A stretch of DNA of 64,000 bases from Planctomycetota bacterium (GTDB taxonomy: Bacteria; Planctomycetota; Phycisphaerae; Phycisphaerales; Phycisphaeraceae), in NCBI GenBank assembly GCA_024279865.1, contig JAJRRC010000052.1:62001-126000 (forward strand), read 5' to 3'. Both the position numbers and the translations under genes were made by a program. Shown one piece after another: positions 1 to 64,000 of the stretch. The notes beneath the pieces were generated by a model. That model did no database searches and was not told the origin of the DNA. It saw only the letters and a list, made by a program, of their open reading frames with translations. Within the stretch, counting starts at the first letter, position 1. Each line of letters begins with the position of its first letter.

Positions 1-76
1 CAACGCTGGCCTTGAGCGCGGCATCAAGCAGCCACGTCTGCGTCAATGGCAAACGTGTTGATCCTCTAAAAATCAT
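1..76 (-). CDS. 5' end of an unidentified gene running off the left edge
   Basis: An open frame starts with ATG at 76 on the minus strand and stays open to the window edge (25 codons visible, beginning MIFRGSTRLPLTQTWLLDAA). It begins 8 nt after the stop codon of the ylbF-like gene, so the two are probably co-transcribed. A GGGT lies 3 nt before the ATG; there is no strong Shine-Dalgarno sequence. Too little protein is visible to assign a family. A plus-strand tail ending at 61 is the alternative reading. Confidence 0.4.
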   Translation of the reverse strand, partial: MIFRGSTRLPLTQTWLLDAALKASV

Positions 77-84
77 GACCCAAA

Positions 85-459
85 TTAGCTGAGGGGCGAT
101 GCGGGCTGGGCGGGGCCGGGTCCGGGGGCGGCTTGTTGGCCAATGGCGCCATCTACTTCACGCATGAGGTCTAGGTAATCCATCTGGGCCACTTGGAACT
201 GCTGGAGGATCAAGTTATGAACCACTGCTTGTTGAAGAGCTTGAAGCTTTTGTTTGTCAGCGACTTCGATGGGCTGGCCTTGGGCTTCTTTTTCGCCGAT
301 GGTTTGAAGATACCGCTGATAGTCGGTCATCACGCGCTGGGCATCAATATCATTTTGCAATTGACTAATTGCGTCTTCGAGCTTGGCACCCACGGGATTT
401 TTAGCGATCAGTTCGCCTAGGGCCTTGGCGGCATCGAGAATTTCGGTTTTGGTGGCCAT
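85..459 (-). CDS. YlbF/YmcA family protein
   Basis: Small, mostly helical cytosolic protein of 124 residues that resembles the YlbF/YmcA (Com_YlbF) family. In Bacillus these proteins form a complex that adjusts RNase Y activity; a role in RNA turnover here is inference only. Residues 1-105 fit the helical domain, with the sequence KNPVGAKLEDAISQLQND near the start. The tail (GQQAAPGPGPAQPASPLS) is Pro/Gly/Ala-rich and is encoded by a G-rich tract like those elsewhere in the window. ATG at 459 is preferred over GTG at 462 because AGGAG ends 6 nt before it. It is divergent from rnr and shares a 209-bp upstream region with it. Confidence 0.75.
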   Translation of the reverse strand: MATKTEILDAAKALGELIAKNPVGAKLEDAISQLQNDIDAQRVMTDYQRYLQTIGEKEAQGQPIEVADKQKLQALQQAVVHNLILQQFQVAQMDYLDLMREVDGAIGQQAAPGPGPAQPASPLS

Positions 460-668
460 CACAGGCTCCTTTTAAGCATGGCTATTGTTCGCCTAAGGAT
501 AGCGACCCTTGGGCATTTGAAAAGCAGACGCACGCAACAAAGCTCGATTCCTGTTACATTTCACATCTGTAGACGGCTTTTTTATTCAACAAGTCGATGA
601 TTCGCGATTAAAATAAGCGAGGCCACTTGTCGATGTGACTGCTTGTTTGACGCATCCCAGCCGCGATC

Positions 669-2999
669 ATGACCCAACCTCTCATACCCAAAGGGTATCA
701 AACCATGCCTGACCAATTTGAAAAACAAATTTTAGCCCATGTGGGTGATAAACGTTACGAACCTAAAAAACTCCACCAACTTGCCCGTGATCTGGACATT
801 GAAACCCAAGACCTCGATACCTTTCGCCAAGCAGTGGGCAATCTGGTCGAAGCGGGTCACGTGGTTCATGAAGATGCCATTGCGCTCCCTCCCATGGGCA
901 GCGAAGTGGTGGGTAAATTTCAACGCAATGAAAAAGGGTTTGGCTTTATTATCCCAGACCCCGACAAACGTACCGCCCATGGGGACTTGTTCGTCCCGGC
1001 CCCCAATACCATGGATGCCATGACCGGCGACCGGGTTTGTGCCAAAGTTCTCCCCCGACGTGGTGGTGGACGGTCCGGGGGGCGGTCCGGAGGGCAATCC
1101 GGGGGGCGGTCGCCGTACATCGGACGCATTGTCAATATTATCCAACGCGCAGACCGCCAATATGTCGGACGACTGGGCCAACGGGGCAGTCAATGGTTCG
1201 TCCAGGTCGACGGCAAACTCTTGCGTGAACCGGTCATCATTGGCGACCCACAGGCTCACAATGCCAAGCTCGACGACAAGGTCGTTATCGAACTGCTTTC
1301 TTATCCATCTGAACGCAGCATGGCCCAAGGCGTGATTACCGAAGTCCTCGGCGAACAGGGTGAACCCAACGTCGAAACCCTCGCGGTCATGCGATCCTTC
1401 AATCTGAAGGAACACTTTGATAAAGCCATCATGTCTGCCGCCCGCGAAGCTGCAGCCACGTTTGATCCCCAGGCGGTGGCTTCTGATCGTGAAAATTTAA
1501 CAAACCTGTTCACCCTCACCATTGATCCGCCAGACGCGAAAGACTTTGATGACGCGATTAGCCTCACACAATGGGACAAGCCTCAACCTGATGGCGCGGT
1601 CTGTGAGCTGGGCATCCACATTGCCGACGTCTCCTTTTTCGTCACGCCAGGCAGTGCGTTGGACACCGAAGCCCTCGCCCGAGGCAACAGCACCTATCTC
1701 CCTCGCCGTGTGATTCCGATGTTGCCTGAACTGTTGTCCAACGGCGTCTGTTCTTTGCAAGAAGATCAACCGCGTTTTACCAAGACTGCTTTTATCCGTT
1801 ATGACTGTGATGGGAATCGGGTGGGCTCTCGCTTTTGCAACGGCTTGATTCGTTCGGACAAACGCCTCACGTATCTCGAAGCCCAAGCGTTGATTGATGG
1901 CGATCTCAAAGAAGCCCGCAGTCAGGGTGCTACCGACAGCCCTTATCCTCCTCAGACCGAAGATACTTTGATTGCGTTGAACGCACTAGCGAAACAGATT
2001 CTTGCTCGCCGTCGTGCTGCGGGGATGATCGAGCTGGGTTTACCTGAAGTGCAATTGATTTTTGATGACACTGGCCGGGTCACCGACGCTCAGCCACAAG
2101 ACAACGCCTTTACCCATCGTGTGATTGAAATGTTCATGGTCGAGGCCAATGAAGTCACCGCCGAGCTATTCATCAAACTCAAAGCGCCCATGATTCGACG
2201 CGTGCATCCAGACCCCAGTAGCTATGACATCGACGAATTGCGACAGTTTGCCCGCGTCGCAGGTCACAACGTACCAGCCCGCCCCACCCGACGGGAATTA
2301 CAAACGTTACTCGATGCCACGCGAGACACGCCATCGGAACAAGCGGTCCATTTTGCGGTTCTCAGAACGCTTTCCAAGGCCGAGTACGCACCCACGGAAG
2401 TGGGACACTTTGCACTGGCATCCGAACATTACACGCACTTTACCAGTCCCATTCGCCGGTATCCGGACTTGATCGTCCACCGCGCGATTGGAACTTACCT
2501 GCAAAAGAAAAAACTCAAAAATACCGAAGACCAACTTGCCGAGCTGGGAAGCCATTGCTCGACGACCGAACGCAATTCCGAAGCGGCTGAACGCCAACTT
2601 CGCGCCTTTTTGGTTTTGCAATTAATGGAACAATTCCTCGGCGACGATTTTGACGGAACCGTCACCGGCGTCACCGGGTCTGGCGTGTTTATTCAACTCA
2701 ACAAATACCTTGTTGATGGCTTTATCCGGACCGATGAGTTACCGGGCCATCAAGACCACTGGCGTTTGAACCGAACCACCGGTCAATTGGTCGCCCAACG
2801 TTCCGGCCGCGCCATTGGCATCGGCAATACCTTTACCGTTCGCATCACGCGGGTGAACCCCGCAGCGAGATTGCTGGACCTGACGATCATCGAAAAAGCG
2901 GACCACAAACAACAAGGCAAACGCCCCAAAACAAAACAAAGCCACCGCAAAGGATCTGGCAAATCCATGAAATTCAAACGCCAGAAAAAACGCAAATAA
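669..2999 (+). CDS. rnr: Ribonuclease R (RNB-family 3'-5' exoribonuclease)
   Basis: Processive 3'-5' exoribonuclease of the RNase II/R family that degrades structured RNA in the cytosol; 776 residues, against about 810 in E. coli. Order of domains: N-terminal winged helix (about 15-75), cold-shock OB domains (about 80-240), catalytic RNB domain (about 270-610) with the metal-binding motif DPPDAKDFDDA, an S1 domain (about 650-735), and a Lys-rich tail typical of RNase R. Residues about 131-146 form a Gly/Arg/Ser repeat (GGGRSGGRSGGQSGGRS) inside the OB region, encoded by a G-tract element. ATG at 669 has no clear Shine-Dalgarno; ATG at 705 follows AAAGGG and is a credible alternative. A weak -10 (TAAAAT, 609-614) lies upstream. 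The stop codon is followed immediately by a C-tract. Confidence 0.95.
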   Translation: MTQPLIPKGYQTMPDQFEKQILAHVGDKRYEPKKLHQLARDLDIETQDLDTFRQAVGNLVEAGHVVHEDAIALPPMGSEVVGKFQRNEKGFGFIIPDPDKRTAHGDLFVPAPNTMDAMTGDRVCAKVLPRRGGGRSGGRSGGQSGGRSPYIGRIVNIIQRADRQYVGRLGQRGSQWFVQVDGKLLREPVIIGDPQAHNAKLDDKVVIELLSYPSERSMAQGVITEVLGEQGEPNVETLAVMRSFNLKEHFDKAIMSAAREAAATFDPQAVASDRENLTNLFTLTIDPPDAKDFDDAISLTQWDKPQPDGAVCELGIHIADVSFFVTPGSALDTEALARGNSTYLPRRVIPMLPELLSNGVCSLQEDQPRFTKTAFIRYDCDGNRVGSRFCNGLIRSDKRLTYLEAQALIDGDLKEARSQGATDSPYPPQTEDTLIALNALAKQILARRRAAGMIELGLPEVQLIFDDTGRVTDAQPQDNAFTHRVIEMFMVEANEVTAELFIKLKAPMIRRVHPDPSSYDIDELRQFARVAGHNVPARPTRRELQTLLDATRDTPSEQAVHFAVLRTLSKAEYAPTEVGHFALASEHYTHFTSPIRRYPDLIVHRAIGTYLQKKKLKNTEDQLAELGSHCSTTERNSEAAERQLRAFLVLQLMEQFLGDDFDGTVTGVTGSGVFIQLNKYLVDGFIRTDELPGHQDHWRLNRTTGQLVAQRSGRAIGIGNTFTVRITRVNPAARLLDLTIIEKADHKQQGKRPKTKQSHRKGSGKSMKFKRQKKRK
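1048..1112 (+). repeat. G-tract element inside rnr
   Basis: Three imperfect copies of a GGTCCGGGGGGC-like unit lie in frame within rnr and add a low-complexity SGGR repeat. The unit shares the CCGGGGGG core with the dispersed C/G-tract family, without the AACTT part. Confidence 0.6.
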
Positions 3000-3371
3000 C
3001 CCCCCCCGGCCCCCGGAAATGTCGGAAGTTTTTCTGCGGCTTGCTTGGCGCCTTTATGAAGCATTTTTGGAAGTGACGAGCGAAAGTTTTCCCAGAAAAA
3101 TTTTCGCCCGTCACCTTTAGAACGCTTGCCATTATTTCCTGCCACCTGCCAGACGCGCACGCAGTATGCGTGCGGCTAGTTTTCAAGCAATCCATCCAAC
3201 TGAAAACGGAAAATCACGATGCAAAATGCTCTCGAATTCTCGCGTCACCCATGCCGTTCGCGTGTGGCTACTTCAAGTAACTTTTCTGACTCGGTATAAT
3301 TATTTTGACCTTCTCGATAAGCCACCCGCTCAAAGCGAGCAACTTCCCCAAACGCCCTGTATGAAAAGAAA
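3000..3371. repeat. rnr-lgt gap filled with repeats
   Basis: The gap begins with a C-tract unit (3000-3035, containing CCCCCGGAAATGTCGGAAG) directly after the rnr stop. An AT-mixed segment follows, then a REP-like hairpin at 3151-3179 whose stem is CGCACGCA/TGCGTGCG (3156-3163 with 3167-3174). GATGCAAAATGCTC near 3219 is a shorter motif also seen at 4499-4512 and 17091-17104. No RNA gene or protein gene is recognised. Confidence 0.7.
3272..3300 (+). promoter_or_regulatory. Possible promoter of lgt
   Basis: A perfect TATAAT (3295-3300) lies 17 bp after a weak -35 (TTCAAG, 3272-3277), about 70-85 bp upstream of the lgt start. It is the only good -10 in the gap. Confidence 0.4.
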
Positions 3372-3383
3372 TTGAACCTGACC

Positions 3384-4378
3384 ATGCTTTGTGAACTTGC
3401 GACTTATCTTCATCAGATCAATCCTTATGCCATCAAGCTTTGGGAAGGTGGACCGGTCCGTTGGTACGGGCTGTCTTATCTGCTGGGGTTTTATGTGGCC
3501 TATCTGCTATTCAAACGCATCGCCAAAGTGGGCATCACCACCTTGGGGCCCAAAGACCCTGCGGACCTGATCGTGACCCTTGCCATGGGCATTGTCATTG
3601 GCGGCCGCCTGGGCTATGTGCTGTTCTATAAACCTGCGATGCTTTGGGGATTTAGTTCACGGTTGCCGTTCTGGGATGTACTGGCGATTAACAACGGGGG
3701 CATGGCGAGCCATGGCGGGATGATCGGCATGATCCTGGCCTGTTGGTGGTATGCCAAAAAACACGGCCACGCGTTGGGACACCTCATCGACCTTGGCGCG
3801 TGTGCTGCGCCACTGGGCGTTTTCTTTGGACGCATTGCTAATTTTGTGAATGGTGAACTTCTGGGCCGCGCTTGTTCGCCCAACTTGCCGTGGGGGGTCA
3901 AATTCCCGCAAGAAATTCACCTTTGGGACAACAGCCTCATTGCGGAACTGGCTCGCCAACTACCCATGCCGCCGTCGGTGAATATGAGCTATCCCAGTTG
4001 GTTTATCGATCAAGTCCAGCAAGGCAATACCCTGGCTGTGCAAATCGCTCAAACCTGGGTCACCACCCGCCACCCGTCACAAATTTATCAAGCCCTGCTT
4101 GAAGGCTTGCTGTTGTGGCTTATTTTAATGTTTGCCTGGCGACGACCCCGCAAGCCCCTTTTTATCAGTGGGCTGTTTGTATCTGGTATTCGGTGTTTCG
4201 GATTGCCGCTGAATTTTTCCGAGAACCCGATCTACATCTGGGCTATCAGATGGGCCTTTCACGCGGTCAATGGCTTAGCATCATCATGCTTTTGGCGGGC
4301 ATTGCATTGACCATCTTTGCAGCCAAACGCAAAGCCAAACCCCTCGGCGGCTGGTACAGTCAAGCCAAGGTTCAATAA
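3384..4378 (+). CDS. lgt: Prolipoprotein diacylglyceryl transferase, frameshifted
   Basis: Inner-membrane enzyme that moves diacylglycerol from phosphatidylglycerol to the lipobox cysteine of prolipoproteins, the first step of lipoprotein maturation. Family features: several hydrophobic segments, the SHGGMIG motif, and the signature GRIANFVNGELLGR. The frame opened at TTG 3372/ATG 3384 runs out of homology at about 4184 after GLFVSG. The C-terminal part (VFRIAAEFFREPDLHLGY then GLSRGQWLS) continues in another frame to 4378. One extra base in TCTGGTATTCGG would restore a protein of about 331 residues. Lgt is essential in most Gram-negatives, so a sequence error is more likely than gene loss. 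ATG 3384 is chosen because the protein then starts close to the first conserved segment. Confidence 0.9.
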
Positions 4379-4434
4379 AATCCCTTCTCTAGAACGTATT
4401 CTGCGTAACTAAATTCCACTTGTATTGGGGGATC

Positions 4435-4512
4435 GGACGCGCAAGCAAGTATGCTTGGGGCTATTTCACACGATTCGCAAAATAATCCGTGAAGATTATT
4501 TATGCAAAATGC
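4435..4512. repeat. REP-like hairpin with TGCAAAATGCTC tail
   Basis: GACGCGCAAGCAAGTATGC opens a hairpin, followed by a tail that includes AAGATTATTTATGCAAAATG. The same about 90-bp arrangement recurs at 17011-17104. It lies between the convergent lgt and rnd genes. Confidence 0.75.
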
Positions 4513-4528
4513 TCCCCAAAAACTACGA

Positions 4529-5839
4529 CTAAACCTGGGTTTGAGATTGAATCTTCCCATCTTCCCATGACAGGGTGATTTGGCTTTTCCCGGCCATAAA
4601 ATCAGCGAGCATGTCGCCAATGAAAACTTGACGCCAACCTTGAGCCAACGGATGATCCTTCTCCAACCCGCCGTTGGTCAATGCGTGGCGAGCTTGAACA
4701 ATCATCTGTCTGGAAGTCACCAAAGCAGGGTCCACACCCCGCCCCCGACAAAAAGAACTGATCATCGACCACAGGCTATCAATCTGGATTTGCTGTTGAG
4801 AATTGGGCTTGTCCGGATCGGCCTTGGGCAGTTGATCTTTGGACAGGTCCGAAGCCTCTTGCACCACCTGAATCAACGTTTTGCCATAGGCATCAACCAC
4901 CGGACGAGGCATGTGGCGAATGGGGTACATGGCCTGAAGATCCGTCGGCCGTTTTTTGGCCAAGGCCACCAAGGTTTCATCAGGCAACACGCTACGCGGG
5001 GGCATGTCCTCTTGCCTGGCAAGATCATAACGCCACTGTACCAACGCACGCACCACTGCAATGTCCCGACGTTTGAGGGATCGAGTCCCACGAACACGGT
5101 TGTATTGAGCATCCAGATTCGGCCGATAGGTCGCCATCTGTTCAAGCGTGCTCATACATTCTTGTTGGGCCCAATCGCCGTAACCGCATTCATCGAGTTC
5201 TTTGACGATCATGTCATGAATCGCTGGCAGGTAACGCACATCATCTGACGCGTAACGGTGCTGGGAAGGACTCAACGGCCGTCGATCCCATGCGGTGAAA
5301 GTCGCACCCTTGGCCAAGTTCACGTTGCAGTAATGCTTCACCAGATTCGCCAGCGAAGAGGGATACAGTTGTCCCACAAAACCGCTGGCAATTTGAGTAT
5401 CAAAAATATGCGAGGGCGTTTTGTCCAGCAGACGGGCCACCGGTTCAAGGTCTTGCAAACCTGCATGCACGAGCTTTTGGACCGCTGGGTCTGCGATCAA
5501 TTCCCAAAAAGGAGTCAAGTCGATTTCTGCCAAGGGATCAATCAATGCGACCTGTTCGGTGGTCGCCACTTGAATTAGACAAAGTTTGGGATAAAAGCTC
5601 AGCTCTCCGATAAATTCTGTATCAAATGCAAAACTGCCATGCTCTCGCAAATGGACAATCAATTCCGCCAAGGCAATATCGGTATCAATCAGCTCAGCTG
5701 GCTGACGAGAGATTAGCGGATGATCGGGGATCCGCGTCAAGACTTCTGGCTGACCCGCTTCTTGGTCGTGGTTGCGTTGGCGTTGCTTTTGGCGGTATCG
5801 CAGATTTTTTTTAAGCGGATGGTTCGATTCAGATGACAT
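4529..5839 (-). CDS. rnd: Ribonuclease D
   Basis: DEDD-family 3'-5' exoribonuclease that trims tRNA and other stable RNA 3' ends; 436 residues, longer than E. coli RNase D (375) because of a basic, Gln/Arg-rich N-terminal extension of about 45 residues. Exonuclease motifs: FDTEF (I), HAGLQDL (II) and the YxxxD type III motif in QHRYASDDVRYL. An HRDC domain follows at about 245-320 (RGTRSLKRRDIAVVRALVQW). It is convergent with lgt. No gene follows it on the same strand before a repeat, so it is probably monocistronic. Confidence 0.93.
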   Translation of the reverse strand: MSSESNHPLKKNLRYRQKQRQRNHDQEAGQPEVLTRIPDHPLISRQPAELIDTDIALAELIVHLREHGSFAFDTEFIGELSFYPKLCLIQVATTEQVALIDPLAEIDLTPFWELIADPAVQKLVHAGLQDLEPVARLLDKTPSHIFDTQIASGFVGQLYPSSLANLVKHYCNVNLAKGATFTAWDRRPLSPSQHRYASDDVRYLPAIHDMIVKELDECGYGDWAQQECMSTLEQMATYRPNLDAQYNRVRGTRSLKRRDIAVVRALVQWRYDLARQEDMPPRSVLPDETLVALAKKRPTDLQAMYPIRHMPRPVVDAYGKTLIQVVQEASDLSKDQLPKADPDKPNSQQQIQIDSLWSMISSFCRGRGVDPALVTSRQMIVQARHALTNGGLEKDHPLAQGWRQVFIGDMLADFMAGKSQITLSWEDGKIQSQTQV

Positions 5840-5964
5840 AAAAACTTTCGGGTATCAAGGTAGGTTGCCACGATTATACCAAATCCCCCAAAAACTTAGT
5901 TCTCAATGGCTCATAAATAAAATATTTCGTGAGACTTAAAAAAAACAAGCACCCAAAAAGCCTC

Positions 5965-5986
5965 GTGATTGTTTTAAAACAATCAC
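5965..5986. other. Perfect 22-bp palindrome
   Basis: GTGATTGTTTT followed directly by its reverse complement, in the gap between rnd and yggS. It lies about 60 nt beyond the yggS stop. It has no loop, so it is not a classical terminator; an operator or a repeat remnant is possible. Confidence 0.5.
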
Positions 5987-6044
5987 ATCCGAAATTCATG
6001 CGAAAGATGCGACAAGTGATTCAGAAGCCCAAGGTCTTGGGACT

Positions 6045-6887
6045 TTAGGCAGATACTTCGGGAACTTCCGGGGGAACTTCCGGGGGAACTTCCGGGGGGG
6101 GTTCCGGGGGCTCGCCGAATAACGCTCGACCGATGCGGACGACGTTGGCGCCACATTCAATGGCCAGCTCAAAATCATGGCTCATGCCCATGGACAAGGC
6201 TGTGAAATGCTCACCGCCGAGATTCTCGCTTTTGACTTCGTTAAAGACCTCCGCTGTCCGCAGGAACGTGCGGCGAACGACCTCCACATCATCGGTCAAA
6301 GGTGCCATGGTCATCAAACCTCGTACGCGAAGATTAAGCATGGTATCCATCTGTTCCACCAGATGGCTCACCGCGGGAACTGCGACACCTGACTTAGAAG
6401 ACTCCCCAGAAGCATTGACCTGAAGCAAGACATCAATGGGCTCGTCACGCTTGTTGCCGAAGTTCTGTAGTTCTTCAGCCAATCGCAGGCTATTGACACT
6501 GTGGATCATATGAACCAGCGGGACGACGTGTTTGACCTTGTTGCGTTGGAGGTTACCGATCATATGCCAGCGGACATGGGTGGCTGCCTTGGCGGGATCA
6601 ATGGTTTCACGGGTGGAGCCGGCCCCGAGTGTTCGTTTGCGAGAAAGATATTCCTCTAACGTCGCCACGCGTTTTTCCAGTTGATCAAGACGACTTTCGC
6701 CTAGTTCATGATGCCCAAGGTCGACAAGCATCCGAATTTGATCTGGCGTTGCGGACTTGGTTACCGCAATCATCAAGACATCATTGGCCGCTCGGCCAGC
6801 TCGTATCGCTGCATTGGCAATACGATCCGTGATTTCAGTGTAAGCATTTCGTAACTGTTGGCTGGTCGTCATACGTGTGGTGGTCAT
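6045..6887 (-). CDS. YggS/PLPBP family pyridoxal-phosphate homeostasis protein
   Basis: Single-domain PLP-binding protein with an alanine-racemase-like TIM barrel fold; the family keeps free PLP and amino/keto acid pools in balance. The PLP lysine is in AVTKSAT near residue 44. Other family features are HxIGxLQxNK (HMIGNLQRNKVK), GLMTMAP, and the C-terminal SMGMSHDFELAIECGANVVR. The normal fold ends near RIGRALFGE. It is followed by an added tail of (PPEV) repeats encoded by a triple C-tract unit (6058-6113). Last gene of a cca-dedA-yggS run; 31 nt separate it from dedA. The start may be ATG 6887 or the in-frame ATG 6872. Confidence 0.92.
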   Translation of the reverse strand: MTTTRMTTSQQLRNAYTEITDRIANAAIRAGRAANDVLMIAVTKSATPDQIRMLVDLGHHELGESRLDQLEKRVATLEEYLSRKRTLGAGSTRETIDPAKAATHVRWHMIGNLQRNKVKHVVPLVHMIHSVNSLRLAEELQNFGNKRDEPIDVLLQVNASGESSKSGVAVPAVSHLVEQMDTMLNLRVRGLMTMAPLTDDVEVVRRTFLRTAEVFNEVKSENLGGEHFTALSMGMSHDFELAIECGANVVRIGRALFGEPPEPPPEVPPEVPPEVPEVSA

Positions 6888-6918
6888 TCTGTGAAGATAG
6901 GTAAGAAGCGAGGGTTTT

Positions 6919-7518
6919 TCAACTCGCGATTTTATTCCGACGACGATAACGAAAGTATTTGATACCTACAAAACCTGTAATCAGGATCACCACGGTCGCA
7001 AGCACGGTCATTTGGCCTTGATGAATCCAGACCCATACTTTGTCGATGTGGTCTGCATAATAGTAGGGTAATAACATCAAGAGGGGTACACTCAACAGAG
7101 CTGCCGCCCCATCCATCGACAGCATTTTCCACGCGGGAAGCTTAAATGAACCGGCCGTAAAATAAATCGGCGTTCGCAGGCCAGGCAAAAAACGGGCAAA
7201 GAAAATAATTTTCGCGCCATGTTGATGAAACGCTTCTGCTGCCCGCGCCAAGCGTGCTTCATTAAAATAACGGCCAATCACCGGCAAATTCGGCACGATA
7301 TGGCCAAATCGCCGTCCCATCAGATAAACCAAAAAGTCTGCCCCGATAATGGAGATCAATCCCACAGGCAACATGATTTCAATCCTCGCATCGCCTTTGG
7401 CGCAGTAATAACCGCCTAGCACCAAAGGAATATCTTCGGGGATCGGCACGCCGAACCCACTGATAAACAGGATCGTGAACAACCCGAGATAGGGCAAGTG
7501 TTGAATTAATTCTTCCAT
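6919..7518 (-). CDS. DedA family membrane protein
   Basis: Polytopic inner-membrane protein of the DedA/SNARE-associated family, members of which act in undecaprenyl-phosphate or phospholipid recycling and membrane homeostasis; the exact substrate cannot be read here. Visible features: re-entrant-loop motif FGVPIPEDIPLVLGGYY, the Gly-rich GADFLVYLMGRRFG, and the hallmark FFARFLPGLRTPIY with its conserved Arg residues. About 199 residues. ATG 7518 is preferred because the family normally starts a few residues before the first membrane segment (MEELIQHLPYLG); a longer frame upstream overlaps cca. It starts 22 nt after the cca stop. Confidence 0.88.
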   Translation of the reverse strand: MEELIQHLPYLGLFTILFISGFGVPIPEDIPLVLGGYYCAKGDARIEIMLPVGLISIIGADFLVYLMGRRFGHIVPNLPVIGRYFNEARLARAAEAFHQHGAKIIFFARFLPGLRTPIYFTAGSFKLPAWKMLSMDGAAALLSVPLLMLLPYYYADHIDKVWVWIHQGQMTVLATVVILITGFVGIKYFRYRRRNKIAS

Positions 7519-7540
7519 AAGAAAGGGAGCCTTCAAAATT

Positions 7541-8782
7541 TTAGGACTCAGCTCTGATACGCTGACCAATCCAATCCAATGCCTCAGCAGCGTCACAGAC
7601 CGTGCCATTGAGCTGAGCATCGTAGACCGCATCTAGCCAATCGCCAAATGCCGGGCCTGGTGTCAGACCCATCGCCAGTAAATGTTCACCTCGTACCCAA
7701 GGGTCCGGATTCACGCCTTGGGCTTGGAGCAGAGGGATTTCTTGCTCAAGTGCTGGCCACAATCGCTCAATTGCCGCGACGGACTTTAATGCTTCGATTA
7801 AATGATACGCACCAGGCCAATACGTTTCAGACAACAGTCGTTTTTGGCCAGCAACCCCCAATGCAGACCAATCCAAGACCCGACAAATGATCCCCAGGAT
7901 TTGAGAAACCGCATTGCGATCTTCATTGCTTAAAGACAACGCTTTACGCCACTGGGTCTGAGTCCGGGTGGCTCCGTTGGACATCCAAGTGATCAAGTCC
8001 TGGCCTGACCGGGCATGACGGTCAATCATCCATGCACTTAAGCAGGTCGGCATGTCGGCCTGACCGGACAATTTTTCCACCGTGGGCAAAGGCACATCCA
8101 ACGGATCTTCATGAAGGGTTGGTCCATCGAGGCGAAGTTGTTGCATCCATTGCAGCGCACTGAGCCGTTTGGCGGGTGGCTGCATCAACATTTTTTGAAC
8201 TTCCTGGCCAATACGCTCACGACTAATTTGGCCGAGGTAACGACCTTGATTGCGAATGGCCCGGGCGGTGGTGGTTTCAATTTCAAAGCCAAACCGAGCG
8301 GCAAACCGCACTGCTCGCAGAAGCCTTAGATAGTCTTCATTAAATCGCTGATCCGGATCGCCAATGGCTCGAAGGAGGCCTGATTGTAGATCGGCTTGGC
8401 CTGCGACATAGTCGACGATTTGGCCGGTCAAGGGGTCTTCAAACAGGCCGTTGATGGTAAAGTCTCGACGTTGAGCGTCATGCTCTGCATCGCTGAAGGT
8501 GACCCCATCTGGCCGTCGCTTGTCGGTGTAACCCCATTCGGTGCGAAAGGTCGCCACTTCGACCTGGGCCTGCATGAGCCGAACCAGAACCACGCCAAAC
8601 GCTTCACCGACGAATTGGGTGTTGCGAAACAGGTCACGAACCTGCCCGGGCCGCGCATCGGTCGCCACGTCATAATCCTCGGGAACCAGGCCCAAGAGCC
8701 GATCTCGCACACAACCGCCAGCCAGATAAGCGACATGCCCAGCTTGTTGCAAGACTTCGATGATTTTGACAGCAGCCTTCAT
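7541..8782 (-). CDS. cca: CCA-adding enzyme / tRNA nucleotidyltransferase
   Basis: Class II nucleotidyltransferase that adds or repairs the 3' CCA end of tRNA. Motifs: GGCVRD, the metal-binding DYDVAT, RRDFTING, and RFNEDYLRLLRAVRFAARF. The length of 413 residues suits a bacterial CCA-adding or A-adding enzyme without an HD domain; which activity it has cannot be told from motifs alone. The tRNA-Thr gene in this window lacks an encoded CCA, so the organism needs such an enzyme. First gene of the cca-dedA-yggS run. Confidence 0.9.
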   Translation of the reverse strand: MKAAVKIIEVLQQAGHVAYLAGGCVRDRLLGLVPEDYDVATDARPGQVRDLFRNTQFVGEAFGVVLVRLMQAQVEVATFRTEWGYTDKRRPDGVTFSDAEHDAQRRDFTINGLFEDPLTGQIVDYVAGQADLQSGLLRAIGDPDQRFNEDYLRLLRAVRFAARFGFEIETTTARAIRNQGRYLGQISRERIGQEVQKMLMQPPAKRLSALQWMQQLRLDGPTLHEDPLDVPLPTVEKLSGQADMPTCLSAWMIDRHARSGQDLITWMSNGATRTQTQWRKALSLSNEDRNAVSQILGIICRVLDWSALGVAGQKRLLSETYWPGAYHLIEALKSVAAIERLWPALEQEIPLLQAQGVNPDPWVRGEHLLAMGLTPGPAFGDWLDAVYDAQLNGTVCDAAEALDWIGQRIRAES

Positions 8783-8919
8783 AGAACCACTAGGATACGC
8801 AAGGAACAGATGACAAGCGACTTGATTCCATCAATTTTCCAAGTTTGGTTATACTAAGATAGCCTTGTTTATCTTTCATGTCTTTCTTCAATTTTGTCTT
8901 TTCGACAAGGACCCCGTAT

Positions 8920-9786
8920 ATGAAAATCCACACGCTCTGGCACCAGAAACTTGGAATTGGAACGCTGGCTTTGGGTTTGGGTTTGGGTCTGGCCTTGGGC
9001 TTGGGAGCTGGCGTAGCCAACGCTCAAAACCTGATTGTTGATGGTGATGCAGAGGCAGCCAATACCAAGAATTGGTTCCGCATGTCCGCCGTGTCCGATG
9101 ACGCTCATGATGGCAACCATAGTTTTCAAGTCGATGGCTATGTCAACGTTCAAGCCAAACCATTCATCAAAGTTGATCCCTCCAAACACTACAACCTCTC
9201 AGGCTGGTTCAAATCTGCGGGCGAAAAACCAAGCAAGATTTATTTTGGCTTTGTTCCTTTTGATCAAAACAAAAAACAAATCATGCCTTGGCATGTCAAC
9301 GTCGTCGCTGGAACTGACACCACTTTGGCTGAAGCTTGCGTCAAAGGCGATACGGTGATCAAGATCACCGATGGTTCGAAATGGAAAGCACTGAAACATC
9401 TAGCCATGGCCTTTGATACAAAAGCGGACTTCTCAGATCTCCCCAACAAACGAATCTCCGCCCTGGGTATCACCGCGGTCCAAAACAAAGGCGATCACTG
9501 GGAAATCACCCTGGCCAAACCTTGCAAGCAAGACAAAGACGCTGGCACCTCGATTCGCATGCACCGTTCGGGAGGAACCTACATATACGCTGGGGCATCC
9601 AACAAAATCGTTCCCAGTGAATGGACCCAATACGCTGGCAAAATCAAAGGCAGCGCCACCAAAGGAATCCCCCTCAAACAATTTTGGCCTGGAACCAAAT
9701 TCGTCAGAATTTTGATTTTGGCGAACTATGGCATGAAAAAAGAAGGTATCCTCCTGATTGATGATCTAGAACTCACGGCTAAGTAA
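8920..9786 (+). CDS. Secreted protein with CBM-like fold, copy 1
   Basis: Exported protein of 288 residues. The signal peptide has a long Leu/Gly core (LALGLGLGLALGLGAG) and probable cleavage after GVANA. The mature part opens NLIVDGDAEAANTKNW and has YNLSGWFKSAGEKPSKIYFG, a layout seen in carbohydrate-binding (CBM4/9-like) jelly-roll modules; no catalytic motif is visible. The C-terminus ends LLIDDLELTAK, also typical of such modules. AAGGA (8907-8911) lies 8 nt before ATG 8920; an upstream in-frame ATG at 8878 is less likely. The next gene is a close paralogue. Sugar binding is inferred from general pattern only. Confidence 0.75.
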   Translation: MKIHTLWHQKLGIGTLALGLGLGLALGLGAGVANAQNLIVDGDAEAANTKNWFRMSAVSDDAHDGNHSFQVDGYVNVQAKPFIKVDPSKHYNLSGWFKSAGEKPSKIYFGFVPFDQNKKQIMPWHVNVVAGTDTTLAEACVKGDTVIKITDGSKWKALKHLAMAFDTKADFSDLPNKRISALGITAVQNKGDHWEITLAKPCKQDKDAGTSIRMHRSGGTYIYAGASNKIVPSEWTQYAGKIKGSATKGIPLKQFWPGTKFVRILILANYGMKKEGILLIDDLELTAK

Positions 9787-9831
9787 AATATGGTTTTATC
9801 CATTCTCACTTCATACACAAGGAATCAATTG

Positions 9832-10716
9832 ATGCAACTATCAAAACACTGGCAACAACAAATGGGAACCGGCATTCTGGCTTTGATGTTCAGCCTCGGA
9901 GCTGGACTTGCGTTCGGAGAAACTTCCGGGGGCGATTCCGGGGGGGCTTCCGGGGGCAATCTGATCATCAATGGTGATGCAGAGCTTACGGATTTTAAAA
10001 CCTGGCTGCATCTGACGACCACGTCAAACGATCCCCATGGTGGCGAGCATTGCTTTGAAATGACAGGCCATACCAATGTCCAAAATCACAAACCCATTGC
10101 CATTGATCCAGACAAAACCTATACCCTCTCAGGCTGGTTTAAGTCTGCGGGCGAAAAACCCAGCAACATTTACTTCGGCTTCGCCCCCCTCAATGCCAAG
10201 AAACAACAAATTGCCTCCTGGCATGTCAACGCCCTCGCTAAAACCCAAACCACGCTAACTGAAGCTTGTGCCAAAGGGGATACCGTCATCAAGGTCGCCG
10301 ATGCGTCCAAATGGGTTGCTCATAAATACTCAGTTGTGGCCTTTGACACAGCCTCAGACTTCTCAGATTTACCCAATCGCCAAACAACGGGCCATGGTAT
10401 CAAAGCGGTCCAAAACAAAGGCGATTACTGGGAAGTCACCCTGGCAAAACCCTGTAAGCAAACCAAAGAAGCTGGCACACCCGTTCGTGTTCATCGTGCC
10501 TCGGGAAGCTATATGTACTCTGCGGCATCCAGCAAAATCGTTCCCAATGAATGGACCCAGTTCTCTGCAAAAATCAAAGGCCACTCCATCAAAGGCAGCC
10601 CTCTCAAACAATTCTGGCCTGGAACCAAATTCGTCAGAATTTTGATCTTGGCAAATTGGGGGATGAAAAAAGAAGGCACCCTTCTCATTGATGATCTGGA
10701 ACTCACTGCTGAATAA
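9832..10716 (+). CDS. Secreted protein with CBM-like fold, copy 2
   Basis: Paralogue of the preceding gene over its whole length: both share SGWFKSAGEKPS, KGDYWEVTLAKPCKQ versus KGDHWEITLAKPCKQ, and LKQFWPGTKFVRILILAN. After the signal peptide (cleavage near GLAFG) there is an extra Ser/Gly stretch, ETSGGDSGGASGG, where copy 1 goes directly into NLIVDGDAE. That insert is encoded by three G-tract units (9919-9957). AAGGA (9819-9823) precedes ATG 9832. Only 45 nt separate the two copies and a terminator follows, so they form a two-gene operon. Confidence 0.75.
   Translation: MQLSKHWQQQMGTGILALMFSLGAGLAFGETSGGDSGGASGGNLIINGDAELTDFKTWLHLTTTSNDPHGGEHCFEMTGHTNVQNHKPIAIDPDKTYTLSGWFKSAGEKPSNIYFGFAPLNAKKQQIASWHVNALAKTQTTLTEACAKGDTVIKVADASKWVAHKYSVVAFDTASDFSDLPNRQTTGHGIKAVQNKGDYWEVTLAKPCKQTKEAGTPVRVHRASGSYMYSAASSKIVPNEWTQFSAKIKGHSIKGSPLKQFWPGTKFVRILILANWGMKKEGTLLIDDLELTAE
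9919..9957 (+). repeat. G-tract element at the signal peptide junction
   Basis: Three units of the form (A)TTCCGGGGG(C/G) inserted in frame. The paralogue at 8920-9786 lacks them at the corresponding position, which gives an internal empty-site comparison. Confidence 0.75.
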
Positions 10717-10747
10717 GTGAACCCCTTCAATCATTGACTGTTATTTA

Positions 10748-10785
10748 AACAAGGTTCACCTCTTAAGGGTGGGCCTTGTTTTATT
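10748..10785 (+). terminator. Rho-independent terminator of the secreted-protein pair
   Basis: AACAAGG (10748-10754) pairs with CCTTGTT (10774-10780), with an inner CACC/GGTG pairing, followed by TTATT. It lies 32 nt after the stop codon of copy 2. Confidence 0.8.
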
Positions 10786-10824
10786 GAGAGCATTCTTAAA
10801 CGAAGCGTTACGTCTGAAAAGAAT

Positions 10825-10952
10825 CCGCAAGCATACTTGCTTGGGCGTTGATCAAAATGCTTGAAGCAAATCAAAGGAAATTTCCGAGGAATTCCAGCGG
10901 ACCTTGAGCTTGACCCAAGGACAACTTCCGGGGGGCCGGGGACCGGGGGGGA
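10825..10952. repeat. REP-like hairpin and G-tract before the lon stop
   Basis: 10825-10847 is a REP-type hairpin (CCGCAAGCATACTTGCTTGG). 10922-10951 holds AACTTCCGGGGGG and a second GGGGACCGGGGGG unit. The tract ends one base before the complement of the lon stop codon (10953-10955). Confidence 0.75.
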
Positions 10953-13412
10953 TTATTTTTTGATGGCTTTGCGGAACTTGCGTGGATCAAAAGCTGCTTC
11001 GAGCACTTCATTAAAATTATCTGCAAAAACAAATTTACATTTCTGACGTACTTCAGGCTCGATCTCTTCCCACTCCCGTTCGTTTTGCTTGGGTATCAAA
11101 ATCGTCTTAATGCCAGCACGACAAGCAGCCAGTGATTTTTCTTTCACGCCGCCAATCGGTAACACCAAGCCACGCAAGGTGATTTCACCCGTCATGGCCA
11201 AATAGGGCTTGACCGGAATATCCAACAGCAATGAAACAATGGAAGTAAAAATTGAAACGCCTGCACTGGGTCCATCCTTGGGAACCGCCCCGGCAGGGAC
11301 ATGAATATGCAGGTCTGTTTTTTCCAATGCTGCCAAGTCATAACCAAACTGGTCGGCATTACTTTTGAACAGGCTCAGTGCGGTGGTGGCGGACTCTTTC
11401 ATGACATCGCCGAGTTGGCCGGTGATGGTGATTTTCCCACTACCTGGATAAGCGGTGGTTTCGATGAAAAGGATTTCTCCGCCGACGGAGGTATAGGCCA
11501 GTCCGACTGCCACGCCAGGGGTTTTGACGCGGCTATCAGCTTCGCGGATATATTTTTCAGGGCCGAGATATTCGACCACTGCTTTGGGATCAATGGTAAA
11601 AACTTTACGCGACCGACGTTTGCCCGCAGCCACCTTCGAGGCGACGCTACGACAAATCGCACCGATCTGTCGTTCTAGCTCACGCACCCCGGCTTCACGG
11701 GTGTAATCTTCGATGGTTTTGCGGATGGCGGGGATAGTCCATTTGCAGTGTGATTTGTATAGGCCGTTCTCTTTGGTTTGGCGAGGAACCAGATAGCGTT
11801 TGGCAATCTGGAGTTTGTCGTTGTCGGTGTAGCCTGTGATGTCGATCACTTCCATGCGATCCTGCAACGCCGGTGGAATGTTCTGTAGATAGTTGGCAGT
11901 GCAGATAAAAATGACTTTGGACAGATCAAAGGGCAAATCCAAATAGCGGTCCACAAACGCATTGTTCTGTCGGGGATCAAGCACTTCTAATAACGCACTG
12001 GCGGGATCACCTCGGAAGTCCGACCCCAGTTTGTCGACTTCATCGAGCATCATGACGGGGTTGTTGGTTCCCGCGCGACGGAGTTCTTGAATAATTCGGC
12101 CGGGCATCGCACCGATATAAGTTCTGCGATGGCCTCGGATTTCAGCTTCATCCCGGATGCCGCCGAAGCTCATGCGTGCGAATTTACGTCCCAGTGCGTC
12201 GGCAACAGATTGGCCCAGGCTGGTTTTCCCCACACCCGGAGGGCCGACGAGGCAAAGGATCGGGCTTGGGCCGTTGGGATTAAGTTTTCGAACAGCGAGG
12301 TATTCGATGAGACGACGTTTGACTTTGTCTAGGCCGTAGTGGTCACGGTCGAGAATTTTTCGGGCTTGGTCGAGGTCCAAGTTGTCTTTGTCGCTCTTGT
12401 TCCAAGGAAGCTCTACGAGCAGTTCCAAATAGGTCAGGAGCATGGCATATTCGGGGCTTGCCGGCGGAATGGAGTCCAGACGGGTCAGCTCCCGCTCAGC
12501 ATCATCACGAACCGCTTGAGGGGGATTGGCCTCTTCAAGACGTTTTCTGATATCGGCGAGTGTTTGATCGCCGCCGTTGCCTTCGCCTAGTTCATTTTGA
12601 ATGGCTTTGAGCTGTTCACGCAAAAAGACCTTGCGTTGAAATTCACCAATGGATGAATGGACATCTGCCTGGATTTTTTGTTGCAGCTCCAGAATTTCCA
12701 ACTGGGCTGAGACATGACGATGCACGGTACGAATCCGTTTGGCCACGTCCGCTTCTTCAAGGAGATCCTGTTTTTGCTGCACATCAAGGTTCAGGTTCGC
12801 CGCCAAGAAATCCGCCAAGCTGCTGGGACTGTCAATATTCAGCAAAACGCCAATGGCCTGCTCGGGCGCATGGGGCGCCAGCTCGATAAGTTGGCGCGCC
12901 TGTTCGCGGAGTTGTTCAACGCCCGCGTGGAACTTTTTGTTGCTTGAGCCTGGAATCTCTTTGACCGCTTCATGCTCAATCACAAAGTAAGGCTCGGTTT
13001 GGACATACTTGCGGATTTTGATGCGGCCAAGGCCATGTACCAGCAAAGAAACCGTGTCGTCCGGCTCTTTTTGTACTTTGACGACGATGACCGCGGTTCC
13101 GACGTGATAAAGGTCTTGCGGTCCTGGGTCTTCATCATCTTCTTCGTGCTGGGTCACAAGTGCGATGATTTTGGACTTATCCAGATTTTCTTTGATCATC
13201 TGGAGCGTTTTTGGCCGTCCGACGCCCAAAGGCATCACCGTGCCTGGAAACATCACCGCGCCGCGAATGGGCAGCACAGGCAGGGTTTTGGGCAATTGAA
13301 TATTGCCATCATCGTCGACCGCGCTGGGGTCCAACGGGATATCAATCACTTCGCTATGAATATTGCCCTGATCATCGACCAGCTGAATGAGTTGAGGATT
13401 GTCCGAGGTCAT
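10953..13412 (-). CDS. lon: Lon ATP-dependent protease
   Basis: Cytosolic AAA+ serine protease that degrades misfolded and regulatory proteins; 819 residues, the standard length. N-terminal substrate-binding domain (about 40-240, LPVLPIRGAVMFPGTVMPL), AAA+ module with Walker A GPPGVGKTSLG and Walker B MMLDEVDKLG, and the C-terminal protease domain with catalytic Ser in PKDGPSAGVSI and catalytic Lys in GGVKEKSLAACRAG. The upstream region (13446-13476) has an inverted repeat TTATTC-N9-GAATAA and the palindrome AAACAATTGTTT; both could be operators, but neither matches a known heat-shock site closely. Divergent from folE2. Confidence 0.97.
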   Translation of the reverse strand: MTSDNPQLIQLVDDQGNIHSEVIDIPLDPSAVDDDGNIQLPKTLPVLPIRGAVMFPGTVMPLGVGRPKTLQMIKENLDKSKIIALVTQHEEDDEDPGPQDLYHVGTAVIVVKVQKEPDDTVSLLVHGLGRIKIRKYVQTEPYFVIEHEAVKEIPGSSNKKFHAGVEQLREQARQLIELAPHAPEQAIGVLLNIDSPSSLADFLAANLNLDVQQKQDLLEEADVAKRIRTVHRHVSAQLEILELQQKIQADVHSSIGEFQRKVFLREQLKAIQNELGEGNGGDQTLADIRKRLEEANPPQAVRDDAERELTRLDSIPPASPEYAMLLTYLELLVELPWNKSDKDNLDLDQARKILDRDHYGLDKVKRRLIEYLAVRKLNPNGPSPILCLVGPPGVGKTSLGQSVADALGRKFARMSFGGIRDEAEIRGHRRTYIGAMPGRIIQELRRAGTNNPVMMLDEVDKLGSDFRGDPASALLEVLDPRQNNAFVDRYLDLPFDLSKVIFICTANYLQNIPPALQDRMEVIDITGYTDNDKLQIAKRYLVPRQTKENGLYKSHCKWTIPAIRKTIEDYTREAGVRELERQIGAICRSVASKVAAGKRRSRKVFTIDPKAVVEYLGPEKYIREADSRVKTPGVAVGLAYTSVGGEILFIETTAYPGSGKITITGQLGDVMKESATTALSLFKSNADQFGYDLAALEKTDLHIHVPAGAVPKDGPSAGVSIFTSIVSLLLDIPVKPYLAMTGEITLRGLVLPIGGVKEKSLAACRAGIKTILIPKQNEREWEEIEPEVRQKCKFVFADNFNEVLEAAFDPRKFRKAIKK

Positions 13413-13820
13413 ACAAATTCCATTTAATGAACAGATTTTTTTTTGTTATTCACGGGTTTTGAATAAACAATTGTTTCTAAAATTTTCAATGCCCCCACAG
13501 AGGCGATGCGTCCCACTGGCCGTTTGCGTTCTTCTGAGGCTAAGGCAATACATCTCTTTGTGATTCATCATAGGAAGAATCTGATGCTGAGGATAGCATA
13601 CATGCGAACCCTTTCGTTTTTTTACAGCCTGGGTGATCTCTTTTCAAAAACGATTCCTATCATAAAGGTAGAACCCGAAGATTTATTTCAAGGCCACAAA
13701 GAGGCTCTTTTCTTTTCCTGCGGGGCCTATTCGGTAACCTGCGTGGTGAAAACGGCTCGCACAATTGCCTTTAAACCGCTGGCGGTCTACTATCTGTTGC
13801 TCTCATATGGATCGAAAATC
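13413..13820. other. lon-folE2 divergent intergenic region
   Basis: A 408-bp region without a convincing gene. Near lon it carries TTATTC-N9-GAATAA (13446-13466) and AAACAATTGTTT (13465-13476). The folE2 frame is open through most of the rest, but that translation shows no family similarity and starts without a ribosome-binding site. A long 5' leader for folE2 is possible; I see no riboswitch that I can name. Confidence 0.5.
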
Positions 13821-14651
13821 ATGACGACACAGACTAAAAAAACCACCCTCGCTTCTGCCATGCCCGACGTTCAGGCTGCTGACGATTACCGTCAGATTGC
13901 CATTGACAAGGTCGGCGTGAAAGACATTACCTATCCAATTAGCCTGCATTGCCCTGCCACGGGCAATGTGCAGCACACCGTTGCGAAGGTAAATATGTAT
14001 GTGAGCTTGCCTCACGACCAAAAAGGGACTCATATGTCCCGTTTTCTAGAGGTACTTAATAAACACCGAGAGCAAATTCGCTCGGACCAGATTATGAGCA
14101 TTTGTGCGGACATTCGTGATCGTCTCGAAGCACCTGAAGCTCACTTGCAACTGACGTTTCCCTACTTTATCCATAAAAAAGCCCCTGTGACCCAATCCCC
14201 AGGCATGCTGGATATTCAGGTGACCTTCGATGCCACGGCCGGGGACAAAAATGAGTTCATCATGTCCGTTAAAGTGCCAGGCAAGAGCTTGTGCCCCTGC
14301 TCCAAAGAAATTTCAGCCTACGGAGCGCACAACCAGCGTTGTGAAATCGAAGCCCGCGTGCGTTTCACCGCAGGCAAGATGATGTGGATTGAAGAGTTGT
14401 TTGATATTGTCGAAAAAGCAGCCAGTTCCCCCGTCTTTTCGGTTCTCAAACGGCCGGACGAAAAATGGGTCACCGAAACCGCCTTCGACAATCCCAAATT
14501 TGTCGAAGACATCGTCCGCGATCTGGCCATCATGCTAGACAACGAAGACCGCATTTGCTGGTATCAGATCACCAGTGAAAACTTCGAGTCCATCCACAAT
14601 CACAACGCTTATGCGTATATCGAAAAAGACAAAGACGAATGTTGCGAATAA
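13821..14651 (+). CDS. folE2: GTP cyclohydrolase FolE2 (type IB)
   Basis: Converts GTP to 7,8-dihydroneopterin triphosphate, first step of folate and queuosine precursor synthesis. The FolE2/MptA (COG1469) type can work with metals other than zinc. Motifs: MSRFLEVLNKHRE, and the family signature SLCPCSKEISAYGAHNQRC with the metal/active-site Cys. ATG 13821 gives 276 residues, a normal family length; the frame extends upstream without homology. No other folate or queuosine gene is near. The glutaredoxin-like gene follows after 58 nt. Confidence 0.93.
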   Translation: MTTQTKKTTLASAMPDVQAADDYRQIAIDKVGVKDITYPISLHCPATGNVQHTVAKVNMYVSLPHDQKGTHMSRFLEVLNKHREQIRSDQIMSICADIRDRLEAPEAHLQLTFPYFIHKKAPVTQSPGMLDIQVTFDATAGDKNEFIMSVKVPGKSLCPCSKEISAYGAHNQRCEIEARVRFTAGKMMWIEELFDIVEKAASSPVFSVLKRPDEKWVTETAFDNPKFVEDIVRDLAIMLDNEDRICWYQITSENFESIHNHNAYAYIEKDKDECCE

Positions 14652-14709
14652 GTCGTCACGCAGAAGCGTTCTGAAAAAACCCTTTTCAACGCCACTTAAA
14701 CCCACCGTC

Positions 14710-14940
14710 ATGGATCTTTACCTCTATACACGTGAAGAATGTCCGTTGTGTGATCGCTTGCATGCGATGCTTGGTCCGCGTCTGAAAAATCTGAAAATTC
14801 GATACATTGATGCCAACGCTCATTGGTATGAAACCTATCGTTACCGGATTCCTGTTTTGACGCAGGGTGAACAGGTTTTGCTTGAAGGCAAGCCTGATTT
14901 GGCGGAAGTGGATCGCGTGATTGTGTCATTGAAGTCATAA
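14710..14940 (+). CDS. Glutaredoxin-like protein (DUF836 family)
   Basis: Small thioredoxin-fold protein of 76 residues. It opens MDLYLYTREECPLCDRLHAM, with a CxxC redox motif (CPLC) at residues 11-14, and has the cis-proline motif RIPVLT. It matches the glutaredoxin-like DUF836 family; its partner is unknown. ATG 14710 is chosen because the fold starts there; the frame is open further upstream, overlapping the folE2 end. Confidence 0.8.
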   Translation: MDLYLYTREECPLCDRLHAMLGPRLKNLKIRYIDANAHWYETYRYRIPVLTQGEQVLLEGKPDLAEVDRVIVSLKS

Positions 14941-15107
14941 TGTTTCCTGATGCGTGATGGTTCTACTTTTATGACGACCTCCAAGCCGGTCCTGCGTTAT
15001 GAGCAGGGCTGCGGTGAGCGCGCCAAGCAGTTTGGCTGTAAACTTAGCCATCGAGATGAATATGACTTTAATAGGTTTTTTACGCGAGGGACGTATGAAT
15101 CTGTACC

Positions 15108-16982
15108 ATGACCCGGGACGAATCCATGAAGCTTAATAAAAATTTGCCGCTGTGGCGTCATGTGAGTTTTACGTTGATGTGGTCCAGTGTCGCTGCGAGC
15201 GGCTTTGGCGACCGCATGATCCAGTTGGCTGCTTGGGAGATGCTGGGGATTGACCTCCCTGGCGCGCAGGCCTCGAGCATTCAGGCCGCGGTCTACTGTA
15301 TTTTTTTCATTCCATACCTGATCTTCAGTCCTTTGGGCGGTTGGTTGGCGGATACTTTTAATCGCAAGTGGATTTTGCTGGGCTGTGATGAGGTGCGGGG
15401 CTTGCTGCTGGTCATTGCGGTCTTCGTTTTGCCGATGGGCGTGGCCCAAGCCAATGAAGTTTGGATGATCTATGCGTTAATTTTCGGGGTCGGGGCGATG
15501 GCTGCGATTTTTAGTCCCACCCGCAACGCCACCATTCCGCAGATTGTGCCGACGAGTCAGCTTCAATCCGCCAATGCGGTGGTTTTGGGGATTGCGGTGA
15601 TTGCGTCGATGATCGGGCTGGGCGTGGGTAGCCGTATTATTGAACAGTCTTCAATTCGCGTAGGCCTTCAAATTGGCGCGGGTTTGTTTTTAATCAGTGG
15701 CAGCTTTTTTGCTTGGATGAAACTGCGGACCCACCCCCGCCCGACAGTCCAAATAGGTCAAATGGAGCGATTGGTCCAAGCAGCCAACTATCTCAAGCAC
15801 CATCGCCGTATTGCCCAATTGGTGATTTTTAATGCGGCATTTTGGGCGGCAGCGAATATTTTTCTTGCTGCCTTGGCGGCCCTTTGCAAAACACGTTATG
15901 ACGTGCCAGCGGAGCAATTAAAATCTCATATTGCAGACCTAGGCATGTTCGTGGGCTTGGGCATGCTCTCCAGTAGCCTATTTGTCGCTTGGCTTCGGAC
16001 TCGCCGTGAAACCGGCTGGCTGGCAATGTTGAATTTATTTTTGGCTGCCTTGTGCATGATCGTGGTGGCGTTGGTGCATTCTTACAAGGTAGCCTTGATC
16101 TTCGGCACACTGGCGGGGTTCTTTGGGAATACCGCCATGATTTGCATGGCAACCTTGACCCAATCGCTCACTCCCAACTACATCCGAGGCCGCGTCTTTG
16201 GCTTACGCGATGTTTTAACCACCTTGTCCATCGTGCTGATCAATGCCCTGATCTGGCAAATGCCCCAAGCAGACCAATGGATGGTCCCAAGCCTCCTAGT
16301 CACCTCCGTCATCTTGGCGTTGGTCAGTATCGTGAGCATGATTTATATGATGCGGGTGGGTCTGACACCTTGCCCCAAAGCCAACATCATCTGGCACGGC
16401 TGTCAGCTCTACAGCCAAGTGTGGCATCGCCTCAAAGTCTCAGGCAAATCCAATATCCCAGGCTCTGGCCCCGTGATTATTGCCTCCAACCATCTCACCG
16501 CGCTAGACCCATTCGTCCTGCAATGCCGTACCAATCGCATGGCACATTGGCTGATGCTTCAAAATTATCGCTTCACATGGGCGAATGTCGTCTGGGATGC
16601 CATTGAACCAATCTGTATCGAACATGACGACGCAAACTTAAGCCAAATCCGTAAAGTCATCACCGTATTGCGCCAAGGTAAAGTCGTTGGCCTCTTTCCC
16701 GAAGGCACGCTCCAACGTGAAAAGCGAGAGCTACAACCTTTTGCCCCAGGCATTGCGATGATCGCGCGACGATCCAAAGCGGTGATTGTTCCCACTTGGA
16801 TTGAAGGTTCGCCGCGGGCTCGTCAGATGATTTTTCATTTTCTATTGCCTAGCCGCACAACCGTGCAGTTTGGTAAGCCTTGGACGATTGATCCCAACGC
16901 AACCGATCAAGAAGTCACCGAAGAACTGCGTCGGCGGATGCTTGAGTTAAAGAAAACAGCAGACTCTGCCAATTTTGATTAG
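15108..16982 (+). CDS. MFS transporter fused to a PlsC-type acyltransferase
   Basis: Two-domain membrane protein of 624 residues. Residues about 15-425 form a 12-segment MFS transporter with the loop motif GGWLADTFNRKW. Residues about 430-615 form a 1-acyl-glycerophosphate acyltransferase domain with the HX4D motif NHLTALDPF and FPEGT. The arrangement resembles LplT-Aas fusions, which flip lysophospholipid across the inner membrane and re-acylate it; unlike Aas, no acyl-ACP synthetase domain is present. Lysophospholipid repair is the likely role, by inference. ATG 15108 and ATG 15126 are both possible starts. Confidence 0.88.
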   Translation: MTRDESMKLNKNLPLWRHVSFTLMWSSVAASGFGDRMIQLAAWEMLGIDLPGAQASSIQAAVYCIFFIPYLIFSPLGGWLADTFNRKWILLGCDEVRGLLLVIAVFVLPMGVAQANEVWMIYALIFGVGAMAAIFSPTRNATIPQIVPTSQLQSANAVVLGIAVIASMIGLGVGSRIIEQSSIRVGLQIGAGLFLISGSFFAWMKLRTHPRPTVQIGQMERLVQAANYLKHHRRIAQLVIFNAAFWAAANIFLAALAALCKTRYDVPAEQLKSHIADLGMFVGLGMLSSSLFVAWLRTRRETGWLAMLNLFLAALCMIVVALVHSYKVALIFGTLAGFFGNTAMICMATLTQSLTPNYIRGRVFGLRDVLTTLSIVLINALIWQMPQADQWMVPSLLVTSVILALVSIVSMIYMMRVGLTPCPKANIIWHGCQLYSQVWHRLKVSGKSNIPGSGPVIIASNHLTALDPFVLQCRTNRMAHWLMLQNYRFTWANVVWDAIEPICIEHDDANLSQIRKVITVLRQGKVVGLFPEGTLQREKRELQPFAPGIAMIARRSKAVIVPTWIEGSPRARQMIFHFLLPSRTTVQFGKPWTIDPNATDQEVTEELRRRMLELKKTADSANFD

Positions 16983-17010
16983 GGCGTCATGCGTCAATAA
17001 TCTTCACTTG

Positions 17011-17103
17011 TATTCAAGGATCGGATCGCGCAAGCAAGTATGCTTGTGGCTATTTTTACACGCTCAACAAAATCATTTGTGAAGATTATTTATGCAAAAT
17101 GCT
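17011..17103. repeat. REP-like hairpin with TGCAAAATGCTC tail
   Basis: Second copy of the arrangement at 4421-4512: CGCGCAAGCAAGTATGCTTG hairpin at about 17028-17047, then AAGATTATTTATGCAAAATG. It fills the gap between two convergent genes and ends at the stop of the next gene. Confidence 0.75.
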
Positions 17104-18048
17104 CTAATTTTCTTTTTTCAATCCCAGCTTGGCAAGCTCTTTTTCAAAGCGGTTGGCATTGAGTTTCCAATAAGCCAATCGGCTGCTTTTGAGCAAGTTG
17201 GCTTTTTGACCTTCACTGGTTTGCCAGCGGATGATTCGTTTGGAGGAAGCTTTTTCGATAAAGAACGTCCAAGTGGGGCCGTTCTCAATGGCCACGGTGC
17301 AGAGGTCCACTTCAAACGTACCTGCGGGGACGGTGATGGTTTGAGATTTTTCGGGAGCTTGTCGCTCGAATGTGGCCGTGGTCCACTGAAGCGGTTTGTG
17401 GCTCAGCCGCACATGGGTCAAGGACCGGAACAAGGGAACTTTCACAGATTGACCCGGTTGGACCACTGGCATTGCTAAGCCTCTGGCCCAGTGAAAGAGG
17501 ACATCTTCACTGATGCCGTTGGGCGGGTAAGGCAAATTGCTCTGCTGGTCTGCTTCTCGGTCAAAATAGCTATGGGACACGGAGCGGATTTTATTTTGGT
17601 CAAAAAGAAGCTGGTGATAAACCTGCCCGCACCATTCCTGGCTGGAAAAAGAAACTTTCATCGGCAAGCCCGCCAATCGACCCGAAGTAGGCTTCAGTGC
17701 GACAAACGTACTGGTCATTAAGTTGTAATCGTAAATGCCTGTTTGAAAATCCTGAACAAAGTTCAGTTTCAGCACAGGCACTTCATCAGATTGATGATGC
17801 ACGCCATGATCTGCTTTGACACGGGCTTCATTGGAGAAGGTTTCGGTGACAAAAATGGTGATGGCCGTGCCTTTTCGTAATTCCCGATAACGCGGATAGG
17901 TCAGTTCATAGCCCGCCAGCTCTGCTTTGCCATCTCCCCAGACAGACCAAAACGAACTGTTAAAGGTCGGTGATTCCAGTGTTTGCGCCCAAGCCCCCGT
18001 CGATCCCATGGCCAGCAACAACAAACTCGCAAGAAAAGTCTTTAACAT
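17104..18048 (-). CDS. Secreted protein of unknown function
   Basis: Exported protein of 314 residues with a clear signal peptide (MLKTFLASLLLLAMGSTGAW, cleavage after AWA). The mature part has FWSVWGDGKAELAGYELTYPRY and later TITVPAGTFEVDLCTVAIENG, reminiscent of proteins whose last domain measures or binds an ester-linked lipid or sugar, but I do not recognise the family. Three Cys are spread through the mature chain. Downstream of acyP on the same strand, separated by a TATCAG-type repeat, so it probably has its own promoter. Confidence 0.7.
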   Translation of the reverse strand: MLKTFLASLLLLAMGSTGAWAQTLESPTFNSSFWSVWGDGKAELAGYELTYPRYRELRKGTAITIFVTETFSNEARVKADHGVHHQSDEVPVLKLNFVQDFQTGIYDYNLMTSTFVALKPTSGRLAGLPMKVSFSSQEWCGQVYHQLLFDQNKIRSVSHSYFDREADQQSNLPYPPNGISEDVLFHWARGLAMPVVQPGQSVKVPLFRSLTHVRLSHKPLQWTTATFERQAPEKSQTITVPAGTFEVDLCTVAIENGPTWTFFIEKASSKRIIRWQTSEGQKANLLKSSRLAYWKLNANRFEKELAKLGLKKEN

Positions 18049-18066
18049 CAGAGGGATCCTTTTTAA

Positions 18067-18229
18067 AAAGTTATCAGTTGTCAGCTATCCGTTTTCCGTA
18101 AGAAGCAGAAAAAGGGTCGCTTCGTGTCTGCTGTTGCAATCCTTTGGGTTCTTGGTCGATCAATCGCGCCCACCCTTTTGCAAATACCTTACGCCGCCCT
18201 GCCTCTTCTTACTGATAGCTGATAACTTG
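18067..18229. repeat. TATCAG-type inverted repeat
   Basis: The left arm starts GTTATCAGTTGTCAGCTATC and the right arm ends CTGATAGCTGATAACTTG, giving a long hairpin of about 160 nt. The same family occurs at 21181, 23128, 24458, 42755 and 50568. It resembles a small non-coding mobile element (MITE-like). Confidence 0.7.
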
Positions 18230-18230
18230 T

Positions 18231-18497
18231 TTACCTAATCTTGAATCGTTTAAATTCGCCGGAGGCTTCTGATTGATCGCAATCTGTATGAACAAGGTTC
18301 ATTTGCATCACTTCTTGAATTTTTTTGATCAAAGCGTTCAGCTCAGGAGCCTTTCCTTCAATGACCAATTGTACCCGGCCATCAGGCAAATTGCGGACAA
18401 AACCGGTCACGTCAAACGAACGAGCCAGACGTGTGGTGGTATAGCGAAACCCCACGCCTTGGACGTGTCCTTCAAAATGAACGGTGAAGCGCTGCAT
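18231..18497 (-). CDS. acyP: Acylphosphatase
   Basis: Small cytosolic enzyme (88 residues) that hydrolyses carboxyl-phosphate bonds such as acetyl phosphate. Signature: GHVQGVGFRYTT, with the catalytic Arg in GFRY, and VTGFVRNLPDGRVQLVIEG with the catalytic Asn (FVRN). The C-terminus FKRFKIR fits the family. The upstream gap to yebC (18498-18588) is filled entirely by a copy of the TACCAAT repeat, so any promoter or ribosome-binding site would lie within that repeat. Confidence 0.93.
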   Translation of the reverse strand: MQRFTVHFEGHVQGVGFRYTTTRLARSFDVTGFVRNLPDGRVQLVIEGKAPELNALIKKIQEVMQMNLVHTDCDQSEASGEFKRFKIR

Positions 18498-18591
18498 CTA
18501 TCTATATATGTTCGCGTTGAGACTTTCACAAAGCCTTATCAATTCCATCTCCGCGAATCATGGTTCGCACGTTTGATCATCATTGGTATTA
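18498..18591 (-). repeat. TACCAAT-family repeat (family B) between yebC and acyP
   Basis: Read on the minus strand it starts TAATACCAATGATGATCAAA, contains GATTCGCGGAGATGGAATTG and AGTCTCAACGCGAACA, and ends at the acyP start. The TAA is the stop codon of yebC, as with the porin copy at 22930. Confidence 0.8.
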
Positions 18592-19347
18592 CCCGGCAGC
18601 GGCCTGGATTGTTTCCATTTCTTCATCAGAAATATCAAAATTGGCATAAGCTTTCTGCACATCGTCATGATCTTCTAGCGAATCCATGAGCCGAAAGACT
18701 TTGGTGGCATCACTTCCGGTGCAGGCAATGGTCGTCGAAGGCACTTTGGTAATTTGTGCTTCAGCAATTTCGATTTCTACCGCTTCGAGGGCTTCTCGCA
18801 GTCCGATAAAATCCGTGGTTTCACATGTGATCAACCAAACATCTTCTTCGTCCGCCACATCTTGAGCCCCTGCATCAAGGGCGGTCATCATGATCGTATC
18901 TTCGTCGGCTGCTTCTTTAGCGATATAAATTTGTCCTTGGGCGGTGAAGAGGTACGCCACGCAGCCGGAGGTTCCGAGGTTACCGTTGGCTCGTTCGAAG
19001 ATTTTTCGGATTTCGCTGACCGTTCGGTTTCGGTTATCGGTCAGGATATCGAGTAAGACCGCCACGCCGTTGGGGCCGTACCCTTCATAAACTATTTCTT
19101 CATAGCTGTTTGCGTCACCATCTCCAGAGCCTTTTTTGACGGCATTGTTAATGGTGTCTTTGGTCATATTGGCGGCTTTGGCTTCATCAATCGCATAGCG
19201 AAGGGTGAGGTTGGTGGTGGGATCTCCTCCTCCATTTTTGGCTGCGACGATGATGGCTCGAGCGCATTTACTCCAGATTTTAGAGCGTTTGGCATCCTGT
19301 CTTGCTTTGCGATGCTTGATGTTTGCCCATTTACTATGTCCTGCCAT
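18589..19347 (-). CDS. yebC: YebC/PmpR family regulatory protein
   Basis: Cytosolic protein of the YebC/TACO1 family; members act as transcriptional regulators or assist translation of difficult peptide stretches. The start MAGHSKWANIKHRKARQDAK is diagnostic, and GVAVLLDILTDNRNRTVSEI and GNLGTSGCVAYLF are conserved. 252 residues, normal length. ATG 19347. Its stop codon is the first triplet of a dispersed repeat copy. Confidence 0.95.
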   Translation of the reverse strand: MAGHSKWANIKHRKARQDAKRSKIWSKCARAIIVAAKNGGGDPTTNLTLRYAIDEAKAANMTKDTINNAVKKGSGDGDANSYEEIVYEGYGPNGVAVLLDILTDNRNRTVSEIRKIFERANGNLGTSGCVAYLFTAQGQIYIAKEAADEDTIMMTALDAGAQDVADEEDVWLITCETTDFIGLREALEAVEIEIAEAQITKVPSTTIACTGSDATKVFRLMDSLEDHDDVQKAYANFDISDEEMETIQAAAG

Positions 19348-19711
19348 ATCTAAAGTTCTCCTAATCTTGTGGTCGATATTCTACGGAAATTTGAGAAAGA
19401 TGTCCGATACAGGAAATGGAGTATCTTTAAAAAAAGGTTGACCTCAGAAAAAACCTTTGTAAATTAAAGAGCATTAGTGTGCAACATCCAGATGGACAAT
19501 TGGCGAAACAAACATGGGAACGCCACCCACGCACAATCAATCACAATCTGAAAACACATTGTCATCAAACCTCATGACTCACGTTTACAATTTCTTAACA
19601 CAAGATGACAATTTGTAATTATACTTTTTGAAATGTCGAGGCTGGTGCTGTATCAACCTCACGAAATGGAACTGGGCAGTTTCTTTTTTTTCTTCATAGG
19701 AGAATGACGAA
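19348..19711. other. yebC-porin divergent region
   Basis: A 364-bp region upstream of both yebC and porin 1. It holds the porin promoter candidate at 19595-19625 and otherwise plain sequence with no repeat of the families described here. No open frame with family similarity is seen. Confidence 0.6.
19595..19625 (+). promoter_or_regulatory. Possible porin 1 promoter
   Basis: TTAACA (19595-19600), 19 bp, then TATACT (19620-19625). The equivalent pair at porin 2 is TTAACA-20-TACACT, which supports the assignment. Confidence 0.45.
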
Positions 19712-21088
19712 ATGGTTATCAAACATTGTACTAAGCTAATGGCTGGAGCTTTGATGCTCAGTCTGACCGCTGGTGCGTTCGCCGCCGCCGATACTGGTGT
19801 CGCCGAACAACTCAAATCACTGCGCGCTGAAGTGGCTCAATTGCGAGCTGACTCTGACGCCAACTGGCTCAACGAACGTCGTGTCGAACAAGTCAAGGAC
19901 ATCGTTCGCGAAGTTCTAGCTGATGCGGACACCCGTGCAAGCCTTCTCGAAAATGGCATGTCTGCCGGCCACAACGGCAAACACTTTTTCCTGGCATCCG
20001 AAGACGGCAGCTTCTTGCTGAACGTCGGCGGACAAATTCAGTTCCGTTACGTTTACAACGAACGTAATATCGTCCGTGCTCCCATTGGACAAACCGATAG
20101 CAGCGAATTTGGTTTCACGCTGCGTCGCGTCAAGTTATTCTTCAACGGACACATCAGCTCACCAAAGATTCGTTACTCAATCGGTATTCAGACCGACCGT
20201 AACAACGAAACCCTCTACCTCGATCACGCATTTGTCGAATATGACCTGCGTGACGACGTAGCGATCTGGGCTGGCGAGCGTAAAGCTCCCTTCCTTCGCG
20301 AAGAACTCACCAGCTCCAAACGTCAACTGGCGGTGGACCGTTCACTCGTGAACGAAGTCTTCACCGCAGGTCGCGTGCAGGGTATCGGTGCAATCTGGAC
20401 CGCCAACGAAAACGTGGTTGCTCAAGTTGCGATTACCGATGGTATCAACTCCGGTGAAGCTGGCCCTGGGGCTACCAAAGACTTTGACGGCGATGCTACT
20501 GACTTCGCTATCACCGGTCGTGTGGACATTCGCGTCCTCGGTGACTGGGCTCAGAAAAACGAATTCACCACTTGGAGTGGTCGTGACAGCTCTCTATTCG
20601 TCGGTGCAGCTGCTCACTACGAAGTGGGTGAAACCGGCGATCAACAGGTCGCCAGCCCAGGTGTCGACAGCGTCTTCGCTTGGACCGTGGATGCTTCGGC
20701 AACCTGCGATCAAGGTGCGACTCTTTACGCTGCCGTTATCGGCCAGCACACTGATGCTGTGAGCGGTGGTACCGATCTGGACCACTATGGTTACCTCGTT
20801 CAGGGTAGCTATCACGTCATCGCTGACAAACTCGAACCGTTCATCCGCTATGAACTGATCGACATTGATGGTGTTGGTGTCCAAGACATCAGCCTTCTCA
20901 CCTTTGGTGCCAACTGGTACCTCAACAAGCATGCCTCCAAGTTCACCTTGGACTTGGTTTGGGCACTGGACCCGATCAACAGCGTCAATACCAATGGTAC
21001 CGGTACCAGCGGTTTGGGCTTGCTGGCGGATGATGCGAATAAAGAAGATCAACTCGCTTTTCGTGCTCAGTTCCAGTTGACTTTCTAA
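19712..21088 (+). CDS. Outer-membrane porin, phosphate-selective O/P-like, copy 1
   Basis: Beta-barrel outer-membrane protein of 458 residues. Signal peptide cleaved near AGAFA; then a short coiled-coil-like segment (about 27-75: EQLKSLRAEVAQLRADSDAN) before the barrel begins at FLLNVGGQIQFRY. FTLRRVKLFFNGHI and YSIGIQTDR are like the OprO/OprP family. It ends in Phe (QFQLTF), the BAM recognition residue. AGGAGA (19698-19703) lies 8 nt before ATG 19712. Its solute is unknown; phosphate or polyphosphate is only a family guess. Copy 2 follows in tandem and a strong terminator closes this gene. Confidence 0.85.
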   Translation: MVIKHCTKLMAGALMLSLTAGAFAAADTGVAEQLKSLRAEVAQLRADSDANWLNERRVEQVKDIVREVLADADTRASLLENGMSAGHNGKHFFLASEDGSFLLNVGGQIQFRYVYNERNIVRAPIGQTDSSEFGFTLRRVKLFFNGHISSPKIRYSIGIQTDRNNETLYLDHAFVEYDLRDDVAIWAGERKAPFLREELTSSKRQLAVDRSLVNEVFTAGRVQGIGAIWTANENVVAQVAITDGINSGEAGPGATKDFDGDATDFAITGRVDIRVLGDWAQKNEFTTWSGRDSSLFVGAAAHYEVGETGDQQVASPGVDSVFAWTVDASATCDQGATLYAAVIGQHTDAVSGGTDLDHYGYLVQGSYHVIADKLEPFIRYELIDIDGVGVQDISLLTFGANWYLNKHASKFTLDLVWALDPINSVNTNGTGTSGLGLLADDANKEDQLAFRAQFQLTF

Positions 21089-21122
21089 AAATTGTTTAGA
21101 CAATTCTGCCCGAATTTCCCAA

Positions 21123-21157
21123 GGCGGCCCGGTTCATCCCGGGCCGTCTTTTTTTTT
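21123..21157 (+). terminator. Terminator of porin 1
   Basis: GGCGGCCCGG pairs with CCGGGCCGTC around TTCATC, followed by nine or more T. It is 35 nt after the stop codon. Confidence 0.9.
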
Positions 21158-21556
21158 CCAAAAACACTTCGTTTTTGGAGCGATCAGTTACTAGCTATCA
21201 GCTATCAGTTGTCAGTTGTCAGTTGTCAGTTGTCAGCTATCAGTAAGAAAAAACATTCGGAAAGGAATTGCTTTGTCCTTGTGTGATTTCTGCGACCCAC
21301 GCTTGTGATCGCCCATGTGTTTGGGAGTTACCCCCCCCCCGGAACTCTACCGGTCCCCCGCCCTTTACGATAAAAACGCTCATCCATCAATCAAAATACT
21401 TTGAATCGTTCTCAAAAACATTCTGTAAAAATTCATTCATTCTTAACATGAAAATGATAAACCATGACTACACTCCTCCAAAGATGAAAGCTGATGATGT
21501 GTCAGCCTTTCAAAATGGAATTGGATTGTTTTTTTTCTTCACAGGAGAGTGATAAA
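21158..21556. repeat. Gap between the porins: TATCAG repeats and a C-tract
   Basis: 21181-21245 has tandem units of CAGTTGTCAG and CAGCTATCAG, then AAACATTCGGAAAGGAATTG. A C10 tract followed by GGAA lies at 21331-21344. The stretch 21160-21320 has a near copy at 23112-23250 after porin 2, so the duplication took the downstream flank with it. The rest is the porin 2 promoter region. No gene is seen. Confidence 0.7.
21443..21474 (+). promoter_or_regulatory. Possible porin 2 promoter
   Basis: TTAACA (21443-21448), 20 bp, TACACT (21469-21474); counterpart of the porin 1 site. Confidence 0.4.
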
Positions 21557-22932
21557 ATGGTTATCAAAAAATGTATGAAACTGATGACAGGAGCTTTGCT
21601 GCTCAGTCTGACGGCTGGAACGTTTGGAGCTATCAATGCGAACTTCGAGGAGCAATTCAAAGCAATGCAAGCTGAATTGGCTCAATTGCGAGCGGATTCA
21701 GATGCCAATTGGCTCAATGAACGTCGCGTCGAACAAGTCAAGGATATTGTTCGCGAAGTCCTAGCCGATGCCGACACCCGTGCAAGCTTGCTTGAAAGCG
21801 GCATGACTGCTGGACACAACGGCAAACACTTTTTCCTGGCATCTGAAGATGGTCGCTTCTTGCTAAACATCGGCGGCCAAATCCAATTCCGTTACATCAT
21901 GAATCAACGCAAGGGTGTCTCTCGGAACGGTCATGACAATGGTGAAAGCGGCTTCACACTACGTCGTACCAAACTGAAGTTCAAAGGACACATCAATTCA
22001 CCGAAAATTGGCTACGCCATCGGCATCCAAACCGACCGCACCAATGAAACCATCTACCTTGACCACGCATACGTCAAATATAAACTTCGCGATGATCTGG
22101 TCCTCTGGGCCGGCGAACGCAAATCCCCGTTCCTTCGCGAAGAACTTACCAGCTCTTCACGCCAACTCACTGTGGAACGTTCACAAATGAACGAAATTTT
22201 CACCCTTGGCCGCACACAAGGTGTCGGTGCTGTCTGGACAGCCAATGAAAATTTGATCGCTCACGTTGCCATCACCGACGGAAGCCGCTCAGGTGAACCT
22301 AGTTCCAAGGCCAAAAAAGACTTTGATGACGATACCACCGATTTCGCCATCACCGGTCGTGTCGATCTACGCCTGCTAGGTGACTGGAAACAAAAAAAGA
22401 ATTTACCACCTGGAGCGGTAAAGACGCTTCCCTGTTCATCGGTGCTGCTGCTCACTATGAAGTGGGCGAAACCGGAGACGACCAAGGAAGTACCGCCAAC
22501 GACAGCCTCTTTACTTGGACCGTGGATGGTTCTGCAACCTGCGAACAGGGTGGAACCCTTTATGCTGCTGTCGTCGGCCAACATCTCAATGCTGCAAGCC
22601 CAATCGCTGCCAATATGGATAACTATGGCTTTCTGGTTCAAGGCAGCTACCACGTCATCACTGACAAACTCGAGCCGTTTGCTCGCTATGAACTCATTTC
22701 CATGGATGGTGTGGCAGCAGAAGATGTGAGCCTTGTTACTTTGGGTGCCAACTGGTATCTCAACAAACATGCCTCCAAATTCACGGTGGACGTGGTATGG
22801 GCCTTGGATCCACTTACCTCGGCAAATCTCGGCGGTCATAGTCCTTCATCTGGCTTAGGTCTGATGAAATATGATGACGCAGGCGAAGGCGATCAAATTG
22901 CCTTGCGTGCTCAGTTCCAATTGTTGTTCTAA
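21557..22932 (+). CDS. Outer-membrane porin, copy 2, frameshifted in poly-A
   Basis: Paralogue of porin 1, with near-identical stretches such as LNERRVEQVKDIVREVLADA and WAGERK. The frame from ATG 21557 is broken at about 22392-22398 (C followed by seven A, then GAATTT). Beyond it the homologous protein continues in another frame (GETGDDQ...SLFTWTVDGSATCEQGG) to the stop at 22932. One more A restores GDWKQKKEFTTWSG and gives 458 residues, exactly the length of porin 1. It ends QFQLLF. An unshifted product would stop at 22729 with a foreign tail and no barrel end. Slippage-controlled expression or a consensus error are the two explanations. Confidence 0.85.
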
Positions 22933-23034
22933 TACCAATGATGATAAAAACGCGTGCGGGTCGTTATCCGCAGAGATTGAATTGACAAGACTTTATAAAA
23001 TTCTCAACGTGTACATAAGACAGACGCAATGCGT
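22933..23034 (+). repeat. TACCAAT-family repeat (family B) after porin 2
   Basis: Starts TACCAATGATGATAAAAACG right at the stop codon and ends ACGCAATGCGT. The flanks are TTCTAA on the left and CTAAAAATC on the right; porin 1 has TTCTAAAAATTG with nothing inserted. The flanking CTAA may be a target duplication. Confidence 0.8.
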
Positions 23035-23074
23035 CTAAAAATCTTTCTATGGTGATTCTGCCCGAATCTTCCAA

Positions 23075-23110
23075 AGCGGCCCGGTTAATCCCGGGTCGTC
23101 TTTTTTTTTC
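23075..23110 (+). terminator. Terminator of porin 2
   Basis: GCGGCCCGG/CCGGGTCGT hairpin with a long T-run, homologous to the terminator of porin 1. Here it is about 145 nt from the stop codon instead of 35, because the repeat lies between. Confidence 0.85.
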
Positions 23111-23451
23111 CAAAAAACGAAGCGTTTTTGGAGCGACCAGTTACTAGCTATCAGCTATCAGCTATCAGTCAGAAAAAACATTCGGAAATGAATTGCCTGG
23201 TCCTTGGCGTGATTTCTGCGACCCACGCTTGTGATCACTCACGCGTTGGGAGAAACGACAGAGTGTTTTGTATTATTTCCGGCCACCGGCCCCGGACGCG
23301 CACGCAGTATGCGTGCGGCTACTTTTCAAAGAATCCAATGCTCCCCTCCGGAACCCCGAAAGTCCACTCCCCTTTTTTTCGACAAAAACACAATTCAGTG
23401 AATCCAAATGCTTTAAGCATCCCCAAAGAAAACTTCCGGGGGGGTGAACTT
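23111..23451. repeat. Repeats upstream of the ABC permease
   Basis: 23128-23175 TATCAG repeats; 23268-23330 REP-like hairpin (GGACGCGCACGCAGTATGCG) preceded by ATTATTTCCGGCC; 23431-23444 a G-tract unit (AACTTCCGGGGGGGTGA) that ends 7 nt before the next ATG and provides its Shine-Dalgarno-like sequence. Confidence 0.75.
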
Positions 23452-24444
23452 ATGACCCAAGTCGTTCGTATTACTTGTATGTTTCCACAAGCCTGGACCA
23501 TTGCGCGCAACACCTTTATCGAGAGCATTCGACAGCCGATTTTTGTCGTGGTCATGCTGATCGCGACGCTGGCGTTGTTCCTCAACCCGTCGTTGTCCGC
23601 TTATACGCTTGATAATGACAACAAGCTCTTAATTGACATGGGCTTGTCTACGCTGTTTATTATCGGTCTTTTGCTGGGTGCTTTTACCGCGACGAGCGTG
23701 GTTTGTTCTGAAATTGAGAATAAAACCGTGTTGACGGTGGTGAGTAAGCCGGTTTCGCGGCCGATTTTTATCATCGGCAAATACCTAGGCGTCACCGGGG
23801 CCATCGGATTGGCGTATTGGACGCTCTCCATTGTGTTTTTGCTGACGGTGAGGCATCAGGTGATGCAGACCGCCTCGGACAAATTTGATATGCCTGTCTG
23901 GGTTTTTGGCTTTGGATTTGGCCTCTTGGCGATCCTTGTGGCGGCCCTGGGTAATTATTTTTATAACTGGGTCTTTACCTCCGCGGTGGTCCGATTGGGA
24001 GGAGTCTTTCTGACTCTGGGCTACGCACTTGTGCTGGTGGTGGATAAACAATGGGAACTCCAATCACCTCTGGTCGATCTCAATCAACAACTGCTACTGG
24101 GCATTTTAATGGTTTTTGTTGCAGTGACCGTGCTGTGTGCGGTCGCCATTGCAACGTCCACAAGGCTAGGTCAAATGATGACCTTGCTCATCAGCATCGG
24201 CATCTTTTTCCTGGGCCTAGCCAGTCAGTACATGCTTGGCCGCTGGGCGGATGAATCCATTTACTTTGATGTAATTTACCGCATCGTTCCCAATTTGCAG
24301 TTCTTTTGGCCTGCCGATGCACTGACACAGGGCCATGACTTTACCCTTAGCTATGTGGGCATGGTCGTGTTGTATGCTCTGGGCCTAATCGGCGCCCTAC
24401 TCAGCTTGGCGGTGATTCTGTTCCAGACCCGTGAAGTGGGTTAA
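23452..24444 (+). CDS. ABC-2 type transporter permease
   Basis: Integral membrane protein of 330 residues with an N-terminal amphipathic stretch (ARNTFIESIRQPIFVVVM) and about six hydrophobic segments. The loop SVVCSEIENKTVLTVVSKPVSRPIFIIGKY is typical of ABC-2/NatB-like permeases (PF12679-type). The ATP-binding partner is not beside it, so it may be encoded elsewhere. Substrate unknown. ATG 23452 follows GGGGTGA from a G-tract repeat element; an open frame upstream through repeats is not protein-like. Confidence 0.8.
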   Translation: MTQVVRITCMFPQAWTIARNTFIESIRQPIFVVVMLIATLALFLNPSLSAYTLDNDNKLLIDMGLSTLFIIGLLLGAFTATSVVCSEIENKTVLTVVSKPVSRPIFIIGKYLGVTGAIGLAYWTLSIVFLLTVRHQVMQTASDKFDMPVWVFGFGFGLLAILVAALGNYFYNWVFTSAVVRLGGVFLTLGYALVLVVDKQWELQSPLVDLNQQLLLGILMVFVAVTVLCAVAIATSTRLGQMMTLLISIGIFFLGLASQYMLGRWADESIYFDVIYRIVPNLQFFWPADALTQGHDFTLSYVGMVVLYALGLIGALLSLAVILFQTREVG

Positions 24445-24717
24445 TTTTTTATTAGATAAGAAGTTATCAGTTTCCAGCGATCCGTTCTCCGTCAGAGAAG
24501 ATGAAAAAAGAAAAAGGTCACGTCAGCTCTCGCGTGCAGCTATGGCGTGGCCTGTTTTCTTTTGTTCTCTGATCACCCAATCCCATTTAAAACTCGTTCG
24601 AATGGTGATTCGCGGAAACGGAATTGATAAGGCTTTATAAAAATTTCAATGCGCACATCATATCTGCGATGCATCTCTGCGTATGACAAGCAATCGCAGA
24701 CCACTTAAAATAGGCCC
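24445..24717. repeat. TATCAG and TACCAAT repeats before the glycosyltransferase
   Basis: 24458-24500 is a degenerate TATCAG-type arm. 24584-24690 is a family B copy (ACCCAATCCCATTTAAAACT, then GATTCGCGGAAACGGAATTG). Confidence 0.75.
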
Positions 24718-25902
24718 ATGGGCGATTTAGCTTTTATTAGTAACGAACCAACCCCTTACCGGTTGCACCTGCTTGAGCGGCTCACCAATGAGCAGCCGGC
24801 CCTGCACGTCCATGCTATTTTCACGCATACCTTGGATAAAGCTCATGTTCCTTGGGACATGAACATGGATCAGTTGCCTCGTCCGGTTTTTTTTGAGAAA
24901 GAGGCTTTGGGTCAAACTCAGTCGCCGCGGCAATGCTATCGGCTATTCAAACAAATCCGAAACTACCTCATTGAGCAAAAAATCCAACTGGTCATTCTCA
25001 ACGGCTATGCCGATCTGACGCGGCTACTTTTACTGCGATGGGCTCACAAACAGGGGTTGCCTGTGGTCTTGCGGGGGGATTCGAATATCCATGGTCAATC
25101 CCATTTGCCTTCGGTTCGCCGTTGGGTCAAACGCCGTGTGCTAGGCTGGATCGGTCGACATATCGCTGGCCTGATGCCGATGGGGCGGTGTGGCGAAGCT
25201 TTTTTTGAATACTGGATGCCCAACCACCGATTGCCGATGTTTTTCTGTCCGTATGAACCCAATTATCAGGCCATTGCCGACTGCTCGCCAGAGGTCATCC
25301 TCCAGTTTTTACAGGATCATCAACTAGACCCCACCCGTCAACGGCTCCTGTATTGCGGTCGTTTGATTGATGTGAAATGTGTGGATGTGTTGCTCGATGC
25401 GTTTACCCGGGTTGCCGACTCACAACCCAACTGGGATTTGGTCATTGCCGGGACCGGGGAATGTGAAGATTCACTTAAAAATCAGGTTCCCGAAGCACTC
25501 AAAGCACGGGTTCATTTTTTGGGTTTTCTTCAGTTTGAGCAGACCATTGCCTGTTATCACTGTTGTGATGTTCTGGTCCATCCGCCACGGTATGAACCTT
25601 GGGCCTTGGTCATCAATGAAGCAGTTGCCGCGGGATTGGCTGTCATTGCGACCCATGTCACCGGTGCTGCAACCGAATTGGTCCATCACAACCACAACGG
25701 CCTGCAAGTAGAACCCGACGATGTTGATCAGCTGACCGAGGCGATCCTTCGCATGACCCAAGGACAAACCGCCAAACACATGGGCCAAGCCTCGGTCGAA
25801 GTGTTAGCTGCCTGGCAAGCAAAAGCAGATCCCGTCGCAGGCATTGTCCAAGCGATGGACAAACTGGCCCCCCCGGAAGCCCCCCCGGAAGCTTCCCCCT
25901 AG
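24718..25902 (+). CDS. Glycosyltransferase family 4-like
   Basis: GT-B fold glycosyltransferase of 394 residues, cytosolic or membrane-associated. N-terminal acceptor domain (ISNEPTPYRLHLLERLT) and C-terminal GT1/GT4 domain with LLYCGRLIDVKCVDVLLDAF and the donor-binding E-x7-E region (EPWALVINEAVAAGLAVIAT). The last residues (PPEAPPEASP) come from a C-tract element (25868-25899) and are not part of the fold. The likely job is surface polysaccharide or glycolipid synthesis; sugar unknown. Its upstream region is a family B repeat. Confidence 0.85.
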   Translation: MGDLAFISNEPTPYRLHLLERLTNEQPALHVHAIFTHTLDKAHVPWDMNMDQLPRPVFFEKEALGQTQSPRQCYRLFKQIRNYLIEQKIQLVILNGYADLTRLLLLRWAHKQGLPVVLRGDSNIHGQSHLPSVRRWVKRRVLGWIGRHIAGLMPMGRCGEAFFEYWMPNHRLPMFFCPYEPNYQAIADCSPEVILQFLQDHQLDPTRQRLLYCGRLIDVKCVDVLLDAFTRVADSQPNWDLVIAGTGECEDSLKNQVPEALKARVHFLGFLQFEQTIACYHCCDVLVHPPRYEPWALVINEAVAAGLAVIATHVTGAATELVHHNHNGLQVEPDDVDQLTEAILRMTQGQTAKHMGQASVEVLAAWQAKADPVAGIVQAMDKLAPPEAPPEASP

Positions 25903-26090
25903 GTAAAGATCCTGCTTCCTGAAAACTTTCCCCAGGTTAAACTTCACACCCCTTGGCCTCTTCAATCTCTGGACATTTTGCATTGGAAAGAACCGGGGTT
26001 CACTCCCCAAATCATGCTTGATCAACATTTTTCCAACGGGCAAACAAGGAAGCTTGTGGCTCAAATAAATCTCCTCAATATTTTTCAAAC

Positions 26091-27083
26091 GTGGCGTGGC
26101 GCGGTATCTTACGGGATTCCGCATTGTGCTCTATAGGAAAGCAGGTCTCGGTTGTGATAATCCCTAGTGAACCTCCACGTCGCCCTTCATTGGGCTTTTT
26201 GTATCTCCCACCTTACCGGGTGCAGGGGATTTCCGTGGCAGGTGAAGAGTCTGTGGTCCAAATCCCGGAACTGGACACCTGTTTTGACCTTGGCCGTTGT
26301 CCGCGGGCTGCTTTGGCGAGTAAATATGTCGCTTTGACTCATGGCCACATGGACCATGCCGCGGGCTTGGCGTATTACTACTCGCAGCGTTTTTTCCAAG
26401 GCATGGGCGTGGGAACGGTGATTTGCCATCCCAAACTCGAACAACCCATTCGCAATGTCATGCGCGCCTGGGTGGATATTGAAGCCCAACAAACGCCGTT
26501 TAACGTTTGTGCGTTGGAGCCTGAAGGCCAAATTCAGATTAAAAACAATGTCTTCCTGCGTGGTTTTTCAACGGTGCATACGCCTAGTTCGCTAGGCTAT
26601 ACGATTATTGAAAAACGTTCGAAGCTTAAGCCTGAATTATTAGGCCTACCTCAGGAACAGATCATTGCGCTCAAGAAAAAAGGTGAAGAGATCACCATCA
26701 CCAAAGAGCATCCACTGGTCTGTTACACCGGGGACACCGCATGGGGGGCTCATTTTGATCGGCCTGATGTGCTAAACGCCCAAATTCTAATCACCGAATG
26801 CACGTTTCTTGAATCAGGCCATCGGGATCGCGCTCTTGCTGGCCGTCACATGCACCTTGATGACATTGTTCGACTATTAAGGTTCTCCAAAGCCAAGGCC
26901 ATCGTCTTGACCCACTTGTCTCGTCGGACCCACCTCGCCCAAGCTCGCAAGCAAATTGAAGCAACCATTTCGCTTGAAGACCGCAAGCGTTTGTTCCTGC
27001 TCATGGACTATCGCACCAATCGTCATCGTTACGAACAACAACTGGCTGTCGCAGAAGCCGAAGCAGAAAAATCTGCGGATTGA
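26091..27083 (+). CDS. MBL-fold metallo-hydrolase, RNase Z-like
   Basis: Metallo-beta-lactamase fold protein of up to 330 residues. Zinc-ligand motif THGHMDHAAG (HxHxDH), further ligands in CYTGDTAWG and LTHLSRR. The layout (short N-terminus, GRCPRAALASKYVALTHGHMDH, then HMHLDD) is like RNase Z-type and related phosphodiesterases; tRNA 3' processing is possible but not shown. The start is uncertain: ATG 26091 adds about 20 residues without similarity, while GTG 26154 (IIPSEPPRRPSLGF) follows an AGG-rich stretch. The last residues AVAEAEAEKSAD are low complexity. The gap before it (25903-26090) holds only the tail of a C-tract element. Confidence 0.8.
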   Translation: MAWRGILRDSALCSIGKQVSVVIIPSEPPRRPSLGFLYLPPYRVQGISVAGEESVVQIPELDTCFDLGRCPRAALASKYVALTHGHMDHAAGLAYYYSQRFFQGMGVGTVICHPKLEQPIRNVMRAWVDIEAQQTPFNVCALEPEGQIQIKNNVFLRGFSTVHTPSSLGYTIIEKRSKLKPELLGLPQEQIIALKKKGEEITITKEHPLVCYTGDTAWGAHFDRPDVLNAQILITECTFLESGHRDRALAGRHMHLDDIVRLLRFSKAKAIVLTHLSRRTHLAQARKQIEATISLEDRKRLFLLMDYRTNRHRYEQQLAVAEAEAEKSAD

Positions 27084-27147
27084 TGTTCAAAAATCGATCC
27101 CTCGAGCTTTGTTCATTGGTATGAATTGTTTCGTGCATGAGAAGGAC

Positions 27148-27182
27148 GGGGAAAGCCGGGGGGACTTCCGGGGGGGGGGGGG
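27148..27182. repeat. G-tract element touching the nrdR stop
   Basis: Two units, GCCGGGGGG and ACTTCCGGGGGG, the second with a run of 13 G that ends immediately before TTA, the complement of the nrdR stop. Confidence 0.8.
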
Positions 27183-27674
27183 TTAAAACAGGGTGTCTTG
27201 ATTGGCGGGATCGTCGCCTTGGTTTTCCATGACATCACGTACTTCTTCTAGGAAGTCATCGAGATCCCGAAACTGCTTATAAACACTGGCAAAGCGCACA
27301 TAAGCCACCTGATCGACCCGTTTAAGACGGTCTGCCACAGCCCGTCCAATTTCGATGGCCTGTACTTCACGTTCATATTGTCGGGCCATGCTTTCTTCCA
27401 CATCATCAATGAGTTTTTGTAAAATCTCATCACTGACAGGACGCTTATAACAAGCTTTTTCCAAACCTGACTGAATCTTTAAGCGATTATAAGGCACACG
27501 CGTGCCGTCTTTTTTAATCACCACCAAACGATTTTTCTGTTCCACATATTCACGCGTGGTAAACCGACGATCACAATCTAGACATTGCCGACGACGACGG
27601 ATCGATTCCCCCGCGTCGGTGGCACGTGAGTCAATGACTTTGTTACGCGACGAATCGCATGAGGGGCATCGCAT
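27183..27674 (-). CDS. nrdR: Transcriptional repressor NrdR
   Basis: ATP/dATP-dependent repressor of ribonucleotide reductase genes; 163 residues. N-terminal zinc ribbon MRCPSCDSSRNKVIDSR with the second pair CLDCDRRF, then an ATP-cone (RLVVIKKDGTRVPYNRLKIQ). C-terminal tail EVRDVMENQGDDPANQDTLF. No ribonucleotide reductase gene is in the window. The stop codon is directly followed (on the coding strand) by a C-tract of about 13 bases (27148-27182 region). Confidence 0.95.
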   Translation of the reverse strand: MRCPSCDSSRNKVIDSRATDAGESIRRRRQCLDCDRRFTTREYVEQKNRLVVIKKDGTRVPYNRLKIQSGLEKACYKRPVSDEILQKLIDDVEESMARQYEREVQAIEIGRAVADRLKRVDQVAYVRFASVYKQFRDLDDFLEEVRDVMENQGDDPANQDTLF

Positions 27675-27917
27675 GACGCGGTTCCTGAAAATAACGCGGG
27701 CTTGTCTCTATTGTGACCTTGACTTCATCGGTGTCAATCAGTGGGTGACATGTTTGGGATGAACAGGCTACGGGTTGAAGTTTTAGGCTCTTACTTGGCA
27801 AGAGATAAAAAAAACATTGAATTGATCCCACGAAACACTTAAAATCTATCTTGTTGGTTAAGAATTTCGAATTGGGGACTGGCTCAAACGAAATTTCGTT
27901 TGTGGTGGATCCGGTGT

Positions 27918-29252
27918 ATGGAATTAAAAGTTCATTGTCCGCATTGTCACGCAACATTGATGGTTCCCTTGACTGCAGCTGGTCAAGCGGCTCGTTGTCC
28001 AGCCTGCCATACAGCCTTTAACATTCCAACCGAAGAGGAGATTGCCGAGCAGACAGCCTCTGCTTGGATCGATCAAGATCTCGAAGAAATGGCCAGTGAA
28101 GATGATCAGTATTGGCAAGGCCGTTTAAAAGAAGAAACAGATCGCAAGATTCACGACGAAGAAATCAAACGGAAAGAAACCGCCCGTGAAATTGAAAAGG
28201 TGCTAGCTTCAGACCAGCCAGCTTTGACCACCGAAGCAACTCCACCTGCTCCAAAGACGCAACCCACCTCTGCCAAACCTGCCACGCAAACGTTTGACCC
28301 TGTGATCTCGCGTTCTCAAGCACAACCAGTTCCCCTTCGCAAACATTACAGCGGGGGAGATTATCCCAAAGAATTTTTAGTGACCCATCCGAGGCCTTAC
28401 CTCGTTGTCACCGAATGTACTCAAAGTGGGGTAACTCTCTCTTTTGATGCGCGTTTTTTAGCAGACATGGGATTTCGACTTTCCATGCCTGTGATGTGTG
28501 CATTCACGGGTGAAACTGATCGGACACTACTTCAAGCTCGGCCGTTGGCTTTTTTGGATCAATCCAATGGAGTCTTAAAAAATGCGTATGAACTTGAAGC
28601 CGGTCACGAACAAAAATTAATCAAAGGCCAATCCCGCAAAGAGATGATTGCTCGCATGGGTGTGTTGGAGGATTTGGCTGAACCGTTCCGTTATCCGTTT
28701 CCTTACTATCTGCGTCAGGACCATTCTTCGCATTCACTTAAATGCTATACCACAAAGCATAAAGATGGTTCGACCCTTGCTCATGTTTTGATGCCTGAAG
28801 GACCGTTTGCCATTCGATGGCTCGCTCAGGTCAACGGGGTCTGTGGGCCGGAGTATGACTTGTTAAGACAAGATGTGAATCGCCTGTGGCAAGATGTGTG
28901 GCTGGCCCTAGACGAGCAAATTCGTCGTCGTCTGGAAGTTTGGACAAACTTTCAGCCGGGCGAAAAATTCCGGTATTTCATCAATGATGCTGACATGCGT
29001 AAAAAAGATGAAGGACTCGCCGGCGTGGTCCTGACAGACCGTCGTCTGATCTACAAAAAATTCCACCGTCAGGGTCAATTTGAATATGGCACCAACGCAC
29101 GCTTGGTGGTACGCCCCGATGGCCAGTTCGCTGGCTTACGCGTTAAGACCGAAGACGGCACCTTTAAATGCGCCAAGTTCCACTTCAGTGATCTGGAAAA
29201 ATTACGCGATGCTGCCAAAAACCTTGGATTTGCCTTGGACATTTCCAAATAA
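27918..29252 (+). CDS. Zinc-ribbon protein of unknown function
   Basis: Soluble protein of 444 residues. It opens MELKVHCPHCHATLMVPLTA and has a second CPAC, an MJ0042-type zinc ribbon (residues 7-38). A charged helical stretch (about 40-110) and a Pro/Thr-rich linker (TPPAPKTQPTSAKPATQ) follow. The C-terminal part (about 135-444) is globular, with GLAGVVLTDRRLIYKKFHRQ, which looks like a PH-like/bPH domain strand pattern. No catalytic motif is recognised. This ribbon-plus-linker layout is common in planctomycete proteins. ATG 27918 is chosen since the ribbon starts there. Confidence 0.75.
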   Translation: MELKVHCPHCHATLMVPLTAAGQAARCPACHTAFNIPTEEEIAEQTASAWIDQDLEEMASEDDQYWQGRLKEETDRKIHDEEIKRKETAREIEKVLASDQPALTTEATPPAPKTQPTSAKPATQTFDPVISRSQAQPVPLRKHYSGGDYPKEFLVTHPRPYLVVTECTQSGVTLSFDARFLADMGFRLSMPVMCAFTGETDRTLLQARPLAFLDQSNGVLKNAYELEAGHEQKLIKGQSRKEMIARMGVLEDLAEPFRYPFPYYLRQDHSSHSLKCYTTKHKDGSTLAHVLMPEGPFAIRWLAQVNGVCGPEYDLLRQDVNRLWQDVWLALDEQIRRRLEVWTNFQPGEKFRYFINDADMRKKDEGLAGVVLTDRRLIYKKFHRQGQFEYGTNARLVVRPDGQFAGLRVKTEDGTFKCAKFHFSDLEKLRDAAKNLGFALDISK

Positions 29253-29606
29253 GCAATGCCACAAGCAAACGGATGCCCCGCGCGAACCTCTGATTCTAGT
29301 GCATTTTGCATTATTTCCTGCCCCCCCCGGGGGGGCCCCGGACGCGCCCCGGACGCGCACGCTGTTAGCGTGCGGCTGCTTTTCAAACGCCCCACCTAGA
29401 GCGTGATGAATTCAGAGATCGTGTTTTAAAAGAATCCGACTCTTCGGCAGACCTTAGAGTTCGGCTTTGTCACAGCCACAAGCTAACAGCTTGCGCGTCT
29501 GATAAGTGTGACGCTCTAAATACACGCTTCTAACGTGCGCAAAACAGCTTCACTTTTCATTGATGATAAAAAAGACGAATGAAAGCTTCCGGGGGGGGGC
29601 GGGGGG
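29253..29606. repeat. Mosaic of repeats between two convergent genes
   Basis: In order: ATTTTGCATTATTTCCTGCC and C8G7 tract (29301-29340); REP-like hairpin with stem CGCACGCT/AGCGTGCG (29351-29379); AATCCGACTCTTCGGCAGAC repeat (29432-29475) shared with 57244; a hairpin half-site GCTTGCGCGTCTG (29491-29505); and a G-tract (29585-29606) that ends at the complement of the next stop codon. No gene is seen. Confidence 0.8.
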
Positions 29607-29897
29607 TTAGGATTCGATGTCCATGGCCATTAGGTCTGCATCAGCTTTGAGTGGGACAGCTACGGCAACGTGTTCGGGATGAACCTGATAAGCGTCCAAT
29701 GCGTCACGACTTTCAAGCGTGACCAACAGGCCATGGTTAAACCCATTGGCACGATCTGTAAAGTTTTTACCCGCGGACAACGCAGTGATTCCCGGAACTT
29801 TGGCGGTCAAAGATCGAAGGCCTTCAAGGTGTTCATTGATACGGGTTTCTGTGATGTCAGCCTTGAATTTGATCCAGACCATGTGTTGCACTGCCAT
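29607..29897 (-). CDS. Stress-responsive A/B-barrel (Dabb) protein
   Basis: Small ferredoxin-like fold protein of 96 residues of the Dabb family (PF07876). Typical pattern: MVWIKFKADITETRINEHLE, VPGITALSAGKNF, NHGLLVTLESRDALDAY, HPEHVAVA. Function unknown in bacteria; some members are small dimeric enzymes. GGAG lies about 8 nt before ATG 29897. The stop codon touches a G-tract element. Confidence 0.88.
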   Translation of the reverse strand: MAVQHMVWIKFKADITETRINEHLEGLRSLTAKVPGITALSAGKNFTDRANGFNHGLLVTLESRDALDAYQVHPEHVAVAVPLKADADLMAMDIES

Positions 29898-29970
29898 GAG
29901 TTTATCTCCGAGTTTCTTTTACTGTGTTAAAAGAAATTAACCTTGTGGTTATTTCTATTATTTGATTATT

Positions 29971-31470
29971 TTATCTTTTTGTTGCTTCGATTTTTTGGAT
30001 GATGTTGGTGGTGCTGCGACCTTTGACCAGATCCACAACGATCACACATCCGCCATGAGATTCGACGTAAGCAGCACCCACAACCTGGTTCTTGGCATAG
30101 TCGCCACCCTTGACCAAAACGTCAGGCTTGATTGCGTGGAGTAATTTCATGGGCGTGTCTTCATTGAAGACCACAACATAGTCCACACTTTCTAATTCAC
30201 TGAGAACCATAAGCCGATCATCTTGGCGATTGACCGGACGGTCGGGCCCTTTGATGCGGCGAATGGATGCATCAGCATTCACACCCAACACCAATAAATC
30301 TCCTTGGGCGCGGGCTTGACGTAAATAAGCGACGTGGCCTGCATGAAGAATATCAAAGCAGCCGTTGGTAAATGCAATGCGTCTTCCTTGCTTGCGGTAG
30401 GCGGCCAATTCCGGGCCAAGTTGTTCGAGCGTGCGAACCTTGCCAAGCTCTGCATGTTGACGTTCGAGCAATGCCAAAAGCACTTCATCTAGTTCAATGG
30501 GCACAATGCCAAACCGCTCAACTTCCAACCCCGCAGCCATGTTTGCAAGCTCTGTCGCGGTCGTCCAATCAGCACCATTGCTCAATGCTGCCCCAAGCAT
30601 GGCAATGACCATGTCTCCCGCGCCAGTCACGTCGTACACACTGCGCGCTTCGGTGGGGATAATCTTGGGAGCCTTCTTTTTCTCCAAAAGCAACGCGCCA
30701 TGCTTATCAATGGTTAAAACCACGGTCTGCAATTTGAATTCCCGCAGCAATTTTTTAGCCATCGCCTGGGGTTCATCTTGATTCAAACCTGTCGCCAAAG
30801 CAGCTTCGGTGCGGTTGGGGGTGATGCAAGTGGCGCCTGTGTATTTTTTGTAATCTTCAATCGCGGCTGGATCTACAAGAACAGGAATCCCTTGCTGATT
30901 CGCGATTGCAATGAGGCTTTGACAAACAGCAGGGGTCATGGCCCCTTTGTTGTAATCTTCAATAATCAGAACGCTGGCTTTGTTGAGTTGTCGCTTGGCG
31001 GCCGCGATCAATTTTTCAGCCACTGCATCGGCAATGGGAAAACGATCTTCAATGTCCGCACGGAACATTTTTTGAGGATGGCGATGTTGAGCCAACCCGA
31101 CAAAATTTTGTTTGATGGTGGTGCGTCTGTCTGAATCTGCGATCAGGCCAGCCACATGACAACCACTGTCCCGAAGGTTTTGTTTGAGATTTTTTCCTGC
31201 ATCGTCTTTTCCCACCAGGCCGATGGCAGACACTTTGCACTTGAGTGCCAACAGGTCTAGACAGACGTTGGACGCGCCACCTGGCATCCATTTTTCACGT
31301 TCGATTGCCAGCACCGGAACTGGCGCATCAGGGCTCAATCGTTGGGCATTGCCATAGACATAATGGTCGAACATAAAATCGCCAGCCACGACAATTTTCG
31401 CAGGTTTCCAGCGATCAACAAATCGGATTAGTGCATCACTACCATTCATAGAGCGTATGATAGAGTACAA
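29971..31470 (-). CDS. hldE: Bifunctional heptose 7-phosphate kinase / 1-phosphate adenylyltransferase
   Basis: Two-domain cytosolic enzyme of ADP-L-glycero-D-manno-heptose synthesis for LPS core. The N-terminal PfkB/ribokinase domain (about 10-330) phosphorylates heptose-7-phosphate, with VVAGDFMFDHYVYG, PGGASNVCLDLLAL and the catalytic DVTGAGDM. The C-terminal cytidylyltransferase-like domain (about 350-499) transfers AMP, with FTNGCFDILHAGHVAYLRQA. 499 residues, close to E. coli HldE (477). The start may be 31470 or 31449. Divergent from the next gene with at most 30 bp between starts. gmhA is at 60381, so the pathway genes are not clustered. Confidence 0.95.
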   Translation of the reverse strand: MYSIIRSMNGSDALIRFVDRWKPAKIVVAGDFMFDHYVYGNAQRLSPDAPVPVLAIEREKWMPGGASNVCLDLLALKCKVSAIGLVGKDDAGKNLKQNLRDSGCHVAGLIADSDRRTTIKQNFVGLAQHRHPQKMFRADIEDRFPIADAVAEKLIAAAKRQLNKASVLIIEDYNKGAMTPAVCQSLIAIANQQGIPVLVDPAAIEDYKKYTGATCITPNRTEAALATGLNQDEPQAMAKKLLREFKLQTVVLTIDKHGALLLEKKKAPKIIPTEARSVYDVTGAGDMVIAMLGAALSNGADWTTATELANMAAGLEVERFGIVPIELDEVLLALLERQHAELGKVRTLEQLGPELAAYRKQGRRIAFTNGCFDILHAGHVAYLRQARAQGDLLVLGVNADASIRRIKGPDRPVNRQDDRLMVLSELESVDYVVVFNEDTPMKLLHAIKPDVLVKGGDYAKNQVVGAAYVESHGGCVIVVDLVKGRSTTNIIQKIEATKR

Positions 31471-31479
31471 TCACGGCCC

Positions 31480-31938
31480 ATGTCATCTACCGAACAAGAA
31501 TTAATTGTTTATCTTCAAGACCATGATGCCAATTGCCCAACTTGTGGGTATCACTTAAATCATCTAACCAGTGCGCGTTGCCCAGAGTGTGGCAGCGAGC
31601 TGATCTTGGGGGTTGGCGTGGGGATGCCGATTCTTGGTCCTTGGGCCTTGATCGCTGCGTGTTTTTGTTGGACGGGTGGTCTGGGTTGTATTTTAATTGC
31701 CGTCATCTGGCAATTTGGAATGGTTCGTCTGGGAACGGATCTGGTTGCTCAACGATTTTTTCAAGGCGCGGTCTTTTATTTTATTGCGACCATTCCTCTT
31801 TCGATCATTACCTTGATTATTCGCAGGCGTTTTATTGCCATCGCTGCTGCCCGTCAGTGGCGTAGTGCTTTGGCGGTTTTATTTTTAACGCTTTTGAATT
31901 TGGGTGTTTTTGGGTGGGTGATTGTTTTTAAGCGGTGA
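31480..31938 (+). CDS. Zinc-ribbon membrane protein of unknown function
   Basis: Membrane protein of 152 residues. An N-terminal zinc ribbon (CPTCGYHL ... CPECGSEL, residues 19-38) precedes about three hydrophobic segments (about 50-75, 90-110, 125-145). No known family is recognised. TACAAT (31466-31471) could be a -10 box, which would place the transcript start only a base or two from the ATG and suggest a leaderless message. The start codon lies 10 bp from the longest hldE start. Confidence 0.65.
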   Translation: MSSTEQELIVYLQDHDANCPTCGYHLNHLTSARCPECGSELILGVGVGMPILGPWALIAACFCWTGGLGCILIAVIWQFGMVRLGTDLVAQRFFQGAVFYFIATIPLSIITLIIRRRFIAIAAARQWRSALAVLFLTLLNLGVFGWVIVFKR

Positions 31939-31954
31939 TTGTTCGAGTGTGATT

Positions 31955-33190
31955 TTAAAAACGCGTGGGCAAACCACTTCGCAGGAAATATTCCATCAAC
32001 TCGTGGCCATGGGCAATGTGCAGGTCTGAGTCCTGGGCGTGGCGCTCGGTGAATGATTTTTGAACCACACTGTTAATCTGAGTTCCCGCGATAGCAAACG
32101 GCGGGGGGGTTGCATCGTGTTTACGCGTTTGCACAGCAGTGTAATGGTCAGGCATCACCAAAATCCGATAGCCTTCGGTTTCTTGATAACGCTTTTGAAG
32201 AACTTGATGCACGGGACCAATGATATGCTCATCAATGGCCTCGATGGCTGCGACTTTTGTGATGGCGTCTGCTTGATGGGATGCTTCATCGGGCGCTTCG
32301 ACATGCACACAAACCACGTCATAAGAATCCAGCGCGTCGATGGCGTGCTTGCCTGCTGCTGCGTAATCGGTGTCGTGATAGCTGGTTTGACCTGGTACGT
32401 CCAAACGATCCCAACCAATAAATGAAGCAATTCCAGCCAACAAATCAACCGCGGTAATCATGGCCCCTTTGAGACCAAAGCGTTCTTCAAAGTCAGGCAC
32501 AATGGGTTTTTGTCCCTGCCCCCAAGGCCACAAATGCGTCGCAGGCGATTCGCCCAGCTCACGACGCATTAAATTCACTTCATGACTCTCAAACAACTTA
32601 AAACTCTGGTCAATCAATTCATTAAGCAACTCAGCATTCTCTCCCTTGGGACGATACGAATTCATTAGCTCTCCGGGGATGTCGTGAGGCGGGGTGGTTT
32701 TGAGCTTGGACCAATCTCGCCCTTGGCCGGTCCGACCGGATGTATCGACGAGAATATTGCGATAGCTCACGCCCGGATGAAAAACCCAGTTCGGATCGGT
32801 AATTTGTTCAGTCAAATCAGCTAGGAGCCGTCGACCTTCTTCACTTTTAATCGCTCCAGCAGAATGATCCTGCATCAACTCATGGATGACCGTGACAAAA
32901 TTCACCCGAAAGACCCAGTCCGCTGGGTCCATGTCAATGCCCAACGCAGCCGCTTCGAGTGGGGCTCGTCCCTTGTGATATTGAACCGGGTCATAGCCCA
33001 GCAAGGACATGCTGCACACATCTGACCCACAAGGGAATCCCTTGGGAGTGGTCTGAACGGTCCCCTGACGGCCGATCTGTGCCAAATGATCTAGATGGGG
33101 GATCCCAGCTGCTTCAAACGGCGTGCGGTCATCTAGAACCTCTAACGGATGATCTGCCCCACCATCGGGAATCACTATGACGTATTTCAA
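31955..33190 (-). CDS. apgM: Cofactor-independent phosphoglycerate mutase, ApgM type
   Basis: Alkaline-phosphatase superfamily enzyme, 411 residues, of the archaeal-type 2,3-bisphosphoglycerate-independent phosphoglycerate mutase family. It interconverts 3- and 2-phosphoglycerate in glycolysis. Metal-site motifs: VIVIPDGGADHP, GSDVCSMSLLGYDP with the phospho-acceptor Ser, HVEAPDEASHQAD, and MPDHYTAV. Some family members were once proposed as alternative homoserine kinases, so that reading should be kept in mind. ATG 33190; no gene precedes it closely. Confidence 0.9.
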   Translation of the reverse strand: MKYVIVIPDGGADHPLEVLDDRTPFEAAGIPHLDHLAQIGRQGTVQTTPKGFPCGSDVCSMSLLGYDPVQYHKGRAPLEAAALGIDMDPADWVFRVNFVTVIHELMQDHSAGAIKSEEGRRLLADLTEQITDPNWVFHPGVSYRNILVDTSGRTGQGRDWSKLKTTPPHDIPGELMNSYRPKGENAELLNELIDQSFKLFESHEVNLMRRELGESPATHLWPWGQGQKPIVPDFEERFGLKGAMITAVDLLAGIASFIGWDRLDVPGQTSYHDTDYAAAGKHAIDALDSYDVVCVHVEAPDEASHQADAITKVAAIEAIDEHIIGPVHQVLQKRYQETEGYRILVMPDHYTAVQTRKHDATPPPFAIAGTQINSVVQKSFTERHAQDSDLHIAHGHELMEYFLRSGLPTRF

Positions 33191-33316
33191 ATTACCAGCC
33201 TTTATCTAAAAACCATCTGCTGTTGACCAGAAAAGACATTGTGATTGGGAGTGAACGCCAAATCAAATGTCTAGCCAGAAATTTTCTAGCCCAAACTTCC
33301 AAAATAGCCGATAAAT

Positions 33317-33589
33317 ATGATCATGCCGACTGATATTAAGACTATTTTGAATCTCACCGTGCCGTTGATTGTCCATGTGGGTGGTCAGAAGATGATCATG
33401 GATGATGTTTTAACGCTTTGCCCAGGTGCGATTCTGGAATTGAATAAATCAGCTGAAGAAGAATTAACCCTCTTGATCAACAACATTGCAGTGGGTCAGG
33501 GTGTGGCTGTGAAGGTTGGTGAGAATTTTGGTATTCGTGTGACCCAAATAGGATCTCCCGAAAAAATGATTCAGGCCATGGGAAGTTAA
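33317..33589 (+). CDS. fliN: FliN/SpoA-domain flagellar switch protein
   Basis: SpoA-fold protein of 90 residues like the C-terminal domain of FliN, a flagellar motor switch (C-ring) component; type III secretion HrcQ-type proteins share the fold. ILNLTVPLIVHVGGQKMIMDDVLTLCPGAILEL and VGENFGIRVTQI match the family. No other flagellar gene is near; csrA at 62794 is the only related regulator in the window. ATG 33317 or ATG 33323. Confidence 0.8.
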   Translation: MIMPTDIKTILNLTVPLIVHVGGQKMIMDDVLTLCPGAILELNKSAEEELTLLINNIAVGQGVAVKVGENFGIRVTQIGSPEKMIQAMGS

Positions 33590-34076
33590 GTTTGACCATT
33601 AATCAATCCCGATCCTTGGACTTGTCTATTTAGCTATTATTTAGCCAAGGATTTTAGATAGACCCCTTCGCTGCAAATCCCCTCTTTCCTCTCTGGAAGA
33701 TAGACTAATAATAGAATATATAAATCCTTCTCCTTCTTCTTCGCACCTGTTATTTGTGGAAACAAGAAAAAAATAGAACACTAATACTTTTATATATAGT
33801 TATTTACAATAAAAACACCGGATGTGGAAAAACCTGTTTTTCCATGATCGTAAAGATCATTGGCGTGTTCGTAAAAATCGGATTTGAAGGCCAATGGGTT
33901 CTTCGCCTCTTTTTTAGGAAAAACGAGAATCATAAAAGACAGATAAATAGAAAGCTTTTCCACAAGCTTTCCAGAGAATCTAAAACAGGTCTTTTGTCAC
34001 GGGTTACATATTTTTTTTGTTTGTTCTATAAGTTTTGTTATATTATTGTTTTACGATCATGTTGATGGGTTGATAT
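33590..34076. other. AT-rich gene-free region with DnaA-box-like sites
   Basis: A 487-bp region, clearly richer in A/T than the rest. ATCCTTGG (33612-33619) and CCAAGGAT (33645-33652) followed by TTTT could be a weak fliN terminator. TGTGGAAAA (33823-33831) and TTTTCCACA (33956-33964) fit the relaxed DnaA box TTWTNCACA in opposite directions, and TGTGGAAAC (33755-33763) differs by one base. No family A or B repeat is present. An open frame at 33754-34065 has no features of a real protein. Confidence 0.5.
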
Positions 34077-35042
34077 ATGAGTGTTTCGTCGTTAACAGAT
34101 CAATTTGTGGAGTTTGGTCCTGGCCGGCGTGTTCATGCCTTAGTCGGCCCCCCCCCCCCCGGAACCCCCGGAACCCCCGGAACCCCCGGAAGTTTCCTAG
34201 AAACCTCCGTTCTAGGCCTTCCCGGAAATTTATCTTCAAACAATCACCAAGCTTTGGGAAGCAGTTCTGAAGTATCAGACAACCAACCCAAAACTTTTGG
34301 CAGCGAATCCGAAACTTCCGGGGGGGGGGGGGTGGTTTTTTTTCCTGGGAATGGGGGATCTGCCGCGGATTTTGGGCCGGTGATGGAACAGTTAACTTCA
34401 CGTTTTGGAGTGGTGGGCTTGGATTTTCCTGGCCGATCTGAAACCCAGTGGCCTGATGTTCGCTTTGATTTTACTTCAGACCTTCACCCGGTGATCGATT
34501 GGTCCTTGTCCCAGTTGGGTGTGGGAATTCACTTTGTCGTCGGGCATGGCAGTGGCGGGATGGCTGCCTTGCAACACGCCAAGCGTCATCATGGCCAAGT
34601 TCAAGGCATCATTCTTCTAGAAAGCTACCTCAACGCAGAAATCCAAAATCAAACCATTAGCCGTAAGCATCGACGACCCATTCGTTTTGAATCCCAAGAA
34701 CAAATCGCATTCCAAAGACGACGCATGCGCCATTCATTGTGGCTCAATGAACACGCGACTTTTCGTGAATCCTTCATCTCTAGCCAAAAAGGGTACAACG
34801 CTGCACCCTGGATCAACGAACTGGATATCCCAATTCAAGTTCAAGTCGCTGACAGTGGCCAACCTCTACCACCAGAAAAAGACCTTTTAGCTTGGAAAAA
34901 TCAATTGGGGATGACCGAAATTAAAAATTTAGAAATTACAAAGGTCCCCGATTCTGGACACTGGCTCATGTTGGATGATCCCAATTATGTCGCTCAAAAA
35001 ATAGATGGGTTTATCAAAAAGACACAAGTATCAGGTCTTTAA
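34077..35042 (+). CDS. Alpha/beta hydrolase with a repeat-derived insertion
   Basis: Alpha/beta hydrolase-fold protein of 321 residues. The fold starts HALVG and then, after an insertion, resumes VVFFPGNGGSAADFGPVMEQ; the nucleophile-elbow region is FVVGHGSGGMAALQHA and a likely catalytic His is in DSGHWLMLDDP. In the usual GHSxGG elbow the Ser is one position earlier; here that slot is Gly followed by Ser, so activity is uncertain. Residues about 24-86 come from a complete C-tract...G-tract element (GTPGTPGTPG at one end, SETSGGGG at the other) that keeps the frame. Monocistronic, as far as can be seen. Confidence 0.75.
   Translation: MSVSSLTDQFVEFGPGRRVHALVGPPPPGTPGTPGTPGSFLETSVLGLPGNLSSNNHQALGSSSEVSDNQPKTFGSESETSGGGGVVFFPGNGGSAADFGPVMEQLTSRFGVVGLDFPGRSETQWPDVRFDFTSDLHPVIDWSLSQLGVGIHFVVGHGSGGMAALQHAKRHHGQVQGIILLESYLNAEIQNQTISRKHRRPIRFESQEQIAFQRRRMRHSLWLNEHATFRESFISSQKGYNAAPWINELDIPIQVQVADSGQPLPPEKDLLAWKNQLGMTEIKNLEITKVPDSGHWLMLDDPNYVAQKIDGFIKKTQVSGL
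34148..34332 (+). repeat. Complete C-tract...G-tract element inside a hydrolase gene
   Basis: Starts with a C13 tract and four GGAACCCCC-type units, continues about 120 bp, and ends AATCCGAAACTTCC then G14. The ends are inverted relative to each other (CCCCCGGAAGTTTC and GAAACTTCCGGGGG). It adds about 62 codons without breaking the frame. Confidence 0.8.
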
Positions 35043-35164
35043 CGAGTAAATTTTAAACAAATATTATAATTATAATTATTTAAATTTAAAATAGTTATAG
35101 TTTTTTAGATATAATTTTAGGTTGGTTTGGATTAAAACAGAGGTCCATTTTTAACCGAAAAACC

Positions 35165-35225
35165 TTGACCTTTAAACAATAATGAGATAAATTAACTCAT
35201 AAGAGATAAAATAACTCTTGTGAGT
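35165..35225 (+). promoter_or_regulatory. Promoter and repeated operator upstream of lacI-type gene
   Basis: TTGACC (35165-35170), 17 bp, TAAATT (35188-35193) forms a promoter candidate. Two near-identical 15-mers, GAGATAAATTAACTC (35184-35198) and GAGATAAAATAACTC (35203-35217), lie 19 bp apart. The arms ACTCATAAGAG and CTCTTGTGAGT (35195-35225) also form an 11-bp inverted repeat with one mismatch. Autoregulation by the adjacent LacI-type protein is the likely meaning. Confidence 0.55.
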
Positions 35226-35233
35226 GGTGGCCT

Positions 35234-36376
35234 ATGATTCCAACCCTACAACAAATTGCTGACAAAGCAGGTGTAAGTCCAATGACCGTTTCTCGCACCT
35301 TGCGTGGCGTAGGACGAGTCGGCGATAAAACACGTCAACGCGTACGAGAAACCGCCCGGGAAATGGGCTATCAAAAATCTCAAGGCGTCCTGATCCTCCC
35401 TCCCATTCGACGAGGAAAAGCAGACCACCAACTACAATTGTTTGGACCCACCATCTGTCAATCCCTCAACCTTGTAGGAAAGTGGTATCTCAATCGTCTC
35501 GTAGACGGCCTTAACGAACGGTTAAAACTTTCCAACGGCCAGTTTCACCAAAAAAACTACGACAACCTCGAAGATCTACTTGAAGAATGGAAAAGTGGAG
35601 CCTATCACGGGTTGATCTTACGCGAAATTTTGCCGAAATCTTGGATTCAGAAACTCAAACAATATGGCCCGGTGGTTTACGCAGTGGCCTTTGATTTTCA
35701 TGAAGACGTTGATTGTGTTTATGGCAATGAGTTTCGAGCCACTTCAACACTTCTTGAAAAAATCAAACAACAAGGCCACAAACAAATTGCATGGCTAGGT
35801 ATTTTGGATCATCACTCTCCTTATCACAATATTGTGGAAGATCAAAATACCAATGATGTCTCAGAATCTTTGATCAACAGTGTTCATCATGTGCGTTTTG
35901 CAACCTGGAGTAAATTTGCTTACTGCCCCAATCAGCCTCAATATCAACCCTTGGTTTTAATGAACCGTGATTGGCGAACGCAAAGCCATGAAGATGTGAT
36001 TCGTCAAGGGATTGAACAGATTTTATCACACCAACCACAGCCCACCGCGATTGTTTGTGTCACGGGTTTGGCTGCGCGTGTGGCCATTAAGGTTTTAAAT
36101 AAAAAGGGCCTTGATGTTCCTGGGGACATCAGTTTGGTGGGCTATGGCGATTACGACTTAAGTCAGCCTGATGATGAAGTGTTGCCGCTATCGACAATGG
36201 GCAATCCAATGAAAACGCTTGGACGCATCATTCCCGAGCTCATTGAACGTCGGTTGGCCAACCCTGACGCATTGCCTGTGAGTATGCAGTTTGAGATGCC
36301 TTGGATTGAAGGCAAGACTTTGGCACCACCAAAACGTATCGATCAATTAAAAATGTTAAAAAAGGAAATCCTGTGA
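35234..36376 (+). CDS. LacI-family transcriptional regulator
   Basis: DNA-binding sugar-responsive repressor of 380 residues. N-terminal LacI helix-turn-helix [20 protein letters not shown] followed by the hinge region; the rest is a periplasmic-binding-protein-like sensor with [22 protein letters not shown] near the C-terminus. It overlaps the pseudopilin start (TGATG), so the two are translationally coupled. It probably controls this operon and the glycosidase in response to a sugar released by that enzyme. A repeated operator lies just upstream. Confidence 0.92.
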
Positions 36377-37197
36377 TGATCAAAAACAAATTAGCGTTTA
36401 CTTTGATTGAGCTTTTAGTGGTAATATCAATCATATCTATTTTAATTGCCATTCTACTTCCTGCGTTATCCAGTGCGCGTGAATCAGCTAGGTCAATGCA
36501 GTGCATGAGTAATTTCAGACAGTTAGGCGTAGCGGATAATGTTTACCAAGCAGACAACAAGGAATACCACGTTCCACTTGCGGATTCTATCGGTGGTGTC
36601 AATTACGGAAATTTATGGCGTAGCCCAATGACGGAGCATCGCTGGATGCACAAACTAGAGCTTTACACACGAACTTATGAAGTTTTCAATTGTCCCGCCC
36701 AAGCAATCATTTTTCCAAACAACCGAATTAATAATTCCGATGGCCAGTATGGAAGTGGCACGGCTTATGATCGGGGTCGTTCGAAGAAAGGTGCGACTGG
36801 GACCTCGGCCTATTCCTTCTTTTTTGGTGGGCTACAGGGTTATACCGGACCCTCAATTAAAAGTCGTCAGAAAACGTCGATGAGCTTACAAACAATGTTG
36901 CAAGGATTAAAAGGGAACGTTGGTAGCGGAACCTTAGTGAATAAAGGCCAAATCAAAGTGGGCCAGTTGATTAGTTTTATGGATGGAGATTTTTATGTCA
37001 CGCAAAATAATGCGCCGCCTCAACCTCAAGCAAGTTATTGGCAACTTTTTAATACCCGTCGTCAGGTACACCCCGGCGGCACACTGAATGTAACCTTTAA
37101 TGATGGCCATGTTCGCAGACAGAATCTTACCACGGAGGAATTCTATGTCTCGGCGATATCTACAGATAATTTTATCATCGCCAGTTTACAGCCATGA
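36373..37197 (+). CDS. Prepilin-like protein with N-terminal methylation motif
   Basis: Type II secretion/type IV pilin-like protein of 274 residues. The N-terminus [20 protein letters not shown] is the class III prepilin signal, cut before Phe and methylated by the prepilin peptidase. The mature part has the H-X-G layout seen in planctomycete pseudopilins ([19 protein letters not shown]). Such proteins are abundant in Planctomycetota and Lentisphaerota, often beside glycosidases and LacI/AraC regulators; their role is not settled. Coupled to the lacI-type gene upstream and 50 nt before the glycosidase. Confidence 0.88.
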
Positions 37198-37250
37198 TTT
37201 AAAACCATTGATGCACAGATATTCTTTTGTAATTTGTAAAGGCGATGAAA

Positions 37251-40200
37251 ATGAAAAGTAAAATTTATAGTTGCTGTTTAGCGATAGCAATACTATTCTC
37301 TGGCATTTGTTTGGCAGAGGAGGTCTCAAAAAAACAAAACCTGTTTCCCAACGGCGGCTTTGAAAAAAAATGAGTGGTTGGGCGTGGGAACAATGGAAAG
37401 GCTTAATCGAGCCGGGTCAATTGGATCGTCAAACGTCATACAAAGGTCTGGCTTCATACACCATGGCTTTGCCTGGCCATGAAGGCGAACGCAGCATAAT
37501 GACTTCGGGGCAGATTGATCCCACCAGTGACTACGAATTAAGTTTTGTGTTGCGTGGCAAAAATTTACCCAAAGACAGCATTCGCATCTCACTTCTTCAA
37601 TGGGGTACGCGAAAAGGGAAAAAGGTATCTCCACAAGGATGGGCCTTTCACCCCGCGCGTAAGGGTGTTGAAACACTGTTTCGCACCGGAGGTACCTTTG
37701 AATGGATGGAATTTAAAGTCCATGTTTATAAGGAAAGTTTATTACCAAGCACAAAAAAATTAATGCTGTTTATCAAAAATAAAGGGGTGGGGGTTGGTGA
37801 ACTTGGAATTGATGAGGTGCGTTTGATTGCAGTGGACCCGATTGAATATAAGAAGCCCGAAACAAAAAAAGCGAAGCTGAGTTCTAAAACACCGAGATCC
37901 AAAAAAAAGAAGCAGGTTTCAGACGAACGTCGTTTAAGCGTAAAGCCATCGCCTGGCATTGAGTCATCCCATTTAAAAATTTTCACAGATCAGCCAGCAA
38001 ATCTTTTTGAGGGAAATCAGGCGGATCTTTTTTTTTCCCTCAAAATGCTGCCAACTCAATTTAAGACGGTTGATCTTGTCGTCACCGATTATTTTGGAAA
38101 CACGGTTTACACCCAAAGCCGTGATGTGAAAGAACTCTCGGCACGAAATAAAATTTCGCTTTCAAATCTTAAAGGCTGGTTTAAACTCACGCTTGATGCC
38201 AAAAATAAAACAGGCCATACCGTTGAAACGCTGTCTGCTTCTTTTGTCGTGCTGGAGAAAATGTCTGCAGACTATTATGAACCAGACAATGCTTCGATGT
38301 TCGGCGGTTGGGGACAGTACGCCAAGTATATGCGTCCTGAAGTGCTCGGGTTTAAGTGGCAACGGTCATGGTATTTTTGGAAATGGCTTCAACCTCGTGA
38401 AAAATCCACGATTCCAACTCCTCATTATCCCAAGGCTGGGTCACAAGCATACCTCATGGGACTGGGCCACAGCAGTGTTCCCGATTGGGCGGCGGCTGAT
38501 CCAAAAAAGAAAATTGGAATACTGAAAGAACTTGACCCATTTCTAAATTTTGTTCGAACCATTGTCACCGCAAAAAAAAAGATGGTTTCTGCGTGGGAAA
38601 TTTGGAATGAACCTTATTTCGGAACTTCAATGTGGCCAGGGGATCATAAGAGTTATTTTGAAGTACACAAAGCGACCTATCAAGCCATCAAAGAAATTGA
38701 CCCAGATAAACCCGTCATCGGACCAACACTGAATCCTTTTAAGCACATGGGTGATATTAAAAAACTCTTTGAATTGGGACTCTTGGACTATTGTGACGGC
38801 ATCTCCATTCACCCCTATATCCAAAACGAATCTCCCGAAACATCGGGCTTTCGAGTGATGCTTCAAAATCTCAAAAAACTGATGCGAGACCACGGCGGCG
38901 AAAAACCCATCTGGAATACAGAATACGGTTGGCGCGGCGATGCAGAATCACCCATTGGTGGCCCTGAAAATCAAGCACGCTATGTGGTGCGAAGCTATCT
39001 GATCCAACTGGCGGAAAATGTTCGAGCGGTGACCTATTGGACTGTTTGGAATAGTAAAAAAGACACAACGCCGGTAGGAAAATGGCGAAATGCGTTTGTT
39101 TTTTTTGATGCCTATACCGCCACGCCTCGCCCCTCCGCGGCAGCCTATGGCGTGATGACGCGGATGATGTACAAAAGTAAATTTATTCGAGATTTAACCG
39201 GTTTTAACGATACGACTTATGCCCTTCTTTTTGAAGGCAAAAAGAATCCTCGCATTCTTACAATCTGGGATCATTGGCGCGAACGAAATATATTGCTGTA
39301 CACCAAAAATAAAATTACAGTGGTGGATATGATGGGCAATCGTCACACCATCGAACCGAAAAACGGCTTGGTGCATCTTCGTATCGGTAACGATCCGGTT
39401 TATGTGTTGGGGATGACCGATGCAGACTTGGTCATGAATGATACGTTGATGGGTGATCAACAGATGATGGCGGCAACGAGTTTTGGCGATAAGCAAGGCA
39501 TCCCTTTGGCGATGCGGATCGAAGCGTTGCCAACAGACATCAAACAGGTTGTTTTACATTATCTTGATGGCGATCAAATTCGTCAGGATTCATCGAGTCT
39601 TATAAAAACAAAAAAGCATGGTCTTGCTCGTTTCTCCGGAAATTTTTCTGAAGCAGAACCACCAGGCTTGACCCGGGTGTTTGTAGAAAATGCTTCGGGC
39701 GAGCCTTTGGGTTTTTGTGTGGTGAACTTGAAACAGAAAATAAACATCACGGGATACGAGCTTTTACGTGAAGGCCTTGCGCGTCGAGTTCGTTTGAACT
39801 ATCGTGTGGCGGGGTCTAAGTCTGTTCCTGGATTGGTTGTTTTTAAAGATAAAAACGGCCAATCTGATATTTCCGTTCGATTTGATCATACAAAGCAAAC
39901 GCTGGACCTTGATTTGCCAGAGACGGTCAAAACCGGAGGTGCGTATGATTTGAAAATTCTTTACAACGCAAGTGGTGATGCGATTGAAGCTTTTCAATCG
40001 TCGTTTTATTATGTTCCTGCGACCAAAGTTCAACAGGCGGTGACCGTAGATGGCAAGCTCAATGACTGGAAGAACGCCCAGTTTATCGACTTCCGAGCCG
40101 CACCGTGGTTTAGCACGCGTGGCGGGAATCTTGATGCTTACGACATGCAATGCTCCTTTGCACTGCAATGGGACAAAGACAAACTGTACCTTTGCGTTCG

Positions 40201-40714
40201 GGTGGAAAATGATGATTTTTACCAAAAGAAAAATCTTACCAATGCGCATCTTGCCTGGGAGGAAGACAGTATTCAGGTGGGCCTTGATCCTTATTTGCAA
40301 GACCGTCGCACGCTTCGGCCTTCGGGTGAACTTCGGTACGTCAAAGATGAGTGGCCTTACTATGAATACACTTTTGCCAAGGTGGTAGGTCTCGATACGG
40401 TCGTGGTTGATTTTTCACCGATTCCCGAACGTTTGCCCAAACATGCGATTAATCCCAAAGGAGTCAAGACAGCTATTACGGTAGATGCAAGTCGTAAAAC
40501 GGTTGTTTATGAAATGAGTTTTGATCGTTCGGTTTTAATGCCAGCTCCACTTAAAATGGGTACGTTGTTTGGCTTTTCTGTGGTGTGTAATGATCGGGAT
40601 GTGGATCCTTCAAGCCAATCAGGTTCCACCTCGCGATTGGCGATGGAATGGTCGTCTGGTATTGCCAATGGAAAAGTTTACCAGAAGTTCGGCTCATTTT
40701 TCCTTGCCCCGTAA
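37251..40714 (+). CDS. Secreted clan-A glycoside hydrolase with CBM9-like end, frameshifted
   Basis: Very large exported protein, about 1150 residues once repaired. The signal peptide frame (MKSKIYSCCLAIAILFSGIC, then LFPNGGFEKK) ends in a TGA at 37371 after a run of eight A (37363-37370). Nine A would join it to MSGWAWEQWKGLIEPGQ and the rest. Central TIM barrel of GH39/GH5-like type (about 300-640) with acid/base Glu in EIWNEPY and nucleophile Glu in WNTEYGW. The C-terminus VDGKLNDWKNAQFIDFR ... EDSIQVGLDP is CBM9/DOMON-like. Substrate unknown; a polysaccharide or glycoside outside the cell. AAAGG precedes ATG 37251. Confidence 0.8.
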
Positions 40715-40802
40715 AAAGGCTGAACCGCTAAAATCCAAATAAAAAAATAGGGTATGATCGATATTGATTGACAAGCGTACGAGGGATTGGACAATACCTT
40801 TC

Positions 40803-41843
40803 ATGAGTATTCGCGTTGCCATCGTCGGTCCCACCGGTTACACAGGATTGCACCTGATTGAACGTTTGTTGCGTCATCCGGGCGCGAAGCTGACGTATCT
40901 TGCCAGTGCGCGCAAGGAGCTGCCTGACATTGCAGAGGTTTTTCCTCGATTGGCAGGTCGGCTGACCGCCTCGGTTTCGGTGTGTCGTCCGATTGATGTT
41001 CAAGCGATCGCGCGTGAAGCGGATGTGGTTTTTTTAGGCTTGCCTCATAAAGTGGCGATGACCTATGCCGGTCCTTTGCTTGATGCGGGGCTAAGGGTCA
41101 TTGACCTGTCAGCAGACTATCGTTTGCGCGATGCGGACCTGTATGAACAGGTTTACAACAACCCTCATATCGATACCGAGCATCTCGGCCAAGCCGTCTA
41201 TGGCTTGCCTGAGTTGTATCGTGAGTCCATTGCCAAGGCATCGCTCATCGCCAACCCCGGCTGTTATCCCACCGCTGCGACTTTGGCGATCAGCCCCTTG
41301 CTAGCCAAAGGTTTGGTGCAAGCGGACAACATCATCGTCAACGCAGCTTCGGGCACAACCGGCGCTGGCCGAAGTCCTAAATTGATCACACATTTTCCCG
41401 AACACAACGAAAGTTATTCAGCTTATGGCCAAATTGGAGGCCATCGTCATCAACCTGAACTTGAACAGACTTTGGATCAGGTGGCAGGGGAGGAAACCTC
41501 TGTTTTGTTTGTGCCTCATTTGCTGCCGATTGATCAGGGCATTCTTGAGACGATTTATCTTCAGCCCACCGCCAATGACATTACCGAAGAAGAACTTTTT
41601 GAGACATTGGAGCGGGCTTATGAGAATGAGCCGTTTGTGCGGGTTCGCAATGACCTTCCCAATGTGAAATATGTGTGCAACACCAATTTCTGTGACTTAA
41701 GTGTGCGGCTAGTCGAATCAGGCCCGGTGACTCACATTGTAGTCTTTACAGCCATCGACAACATGATCAAAGGCGCCAGTGGCCAAGCGATCCAGAACAT
41801 GAATATCATGTTCGGGCAAGACGAAACGGCGGGACTGCTTTAA
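40803..41843 (+). CDS. argC: N-acetyl-gamma-glutamyl-phosphate reductase
   Basis: NADPH-dependent reductase of arginine biosynthesis, converting N-acetylglutamyl phosphate to the semialdehyde; 346 residues, the normal length. Motifs: VAIVGPTGYTGLHLIERLLR (nucleotide binding), ANPGCYPTA with the catalytic Cys, and GHRHQPE with the catalytic His. ATG 40803 is chosen since the Rossmann motif starts six residues later. TATGAT (40753-40758) is a -10 candidate. It converges with prmC; no other arg gene is near. Confidence 0.96.
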   Translation: MSIRVAIVGPTGYTGLHLIERLLRHPGAKLTYLASARKELPDIAEVFPRLAGRLTASVSVCRPIDVQAIAREADVVFLGLPHKVAMTYAGPLLDAGLRVIDLSADYRLRDADLYEQVYNNPHIDTEHLGQAVYGLPELYRESIAKASLIANPGCYPTAATLAISPLLAKGLVQADNIIVNAASGTTGAGRSPKLITHFPEHNESYSAYGQIGGHRHQPELEQTLDQVAGEETSVLFVPHLLPIDQGILETIYLQPTANDITEEELFETLERAYENEPFVRVRNDLPNVKYVCNTNFCDLSVRLVESGPVTHIVVFTAIDNMIKGASGQAIQNMNIMFGQDETAGLL

Positions 41844-41863
41844 GATCAATTTTTTTTGGTACG

Positions 41864-42739
41864 TTAACCACCCGCCACCAACACGCGGGGGAAGCCTTCG
41901 TGGTCTGCTAGGATATTGACCGGGTCAAACCCCGCCTTTTTGGCGAGCTTTTGCATGGCTTGATCTTGCGAAGCAGCAAATTCGAGAATTAATTGGCCAT
42001 CGGTTTCTAAATAGGCCTGAGCTTGATCAATCAAGACCCGAAGTAAATCCAGTCCATCTTCTCCGCCACGCAAGGCCAAGTGGGGTTCGTAATTTTTGAC
42101 ATTGGGCTCGACTGCTTCAAATTCTTTATCACTGATGTAAGGCGGATTGCTGATGAGATAGTGAAGTTTTTGAGCTTCTCCAAAAGGTTCTAAAAGAGAA
42201 CCACAGCGAAATTCGATTCGGTCTGCCACGCCATGCTCTGTGGCATTGGTTTTGGCGATGGCTAGCGCGTCTTCACTGACATCGGTGGCAATGATATGAC
42301 TTTCAGGGAGATTTTTGGCAAGGGTGATGGCAATCGCGCCGCTGCCGGTGCCAATGTCCGCAATGATGGGTGAATTCAATCCGGGCGTGCTGCGGCTATG
42401 TTGTAAAACATGATCAATGATCGTTTCAGTGCTGGGCCTGGGAATCAATACCGCGGGGCTGACCTTGAGCATCAAAGAATAAAACAACGTGTGGCCGACG
42501 AGATAATCCACTGGTTCATGGGCAATGGCCCGTTCGACCAAGCTACGAAAAGCGGCCCGTTCGAGTTCACTTGCGGGCCTGTCCTGATCCATATAAAGCT
42601 TGATGCGACTGACTTCCAGCACATGGCTCAGTAACATTTCCGCTGAGAGCCGAGGGCTATCGAGCCGGTGCTTTTCAAAGTGTTGCGTCGTCCATCCCAG
42701 CAGACGGCGCGTGGTCCAAGGTGCATTTTGTTGCGTCAT
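41864..42739 (-). CDS. prmC: Peptide chain release factor N5-glutamine methyltransferase
   Basis: SAM-dependent methyltransferase (PrmC/HemK) that methylates the Gln of the GGQ motif in release factors RF1/RF2; 291 residues. N-terminal helical domain, then the Rossmann-fold domain with ADIGTGSGAIAITLAKNLP and the catalytic NPPY (SNPPYIS). The VLIPRPSTE motif is typical. prfA is not next to it in this window. Convergent with argC, 20 nt between stops. Confidence 0.95.
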   Translation of the reverse strand: MTQQNAPWTTRRLLGWTTQHFEKHRLDSPRLSAEMLLSHVLEVSRIKLYMDQDRPASELERAAFRSLVERAIAHEPVDYLVGHTLFYSLMLKVSPAVLIPRPSTETIIDHVLQHSRSTPGLNSPIIADIGTGSGAIAITLAKNLPESHIIATDVSEDALAIAKTNATEHGVADRIEFRCGSLLEPFGEAQKLHYLISNPPYISDKEFEAVEPNVKNYEPHLALRGGEDGLDLLRVLIDQAQAYLETDGQLILEFAASQDQAMQKLAKKAGFDPVNILADHEGFPRVLVAGG

Positions 42740-42754
42740 AAACGTATTGTATAA

Positions 42755-42893
42755 GAAGTGATCAGTGATCAGCGATCAGTTGTCAGTAAGAGGGGAAAAA
42801 TTCGGAAACGGCTTGTCTGCGTTGCTTGGATATTCCCTCTTTTTCCGCACGTTTTTTACTGATAGCTGAAAGCTGATCGCTGATCGCTTAAAC
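42755..42893. repeat. TATCAG-type inverted repeat (MITE-like)
   Basis: The left arm GTGATCAGTGATCAGCGATC and the right arm TGATCGCTGATCGCTTAA pair over about 40 bases; the centre has TTCGGAAACGGCTTGTCTGC. It lies between the divergent prmC and the M42 peptidase, so it probably contains their promoter region. Confidence 0.75.
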
Positions 42894-42902
42894 TATCTGG
42901 TT

Positions 42903-43970
42903 ATGAAACTACTTGAAAAACTTGTGCAGACACCTGGCGTGCCGGGTCGTGAAGATCGTGTGCGTGACTTGATTCTCCAGCAAACCAAAGGTTTGTTTGA
43001 CCAGACGCATGTGGACGCGATGGGGTCTCTACTCTGTTGCCGCAAACCTCGCCCCCGCCCCCGGAAGCTTCAGAAGGGTTCTGGAAAATCGATCACCGCT
43101 TCACCGCTGAAAGTGATGCTCGCTTGTCACATGGATCAGATTGGTTTTCTGGTGCGTCATATTGATGGCAAAGGTTTTTTGCGTGTGCAGCCGGTGGGTG
43201 GATTTGATACGCGGAATTTGTTTGCTCGCATGGTGACGGTTTGTACTGCCAAGGAAGATTTGCCTGGCGTGCTGAACCCTGGCGGCAAGCCGGTGCATTT
43301 GGCGTCTGCTGAAGATCGCAAAAAAGTGCCAGAGATTGAAGAATTTGTGGTGGACCTTGGATTGCCTGTGGAACAGGTCAATAAAAAAGTGCGCGTCGGT
43401 GACATGGTGGTCATTCGCGCGTCGTTCACCCAAGTCGGCAACACGGTCGTGAGCCAATGCTTGGACAACCGCATTGCCTGTTGGGAAGCCATCGACGCGA
43501 TCAAAAAACTGAAGTATCACGATTGTGAAATATGGGCCGTGTTCACCGTGCAAGAAGAAATTGGCTGTCGCGGTGCGGGTCCAGCCGCGGCACGTGTGCA
43601 ACCAGACGTCGCGATCACGCTGGATACCACGCTGTGTTGTGACACGCCAGGCGTGCCTGCGGAACTTGCCATCACCGAGCAAGGCAAAGGGGCTGGCCTG
43701 ATGGTCATGGACTCCAGTGCGATGACAGACCTAAAACTTCTTGAAGAGTTTGAAGCTCTGGCAAAGAAGAACAAGATCCCCGTTCAGCGAACGATTCTCC
43801 CACGCGGCGGAACCGATGCGTCCACCATTCAACGACGGGATATGGGTTACCGAGTGATGACGCTTGTGTGTGGCACGCGCTATATTCATACCGTGACGGA
43901 GATGGTTCATCTGGTGGATTTATATGCTTGCCGTGACTTGTTGGTGGCTTATTTGCAGAGCGCAAAGTAA
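42903..43970 (+). CDS. M42-family metallo-aminopeptidase
   Basis: Dinuclear-metal aminopeptidase of the M42 (FrvX/TET) family; 355 residues. Motifs: ACHMDQIGFLV (first metal ligand), LDNR, catalytic VQEEIGCRGA, ALTLDTT-type ligand (ITLDTT), GGTDAS and TRYIHT. It probably forms a large cytosolic assembly that trims peptides. Residues about 48-62 (RPRPRKLQKGSGKS) come from a C-tract unit in frame; the usual family sequence runs directly from the first strand to the metal motif. Start ATG 42903; upstream is a TATCAG inverted repeat. Confidence 0.9.
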   Translation: MKLLEKLVQTPGVPGREDRVRDLILQQTKGLFDQTHVDAMGSLLCCRKPRPRPRKLQKGSGKSITASPLKVMLACHMDQIGFLVRHIDGKGFLRVQPVGGFDTRNLFARMVTVCTAKEDLPGVLNPGGKPVHLASAEDRKKVPEIEEFVVDLGLPVEQVNKKVRVGDMVVIRASFTQVGNTVVSQCLDNRIACWEAIDAIKKLKYHDCEIWAVFTVQEEIGCRGAGPAAARVQPDVAITLDTTLCCDTPGVPAELAITEQGKGAGLMVMDSSAMTDLKLLEEFEALAKKNKIPVQRTILPRGGTDASTIQRRDMGYRVMTLVCGTRYIHTVTEMVHLVDLYACRDLLVAYLQSAK

Positions 43971-44234
43971 AGAGACGGATACAACGAAATTAGAAATCGT
44001 TTTTTTGGCGCGCGTGTTGCGCTTGGTCATTCATAATAAAGAATCCGACTCTTCAGCAGAGTTCGGCTTGGGCTGAATCGAATGGTCTTTTTTGGCGCGT
44101 TTGAAAAAAATAACACGAGCGTAAAAGAATCTCCCCCAAAATTTTCGAAAGAAGCAAGGCAAAACCAAAGAAAAACTTCCGGGGGGGATTTCCCAAACGC
44201 TGGGTTCACCAAGGGAAACTTCCGGGGGGGGGGG
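43971..44234. repeat. Repeats before the HNH stop, including a double G-tract element
   Basis: AATCCGACTCTTCAGCAGAG (44041-44060) belongs to the short repeat seen at 29432 and 57244. 44174-44234 has AACTTCCGGGGGGG, then the longer arm CAAACGCTGGGTTCACCAAG, then AACTTCCGGGGG to a run of 11 G that touches the complement of the HNH stop. Confidence 0.8.
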
Positions 44235-44864
44235 TTATTTTAGTTCGACCGACCAGTAGGCGTTGTCTAGGAAAGTTTGCCAGCAGGCAAAGCGGTTGTT
44301 TTGCAGGCGGACGGTGATGGCGGGGTTGCGTTTGGGTTTGTAAGGTTGATTGATGAGTTTCATGTGAGCTTGCTGAGGGGTGCGTCCTCCTTTTTTCGCA
44401 TTGCACCGAACACAACAACACACCAGGTTTTTCCAAGTGCTAATTCCACCTTGACTGCGAGGCAGGACATGGTCGAGACTTAATTCGGTGGTGGGAAAAT
44501 TCTTACCACAGTATTGGCAAAGGCTGTGGTCTCTCGCGTAAATGTTTCGACGATTGAGTTTTACGCCTTGGCGAGGCAATTGGTCATAGCCAAGGAGGCG
44601 AATAATTTTGGGAATGACAAGATGGGCCCGAACCGTGCGGACCCGTTGATAGTCTTGTTGTTCAAATTGTTTCCAGGCTTGTCCGAGCTGGGACCAGTTT
44701 TCAAAATCGTGCCCGCTGTAGTTGCCTTCGTCCACATGAATGACTTCAGCGATATTGCAACATAAAAGTGAAAAAGCGCGGCGAGCATCGGTGACACGAA
44801 CAGCTAACCAGAGCTTGTTGAGCACCAGAACTGGAGCATTTAAATTAGAGACGGCTGCACTCAT
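44235..44864 (-). CDS. HNH endonuclease family protein
   Basis: HNH nuclease of 209 residues. The HNH core is CQYCGKNFPTTELSLDHVLP ... WKNLV..CVRCN, with two CxxC zinc pairs and the DH catalytic pair. The N-terminus (LVLNKLWLAVRVTDARRAF) is typical of a chromosomal HNH family found in planctomycetes and other phyla. Its substrate is unknown, and there is no restriction or phage gene beside it. GGGAGG lies before ATG 44864. The stop touches a G-tract element. Confidence 0.87.
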   Translation of the reverse strand: MSAAVSNLNAPVLVLNKLWLAVRVTDARRAFSLLCCNIAEVIHVDEGNYSGHDFENWSQLGQAWKQFEQQDYQRVRTVRAHLVIPKIIRLLGYDQLPRQGVKLNRRNIYARDHSLCQYCGKNFPTTELSLDHVLPRSQGGISTWKNLVCCCVRCNAKKGGRTPQQAHMKLINQPYKPKRNPAITVRLQNNRFACWQTFLDNAYWSVELK

Positions 44865-44979
44865 CGAGGCCTCCCGTTCACTTAAATTCTAGCCGCAGAT
44901 TCAACCCCTCGCAAAAACAAAGCGATGGATATGACGAGAAACTTGTCAATATCCCGTTTAATAGGATCAAAGTCGCCTG

Positions 44980-45918
44980 CTATTGGGATGCAGATCGCAG
45001 CGATTGAGCAGAGAGTAACCGTCTTAATGACTGGAGCAACGGTTGATCCGTTCGAATCAAGACATGACGCACGCCAGCCACATGACAACAGTGACGAACC
45101 TGATCTAAATGACTTTTTATTTGCGTTTGGTAACGCTCGCCCACCGCTTGTAAATCAGTCTGTACTTCTTCATGGGTTTCACTGTCACGCAAATGCCAAT
45201 GCCCTTTTTGAGGTAACTGTAATTCATCAGGCGAAAGAATTTGAGCTACCCATAATTCACGGCCTCCATGGGTCCAATGACGAATGGATTTTTCTAACTG
45301 TGGCAAGTCATCAAGAAAATCACCAAGCCAAACAACAACCCCCCCCCGGAACCCCCGGTTCCCCCGGAAGTTCTCGCTCATCTTTTTGATGCCCTTGGAA
45401 GTTTCTCGGAATCGTTCTTGGCAATTTTTAGCGGTCTTTTTTTGAATGACTTGAGAAAGTGTTTCGTAAATTCGACCCGTGGCAGCGAGGTGACGCATCG
45501 GTGGATAATGAACGATGCAATTTTGTTTTTGAAAAATGTCCAGTCCCACCCTGTCATGCTGACGAATTACAATTTGCGTGAGCGCCCCAGCCATGGTGGC
45601 GGCATACCGTAATTTTGTCGGCAAACAATTCTCAGATGACAGCGATGCAAAGTCCATCGACGCTGAAGCATCCAGAACCAGTGAAAATTGCTGTTGACCC
45701 AAGTGTTGTTGGCGACGAACAAATAGCCGATCCGTACGGCCGAAATGTTTCCAGTCCACCAAGCGTGGGTCATCGCCGGGACAGTATGCCCGCCGATCAA
45801 AAAAATCATTCCCATGACCCGTGGCAGAAGATCGATGTTCGCCGGCCAGAAAACGACTTGCCAAGCCTGTTGCGACGAGGCGCAAATCTGCCGGTGAATT
45901 CCATTGTGTGAGGTCCAT
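44980..45918 (-). CDS. DUF58 domain protein (vWA-like)
   Basis: Protein of 312 residues with the DUF58 signature RAYCPGDDPRLVDWKHFGRT and a von Willebrand A-like fold starting LVLDASASMDF (MIDAS DxSxS). DUF58 proteins usually work with a MoxR AAA+ ATPase; none is visible next to it, so the partner is elsewhere or to the other side. Residues about 183-198 (SENFRGNRGFRGGVV) carry an in-frame C-tract/G-tract unit (45340-45374) just before a beta strand. ATG 45918 is chosen because homology begins soon after it; a longer frame starts at 45963. Confidence 0.8.
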   Translation of the reverse strand: MDLTQWNSPADLRLVATGLASRFLAGEHRSSATGHGNDFFDRRAYCPGDDPRLVDWKHFGRTDRLFVRRQQHLGQQQFSLVLDASASMDFASLSSENCLPTKLRYAATMAGALTQIVIRQHDRVGLDIFQKQNCIVHYPPMRHLAATGRIYETLSQVIQKKTAKNCQERFRETSKGIKKMSENFRGNRGFRGGVVVWLGDFLDDLPQLEKSIRHWTHGGRELWVAQILSPDELQLPQKGHWHLRDSETHEEVQTDLQAVGERYQTQIKSHLDQVRHCCHVAGVRHVLIRTDQPLLQSLRRLLSAQSLRSASQ

Positions 45919-45950
45919 GTCCACGCTTAGATTGTATCCCCATCCAATCA

Positions 45951-45978
45951 GACGCGCAAGCAAGTTTGCTTGCGGCTG
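45951..45978. repeat. REP-like hairpin
   Basis: GACGCGCAAGCAAGTTTGCT then TGCGGCTGG: stem CGCAAGCA/TGCTTGCG with an altered loop. Confidence 0.75.
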
Positions 45979-46012
45979 GCGTAAGACCCATTCAAAATCA
46001 AAGGAGGTCTTG

Positions 46013-46309
46013 ATGGATGCAAAACAGCTTAAGCAACCAAGTCAACGTGCGGTGAGCGCACAAAAAACCCGAGAGTCGCTTGGGGGCGACTCTCGGGAGA
46101 AATTTCCAAAGATTGAAGTTTGCCAAAAGAAAATTTCCGGAAGGGAAATCCCAAAAGCGATGGGATCACCAGGGGAAACTTCCGGGGGTTCCGGGGAGGA
46201 TTCCCAAAACGCTGGGATCACCAAGGGAAACTTCCGGGGGGGGGTTAGTGTTCGTGCAGGCTGGCATCGACTTCATATTCGCCAGCAATTGGCGCCAGTG
46301 AGGGCGTGA
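46013..46309 (+). CDS. Doubtful small ORF with a perfect Shine-Dalgarno
   Basis: AAAGGAGGT lies 4 nt before ATG 46013. The frame encodes 98 residues, starting [20 protein letters not shown]; the next 50 are translated from the G-tract element and a terminator, and the last 20 lie antisense to ThuA. Only the first 20 codons could be original. It may be a remnant of a gene truncated by repeats, or chance. Confidence 0.25.
46062..46097 (-). terminator. Rho-independent terminator of the ThuA gene
   Basis: Perfect 12-bp stem, CCCGAGAGTCGC (46068-46079) with its complement (46086-46097), and on the minus strand a following run of six T. It lies 148 nt beyond the ThuA stop; the space between is a G-tract element. 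Confidence 0.85.
46098..46244. repeat. G-tract element between ThuA stop and its terminator
   Basis: Three partly duplicated units: TTTCCGGAAGG, CAGGGGAAACTTCCGGGGG and CAAGGGAAACTTCCGGGGGG, the latter two each preceded by a CGATGGGATCACC/CGCTGGGATCACC arm. The final G-run touches the complement of the ThuA stop at 46245. Confidence 0.8.
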
Positions 46310-47027
46310 TGTTTGGAGCATTTAAGCGATAGGGCGCGCTGCTATTTTGGTTGGCCCATTTCACGCCGTTGGCGATGACACGTTGGACGTTTTCGTTGTA
46401 GTAGATTGGGAAGGTTTCATGGCCAGGACGGAAGTAGAAGATACGTCCTTTGCCACGGGTCCAGGTGCAGCCAGAGCGGAAGACTTCGCCACCTTCGAAC
46501 CAACTGATGAAGATCTGTTCGTCGGGTGCGGGGATGTCAAACATTTCGCCGTACATTTCGGTATCGGTGAGTTCGAAGTGTTCATCGGTGAGGCCGTCGG
46601 TGATGGGGTGTCCTGGATTGACGTTCCAGATCAGTTCCCGTTCACCTTGTTCGCGCCAGCGTAGTGAGCAGGTGGTTCCCATGAGTCGTTTGAAAATTTT
46701 GGAGTAGTGTCCGGAGTGTAGGACAAGTAGTCCCATGCCTTGGAGCACACGTTTTTGCACTTTGTCGACGATGGCATCGGAGACTTCGCCATGAGCACAG
46801 TGTCCCCACCAGGTCATGACATCTGTTTGTTCGAGGACTTCATCGGTGAGGCCGTGTTCAGGTTCATCGAGTGTGGCGGTTCGGACGAGGACATTTTGGC
46901 CGAGTTGTTTTTCGAGGCAGGATTTGATTGTGCCATGGATTCCTTCTGGGTAGAGGTCTTTGACTGCTTGGTGGTTTTGTTCGTGACGAAATTCATTCCA
47001 GACGGTCACGCGGATGGGTTCGGACAT
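46245..47027 (-). CDS. ThuA-like domain protein
   Basis: Class I glutamine-amidotransferase-like fold protein of 260 residues of the ThuA family (trehalose utilisation). [20 protein letters not shown] starts the fold; [24 protein letters not shown] and [16 protein letters not shown] are conserved family stretches. In rhizobia ThuA acts in trehalose/disaccharide 3-keto derivative metabolism; in planctomycetes the family is very common in sugar-related loci, but no partner is beside it here. Normal length for the compact ThuA type. Confidence 0.88.
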
Positions 47028-47391
47028 GGGAGTTCTCCAGCGGTAAAAATTTAGGTAACAGCCTGACGAATACCAATCTCTTTTAATTCACGTGCGTTTT
47101 GTGACTCGCGGAGACAGAATTGACAAGACTTTATAAAACTCTCATCGCGCAACTAAAATACGCAATGCGTATAAGGTAAGTCGTTTTCATGAATTTGCAA
47201 GTATGTTCGCTCGAAGTGGCTTGCCCCGAATCTTTAGTACCAGTTGCGATGAGGGATTTTGTATTAATTGTAGGTTCCAAATAGAATTTGGGCACTCAAA
47301 ACAGCAAGCAATTGGTACTTGTCAAATAAGACTGTTACATTACTAAATATAAGAGAATCTTAATTGATAATTTAGTCCATCGGGAATACGC
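47028..47391. repeat. Gap with a TACCAAT-family repeat
   Basis: 47066-47175 is a family B copy (ATACCAATCTCTTTTAATTC, GACTCGCGGAGACAGAATTG, ATACGCAATGCGTAT). The remainder, 47180-47391, is AT-rich and should hold the promoter of the DtxR-type regulator; TTGTCA (47314-47319) is a possible -35. No gene is seen. Confidence 0.65.
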
Positions 47392-48066
47392 ATGCCTACC
47401 AGTACGGCCGAAAACTATCTCAAGACGCTTTATCAACAGCAACAGCGGCAAGAGTCGCCTGAAAAGCCGTTGGCGATGGGTCGTCTTGCTCAAGCGATGA
47501 ATGTCGCGCCCGGGACGGCGACGGCCATGATTAAAACGCTGGCATCGACAGGCCTTGTGAATTATAAATCTCGTGGTGGTGTTAGTTTAACAGAAGAAGG
47601 CCGGGTTCAGGCTTTGCATATTCTTCGTCGGCATCGTCTGGTTGAACTGTTGCTTGTCGAAGTGCTGGGGATGAATTGGGCCGAGGTTCATGAAGAAGCT
47701 GAAGTGCTTGAGCATGCTGTTTCTGACAAGGTTCTAGAGAAGATTGATGCCTATTTGGGACATCCACAAGCCGATCCGCATGGCGACCCGATTCCCACTG
47801 CCAAAGGTAAGCTCAAATTCGCGAAGCAGCAAAATCTGATCGACATTTCCCAGACCACCGGGTTGAAAATCGCACGAATTCTCGATCAGAATCGGGCCTT
47901 TCTGCAATTTATTCATGATGCAGGCTTGTTGCCCAATACCAAAATTACCATTCTAAAGCGAGACTCCGTGGTTGATGCCATTACGGTTCAGCCTGTCGGC
48001 GGGGACCCAATCACCTTGGGGACCAAGGCTGCTGCGAAAATTCTGGTTCAAACCGATACCGCATAA
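47392..48066 (+). CDS. DtxR/MntR-family metal-dependent regulator
   Basis: Metal-sensing repressor of 224 residues, sensing iron or manganese. N-terminal winged helix (TAENYLKTLYQQQQ, then RLAQAMNVAPGTATAMIKTL), dimerisation/metal domain (LLVEVLGMNWAEVHEEAEVL, EHAVSD, LGHPQADPHGDPIP with ligand Cys replaced by Ala-type as in MntR-like forms) and a C-terminal FeoA/SH3 domain. Which metal cannot be decided. Its 3' end overlaps that of the convergent epimerase gene by 19 bp. Confidence 0.9.
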   Translation: MPTSTAENYLKTLYQQQQRQESPEKPLAMGRLAQAMNVAPGTATAMIKTLASTGLVNYKSRGGVSLTEEGRVQALHILRRHRLVELLLVEVLGMNWAEVHEEAEVLEHAVSDKVLEKIDAYLGHPQADPHGDPIPTAKGKLKFAKQQNLIDISQTTGLKIARILDQNRAFLQFIHDAGLLPNTKITILKRDSVVDAITVQPVGGDPITLGTKAAAKILVQTDTA

Positions 48067-48905
48067 CGCAGCGCTTGGCTTAAGCTCTGGTGCGAAAAAA
48101 CATAGCCTGCTTCAATGAGTTTTTGAGGAACCGCACGCGTGCTAGCTAGCAGCAATTCGTCCGCCATTGGACCAAGGGCCAAGCGTGCAGCCATTGCTGG
48201 CATCGGTAGCACGGTCGGGCGATGCAGAACTTGCCCAAGTGCTTTGGTGAATTCATAACAAGTCACCGTCTGCGGGGACACCACGTTCATGGGGCCTGTG
48301 ATCGATTCATTTTCTAGTGCAAACTCGACTGCGCCAGTAGCATCCTTGAGGCTGATCCAAGGCCAATATTGCTTGCCTGAACCGACCACCCCACCCAAAC
48401 ATAACTTAAATGGCAGAAGCATTTTAGATAACGCTCCCCCTTGTTTGGAAAGCACCATACCAAACCGTGCATGGATTACCCGAATGCCCACTTGGCGGGC
48501 GGGGTTTGCTGCTTGTTCCCATTGTTGACCTGTTTGAGATAGGAAGCTTTTGCCGGGGGTTGCCTGTTCGGTTAAGGGTTCGTCGCCGCGATGGCCATAA
48601 AGCCCCACTGCCGAGGCAACGATCAAGGTTTTGGGTCGGTTTTGCGTTTGATTGGCCATGGCTTGAGCCAATTGCTCGGTGCTATGGACTCGGCTATCAC
48701 GGATTTGCTGTTGAAAGCGGGCCGTCCAACGTTTGGACGCAATGTTCACCCCGCCAAGATGAATCACAGCTTCGGGAAATTCACGATTCAGATCCCACCC
48801 ATCAGCTCCCCGACGAAGCAATTCAACATCGTGACCAGTCTCTAACAACTGCTTTTGCAGTGCTGTGCCGATGAGTCCTGATCCCCCTGCCAATAAAATT
48901 TGCAT
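48048..48905 (-). CDS. NAD-dependent epimerase, YfcH type (TIGR01777/DUF1731)
   Basis: SDR-fold protein of 285 residues. N-terminal MQILLAGGSGLIGTALQKQL is the NAD-binding motif; HLGGVNIASKRWTARFQQQI and the C-terminal DUF1731 region (MPAMAARLALGPMADELLLA) are typical of the YfcH/sulA-like family. Its substrate is unknown. ATG 48905 follows GGGGAGG on the coding strand, which is the end of a G-tract element; the frame extends upstream as repeat-coded sequence. Confidence 0.88.
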   Translation of the reverse strand: MQILLAGGSGLIGTALQKQLLETGHDVELLRRGADGWDLNREFPEAVIHLGGVNIASKRWTARFQQQIRDSRVHSTEQLAQAMANQTQNRPKTLIVASAVGLYGHRGDEPLTEQATPGKSFLSQTGQQWEQAANPARQVGIRVIHARFGMVLSKQGGALSKMLLPFKLCLGGVVGSGKQYWPWISLKDATGAVEFALENESITGPMNVVSPQTVTCYEFTKALGQVLHRPTVLPMPAMAARLALGPMADELLLASTRAVPQKLIEAGYVFSHQSLSQALRYAVSV

Positions 48906-49281
48906 CACAATCCTCCCCCCCCGGAAGTACCCCCGGAAGTACCCCCGGAAGCTTTTCCTTGGGTAAATTTTCAAGTCCCTAGCCCCCATATCCCGGGCCT
49001 TGGTCTCTGACCCCTCTTTCCCAAAAGCTTTTCCCGGAAGTTTCTTTGGGTAAATATGAAGCCTTCAGAAGCATCTTTGGCCATTTTACCCCGAAGTACA
49101 CCCTGAAGGTCTCAGCAGCGAATCTGAAACTTCCGGGGGGGCTTACTGGTATTTTAGCCCCCTTTTTCAAATGGCAATAGGTAACGGATAGCAGATCTTT
49201 AATCATGTGAAAATTGTCGAATGGTCCTTGAGCGAATAACATTGGTTTTTTACGCCTTTTATCTTTTGGGAGAATCGTCTC
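48906..49281. repeat. Large C-tract...G-tract element and glyA upstream region
   Basis: 48917-49141 starts with a C8 tract and three CCCCCGGAAGTA-type units, has CTTTTCCTTGGGTAAATTTT, and ends AGCGAATCTGAAACTTCC plus G7. The same GCGAATC(T/C)GAAACTTCC end is found at 34304 and in altered form at 51968. 49142-49281 is unique sequence with a promoter candidate for glyA. Confidence 0.8.
49214..49242 (+). promoter_or_regulatory. Possible glyA promoter
   Basis: TTGTCG (49214-49219), 17 bp, TAACAT (49237-49242), 40 nt before the glyA ATG. Each box matches the consensus at four of six bases. Confidence 0.4.
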
Positions 49282-50562
49282 ATGGCCACCCTCACAGACC
49301 CCCAGCAGGCGCTTGCACAAGCCGATCCCGCCGTTGCTTCACTGATCGCTCAAGAAGCAGATCGCCAAGAAAACACCCTGGAAATGATCGCCAGTGAAAA
49401 CCATACCTCATCGGCGGTCATGGCTGCGGTCGGCTCTTGCCTCACCAATAAATACTGTGAAGGCTATCCCGGCAAACGCTATTACTCTGGCTGCGACTAT
49501 TACGATGAAATCGAAACACTCGCCATCGAACGAGCCAAAGAACTCTATGGCTGTGAATTTGCCAATGTGCAACCACACTCCGGAGCCAATGCCAACCTCG
49601 CAGCTTTCTTTGCACTGCTCGAACCCGGCGATACCTACCTCAGCGTGGTCCTCTCCGACGGCGGTCATCTTTCCCACGGCCTACCGGTCAACGTCTCGGG
49701 CAAGTGGTTCAATGCAGTCCACTACCCACTGATCTACGATGAAGCGAGTCCCGAATACGGCCACATCGATTTCGATGCAGTCGCCCGACTCGCTGCTGAA
49801 CACAAACCCAAAATGATTCTCTGTGGCTACTCGGCTTATCCGCGAACCATTGATTTTGACCGGTTCCGAAAAATCGCAGACGACTGCGGCGCACTCCTCA
49901 TGTGTGACATGGCTCACATCGCTGGCCTTATTGCCGGCGGAGCGCATCGGTCGCCATTCCCACAGTGTGACATTGTGACCACCACGACCCACAAAACCCT
50001 GCGAGGGCCACGAGGCGGATTGATCCTGACCAACGACCCTGACATCGCAGTCAAAATCGATCGCGCTATCTTCCCCGGAACCCAAGGCGGACCGCTCATG
50101 CACGTCATCGCAGGCAAAGCAGTCTGCTTCGGTGAAGCACTCGACCCCTCATTCAAAACCTATGCCCACCAAGTTGTCGCCAATGCCAAAGCACTCGGCG
50201 AACATCTCAAACAAGCAGGCTATGGCCTGGCCTCCAATGGAACAGACAACCATCTGTTGCTCATCGACCTGCGAACCATCGACCCAGAACTCACCGGCAA
50301 AAGTGGTGCGTTGTGGCTCGAACAAGCCGGCATCATTACCAACAAAAACACCGTCGCCAATGACCCACGCAGCCCGTTTGTCACCAGTGGCATCCGTATC
50401 GGAACCCCCGCGCTGACCACCCGAGGCTTTGCTGAGCCACAAATGAAAACCGTGGCGGACCTGATGGATCGCACGCTTCGTTCCAACGGCGATGCCCAGG
50501 TGATTGAACAGGTTCGCAGTGAAGTCGTTGAGTTGTGCAAGCAGTTCCCCATGCCTCATTGA
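49282..50562 (+). CDS. glyA: Serine hydroxymethyltransferase
   Basis: PLP enzyme interconverting serine and glycine and supplying one-carbon units to folate; 426 residues. Motifs: [35 protein letters not shown], the PLP-lysine motif [15 protein letters not shown], and [15 protein letters not shown] lies 9 nt before ATG 49282. folE2, also tied to folate, is at 13.8 kb. A TATCAG-type repeat follows. Confidence 0.97.
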
Positions 50563-50752
50563 TGAAGCTGTCAGCGATTAGCCATGAGCAATCAGTAAGA
50601 AAAGAATTTCAGATGGAATTTAAAAAAAGAGTTCCATTTTTAACAATCAACTTTTGCTTTCTTACAGACAGATGATTGCTGAGAGCTGGCAACTCAAAAC
50701 TGATATCATACAAACGGATCATTCCCGATTGTTTTTGCTGACAGGGTAACCG
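50563..50752. repeat. Degenerate TATCAG-type inverted repeat
   Basis: CTGTCAGCGATTAGCCATGA... on the left and CTGAGAGCTGGCAACTC on the right (50568-50697) form a weaker version of the hairpin seen at 42755. Confidence 0.55.
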
Positions 50753-51511
50753 ATGGCTGAGAATTTAAAATTTCATAAGCCTGATGGCACGCCCGCACGC
50801 TGCTTGATTATTGTCCCTGCCTTTAACGAGGCGGGCTCGATTGCTCAGGTGGTCAGTGGATTGCACGAACATCTTCCGGAGGTGGACGTGTTGGTGGTGG
50901 ATGATGGATCGATTGATCAGACTCATGCCCATGTGCCTAAAACCGCGACCGTGGTACGCTTGCCGTTTAACCTTGGCATCGGCGGTGCGATGCAAACAGG
51001 CTACCGCTATGCGGACATGCATCGTTACGATGTGGCAGTCCAAGTCGACGGCGACGGCCAGCATCCCCCCGCTGAAGTTTCACGGGTGATTCAAACTTTG
51101 CTTGACCGACAGTGTGACATGATCGTGGGCTCACGCTTTTTAGAAGAGACCAAATACGAACAAAAAATTTCACGCATGACAGGCATCCACCTGCTGCGTT
51201 TGTGGATCAAACTGTTGTGTGGCCAATCATTCAGCGATTGCACCAGTGGATTTCGTGCAGCCAATCGGGACGTCATCAAATCGTATGCGCACTGGTATCC
51301 CGATGATTATCCAGAGCCTGAAGTGTTGCTTTTGCTAACGAGGTCAAACTTTGCCGTCGAAGAAATTCAGGTTCACATGGAACAACGAACCACCGGACAA
51401 ACCAGTATCTCGCTGACCCAAGGCATCTTCTATGTCCTCAAAGTCGCCACGGCCTTGTTGCTGGATACCATCCGAAATCCCTGGCCTGATCACAAGGGGA
51501 AAACATCATGA
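50753..51511 (+). CDS. Family 2 glycosyltransferase, polyprenyl-phosphate type
   Basis: GT-A fold transferase of 252 residues similar to dolichol/undecaprenyl-phosphate mannosyl or glucosyl transferases. LIIVPAFNEAGSIAQVV and VLVVDDGSIDQT begin the fold; QVDGDGQHPP is the metal-binding DxD region; SDCTSGFRAAN is conserved. It lacks the C-terminal membrane helices of some relatives. First gene of a three-gene operon: its stop overlaps the next start by 4 nt (ATGA). Confidence 0.9.
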   Translation: MAENLKFHKPDGTPARCLIIVPAFNEAGSIAQVVSGLHEHLPEVDVLVVDDGSIDQTHAHVPKTATVVRLPFNLGIGGAMQTGYRYADMHRYDVAVQVDGDGQHPPAEVSRVIQTLLDRQCDMIVGSRFLEETKYEQKISRMTGIHLLRLWIKLLCGQSFSDCTSGFRAANRDVIKSYAHWYPDDYPEPEVLLLLTRSNFAVEEIQVHMEQRTTGQTSISLTQGIFYVLKVATALLLDTIRNPWPDHKGKTS

Positions 51512-51996
51512 TTCGACCTCTGGTCCTGGCGATTTTCGGCGGCTTCTTGTTGTGGATGTCTTTGCGAAGCTTGCGATCCCAACGATTGCAAGAACGCTAC
51601 GTGCTTCTATTTATTGCGACCGGATTGCCCTTTTTGGTTCTGGCGGTTTGGCCTGATGGGATTGTGTGGCTATCTGAAAAAATGAACATGGAAAAGCCCA
51701 CCTTGATGGTCTTTTGCCTTGGCTCATTTACCATTGTGCTTTTGCTCAAACTCTTTTCGATCATCAGTGTCCAACAACGCCAAATTGCATCCTTGGCACA
51801 AATGGTCGGCATCCTCACCCAAAAACAACCCTTCTCCCCCCCCGGAGCCCCCCCCTCCGGAAGTTTGTCCGCGGGCAACTTTCAAGTCCCCGGAAGCATT
51901 CCTACTAATATTCCAGAAAATCTTTCTGAAATGATTTCCGAAGCACACCAATCTGAAGACCTTCGCAGTGAATCTGAAACTTCTGAGGAGGGCTGA
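51508..51996 (+). CDS. DUF2304 membrane protein with repeat-coded tail
   Basis: Small membrane protein of 162 residues; residues 1-100 are the DUF2304 domain with three hydrophobic segments (RPLVLAIFGGFLLWMSL, LFIATGLPFLVLAVWPDG, VFCLGSFTIVLLLKLFSII) and the ending QQRQIASLAQ. DUF2304 proteins normally sit next to polyprenyl glycosyltransferases, as here, and are thought to help them in the membrane. The last 55 residues, PFSPPGAPPSGSLSAG onward, come from a C-tract element (51837-51990). It overlaps the next gene by one base (TGATG). Confidence 0.85.
   Translation: MIRPLVLAIFGGFLLWMSLRSLRSQRLQERYVLLFIATGLPFLVLAVWPDGIVWLSEKMNMEKPTLMVFCLGSFTIVLLLKLFSIISVQQRQIASLAQMVGILTQKQPFSPPGAPPSGSLSAGNFQVPGSIPTNIPENLSEMISEAHQSEDLRSESETSEEG
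51837..51990 (+). repeat. C-tract...G-tract element ending in a ribosome-binding site
   Basis: Starts with a C9 tract and CCCCCCCTCCGGAAG, continues about 110 bp in frame, and ends GTGAATCTGAAACTTCTGAG followed by GAGGG, a degenerate G-tract. That end supplies the Shine-Dalgarno of the following glycosyltransferase, whose ATG is 51996. Confidence 0.7.
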
Positions 51997-53057
51997 TGGT
52001 TGCCATGTCTCAATGCACCGCTCAGGTAGCCGTTCTCATCGTCAGTTATAAAGGTGAGCCTTACCTCGCGGATTGCTTGGACAGCTTGCCTCGTGACCCA
52101 TCGGTTCATCTGGTGGTGGTGGACAATGCTTCCCCTGACCAAACCGCTCAGCTCATCACCGAACGCTATCCCCACGTGCATCTGGTCCAAAGTCCAACTA
52201 ACCGTGGTTTCACCGGCGGAAACAATCTCGGTTGGCAGTATGTCCGCGAACATTTGCCTCAGGTGAAATACCTCTTACTGCTCAATCAGGACACCGAAGT
52301 CGAAAAAGATTTCTTGCCCCCTTTGGTGCAATTTTTGGAGGATCGCCCCAACGTCGGAGCAGTGCAGCCGATGTTGTTGTTACATCCACAAACCGATCAG
52401 ATCAATACCGCAGGCAACCAAAGCCACTTCCTGGGATTTGGTTTTAAAACCGGGTCAGGCCAATCACCCACTTCATACAATCAACCTCGGCAACTTTGTT
52501 TTGCGTCGGGCGCAGCGGTGCTTCTACCAATGGATTTACTCGAACAGGCGGGCTTGTTTGAAGAGGCCATGTTTCTTTATCTCGAAGATGCAGACCTCGC
52601 CTGGAAGCTGCGACAAATGGGATACGAAACATGGCTCGTCCCTCAAAGTCAGGTCTTTCACAAATACGAATTTAGATCCACACTCAATGCCTATGGCTAC
52701 CTCGAACGCAATCGCTGGTGGCTGCTATTGATTTACTATCGCGTGGCCACGCTGATCCTGCTCAGTCCCGCACTGGCGTTGATGGAACTGGGCCAATGGG
52801 GTTATGCCATCACCGGAGGCATGGCAACCGCCAAAGCGCGGAGTTATGGTTTTTTCCTCAAGCCTTCAACCTGGCGATTGATCCGACGGCTGCGCCGTGA
52901 AGCTAGGCAACGACGCACCCTAGGCGATAACCAGTTCATGGCAGATTTCTCCGGGACCATTCCAGCCAGTGAACTTTCTCACTGGGCGTTACAAAAAATC
53001 GCCAATCCTATTTTTGGATTTTATTGGGCCATCGCTCGTCGATTGATGTTCTGGTAA
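51996..53057 (+). CDS. Family 2 glycosyltransferase, rhamnosyltransferase-like
   Basis: GT-A fold transferase of 353 residues. VAVLIVSYKGEPYLADCLDS, VVDNASPDQT and FTGGNNLGWQY are the WbbL/rhamnosyltransferase-like motifs, with NQDTEV as the DxD-equivalent region and FASGAAVLLPMDLLEQAG following. The C-terminal third has hydrophobic stretches that could anchor it to the inner membrane. Likely role: surface polysaccharide assembly with the two genes before it. Confidence 0.88.
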   Translation: MVAMSQCTAQVAVLIVSYKGEPYLADCLDSLPRDPSVHLVVVDNASPDQTAQLITERYPHVHLVQSPTNRGFTGGNNLGWQYVREHLPQVKYLLLLNQDTEVEKDFLPPLVQFLEDRPNVGAVQPMLLLHPQTDQINTAGNQSHFLGFGFKTGSGQSPTSYNQPRQLCFASGAAVLLPMDLLEQAGLFEEAMFLYLEDADLAWKLRQMGYETWLVPQSQVFHKYEFRSTLNAYGYLERNRWWLLLIYYRVATLILLSPALALMELGQWGYAITGGMATAKARSYGFFLKPSTWRLIRRLRREARQRRTLGDNQFMADFSGTIPASELSHWALQKIANPIFGFYWAIARRLMFW

Positions 53058-53085
53058 AAAGAAGAGTGCATCACACGCTCTCATA

Positions 53086-53192
53086 CCAATCCCATTTTAA
53101 AATCGTACGCATGGTGATTGGCGGAGACCGAATTGAAAAGGTTTTATAAAAATCTCAACGCGTACAGCATCTATGCGAGGCATAGATGTCAC
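53086..53192 (+). repeat. TACCAAT-family repeat (family B)
   Basis: CATACCAATCCCATTTTAAA, then GATTGGCGGAGACCGAATTG, then TTATAAAAATCTCAACGCGT. Fifth copy in the window by position. Confidence 0.8.
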
Positions 53193-53282
53193 ACACAAAA
53201 AAACGAGAAACAAGTTACGATTATGATTGATTCGATAAAAAAAATGGAAAATCGATCCCCAAATGGGGTAAAATAGAATTCC

Positions 53283-55352
53283 ATGAATCAACCCGCCCGG
53301 TTCCATTTCATGTCAAATTGGTTGGTGGTCGCTTTTTGGATTTTTGTAGCGACCCCGATTTATGCTCAACCAGCCACGTCACAACCCGCACGAGCCCGTG
53401 TTAATATCCCTGTGCCTCGTCATAGTGTGCATGAAAAGCCACGCAGTGAAATTTTAGTGTTCAGTAAACGCATCGATCAAATGGTGCGTAAGTTCGAAGG
53501 CCAGCAAAAACTCAAACCCAATCCACCCGCCAATGATGATATCTTTGTGCGACGGCTTTACCTTTCGATCATCGGTCGCATTCCAACGTATCGTGAAATC
53601 AGCGTCTATCGCAAACGTCACGATGTCAAGCGCCGCATGGAACTCGTTGACCAACTACTGGATAGTGATGGCTACATCAGCCATTGGTACAACTATTTTG
53701 CAGACATGCTTCGGATTCAATCTCAACGCCAGCAAGCCCAGGGAAAGCCTTACATCACTTGGATGAAACAGTCGTTGCGACAAAACAAGCCTTACGATCA
53801 GTTTGTTTATCAGATGCTGACGGCCGAGGGTTATATTTGGAATAACGGCGCGGTGGGATATTACCAACGGGACATGGGAATGCCCTTGGACAACATGTCC
53901 AACACCACACGCACGTTTTTGGGAACACGCATCGGTTGCGCCCAATGTCACGATCATCCGTTTGATGTGTGGACCCAACGCGAGTATTACGAAATGGCAG
54001 CCTATACCTATGGGCTGCATACCACCGCCAACAACACCCGTCACGCCAACATGAAAAAGCTGTACAAGATGATTCGCTCAGAGGGAGATCGCAGCAAACG
54101 CATCTTTCTTCAACGGGCCGCCCGAGAAGTGCTTGGCCCACTTTCCTATGACCTTTATGACAAGCCCGGGCATCGGTTGAAGTTGCCTCACGATTACAAG
54201 TATTCTGATGCCAAGCCCAAATCCCTGGTAACTCCCGCGACGATGTTCGGCGAATTGGCTCCGGTTGAAAAACCCCAAAGCTCTCGCAAGACTTTTTCGA
54301 AATGGCTGACTTCACCTCAAAACCCACGGTTTACCAAGGTGATTGTGAACCGACTTTGGAAGCAGGTTTTTGGTGTGGGTCTCATTGAGCCAGTGGATAA
54401 TATCAAAGACCACACCAAGGCGACCCACCCGCTTTTGCTGGATGAATTGGTGCGGCAAATGCAGGTTTTAGAGTACGACGTGAAACAATTTTTACGGGTT
54501 CTTTACAACACCAGACTCTTTGGACGTTCGGTGGCCCGCCGGCAATGGGACCCCACCCAAAAACAGGTTTTCACCGGGCCGATCCTGCTGCGGATGACCG
54601 CCAATCAATGGTGGGATTCGATGCTGACCTTGTCCGTGGTTGATCTAGATGAACGGCCAGGTAATGTGGCTGGCTGGCGTCGGTATGACTATGACAAACT
54701 TGAAGCGTTGCGCAAGGCCGATGGCGAAACGCTTTATAAAATTGTGGCTGACGCTGCGGTGAAAATGAAGGTGCAAAGTGAATATCAAGGCGATCTCAAA
54801 GAAGTTCAAGCCAAGTTGAACGCTGCGAACAAATCAGGTGACAAAGAAGAAGCCCAAAAATTACTGGCGGCACGACGAGAGCTTTGGAAAAAAATTCAGG
54901 CCCAACGCAATCAAGTTAAAAAAGAAGTGAAGCCCAATGAAACCGAAATCATAGATCCACGTTGGCACAAGGTGCCGAAAAATTTGGTTCGTGCATCGGA
55001 ATTGCGACAGCCCGCGCCGCCGGGACACTTCTTGCGGCAGTTTGGACAATCCGATCGTGAGTTGATTGATCATTCTTATGATGATGCTTCGGTTCCACAA
55101 ATTTTGACCCTGATCAATGGCCCGTTGTTTAATCAGTTGATGCGAAAAAATTCGCTGTTGGTTCAGGAAGTGGATGCCGCATCGAGTGCGCCGGATAAAT
55201 TCCGAATTATTTGGCTCAGTATGCTTGGCCGTCTGCCCACCAGCAGTGAAATGGCGTTGGCACTCAAAGAGTACAAGCTTAGTCGCACGCGAGGCATTGC
55301 AGATGTGGTGTGGGCTTTGCTTAACACGCGCGAGTTTTCTTTTGTTCAATAA
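53283..55352 (+). CDS. DUF1549/DUF1553 domain protein
   Basis: Exported protein of 689 residues typical of Planctomycetota. Signal peptide (MSNWLVVAFWIFVATPIYA from an internal Met), DUF1549 at about 60-270 with a cytochrome-like CAQCHDHPFD, and DUF1553 at about 330-680 with VNRLWKQVFGVGLIEPVDN. A heme c could bind at CAQCH, but no enzyme activity is established. A coiled-coil stretch lies between the domains (about 500-550). It is followed after 77 nt by the DUF1501 gene, the usual partner. Confidence 0.93.
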   Translation: MNQPARFHFMSNWLVVAFWIFVATPIYAQPATSQPARARVNIPVPRHSVHEKPRSEILVFSKRIDQMVRKFEGQQKLKPNPPANDDIFVRRLYLSIIGRIPTYREISVYRKRHDVKRRMELVDQLLDSDGYISHWYNYFADMLRIQSQRQQAQGKPYITWMKQSLRQNKPYDQFVYQMLTAEGYIWNNGAVGYYQRDMGMPLDNMSNTTRTFLGTRIGCAQCHDHPFDVWTQREYYEMAAYTYGLHTTANNTRHANMKKLYKMIRSEGDRSKRIFLQRAAREVLGPLSYDLYDKPGHRLKLPHDYKYSDAKPKSLVTPATMFGELAPVEKPQSSRKTFSKWLTSPQNPRFTKVIVNRLWKQVFGVGLIEPVDNIKDHTKATHPLLLDELVRQMQVLEYDVKQFLRVLYNTRLFGRSVARRQWDPTQKQVFTGPILLRMTANQWWDSMLTLSVVDLDERPGNVAGWRRYDYDKLEALRKADGETLYKIVADAAVKMKVQSEYQGDLKEVQAKLNAANKSGDKEEAQKLLAARRELWKKIQAQRNQVKKEVKPNETEIIDPRWHKVPKNLVRASELRQPAPPGHFLRQFGQSDRELIDHSYDDASVPQILTLINGPLFNQLMRKNSLLVQEVDAASSAPDKFRIIWLSMLGRLPTSSEMALALKEYKLSRTRGIADVVWALLNTREFSFVQ

Positions 55353-55429
55353 GTAGACGCGCATGACGCATGCACGATTTTGCATGATGCGACAATGACA
55401 AAAAAACGGGGCAATGAAATAGGATTGGT

Positions 55430-56707
55430 ATGACACTTAAAAATATCATGCAACAACTTGATGACCCGACGCGACGCCAATTTATCGCTTCACTCGCAGG
55501 TGCGTATCTGGGCGTTAAAATGTTGCCACAGGCGATGGCTGCACCGATGCCCCAATTGCCCAAGAACCCCATCAATGTAATCTACCTCTACATGTCCGGC
55601 GGCATGAGTCACCTCGAAACACTCGACCCCAAATCAGATCAAAAAATCGCCGGTCCCACCAACGCCATCGGGACAGACCTTCAAGGTGTTCAACTTAGCG
55701 AACACATGGTCGGCCTGGCCAATCACCTCGACAAGTTGGCCATCATTCGATCTCTGTCTTCTAAGCAAGGTGCTCATGAACAGGCTTATTACCTGATGCA
55801 CACCAGTTATGCCTCTCGGGGAACAATCATCCATCCGAGTATGGGAACATGGATGATGCAGTTGCAAGGAAAAAGCAATCCCAAATTACCCGGCAATGTG
55901 ATTGTCGGTTCAGGCTATCAATCCTCAGGCTACATGCCGCCGAAACTTGGCCCGCTGATCATTGGTGATCCCAACAAAGGATTACAAAACAGCAAGCTAC
56001 CTAAAAATGTGACGCCCGCTCAATTTGAACGCCGTCTTAAATTAGCAGATCGTTTGAATTTGGCTTTTAACAATCGTTATCGTCAGTCTCAGGTCAAGGC
56101 TTACAACGATATGTACAACGATGCCATTGGGCTGATGAAGAGCAAGGATATTGAAGTTTTTAATCTCAAACGTGAGCCGGGCTTGTTACGAGAACGGTAT
56201 GGACAAAACCCTTTTGGACAGGGTTGTCTCTTGGCTAGACGATTGGTCGAGCAAGGTGTTCGGTTTGTCGAGGTGAGTTTAAACGGCTGGGATATGCACG
56301 ATGATCTGTTTCGTCGCGCGTCAGAGCTTGCGCCCACGTTGGATCAAGCGCTCAGTTCATTGCTGACCGATCTTGCGGACCGTAACATGCTCGATAGTAC
56401 GTTGGTGGTGCTGGCCACGGAGTTTGGCAGAACCCCCACGATCAACGCCAACAAAGGACGCGATCATTACCCGCGTGCGTTTAGTTGCTTATTGGCCGGG
56501 GCAAATGTTCAAAGAGGCCAAGTGATTGGTCAAACCAACGCACAGGGATCGCATGTCGAATCAGAGCCGTTCTCTGTGGCAGATTTCAACGCCACCGTGG
56601 CAGCGGCGGCAGGCTTGCCTTTGGACAAAATCGTCTATTCTCCCACCAAACGGCCCTTTACCGTCGCCAACAAAGGCAAGCCCATTGCCGCAGCATTGAC
56701 GATTTAG
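55430..56707 (+). CDS. DUF1501 domain protein
   Basis: Exported protein of 425 residues, usual partner of DUF1549/1553 proteins. The N-terminus DDPTRRQFIASLAGAYLGVK carries a Tat-type RR signal, so it is probably exported folded. The core resembles alkaline-phosphatase-like sulfatase folds: YLYMSGGMSHLETLDPK, VEVSLNGWDMHDDLF, LVVLATEFGRTPTIN. The role of this pair is unresolved. AGGA precedes ATG 55430. Confidence 0.92.
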   Translation: MTLKNIMQQLDDPTRRQFIASLAGAYLGVKMLPQAMAAPMPQLPKNPINVIYLYMSGGMSHLETLDPKSDQKIAGPTNAIGTDLQGVQLSEHMVGLANHLDKLAIIRSLSSKQGAHEQAYYLMHTSYASRGTIIHPSMGTWMMQLQGKSNPKLPGNVIVGSGYQSSGYMPPKLGPLIIGDPNKGLQNSKLPKNVTPAQFERRLKLADRLNLAFNNRYRQSQVKAYNDMYNDAIGLMKSKDIEVFNLKREPGLLRERYGQNPFGQGCLLARRLVEQGVRFVEVSLNGWDMHDDLFRRASELAPTLDQALSSLLTDLADRNMLDSTLVVLATEFGRTPTINANKGRDHYPRAFSCLLAGANVQRGQVIGQTNAQGSHVESEPFSVADFNATVAAAAGLPLDKIVYSPTKRPFTVANKGKPIAAALTI

Positions 56708-56750
56708 TTATTATTAATGCTTACAAGTTTTAACCCCTTAGGAGTTTTTC

Positions 56751-57200
56751 ATGTCCATCGTTCGTTTGAGTTGTGCCTTGATGATTGTGTTGGCCTGCGT
56801 CGCGTCATTGACGTTGGCGTCTGAATCTAAAAAAAAAGGGTCTCACCACAGCGCACTTGAAGAGCACATGGAAGAGCTCGCTGATAGCTACAAAGCGCTG
56901 CGTCGTCAGGCTCGCAGGCAACAGTTTGATGCGGCGTCCCTTAAAAATGTTCGGAACATACAGATTCACGCTTTGGGAGCCATGCACGAAAACCTGGAAA
57001 CCCAAGGCAAGGTTTCAGCCAAAAAACAAGCCAAAATCAATCTGGCTTACCGCAAAGCCATGGTCCATTTGATTAAGACGGCTTTGGACCTGGAAATTTC
57101 ATTGTTAGAAAAACGCCACAGCGATGCTCAAAAACTCGTGACCCAACTAGGTCGTATCAAAGAAGACGGCCACGAGCAATTTAAAGTCGAAGAAGATTAA
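56751..57200 (+). CDS. Small secreted helical protein
   Basis: Exported protein of 149 residues: signal peptide (CALMIVLACVASLTLASESK region), then an almost all-helical mature chain rich in Lys, Gln and Glu (EEHMEELADSYKALRRQARR), similar in look to small cytochrome-b562-like or heavy-metal-binding helical bundles; no Cys or Met pattern supports that here. Third gene after the DUF1549-DUF1501 pair, 43 nt downstream, so probably in the same operon. AGGAG lies 6 nt before ATG 56751. Confidence 0.8.
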   Translation: MSIVRLSCALMIVLACVASLTLASESKKKGSHHSALEEHMEELADSYKALRRQARRQQFDAASLKNVRNIQIHALGAMHENLETQGKVSAKKQAKINLAYRKAMVHLIKTALDLEISLLEKRHSDAQKLVTQLGRIKEDGHEQFKVEED

Positions 57201-57235
57201 TTCCGTCTTCGTCATCAGCATGAATTCATCTGTCG

Positions 57236-57330
57236 CGTTTTAAAGAATCCGACTCTTCGGCAGACCTTAGAATTCGGCTTTGTCAAAGCCGAATTCTAAC
57301 AGCTTGCGCGTCTACTAAAATACAGAAAAT
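57236..57330. repeat. Short ATCCGACTCTTCGGCAG repeat with hairpin
   Basis: AATCCGACTCTTCGGCAGAC, then TTAGAATTCGGCTTTGTCAA and an inverted GCCGAATTCTAA, then GCTTGCGCGTCTAC. The hairpin TTAGAATTCGGCTTTG/CAAAGCCGAATTCTAA is nearly perfect here; the copy at 29432 has lost its right arm. Confidence 0.75.
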
Positions 57331-57353
57331 GCGACAGATGGTTTTGTGACGCT

Positions 57354-58127
57354 TTAGTTCAGTCCCATGGCTTTTAGGTTTTTGAAGCTGATTTCGATAC
57401 TTTCGAAGGGATCGAGTTTGCCGTTGTCACGTTCGACGACGTAGTATTCAACGCCCGCGTTTTTGGCTGCGGTGAGAATGCGGTCCCATTGCAGATTGCC
57501 TTCGCCTACTTCGCCCATAAATTGTGTGCGGTCATGGTTGATTCCCATATCTTTGACATGGATGATTGGGCAACGGCCCGTGAGGCGATCAATCCAAGCT
57601 GAAGGGTCGCCGCCGCCATGGGTGATCCAATAGGTGTCCAATTCAAACCAAACGTCTTTTGCAAGATGTTGGATGAGTGCTTCGTAAGCGGTCTTGCCTG
57701 TGTCGATACATTTGAGCAGTTCGTGGCTATGGTTGTGATAGCCTGCGGTGATGCCATGCTTACCGAGTTCGGCAGCTGCGTCGGAAAATTCCTTGGCGAA
57801 CGCGATCCAGGTTGCTGATAGATATTGATTTTCTTTGGGCATGAATCCGCTGCAGATGGCGTACTTACAGTCGAGTGCTTGGTAATATTCAACACATTGG
57901 TTGATTTCTTGCATTTGGTCCAATGGGGTATGGATCGAGCTGCAGGTGAGGCCGTGGTCTTTGAGAATTTTGACCAGTTCGGAGGTTTCGATTTCGCCGA
58001 GGGCTGCAATTTCAATAGACTGATAGCCAATGTCGCTGACTTTTTTGCAGGTGTCTGCAATGTCTGCAGGGGTTTTAATATGATCGCGAAGTGTGTAGAT
58101 CTGAAGGCCGATTTGAGTTTGTGACAT
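57354..58127 (-). CDS. Sugar phosphate isomerase/epimerase-like protein, copy 1
   Basis: Xylose-isomerase-like TIM barrel of 257 residues (AP endonuclease 2 family). TLRDHIKTPADIADTCKKVS begins the barrel; metal-site patterns HNHSHEL, ELDTYWITHGGGDP and HVKDMG are all present. Substrate unknown; such proteins act on keto-sugars or inositol derivatives. Copy 2 lies upstream on the same strand and is closely similar. The upstream region has a promoter-like TTGACA-16-AACAAT and a TTAAAC-T-GTTTAA palindrome. Confidence 0.88.
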   Translation of the reverse strand: MSQTQIGLQIYTLRDHIKTPADIADTCKKVSDIGYQSIEIAALGEIETSELVKILKDHGLTCSSIHTPLDQMQEINQCVEYYQALDCKYAICSGFMPKENQYLSATWIAFAKEFSDAAAELGKHGITAGYHNHSHELLKCIDTGKTAYEALIQHLAKDVWFELDTYWITHGGGDPSAWIDRLTGRCPIIHVKDMGINHDRTQFMGEVGEGNLQWDRILTAAKNAGVEYYVVERDNGKLDPFESIEISFKNLKAMGLN

Positions 58128-58165
58128 GGTGCGTTCTTTTTGGGTAAGGATAATAAGGTCGCTTG

Positions 58166-58218
58166 TTAAACTGTTTAATAAGCGGCCTCTATTGTTTCAA
58201 TTAATTAATTAATGTCAA
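58166..58218 (-). promoter_or_regulatory. Promoter and palindromic operator of isomerase copy 1
   Basis: On the minus strand: TTGACA (58218-58213), 16 bp, AACAAT (58196-58191), then the 13-bp palindrome TTAAAC-A-GTTTAA (58178-58166) where the transcript would begin. The position suits a repressor site. Confidence 0.5.
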
Positions 58219-58374
58219 GTGTAGAAGGCTTGTTTGGTTCGCCGGTTCAGGGGTTGAGAGCGCGTTTGACCATGATCCATAAACTAAAAAAGGGTTCTCA
58301 ATGGATCAATGAAACAAGCTGCGAGCGTTGAACCCAAGCAGCAGGCCAGCGGTTTTTGGGGCGTGGTTGAAAAA

Positions 58375-59148
58375 TTAGCTTAAACCCATAGCCTGTAAGT
58401 TTTTGAGGCTGATTTCTAAGCTGTCAAAGGGGTCTAATTCACCGCTATCACGTTCGACCATGTACCATTGTACGTCTGCGTTTTTGGAGGCAGAGACAAT
58501 GCGGTCCCATTGCAGATTGCCCTCGCCGACTTCGCACATGAATTGGTTGCGTTCATGGTTGATGCCCATGTCTTTGACATGAATGACCGGGCAACGGCCA
58601 GCGACGCGGTCGAGCCAGGCAGAAGGTTCTCCCCCGCCATGGGTGACCCAGTAGGTATCTAGTTCGAACCAGACATTGTCAGAAGTATGTTCGATCAAGG
58701 TTTCGTAAGCGGTTTTGCCTGTATCGACACATTTGAGAAATTCATGGCTATGGTTGTGATATCCCGCAGTGATGCCATGGTTCGCTAGTTGGGCTACCAC
58801 GTCAGAAAATTCCTTGGCAAATGCGATCCAGGTTGCTGATAGATAGTGATTTTCTTGGGGCCAAAATCCGCCGATGGCGGTGTATTGGCATTCAAGCGCT
58901 TGGTGATATTCGACACATTGGTTGACATTTTTCATTTGGTCCAAAGACGCATGGGTGGCTCCGCAGGTGAGGCCGTGGTCTTTGAGAATTTTGACCAGTT
59001 CGGAAACTTCAATCTCGCCAAAGCCTGAAACCTGAATGCCTCGGTAGCCCATGTCACTGACTTTTTTACAGGTGGCGGCAATGTCTGCTGGGGTTTTGAG
59101 ATGGTCGCGAAGCGTGTACATCTGAGCGCCAAGTTGAGTTTGTGACAT
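58375..59148 (-). CDS. Sugar phosphate isomerase/epimerase-like protein, copy 2
   Basis: Paralogue of copy 1 along all 257 residues (same metal patterns HNHSHEF, ELDTYWVTHGGGEP, HVKDMG). ATG 59148 gives the same N-terminus as copy 1 (MSQTQLGAQMYTLRDHLKTP); the frame is open 51 nt further up without similarity. The 226 nt after it contain no terminator and then the copy 1 promoter, so each copy is probably transcribed separately. Confidence 0.88.
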   Translation of the reverse strand: MSQTQLGAQMYTLRDHLKTPADIAATCKKVSDMGYRGIQVSGFGEIEVSELVKILKDHGLTCGATHASLDQMKNVNQCVEYHQALECQYTAIGGFWPQENHYLSATWIAFAKEFSDVVAQLANHGITAGYHNHSHEFLKCVDTGKTAYETLIEHTSDNVWFELDTYWVTHGGGEPSAWLDRVAGRCPVIHVKDMGINHERNQFMCEVGEGNLQWDRIVSASKNADVQWYMVERDSGELDPFDSLEISLKNLQAMGLS

Positions 59149-59207
59149 GGTGGATTCTTTCAGGATAGATACAAAAAACGCCATTGAGACGGAGGGCAAT
59201 CGCGTGT

Positions 59208-59235
59208 ATTATTTCAAGTGTTAAATGCCTGTCAA
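59208..59235 (-). promoter_or_regulatory. Promoter of isomerase copy 2
   Basis: On the minus strand: TTGACA (59235-59230), 16 bp, AATAAT (59213-59208). The surrounding bases match the copy 1 promoter (CTATACTTGACA versus CTACACTTGACA), so the promoter was duplicated with the gene; the TTAAAC palindrome was not kept. Confidence 0.6.
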
Positions 59236-59247
59236 GTATAGATGGCT

Positions 59248-60174
59248 TTACCAGACGACGACTTCTCGTTGGAGGGGAACGTCGAGTTGTTCGAGGACCA
59301 CTTTTTCAACATGCTCAAGGAGATTGAGAATGTCCGTGGCGGTGGCTTGTTTGCCTGCGACGATGAAGTTGGCATGACGGTCGGAGATGATCGCGTCGCC
59401 GATTTGGTGGCCTTTGAGGCCGACTTTGTCGATCAATTGGCCCGCGGATTGTCGTAGATAAGGATTGTCATCTTCTTCGGTGGGTTGAGGATTTTTAAAC
59501 GCACAGCCAGCGGAATCTTCACCCAACGGCTGGGTGTTTTTCTTATAGAGAAAGATTTCCTTGACCTGCTTCATCAGGCTCTCAGGATCATCTTCGACCA
59601 ATTCAAGCTCGGCTTCGAGAATGATCGGGGCTCTGATATTCGTCTGGCGATAAGAAAAGTAAAGGTCCTCACGGCAACGCTCGTAAGCTTCACCCTTGAG
59701 ATCCATGACCTTGATACGACTCACCACCGGGCCAATCTCACCAAAACGACCACCCGCATTCATCCGAATCGCACCCCCCACGCTCGCAGGAATCCCGGCA
59801 AGAATTTCCAGTCCACCCAGACCCGCCTTGGCAGTCTCCAAAACCAACTTGGCCAAGTCGTACCCCGCGCCCACGGTGACGGTGTGTTCTGCGATGGCCA
59901 TTTGCTTAAAGCCCGGCCGATCCAGCCGTATCACAATGCCTTTCACGCCTTGATCGCGGACCAATAAATTGGCGCCACTTCCAAACACATGCACCGGGAC
60001 TTGCTCTGCATGGCAACGCGAGAGCAACGCGCTGAGCTGCTCCGCATCAGCAGGATGAGCCAATGCCTGAGCATTGCCCCCCATGCCATACCACGTTAAA
60101 GGCCCCAGCGGGGCATTGAGTTCATGATCAATATTCAGTTGAGATAAAAGGGAGGTAATCACACTATATATCAT
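59248..60174 (-). CDS. murB: UDP-N-acetylenolpyruvoylglucosamine reductase
   Basis: FAD- and NADPH-dependent enzyme of peptidoglycan synthesis that makes UDP-MurNAc; 308 residues, type II (short) MurB. Motifs: SGANLLVRDQG, GGLEILAGIPASVGGAIRMN, SAGCAFKNP with the catalytic region, and the C-terminal LIDKVGLKGHQIGDAIISDR. ATG 60174 is chosen for homology; ATG 60201 is also possible, directly preceded on the coding strand by G8 from a repeat element. The longer frame back to 60450 is translated repeat. Divergent from gmhA. The presence of murB shows that peptidoglycan can be made. Confidence 0.95.
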   Translation of the reverse strand: MIYSVITSLLSQLNIDHELNAPLGPLTWYGMGGNAQALAHPADAEQLSALLSRCHAEQVPVHVFGSGANLLVRDQGVKGIVIRLDRPGFKQMAIAEHTVTVGAGYDLAKLVLETAKAGLGGLEILAGIPASVGGAIRMNAGGRFGEIGPVVSRIKVMDLKGEAYERCREDLYFSYRQTNIRAPIILEAELELVEDDPESLMKQVKEIFLYKKNTQPLGEDSAGCAFKNPQPTEEDDNPYLRQSAGQLIDKVGLKGHQIGDAIISDRHANFIVAGKQATATDILNLLEHVEKVVLEQLDVPLQREVVVW

Positions 60175-60201
60175 CGGACAACTCAATAAGAATACTTTCA
60201 T

Positions 60202-60345
60202 CCCCCCCGAAATTTTTCTCTTGGTGAGCCCTGCGTTTTGGGAAGCTCTCCGGAAGTTTCCTTTGAGAAGGTTTGATGCTCTTGGCTTTTTTGATTGATT
60301 GATGTTTAGGTGTGTTTGGTGCGCGTGTGATTGACCTGCGATGAT
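60202..60345. repeat. C-tract element with extended arm
   Basis: C8 tract, CTTGGTGAGCCCTGCGTTTT (complement of the ACGCTGGGATCACCAAG arm), CTCCGGAAGTTTCC, then AAGGTTTGATGCTCTTGG and TTTGATTGATTGATGTTTAG. The last part is shared with 62620-62690. Confidence 0.8.
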
Positions 60346-60380
60346 CACCCCCCCTTTTTCCAGAGCATCTGCTTGGCGAT

Positions 60381-61016
60381 ATGATAGAGTCCATCGATCC
60401 TTGGGGTCGAACCAATGTCTCCACGAAAGGGTTTGTCTTGACAGATACACAGTCCATATTGAAGGACAATATCAACGCTTTGACCGAAACCATTCAGTCA
60501 CTAGACGGCTTGAACGACGTTTTGCTTCAAGCAGCGGACATGGTGACGACTGCTCTCAATGCCGGCCATAAGTTATTAACCTGTGGCAACGGCGGCAGCG
60601 CAGCAGATGCAGCCCACCTGGCGACCGAATTTGTCGTCCGATTCGATCAGGAAAGACGACCCTATCCAGCCATCTGCCTCAATGCCAGTGGCAGCGACCT
60701 GACGGCCGTCGGCAATGATTATGTCTGTGAAAAAGCATTCGAACGCCAAGTCCATGCCTTTGGACAGCAAGGCGACATCCTCATCGTGTTCACCACCAGT
60801 GGCAATTCAAAAAATATCTTGCTGGCATTGGAACAAGCCAATCGCATGGGGCTGCAAAGCATTGCGTTTCTCGGTAAAAGTGGCGGTCAAACCAAAGGCT
60901 TGGCAACCGTCGAACTCACCGTCCCCGGAACCGTGACCGCTCGGATTCAAGAAGCCCAGCACCTCTTGCTGCACTGTTTGTGTGAAATCGTTGAAACCGG
61001 TTTGGCTAAAGCTTAA
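60381..61016 (+). CDS. gmhA: Sedoheptulose 7-phosphate isomerase
   Basis: SIS-domain isomerase converting sedoheptulose 7-phosphate to D-glycero-D-manno-heptose 7-phosphate, first step of LPS heptose synthesis; hldE at 30 kb does steps two and four. 211 residues. Motifs: LLTCGNGGSAADAAHLATEF, VFTTSGNSKNILLALEQA. The start could be further in, because GmhA usually lacks the first 15-20 residues given here. Divergent from murB. Confidence 0.92.
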   Translation: MIESIDPWGRTNVSTKGFVLTDTQSILKDNINALTETIQSLDGLNDVLLQAADMVTTALNAGHKLLTCGNGGSAADAAHLATEFVVRFDQERRPYPAICLNASGSDLTAVGNDYVCEKAFERQVHAFGQQGDILIVFTTSGNSKNILLALEQANRMGLQSIAFLGKSGGQTKGLATVELTVPGTVTARIQEAQHLLLHCLCEIVETGLAKA

Positions 61017-61055
61017 GGCTTGAATCGTTTTAATTTGATGAATGGTTATAAAGTT

Positions 61056-61097
61056 AGCCGCAAGCATACTTGCTTGCGCGTCTGGGATCCGGGGGGG
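61056..61097. repeat. REP-like hairpin and G-tract before a stop codon
   Basis: AGCCGCAAGCATACTTGCTT then GCGCGTCTGG is the inverse of the 45951 copy; GGATCCGGGGGGG follows and touches the complement of the next gene's stop. Confidence 0.8.
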
Positions 61098-62531
61098 CTA
61101 TAGGCATTCTTTTTCAAAAAGGTCACAAGCTTCTTCAATCCCGTCGTGGGAGCCAAAACGGCCCGCAATTTCTTGGCATCGTTGAGCAACCAGCGGATCA
61201 TTGAGCAGTCGCCCCAACGTTGCCGTCGCCCGACGCACGGTGTATTGAGACGGCTTAAGTGACGTGCCAAGACCCAGCCGTTCGATGCGTTGGGCGTTGT
61301 CGAATTGATCGTGGGCAAGCTTGACGATCAAGTGTGAAACACCTGCTGCGCATGCTTGGCTCAGCGTGCCGATGCCGCCGTGATAGACCAACGCGTCACA
61401 GTGGGGAAGCAGTTGACTCAACGGCACAAAATCAAAATGGCGAACATGATCCGGTAGAGAGCAAGGCAGTTGCTGAGGATGCCGGGTCAAGAAAATAGCG
61501 CGGCGGCCGAGCTTGCGGCAGACTTCAATCGAAGTTTTGAAAAACACGCGGCCATGAATGTTCGCAGACCCCGGCGTAAAAACCACCGGCCGATGCGAAC
61601 CCCCTTCACAAAAATCCAGAATCTCCGTATCAAGCGATGACCCATCACTCTCATCAAACAAACCAAAACCCGTCAGACGAACCTGGCTCGGCCAATCCGA
61701 TGCAGGCAGCCCAAACCACTCCGGAAACATGGCCAAAATCAATTGCGGCGAATTCCACCACCGACCAATAATACGCGACGTTTTCTTCAAACCCAATTCC
61801 GCGCGAAACGCATTGAGCTTAGGCAATACCATGTAATCAATGGCACTGTCCGAAGCACGCCAAATCCAAGATTTAATTCCATGCGGGAGCCAAGTCGGCA
61901 TGATCAAGCCCGGCAAACGTGGTGGTTTCTCACAACTCAAAAATACGCAAGGAGCCAATTGCACAGTGGCCATCGGCAATCCATCCCCCCTTGCTGCTGC
62001 GTCTCCGGGAAGTTGCTCTTGGTCTCCTGGTTTCCACGAACTCCGTATTTTTTCTTGGTATCCCCCTAAAAATTCTGGAAGCACTGCTTTGAGTGGGCCT
62101 AAAAATGGGAACTTTGTTTTATGGGATTGGTTTGCTGCAAGCTGTTTTTGACTTGCGGTGAGCGAAAGATAATCTTGCGCGATCCGCGCCCCCAATGCCA
62201 GTGGTCCTGCGATGACAGCCGTTTTGCCGGGTTCAAATTGATCGACAATAAAATCATGTTGCTGACGCATGACGTTTAGCGATAGATTTAAAATAAGTCT
62301 TGTTGCTTTGATACCTGGTTTCCAGAGATCGGAGTTTTCCAAGACTGAACGGAAATGTTCATCGGTACCAATTTCAAAAAAGGGTAGGTCCAAGCGTTCA
62401 CACAACGATTGAAAGTGGCCGTTGGTCGCCACGGTGACCCGATAGCCACGACGTTGCAACGCCAAAGCCATCGCGACAAAAGGGTGAACATCTCCAGCAG
62501 AACCGACGGGCATCAAAATGATGTGTTGCAT
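61098..62531 (-). CDS. GT1-type (UDP-glycosyltransferase-like) glycosyltransferase
   Basis: GT-B glycosyltransferase of 477 residues of the macrolide/sterol glucosyltransferase type. N-terminal ILMPVGSAGDVHPFVAMALA and C-terminal donor-binding FVPLSQLLPHCDALVYHGG, GIGTLSQACAAGVSHLIV. It probably glycosylates a lipid or small hydrophobic acceptor. Residues about 168-186 (GDQEQLPGDAAARGDGL) are encoded by a degenerate C-tract unit (61984-62030). The stop touches a G-tract; the start lies just downstream of another C-tract element. Confidence 0.85.
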   Translation of the reverse strand: MQHIILMPVGSAGDVHPFVAMALALQRRGYRVTVATNGHFQSLCERLDLPFFEIGTDEHFRSVLENSDLWKPGIKATRLILNLSLNVMRQQHDFIVDQFEPGKTAVIAGPLALGARIAQDYLSLTASQKQLAANQSHKTKFPFLGPLKAVLPEFLGGYQEKIRSSWKPGDQEQLPGDAAARGDGLPMATVQLAPCVFLSCEKPPRLPGLIMPTWLPHGIKSWIWRASDSAIDYMVLPKLNAFRAELGLKKTSRIIGRWWNSPQLILAMFPEWFGLPASDWPSQVRLTGFGLFDESDGSSLDTEILDFCEGGSHRPVVFTPGSANIHGRVFFKTSIEVCRKLGRRAIFLTRHPQQLPCSLPDHVRHFDFVPLSQLLPHCDALVYHGGIGTLSQACAAGVSHLIVKLAHDQFDNAQRIERLGLGTSLKPSQYTVRRATATLGRLLNDPLVAQRCQEIAGRFGSHDGIEEACDLFEKECL

Positions 62532-62552
62532 ATGAACCTATGATAAACGATA

Positions 62553-62700
62553 GCCCCCGGAACCCCCCCCCGGAAGTTTCCCCCGGAAGTTTTTCCTTGG
62601 TTATGCCAGCGTTTTTGGAAAGGTTTGATGCTCTTGTTTTTTTTGATTGATGTTGAGGTGTGTGTGGTGCGTTTATGATTTGCGTGTGACGATCACAACG
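62553..62700. repeat. C-tract element with extended arm
   Basis: CCCCCGGAACCCCCCCCCGG, two GGAAGTTT units, CCTTGGTTATGCCAGCGTTT, then AAGGTTTGATGCTCTTG and TTTGATTGATGTTGAGGTG as at 60262-60345. 62701-62796 is unique sequence. Confidence 0.8.
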
Positions 62701-62793
62701 CCGAGTCCTGAAGCCTTCTGAGGCTGAAGGGGGATTTTCTTTGCAAACGGTTAAAAAAAAACGTGCCAGTCTGGATAAAGCGTGTTCTAAAAT

Positions 62794-63000
62794 TTATTCC
62801 GGGGGGGCTTCCGGGGGGGCTTTTGAGGTATTTGCTTTGCGGTCGGCAAGTTCTTTGCGATTGACTTGCATAGAGCGTGGGAAGTCAAAGGCAAGACAAA
62901 CTTTGTCGCCTTGAATCTCGACCACACGAATCACACCCAGTGGATTTGCGGGGTCACCAATGACCACTTCTTCGCCAATGCGTCGGGTTAAGGCCAGCAT
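62794..63000 (-). CDS. csrA: Carbon storage regulator CsrA
   Basis: Homodimeric RNA-binding protein that controls translation of target mRNAs, often flagellar and carbon-storage genes, by binding GGA motifs near ribosome-binding sites. MLALTRRIGEEVVIGDPANP and DKVCLAFDFPRSMQVNRKEL are diagnostic, including the RNA-contacting RR at residues 6-7 and the C-terminal RxE-like region. 68 residues; the last 10 (KAPPEAPPE) come from a C-tract element (62797-62820). ATG 63000 lies at the end of a family B repeat, GGGAATGG being the only Shine-Dalgarno-like sequence. Confidence 0.92.
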   Translation of the reverse strand: MLALTRRIGEEVVIGDPANPLGVIRVVEIQGDKVCLAFDFPRSMQVNRKELADRKANTSKAPPEAPPE

Positions 63001-63110
63001 AATACCATTCCCATGAAAAACTCGTGTGTTTTGTTATTCGCGGAGACCCAATGGACCAGACGTTATAAAATGCTCAACGCGCAACAAAAAGACGCAATGC
63101 GTATAACATC
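63001..63110 (+). repeat. TACCAAT-family repeat (family B) next to csrA start
   Basis: ATACCATTCCCATGAAAAAC, then TTCGCGGAGACCCAATGGAC, then CTCAACGCGCAACAAAAAGA and ACGCAATGCGTAT. It begins at the base next to the csrA start codon. Confidence 0.8.
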
Positions 63111-63243
63111 ATGTTCTTTTCTGATCAAATATGCGTATGCGTCAAACATGATTCCACGCCCCAGGTGTTTCTCGGCAGATTTTAGAGGTTGGCAAGGAGG
63201 TTTTTCCTTTCCCTTCCCCTCGTTTTGTTGCAGCCATGTCGTT

Positions 63244-63507
63244 TTAGTGAACCTGTTCAACAGCCACCACTTCGGGCACTTTTTCTTTTAAGTTGCGTTC
63301 GATTCCCATTTGCAACGTGATGGTGCTTGAAGGACATCCCACGCACGCACCGAGCAAGCGGATTTTCACAATCCCTTCATCGGTCACATCGACGAGTTCA
63401 AGGTCGCCGCCGTCGGACTGAATGGCCGGCCGAATGCGTTCCAAAACCGTGGCAACACGTTGGCGAACGCTGGGTACTTCTTCAGAAATCGGGGCGGATT
63501 GGTTCAT
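63244..63507 (-). CDS. NFU-type iron-sulfur scaffold protein
   Basis: Stand-alone NifU C-terminal (NFU) domain of 87 residues that carries and passes on an Fe-S cluster. [20 protein letters not shown] and the cluster motif GACVGCPSS (CxxC) are clear. The C-terminus [10 protein letters not shown] is normal. No other Fe-S assembly gene is near. Confidence 0.93.
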
Positions 63508-63690
63508 GGCCAGTAACTCTTCTTTGTTTCAAGGGGTTATAAAATCACTATTATCATAACCAACGATACGCCCTTGCCAACTGAATCGGACCAAAAGAAC
63601 CGCCACGAAAAGGCCCAAAAGACTACAAGTCATGATTCTTGCTTGGCTTATCTATGAATAAAGGCAAAAAAATCTTTTGCCCATTTGAAT

Positions 63691-63719
63691 TTGACGGACA
63701 TGCACTGGCCTGATAGATT
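63691..63719 (+). promoter_or_regulatory. Promoter of tRNA-Thr
   Basis: TTGACG (63691-63696), 17 bp, TAGATT (63714-63719), 45 bp before the mature tRNA 5' end. Confidence 0.5.
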
Positions 63720-63763
63720 AGCCAAATTACGGCAGATTCGATCTTGATCGTTGACGCTGCATT

Positions 63764-63836
63764 GCCATCCTAGCTCAGTTGGTAGAGCACACCCTTGGTA
63801 AGGGTGAGGTCGTGGGTTCAAGTCCCATGGATGGCT
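63764..63836 (+). tRNA. tRNA-Thr (anticodon GGU)
   Basis: Acceptor GCCATCC pairs with GGATGGC; D-arm GCTCAGTTGGTAGAGC; anticodon arm CACCC-TTGGTAA-GGGTG with anticodon GGT; T-arm GTGGGTTCAAGTCCCAT. The 3' end continues TTTTA, so CCA is not encoded and must be added by the enzyme at 7541. Confidence 0.97.
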
Positions 63837-63843
63837 TTTAAGC

Positions 63844-63879
63844 AGACCCACAAGTACCAAAGCTTGTGGGTCTTTTTTT
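63844..63879 (+). terminator. Terminator after tRNA-Thr
   Basis: AGACCCACAAG (63844-63854) pairs with CTTGTGGGTCT (63863-63873), followed by a T-run. It sits 7 nt after the tRNA. Confidence 0.92.
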
Positions 63880-64000
63880 GACCCTTTCTTGCGCTCGCGG
63901 ATTTTTAACCACCCTCGCCTGACAGAAAAGATTTGTGTTTTGATAGGCGAAGTGAGGTTGTGGCATGGTAAAATCTGCCATGGTGCTGATGTTATGGCCC

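Follow-up and report, generated by a model that had tools for sequence, protein, structure and literature searches.

We found that the scattered C-tract/G-tract repeats of this stretch are copies of one 10-letter word, CCCCCGGAAG, and not a transposon family. The window, i.e. the whole 64 kb of DNA analysed (G000:C70:62001-126000), belongs to a 3.4-Mb draft genome, G000, and encodes planctomycete-type proteins, e.g. DUF1549, DUF1553 and DUF1501. The exact 10-mer has 26 matches in the window versus 0.17 expected, and CCCCCGGAAGTTTCC, with up to three mismatches, has 35 versus 2.3 expected; the initial annotation had counted more than 20 such loci in the 64 kb. Across the whole of G000 the exact word occurs 660 times, versus 2 for its mirror-image control. 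The word is equally frequent on both strands.

Exact copies number 1,180 in G015, 1,067 in G006, 727 in G026, 479 in G028 and 425 in G030, the density in motif-rich genomes being roughly one per 3-5 kb, and they are at background in G003 (30, control 29), G020 (13, control 12) and G011 (11, control 5). Among the six genera sampled, CCCCCGGAAG is the top over-represented 10-mer in G000, G015, G026, G006 and G040, and the second in G030. The enrichment is limited to Phycisphaeraceae, as judged by record titles, and a few genera of the same order. Families outside the order were at background in a class-wide sample, and when named genomes were scanned for the tandem form, 84 stretches matched, almost all of which came from Phycisphaeraceae, Phycisphaerales or Planctomycetota. 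We observed no obvious alternative word in samples of 40-60 kb from motif-poor genera, which are small, and the spacing of CCCCCGGAAG is random or slightly clustered rather than even.

When examining exactness in five genomes, we observe that the word exceeds its Markov expectation 40- to 86-fold, with its one-base variants at positions 1-9 mostly lying near theirs. With the 30 one-mismatch words pooled, the ratio of exact to singly mismatched copies is 660:581 in G000 (mirror control 284) and 1,067:999 in G006. Exact copies are fewer than the raw singly mismatched ones in G015 (1,180:1,419; mirror control 393), G026 (727:855; mirror control 371), G028 (479:647; mirror control 306) and G030 (425:632; mirror control 203). 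Perfect copies rival or outnumber the 30 one-mismatch words combined, which is a hallmark of the DNA uptake sequences (DUS) of Neisseriaceae and the uptake signal sequences (USS) of Pasteurellaceae, for which the excess of perfect copies has been called a puzzling common property (PMC1626085). In Neisseria and Haemophilus such words label DNA to be taken up in natural transformation. Mobile repeats in decay would be expected to leave a cloud of near copies.

In an alignment of the copies, CCCCCGGAAG is strongly conserved in G000 and is followed by a less conserved TTTCCC tail. Other genera conserve only CCCCCGGAAG(T), so that no more than about 10 bp are common across genera. A profile search with the longer form gave 36 matches at E<0.01 versus 0 in the reversed control, with no occurrence of the tail without the core. 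The C-tracts of G000 are 7-13 long and its tandem arrays are of 9-14 bp; C-tracts of at least 7 accompany 64 of its 119 copies versus 17/109 or fewer in the other samples. The composition tests were run on stretches and not on the whole genome, the 432 kb of G000 being picked around exact 15-mers and thereby biased toward motif-rich regions, and gene calls came from a simple script rather than a standard gene finder. Inverted ends, on which the initial annotation had built a non-autonomous mobile element, are statistically real in G000, where opposite-orientation neighbours within 300 bp comprise 15 inward and 0 outward pairs, an excess not seen in G015, G026, G040 and G030. That proposal is right in that the repeat is dispersed and non-random and that some of its copies form inverted pairs. 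Mobility is unsupported, as what the copies have in common is the 10-bp word, with a weak tail at most, no conserved body beyond these was found between the inverted ends, one-mismatch copies are near background, and most genic copies in G026 are substitutions that leave the length unchanged.

Within the window, two of the three loci said to have both ends, 34148-34332 and 48917-49141, indeed carry a left C-tract and a right G-tract; at 51837-51990 the left end is degenerate (CCTCCGGAAGTTTG) and the right end, GAAACTTCTGAGGAGGG, lacks a G-tract. The first comprises a C13 tract and four CCCCCGGAA units followed by GGAAGTTTCC (34148-34197, plus strand), translated as PPPPGTPGTPGTPGS within the open frame 34077-35042, an alpha/beta hydrolase, and an inward-facing partner of GAAACTTCC and G13 in the same frame (34310-34332, minus strand); a search for related loci with this hydrolase as query gave no match. 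At the second, three CCCCCGGAAGTA-type units in 12-bp tandem (48918-48956, plus strand), upstream of the minus-strand gene 48048-48905, have their inward-facing partner at 49125-49139 (minus strand). At the third, a degenerate copy without a good right end (51838-51866, plus strand) falls within the C-terminal extension of a DUF2304 protein. A further pair consists of three CCCCCGGAA copies, two then followed by G (62554-62594, plus strand), facing two copies at 62797-62822 (minus strand). The right end described as a common GCGAATC(T/C)GAAACTTCC has a real shared tail and is otherwise the same motif, reversed. Likewise, the ACGCTGGGATCACCAAGGG arm attributed to five copies is a tail on a few copies that is never independent of the core, the 27-base form including it having 3 window matches at up to three mismatches.

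Several window copies lie at gene ends, all on the minus strand: two copies at 44171-44234, the first directly abutting the TAA stop of gene 44235-44864; two with a TTGGTGATCCCAGCG tail at 46174-46244, flush after the TAA of gene 46245-47027; and a C13 tract plus motif at 27160-27182, immediately following the TAA of a gene that is NrdR-like by sequence (27183-27674). Single copies lie 3' of genes 10953-13412 (Lon-like by sequence; 10920-10934, minus strand) and 29607-29897 (29581-29595, minus strand), and the G-tract of another (23428-23442, minus strand) precedes the start of gene 23452-24444 by about 7 nt. Inside genes, a 12-bp array (6060-6110, minus strand) encodes a C-terminal PPEVPPEVPPEV in gene 6045-6887, another array (9918-9956, minus strand) encodes ETSGGDSGGASGG in gene 9790-10716, and two copies (25870-25896, plus strand) encode a C-terminal PPEAPPEASP in gene 24718-25902. 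One copy is found in gene 42903-43970, putatively M42-peptidase-like and so named from sequence (43058-43072, plus strand), and a 9-bp array lies within gene 44980-45963 (DUF58) on the strand opposite to the gene (45343-45375, plus strand).

Other repeats were observed alongside these. A second palindromic repeat of the GACGCGCAAGC..GCTTGCGGCTA type, also GCGCACGC..GCGTGCGGCTA, is present at 61087-61150 of the window, at 8025-8060 of L046 and near 16334 of L029, and sometimes lies between inward-facing CCCCCGGAAG copies. A palindromic GAAGAGTCGGATTC/GAATCCGACTCTTC repeat is over-represented in G000, with 16 GAATCCGACTCTTC copies in the window and L028-L047 together. STRR-like heptamer arrays (AGCTATC, TCAGTTG, AGTGATC) occur at window positions 21193-21244, 23146-23168 and 42757-42780, and the putative outer-membrane gene 19712-21088 is present again at 21494-22932, where the reading shifts frame (21494-22729, then 22462-22932), a frameshift or an assembly error. 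An inverted repeat at 16098-16275 of L055 has many partial matches in G047 and is unrelated to CCCCCGGAAG. In genus g31, a CCCGCGCAGGCGGGAATCC-type repeat family occurs at G030 loci (e.g. L078 near 16729), and one copy in G030 has CCCCCGGAAGTT in place of the loop that G044 has.

Genic copies were compared with their homologues. In G026, 63 of 76 clusters are genic versus 84.7% expected, a share equal to the coding fraction, and copies fall in each of the six frames; of 20 aligned genic sites, 15 show no gap. Its mutS holds seven copies of the word, and further copies lie in alaS-, mnmE-, dus- and AddB-like genes (names read from Pfam matches, AddB from PDDEXK_1 alone). Similarly, in clpB of G040 the word replaced 14 nt, with the length unchanged relative to three congeners. 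In G000, genic copies are depleted (53/119 versus 83% expected), occur in both orientations and sit in PPE, PPG or SGG linkers missing from homologues; 14 of 15 aligned sites are gapped and 1 is ungapped, placing them mainly in lineage-specific insertions, so that this genome does have an insertional component. G030 and G040, whose genes are about 80% identical, differ in the presence of post-stop copies, the flanks being too diverged for target-site duplications or empty sites to be recognised, and G030 and G044 (about 88% identical) differ in unit number at a shared post-stop site; 9-nt expansions are seen in G040 and G030. These differences show rapid turnover without demonstrating transposition. 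Near 8500-9500 of L053 (G040:C12), scaffold gaps (N runs) directly adjoin G-tract copies, which suggests that the tracts may hinder assembly.

We give about even chances to the reading that CCCCCGGAAG is a lineage-specific, sequence-maintained word working like DUS and USS. This reading would explain why the word is exact, strand-symmetric, lineage-restricted and present in core genes. Like them, it is a word within the 9-12 nt range with hundreds to thousands of exact copies on both strands, genic and intergenic, with many perfect relative to singly mismatched copies and a family-restricted distribution (PMC1626085, PMC3630211); inverted pairs, a DUS trait (PMC3630211), are in clear excess here only in G000. 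The absence of strand or replichore bias, as far as sampled, is a further likeness. On the other hand, CCCCCGGAAG belongs to another phylum and is unrelated in sequence, and G000 differs in its tandem arrays, variable C-tracts, insertion-type copies and stop-codon abutment. To our knowledge, tandem arrays, long C-tracts and exact stop abutment are not DUS or USS traits. USS reportedly arise by substitution (PMC1626085, PMC1939737), and the insertion-type copies in G000 depart from that model, therefore we do not claim DUS/USS membership.

The fuller proposal, that a DNA uptake sequence evolved independently in Planctomycetota and that insertions and tandem arrays too become fixed through the uptake bias, such that the word spreads by both insertion and substitution, is more tentative, at somewhat less than even chances. 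Under the main reading, a putative surface receptor of the competence machinery would bind fragments carrying CCCCCGGAAG, recombination with taken-up conspecific DNA would keep restoring exact copies, and the same recombination may spread new copies to tolerant sites, namely intergenic DNA, gene ends, linkers and permissive codons. In G000 an added process, probably insertion plus slippage, would give rise to the C-tracts of 7-13, the arrays, the inward pairs and the stop-flush copies. ComEC (PF03772) and DprA (PF02481) are present in G000 and nearly all relatives; as they are also found in motif-poor genomes, they are compatible with uptake and non-discriminating. The near-complete G009, without a ComEC match, has 80 exact copies versus 478 with a single mismatch (control 389); the ratio looks decayed in this single genome, but some motif-poor genomes do have ComEC.

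Position relative to genes raises the prospect of an RNA-level 3' element, a terminator or Rho-loading C-tract after stop codons. Of the 37 G000 copies whose left neighbour is a same-strand gene, 18 begin 0-4 nt after the stop (3.4% expected, p ~3e-17), TAA precedes 17 of these 18 although it makes up 59% of gene stops, and in G026 5 of 7 copies are at distance zero. We nevertheless consider its chance very slim, given the many copies upstream of starts, the intragenic copies in both orientations (53 of 119) and the unfolded state of stop-adjacent copies (mean z -0.1 versus -1.1 in the control), which ruled out an RNA hairpin or terminator. Our guess is that the abutment results from erosion of neutral spacer between two maintained features. 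Functionless slippage, in which C-runs and GGAA units expand locally, would fit the 9-14 bp arrays, the variable C-tracts, the unit-number change between G030 and G044 and the 9-nt expansions, and it is likely a contributor; STRR of cyanobacteria, short tandem units in heptamer arrays, offer a likeness, differing in that the CCCCCGGAAG decamer is kept exact with many single copies. However, slippage cannot account for the recurrence of one exact 10-mer across hundreds of unrelated sites in several genera and leaves the single substitution-type copies of G026 unexplained; as the sole cause it is largely refuted, with a slim chance.

A small insertional repeat, i.e. a MITE-, REP- or RPE-like palindromic element with C-tract/G-tract inverted ends spreading by copying, its in-frame copies tolerated in linkers and gene ends, draws on the gapped G000 alignments, the 15:0 inward pairs, the weak tail common after the core with its 36 profile matches, and the array at 9918-9956, which is missing from the adjacent paralogue 8878-9786. 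We regard it as unlikely, since only about 10 bp are common across genera, derivatives with one mismatch are close to background, most of the G026 copies align without gaps and ClpB of G040 acquired the word at unchanged length. Rickettsia palindromic elements (RPE), in-frame gene insertions of roughly 100-150 bp, have a conserved body, unlike the roughly 10 bp conserved here. The inward pairs likewise lack the conserved body that terminal inverted repeats bound in a MITE. Chi and KOPS, also short over-represented words, represent another possibility, a chromosome-maintenance word for Chi-like recombination, KOPS-like segregation or nucleoid-protein binding, and would accord with about one copy per 3-5 kb in rich genomes, presence in core genes and lineage restriction. 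This we find quite unlikely, as CCCCCGGAAG shows no polarity along the closed G030 chromosome as sampled, nor any consistent within contigs, and tandem arrays and linker enrichment would not be expected; KOPS/AIMS were rejected on reverse-strand sites also present between 1.7 and 2.9 Mb of G030. REP sequences (GTAG/CGTC) with RAYT similarly lie near gene ends and sometimes within genes, and an RPE inside a gene has also been noted (PMC3733652), but here there is no GTAG/CGTC-tagged palindrome and stop-adjacent copies have no hairpin. RAYT mobilisation was rejected, with only two Y1_Tnp matches in G000, one full-length.

The need for uptake words has been described as unique to Neisseria and Pasteurellaceae (PMC3630211), and in the open-access literature we found no report of sequence-specific natural transformation in Planctomycetota. 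If the uptake reading of CCCCCGGAAG is true, it would constitute an independent case in Planctomycetota and point to sequence-specific natural transformation in that group. It would also offer a further test of molecular drive versus function, and it would account for many unusual PPE, PPG and SGG linkers among predicted Phycisphaeraceae proteins.
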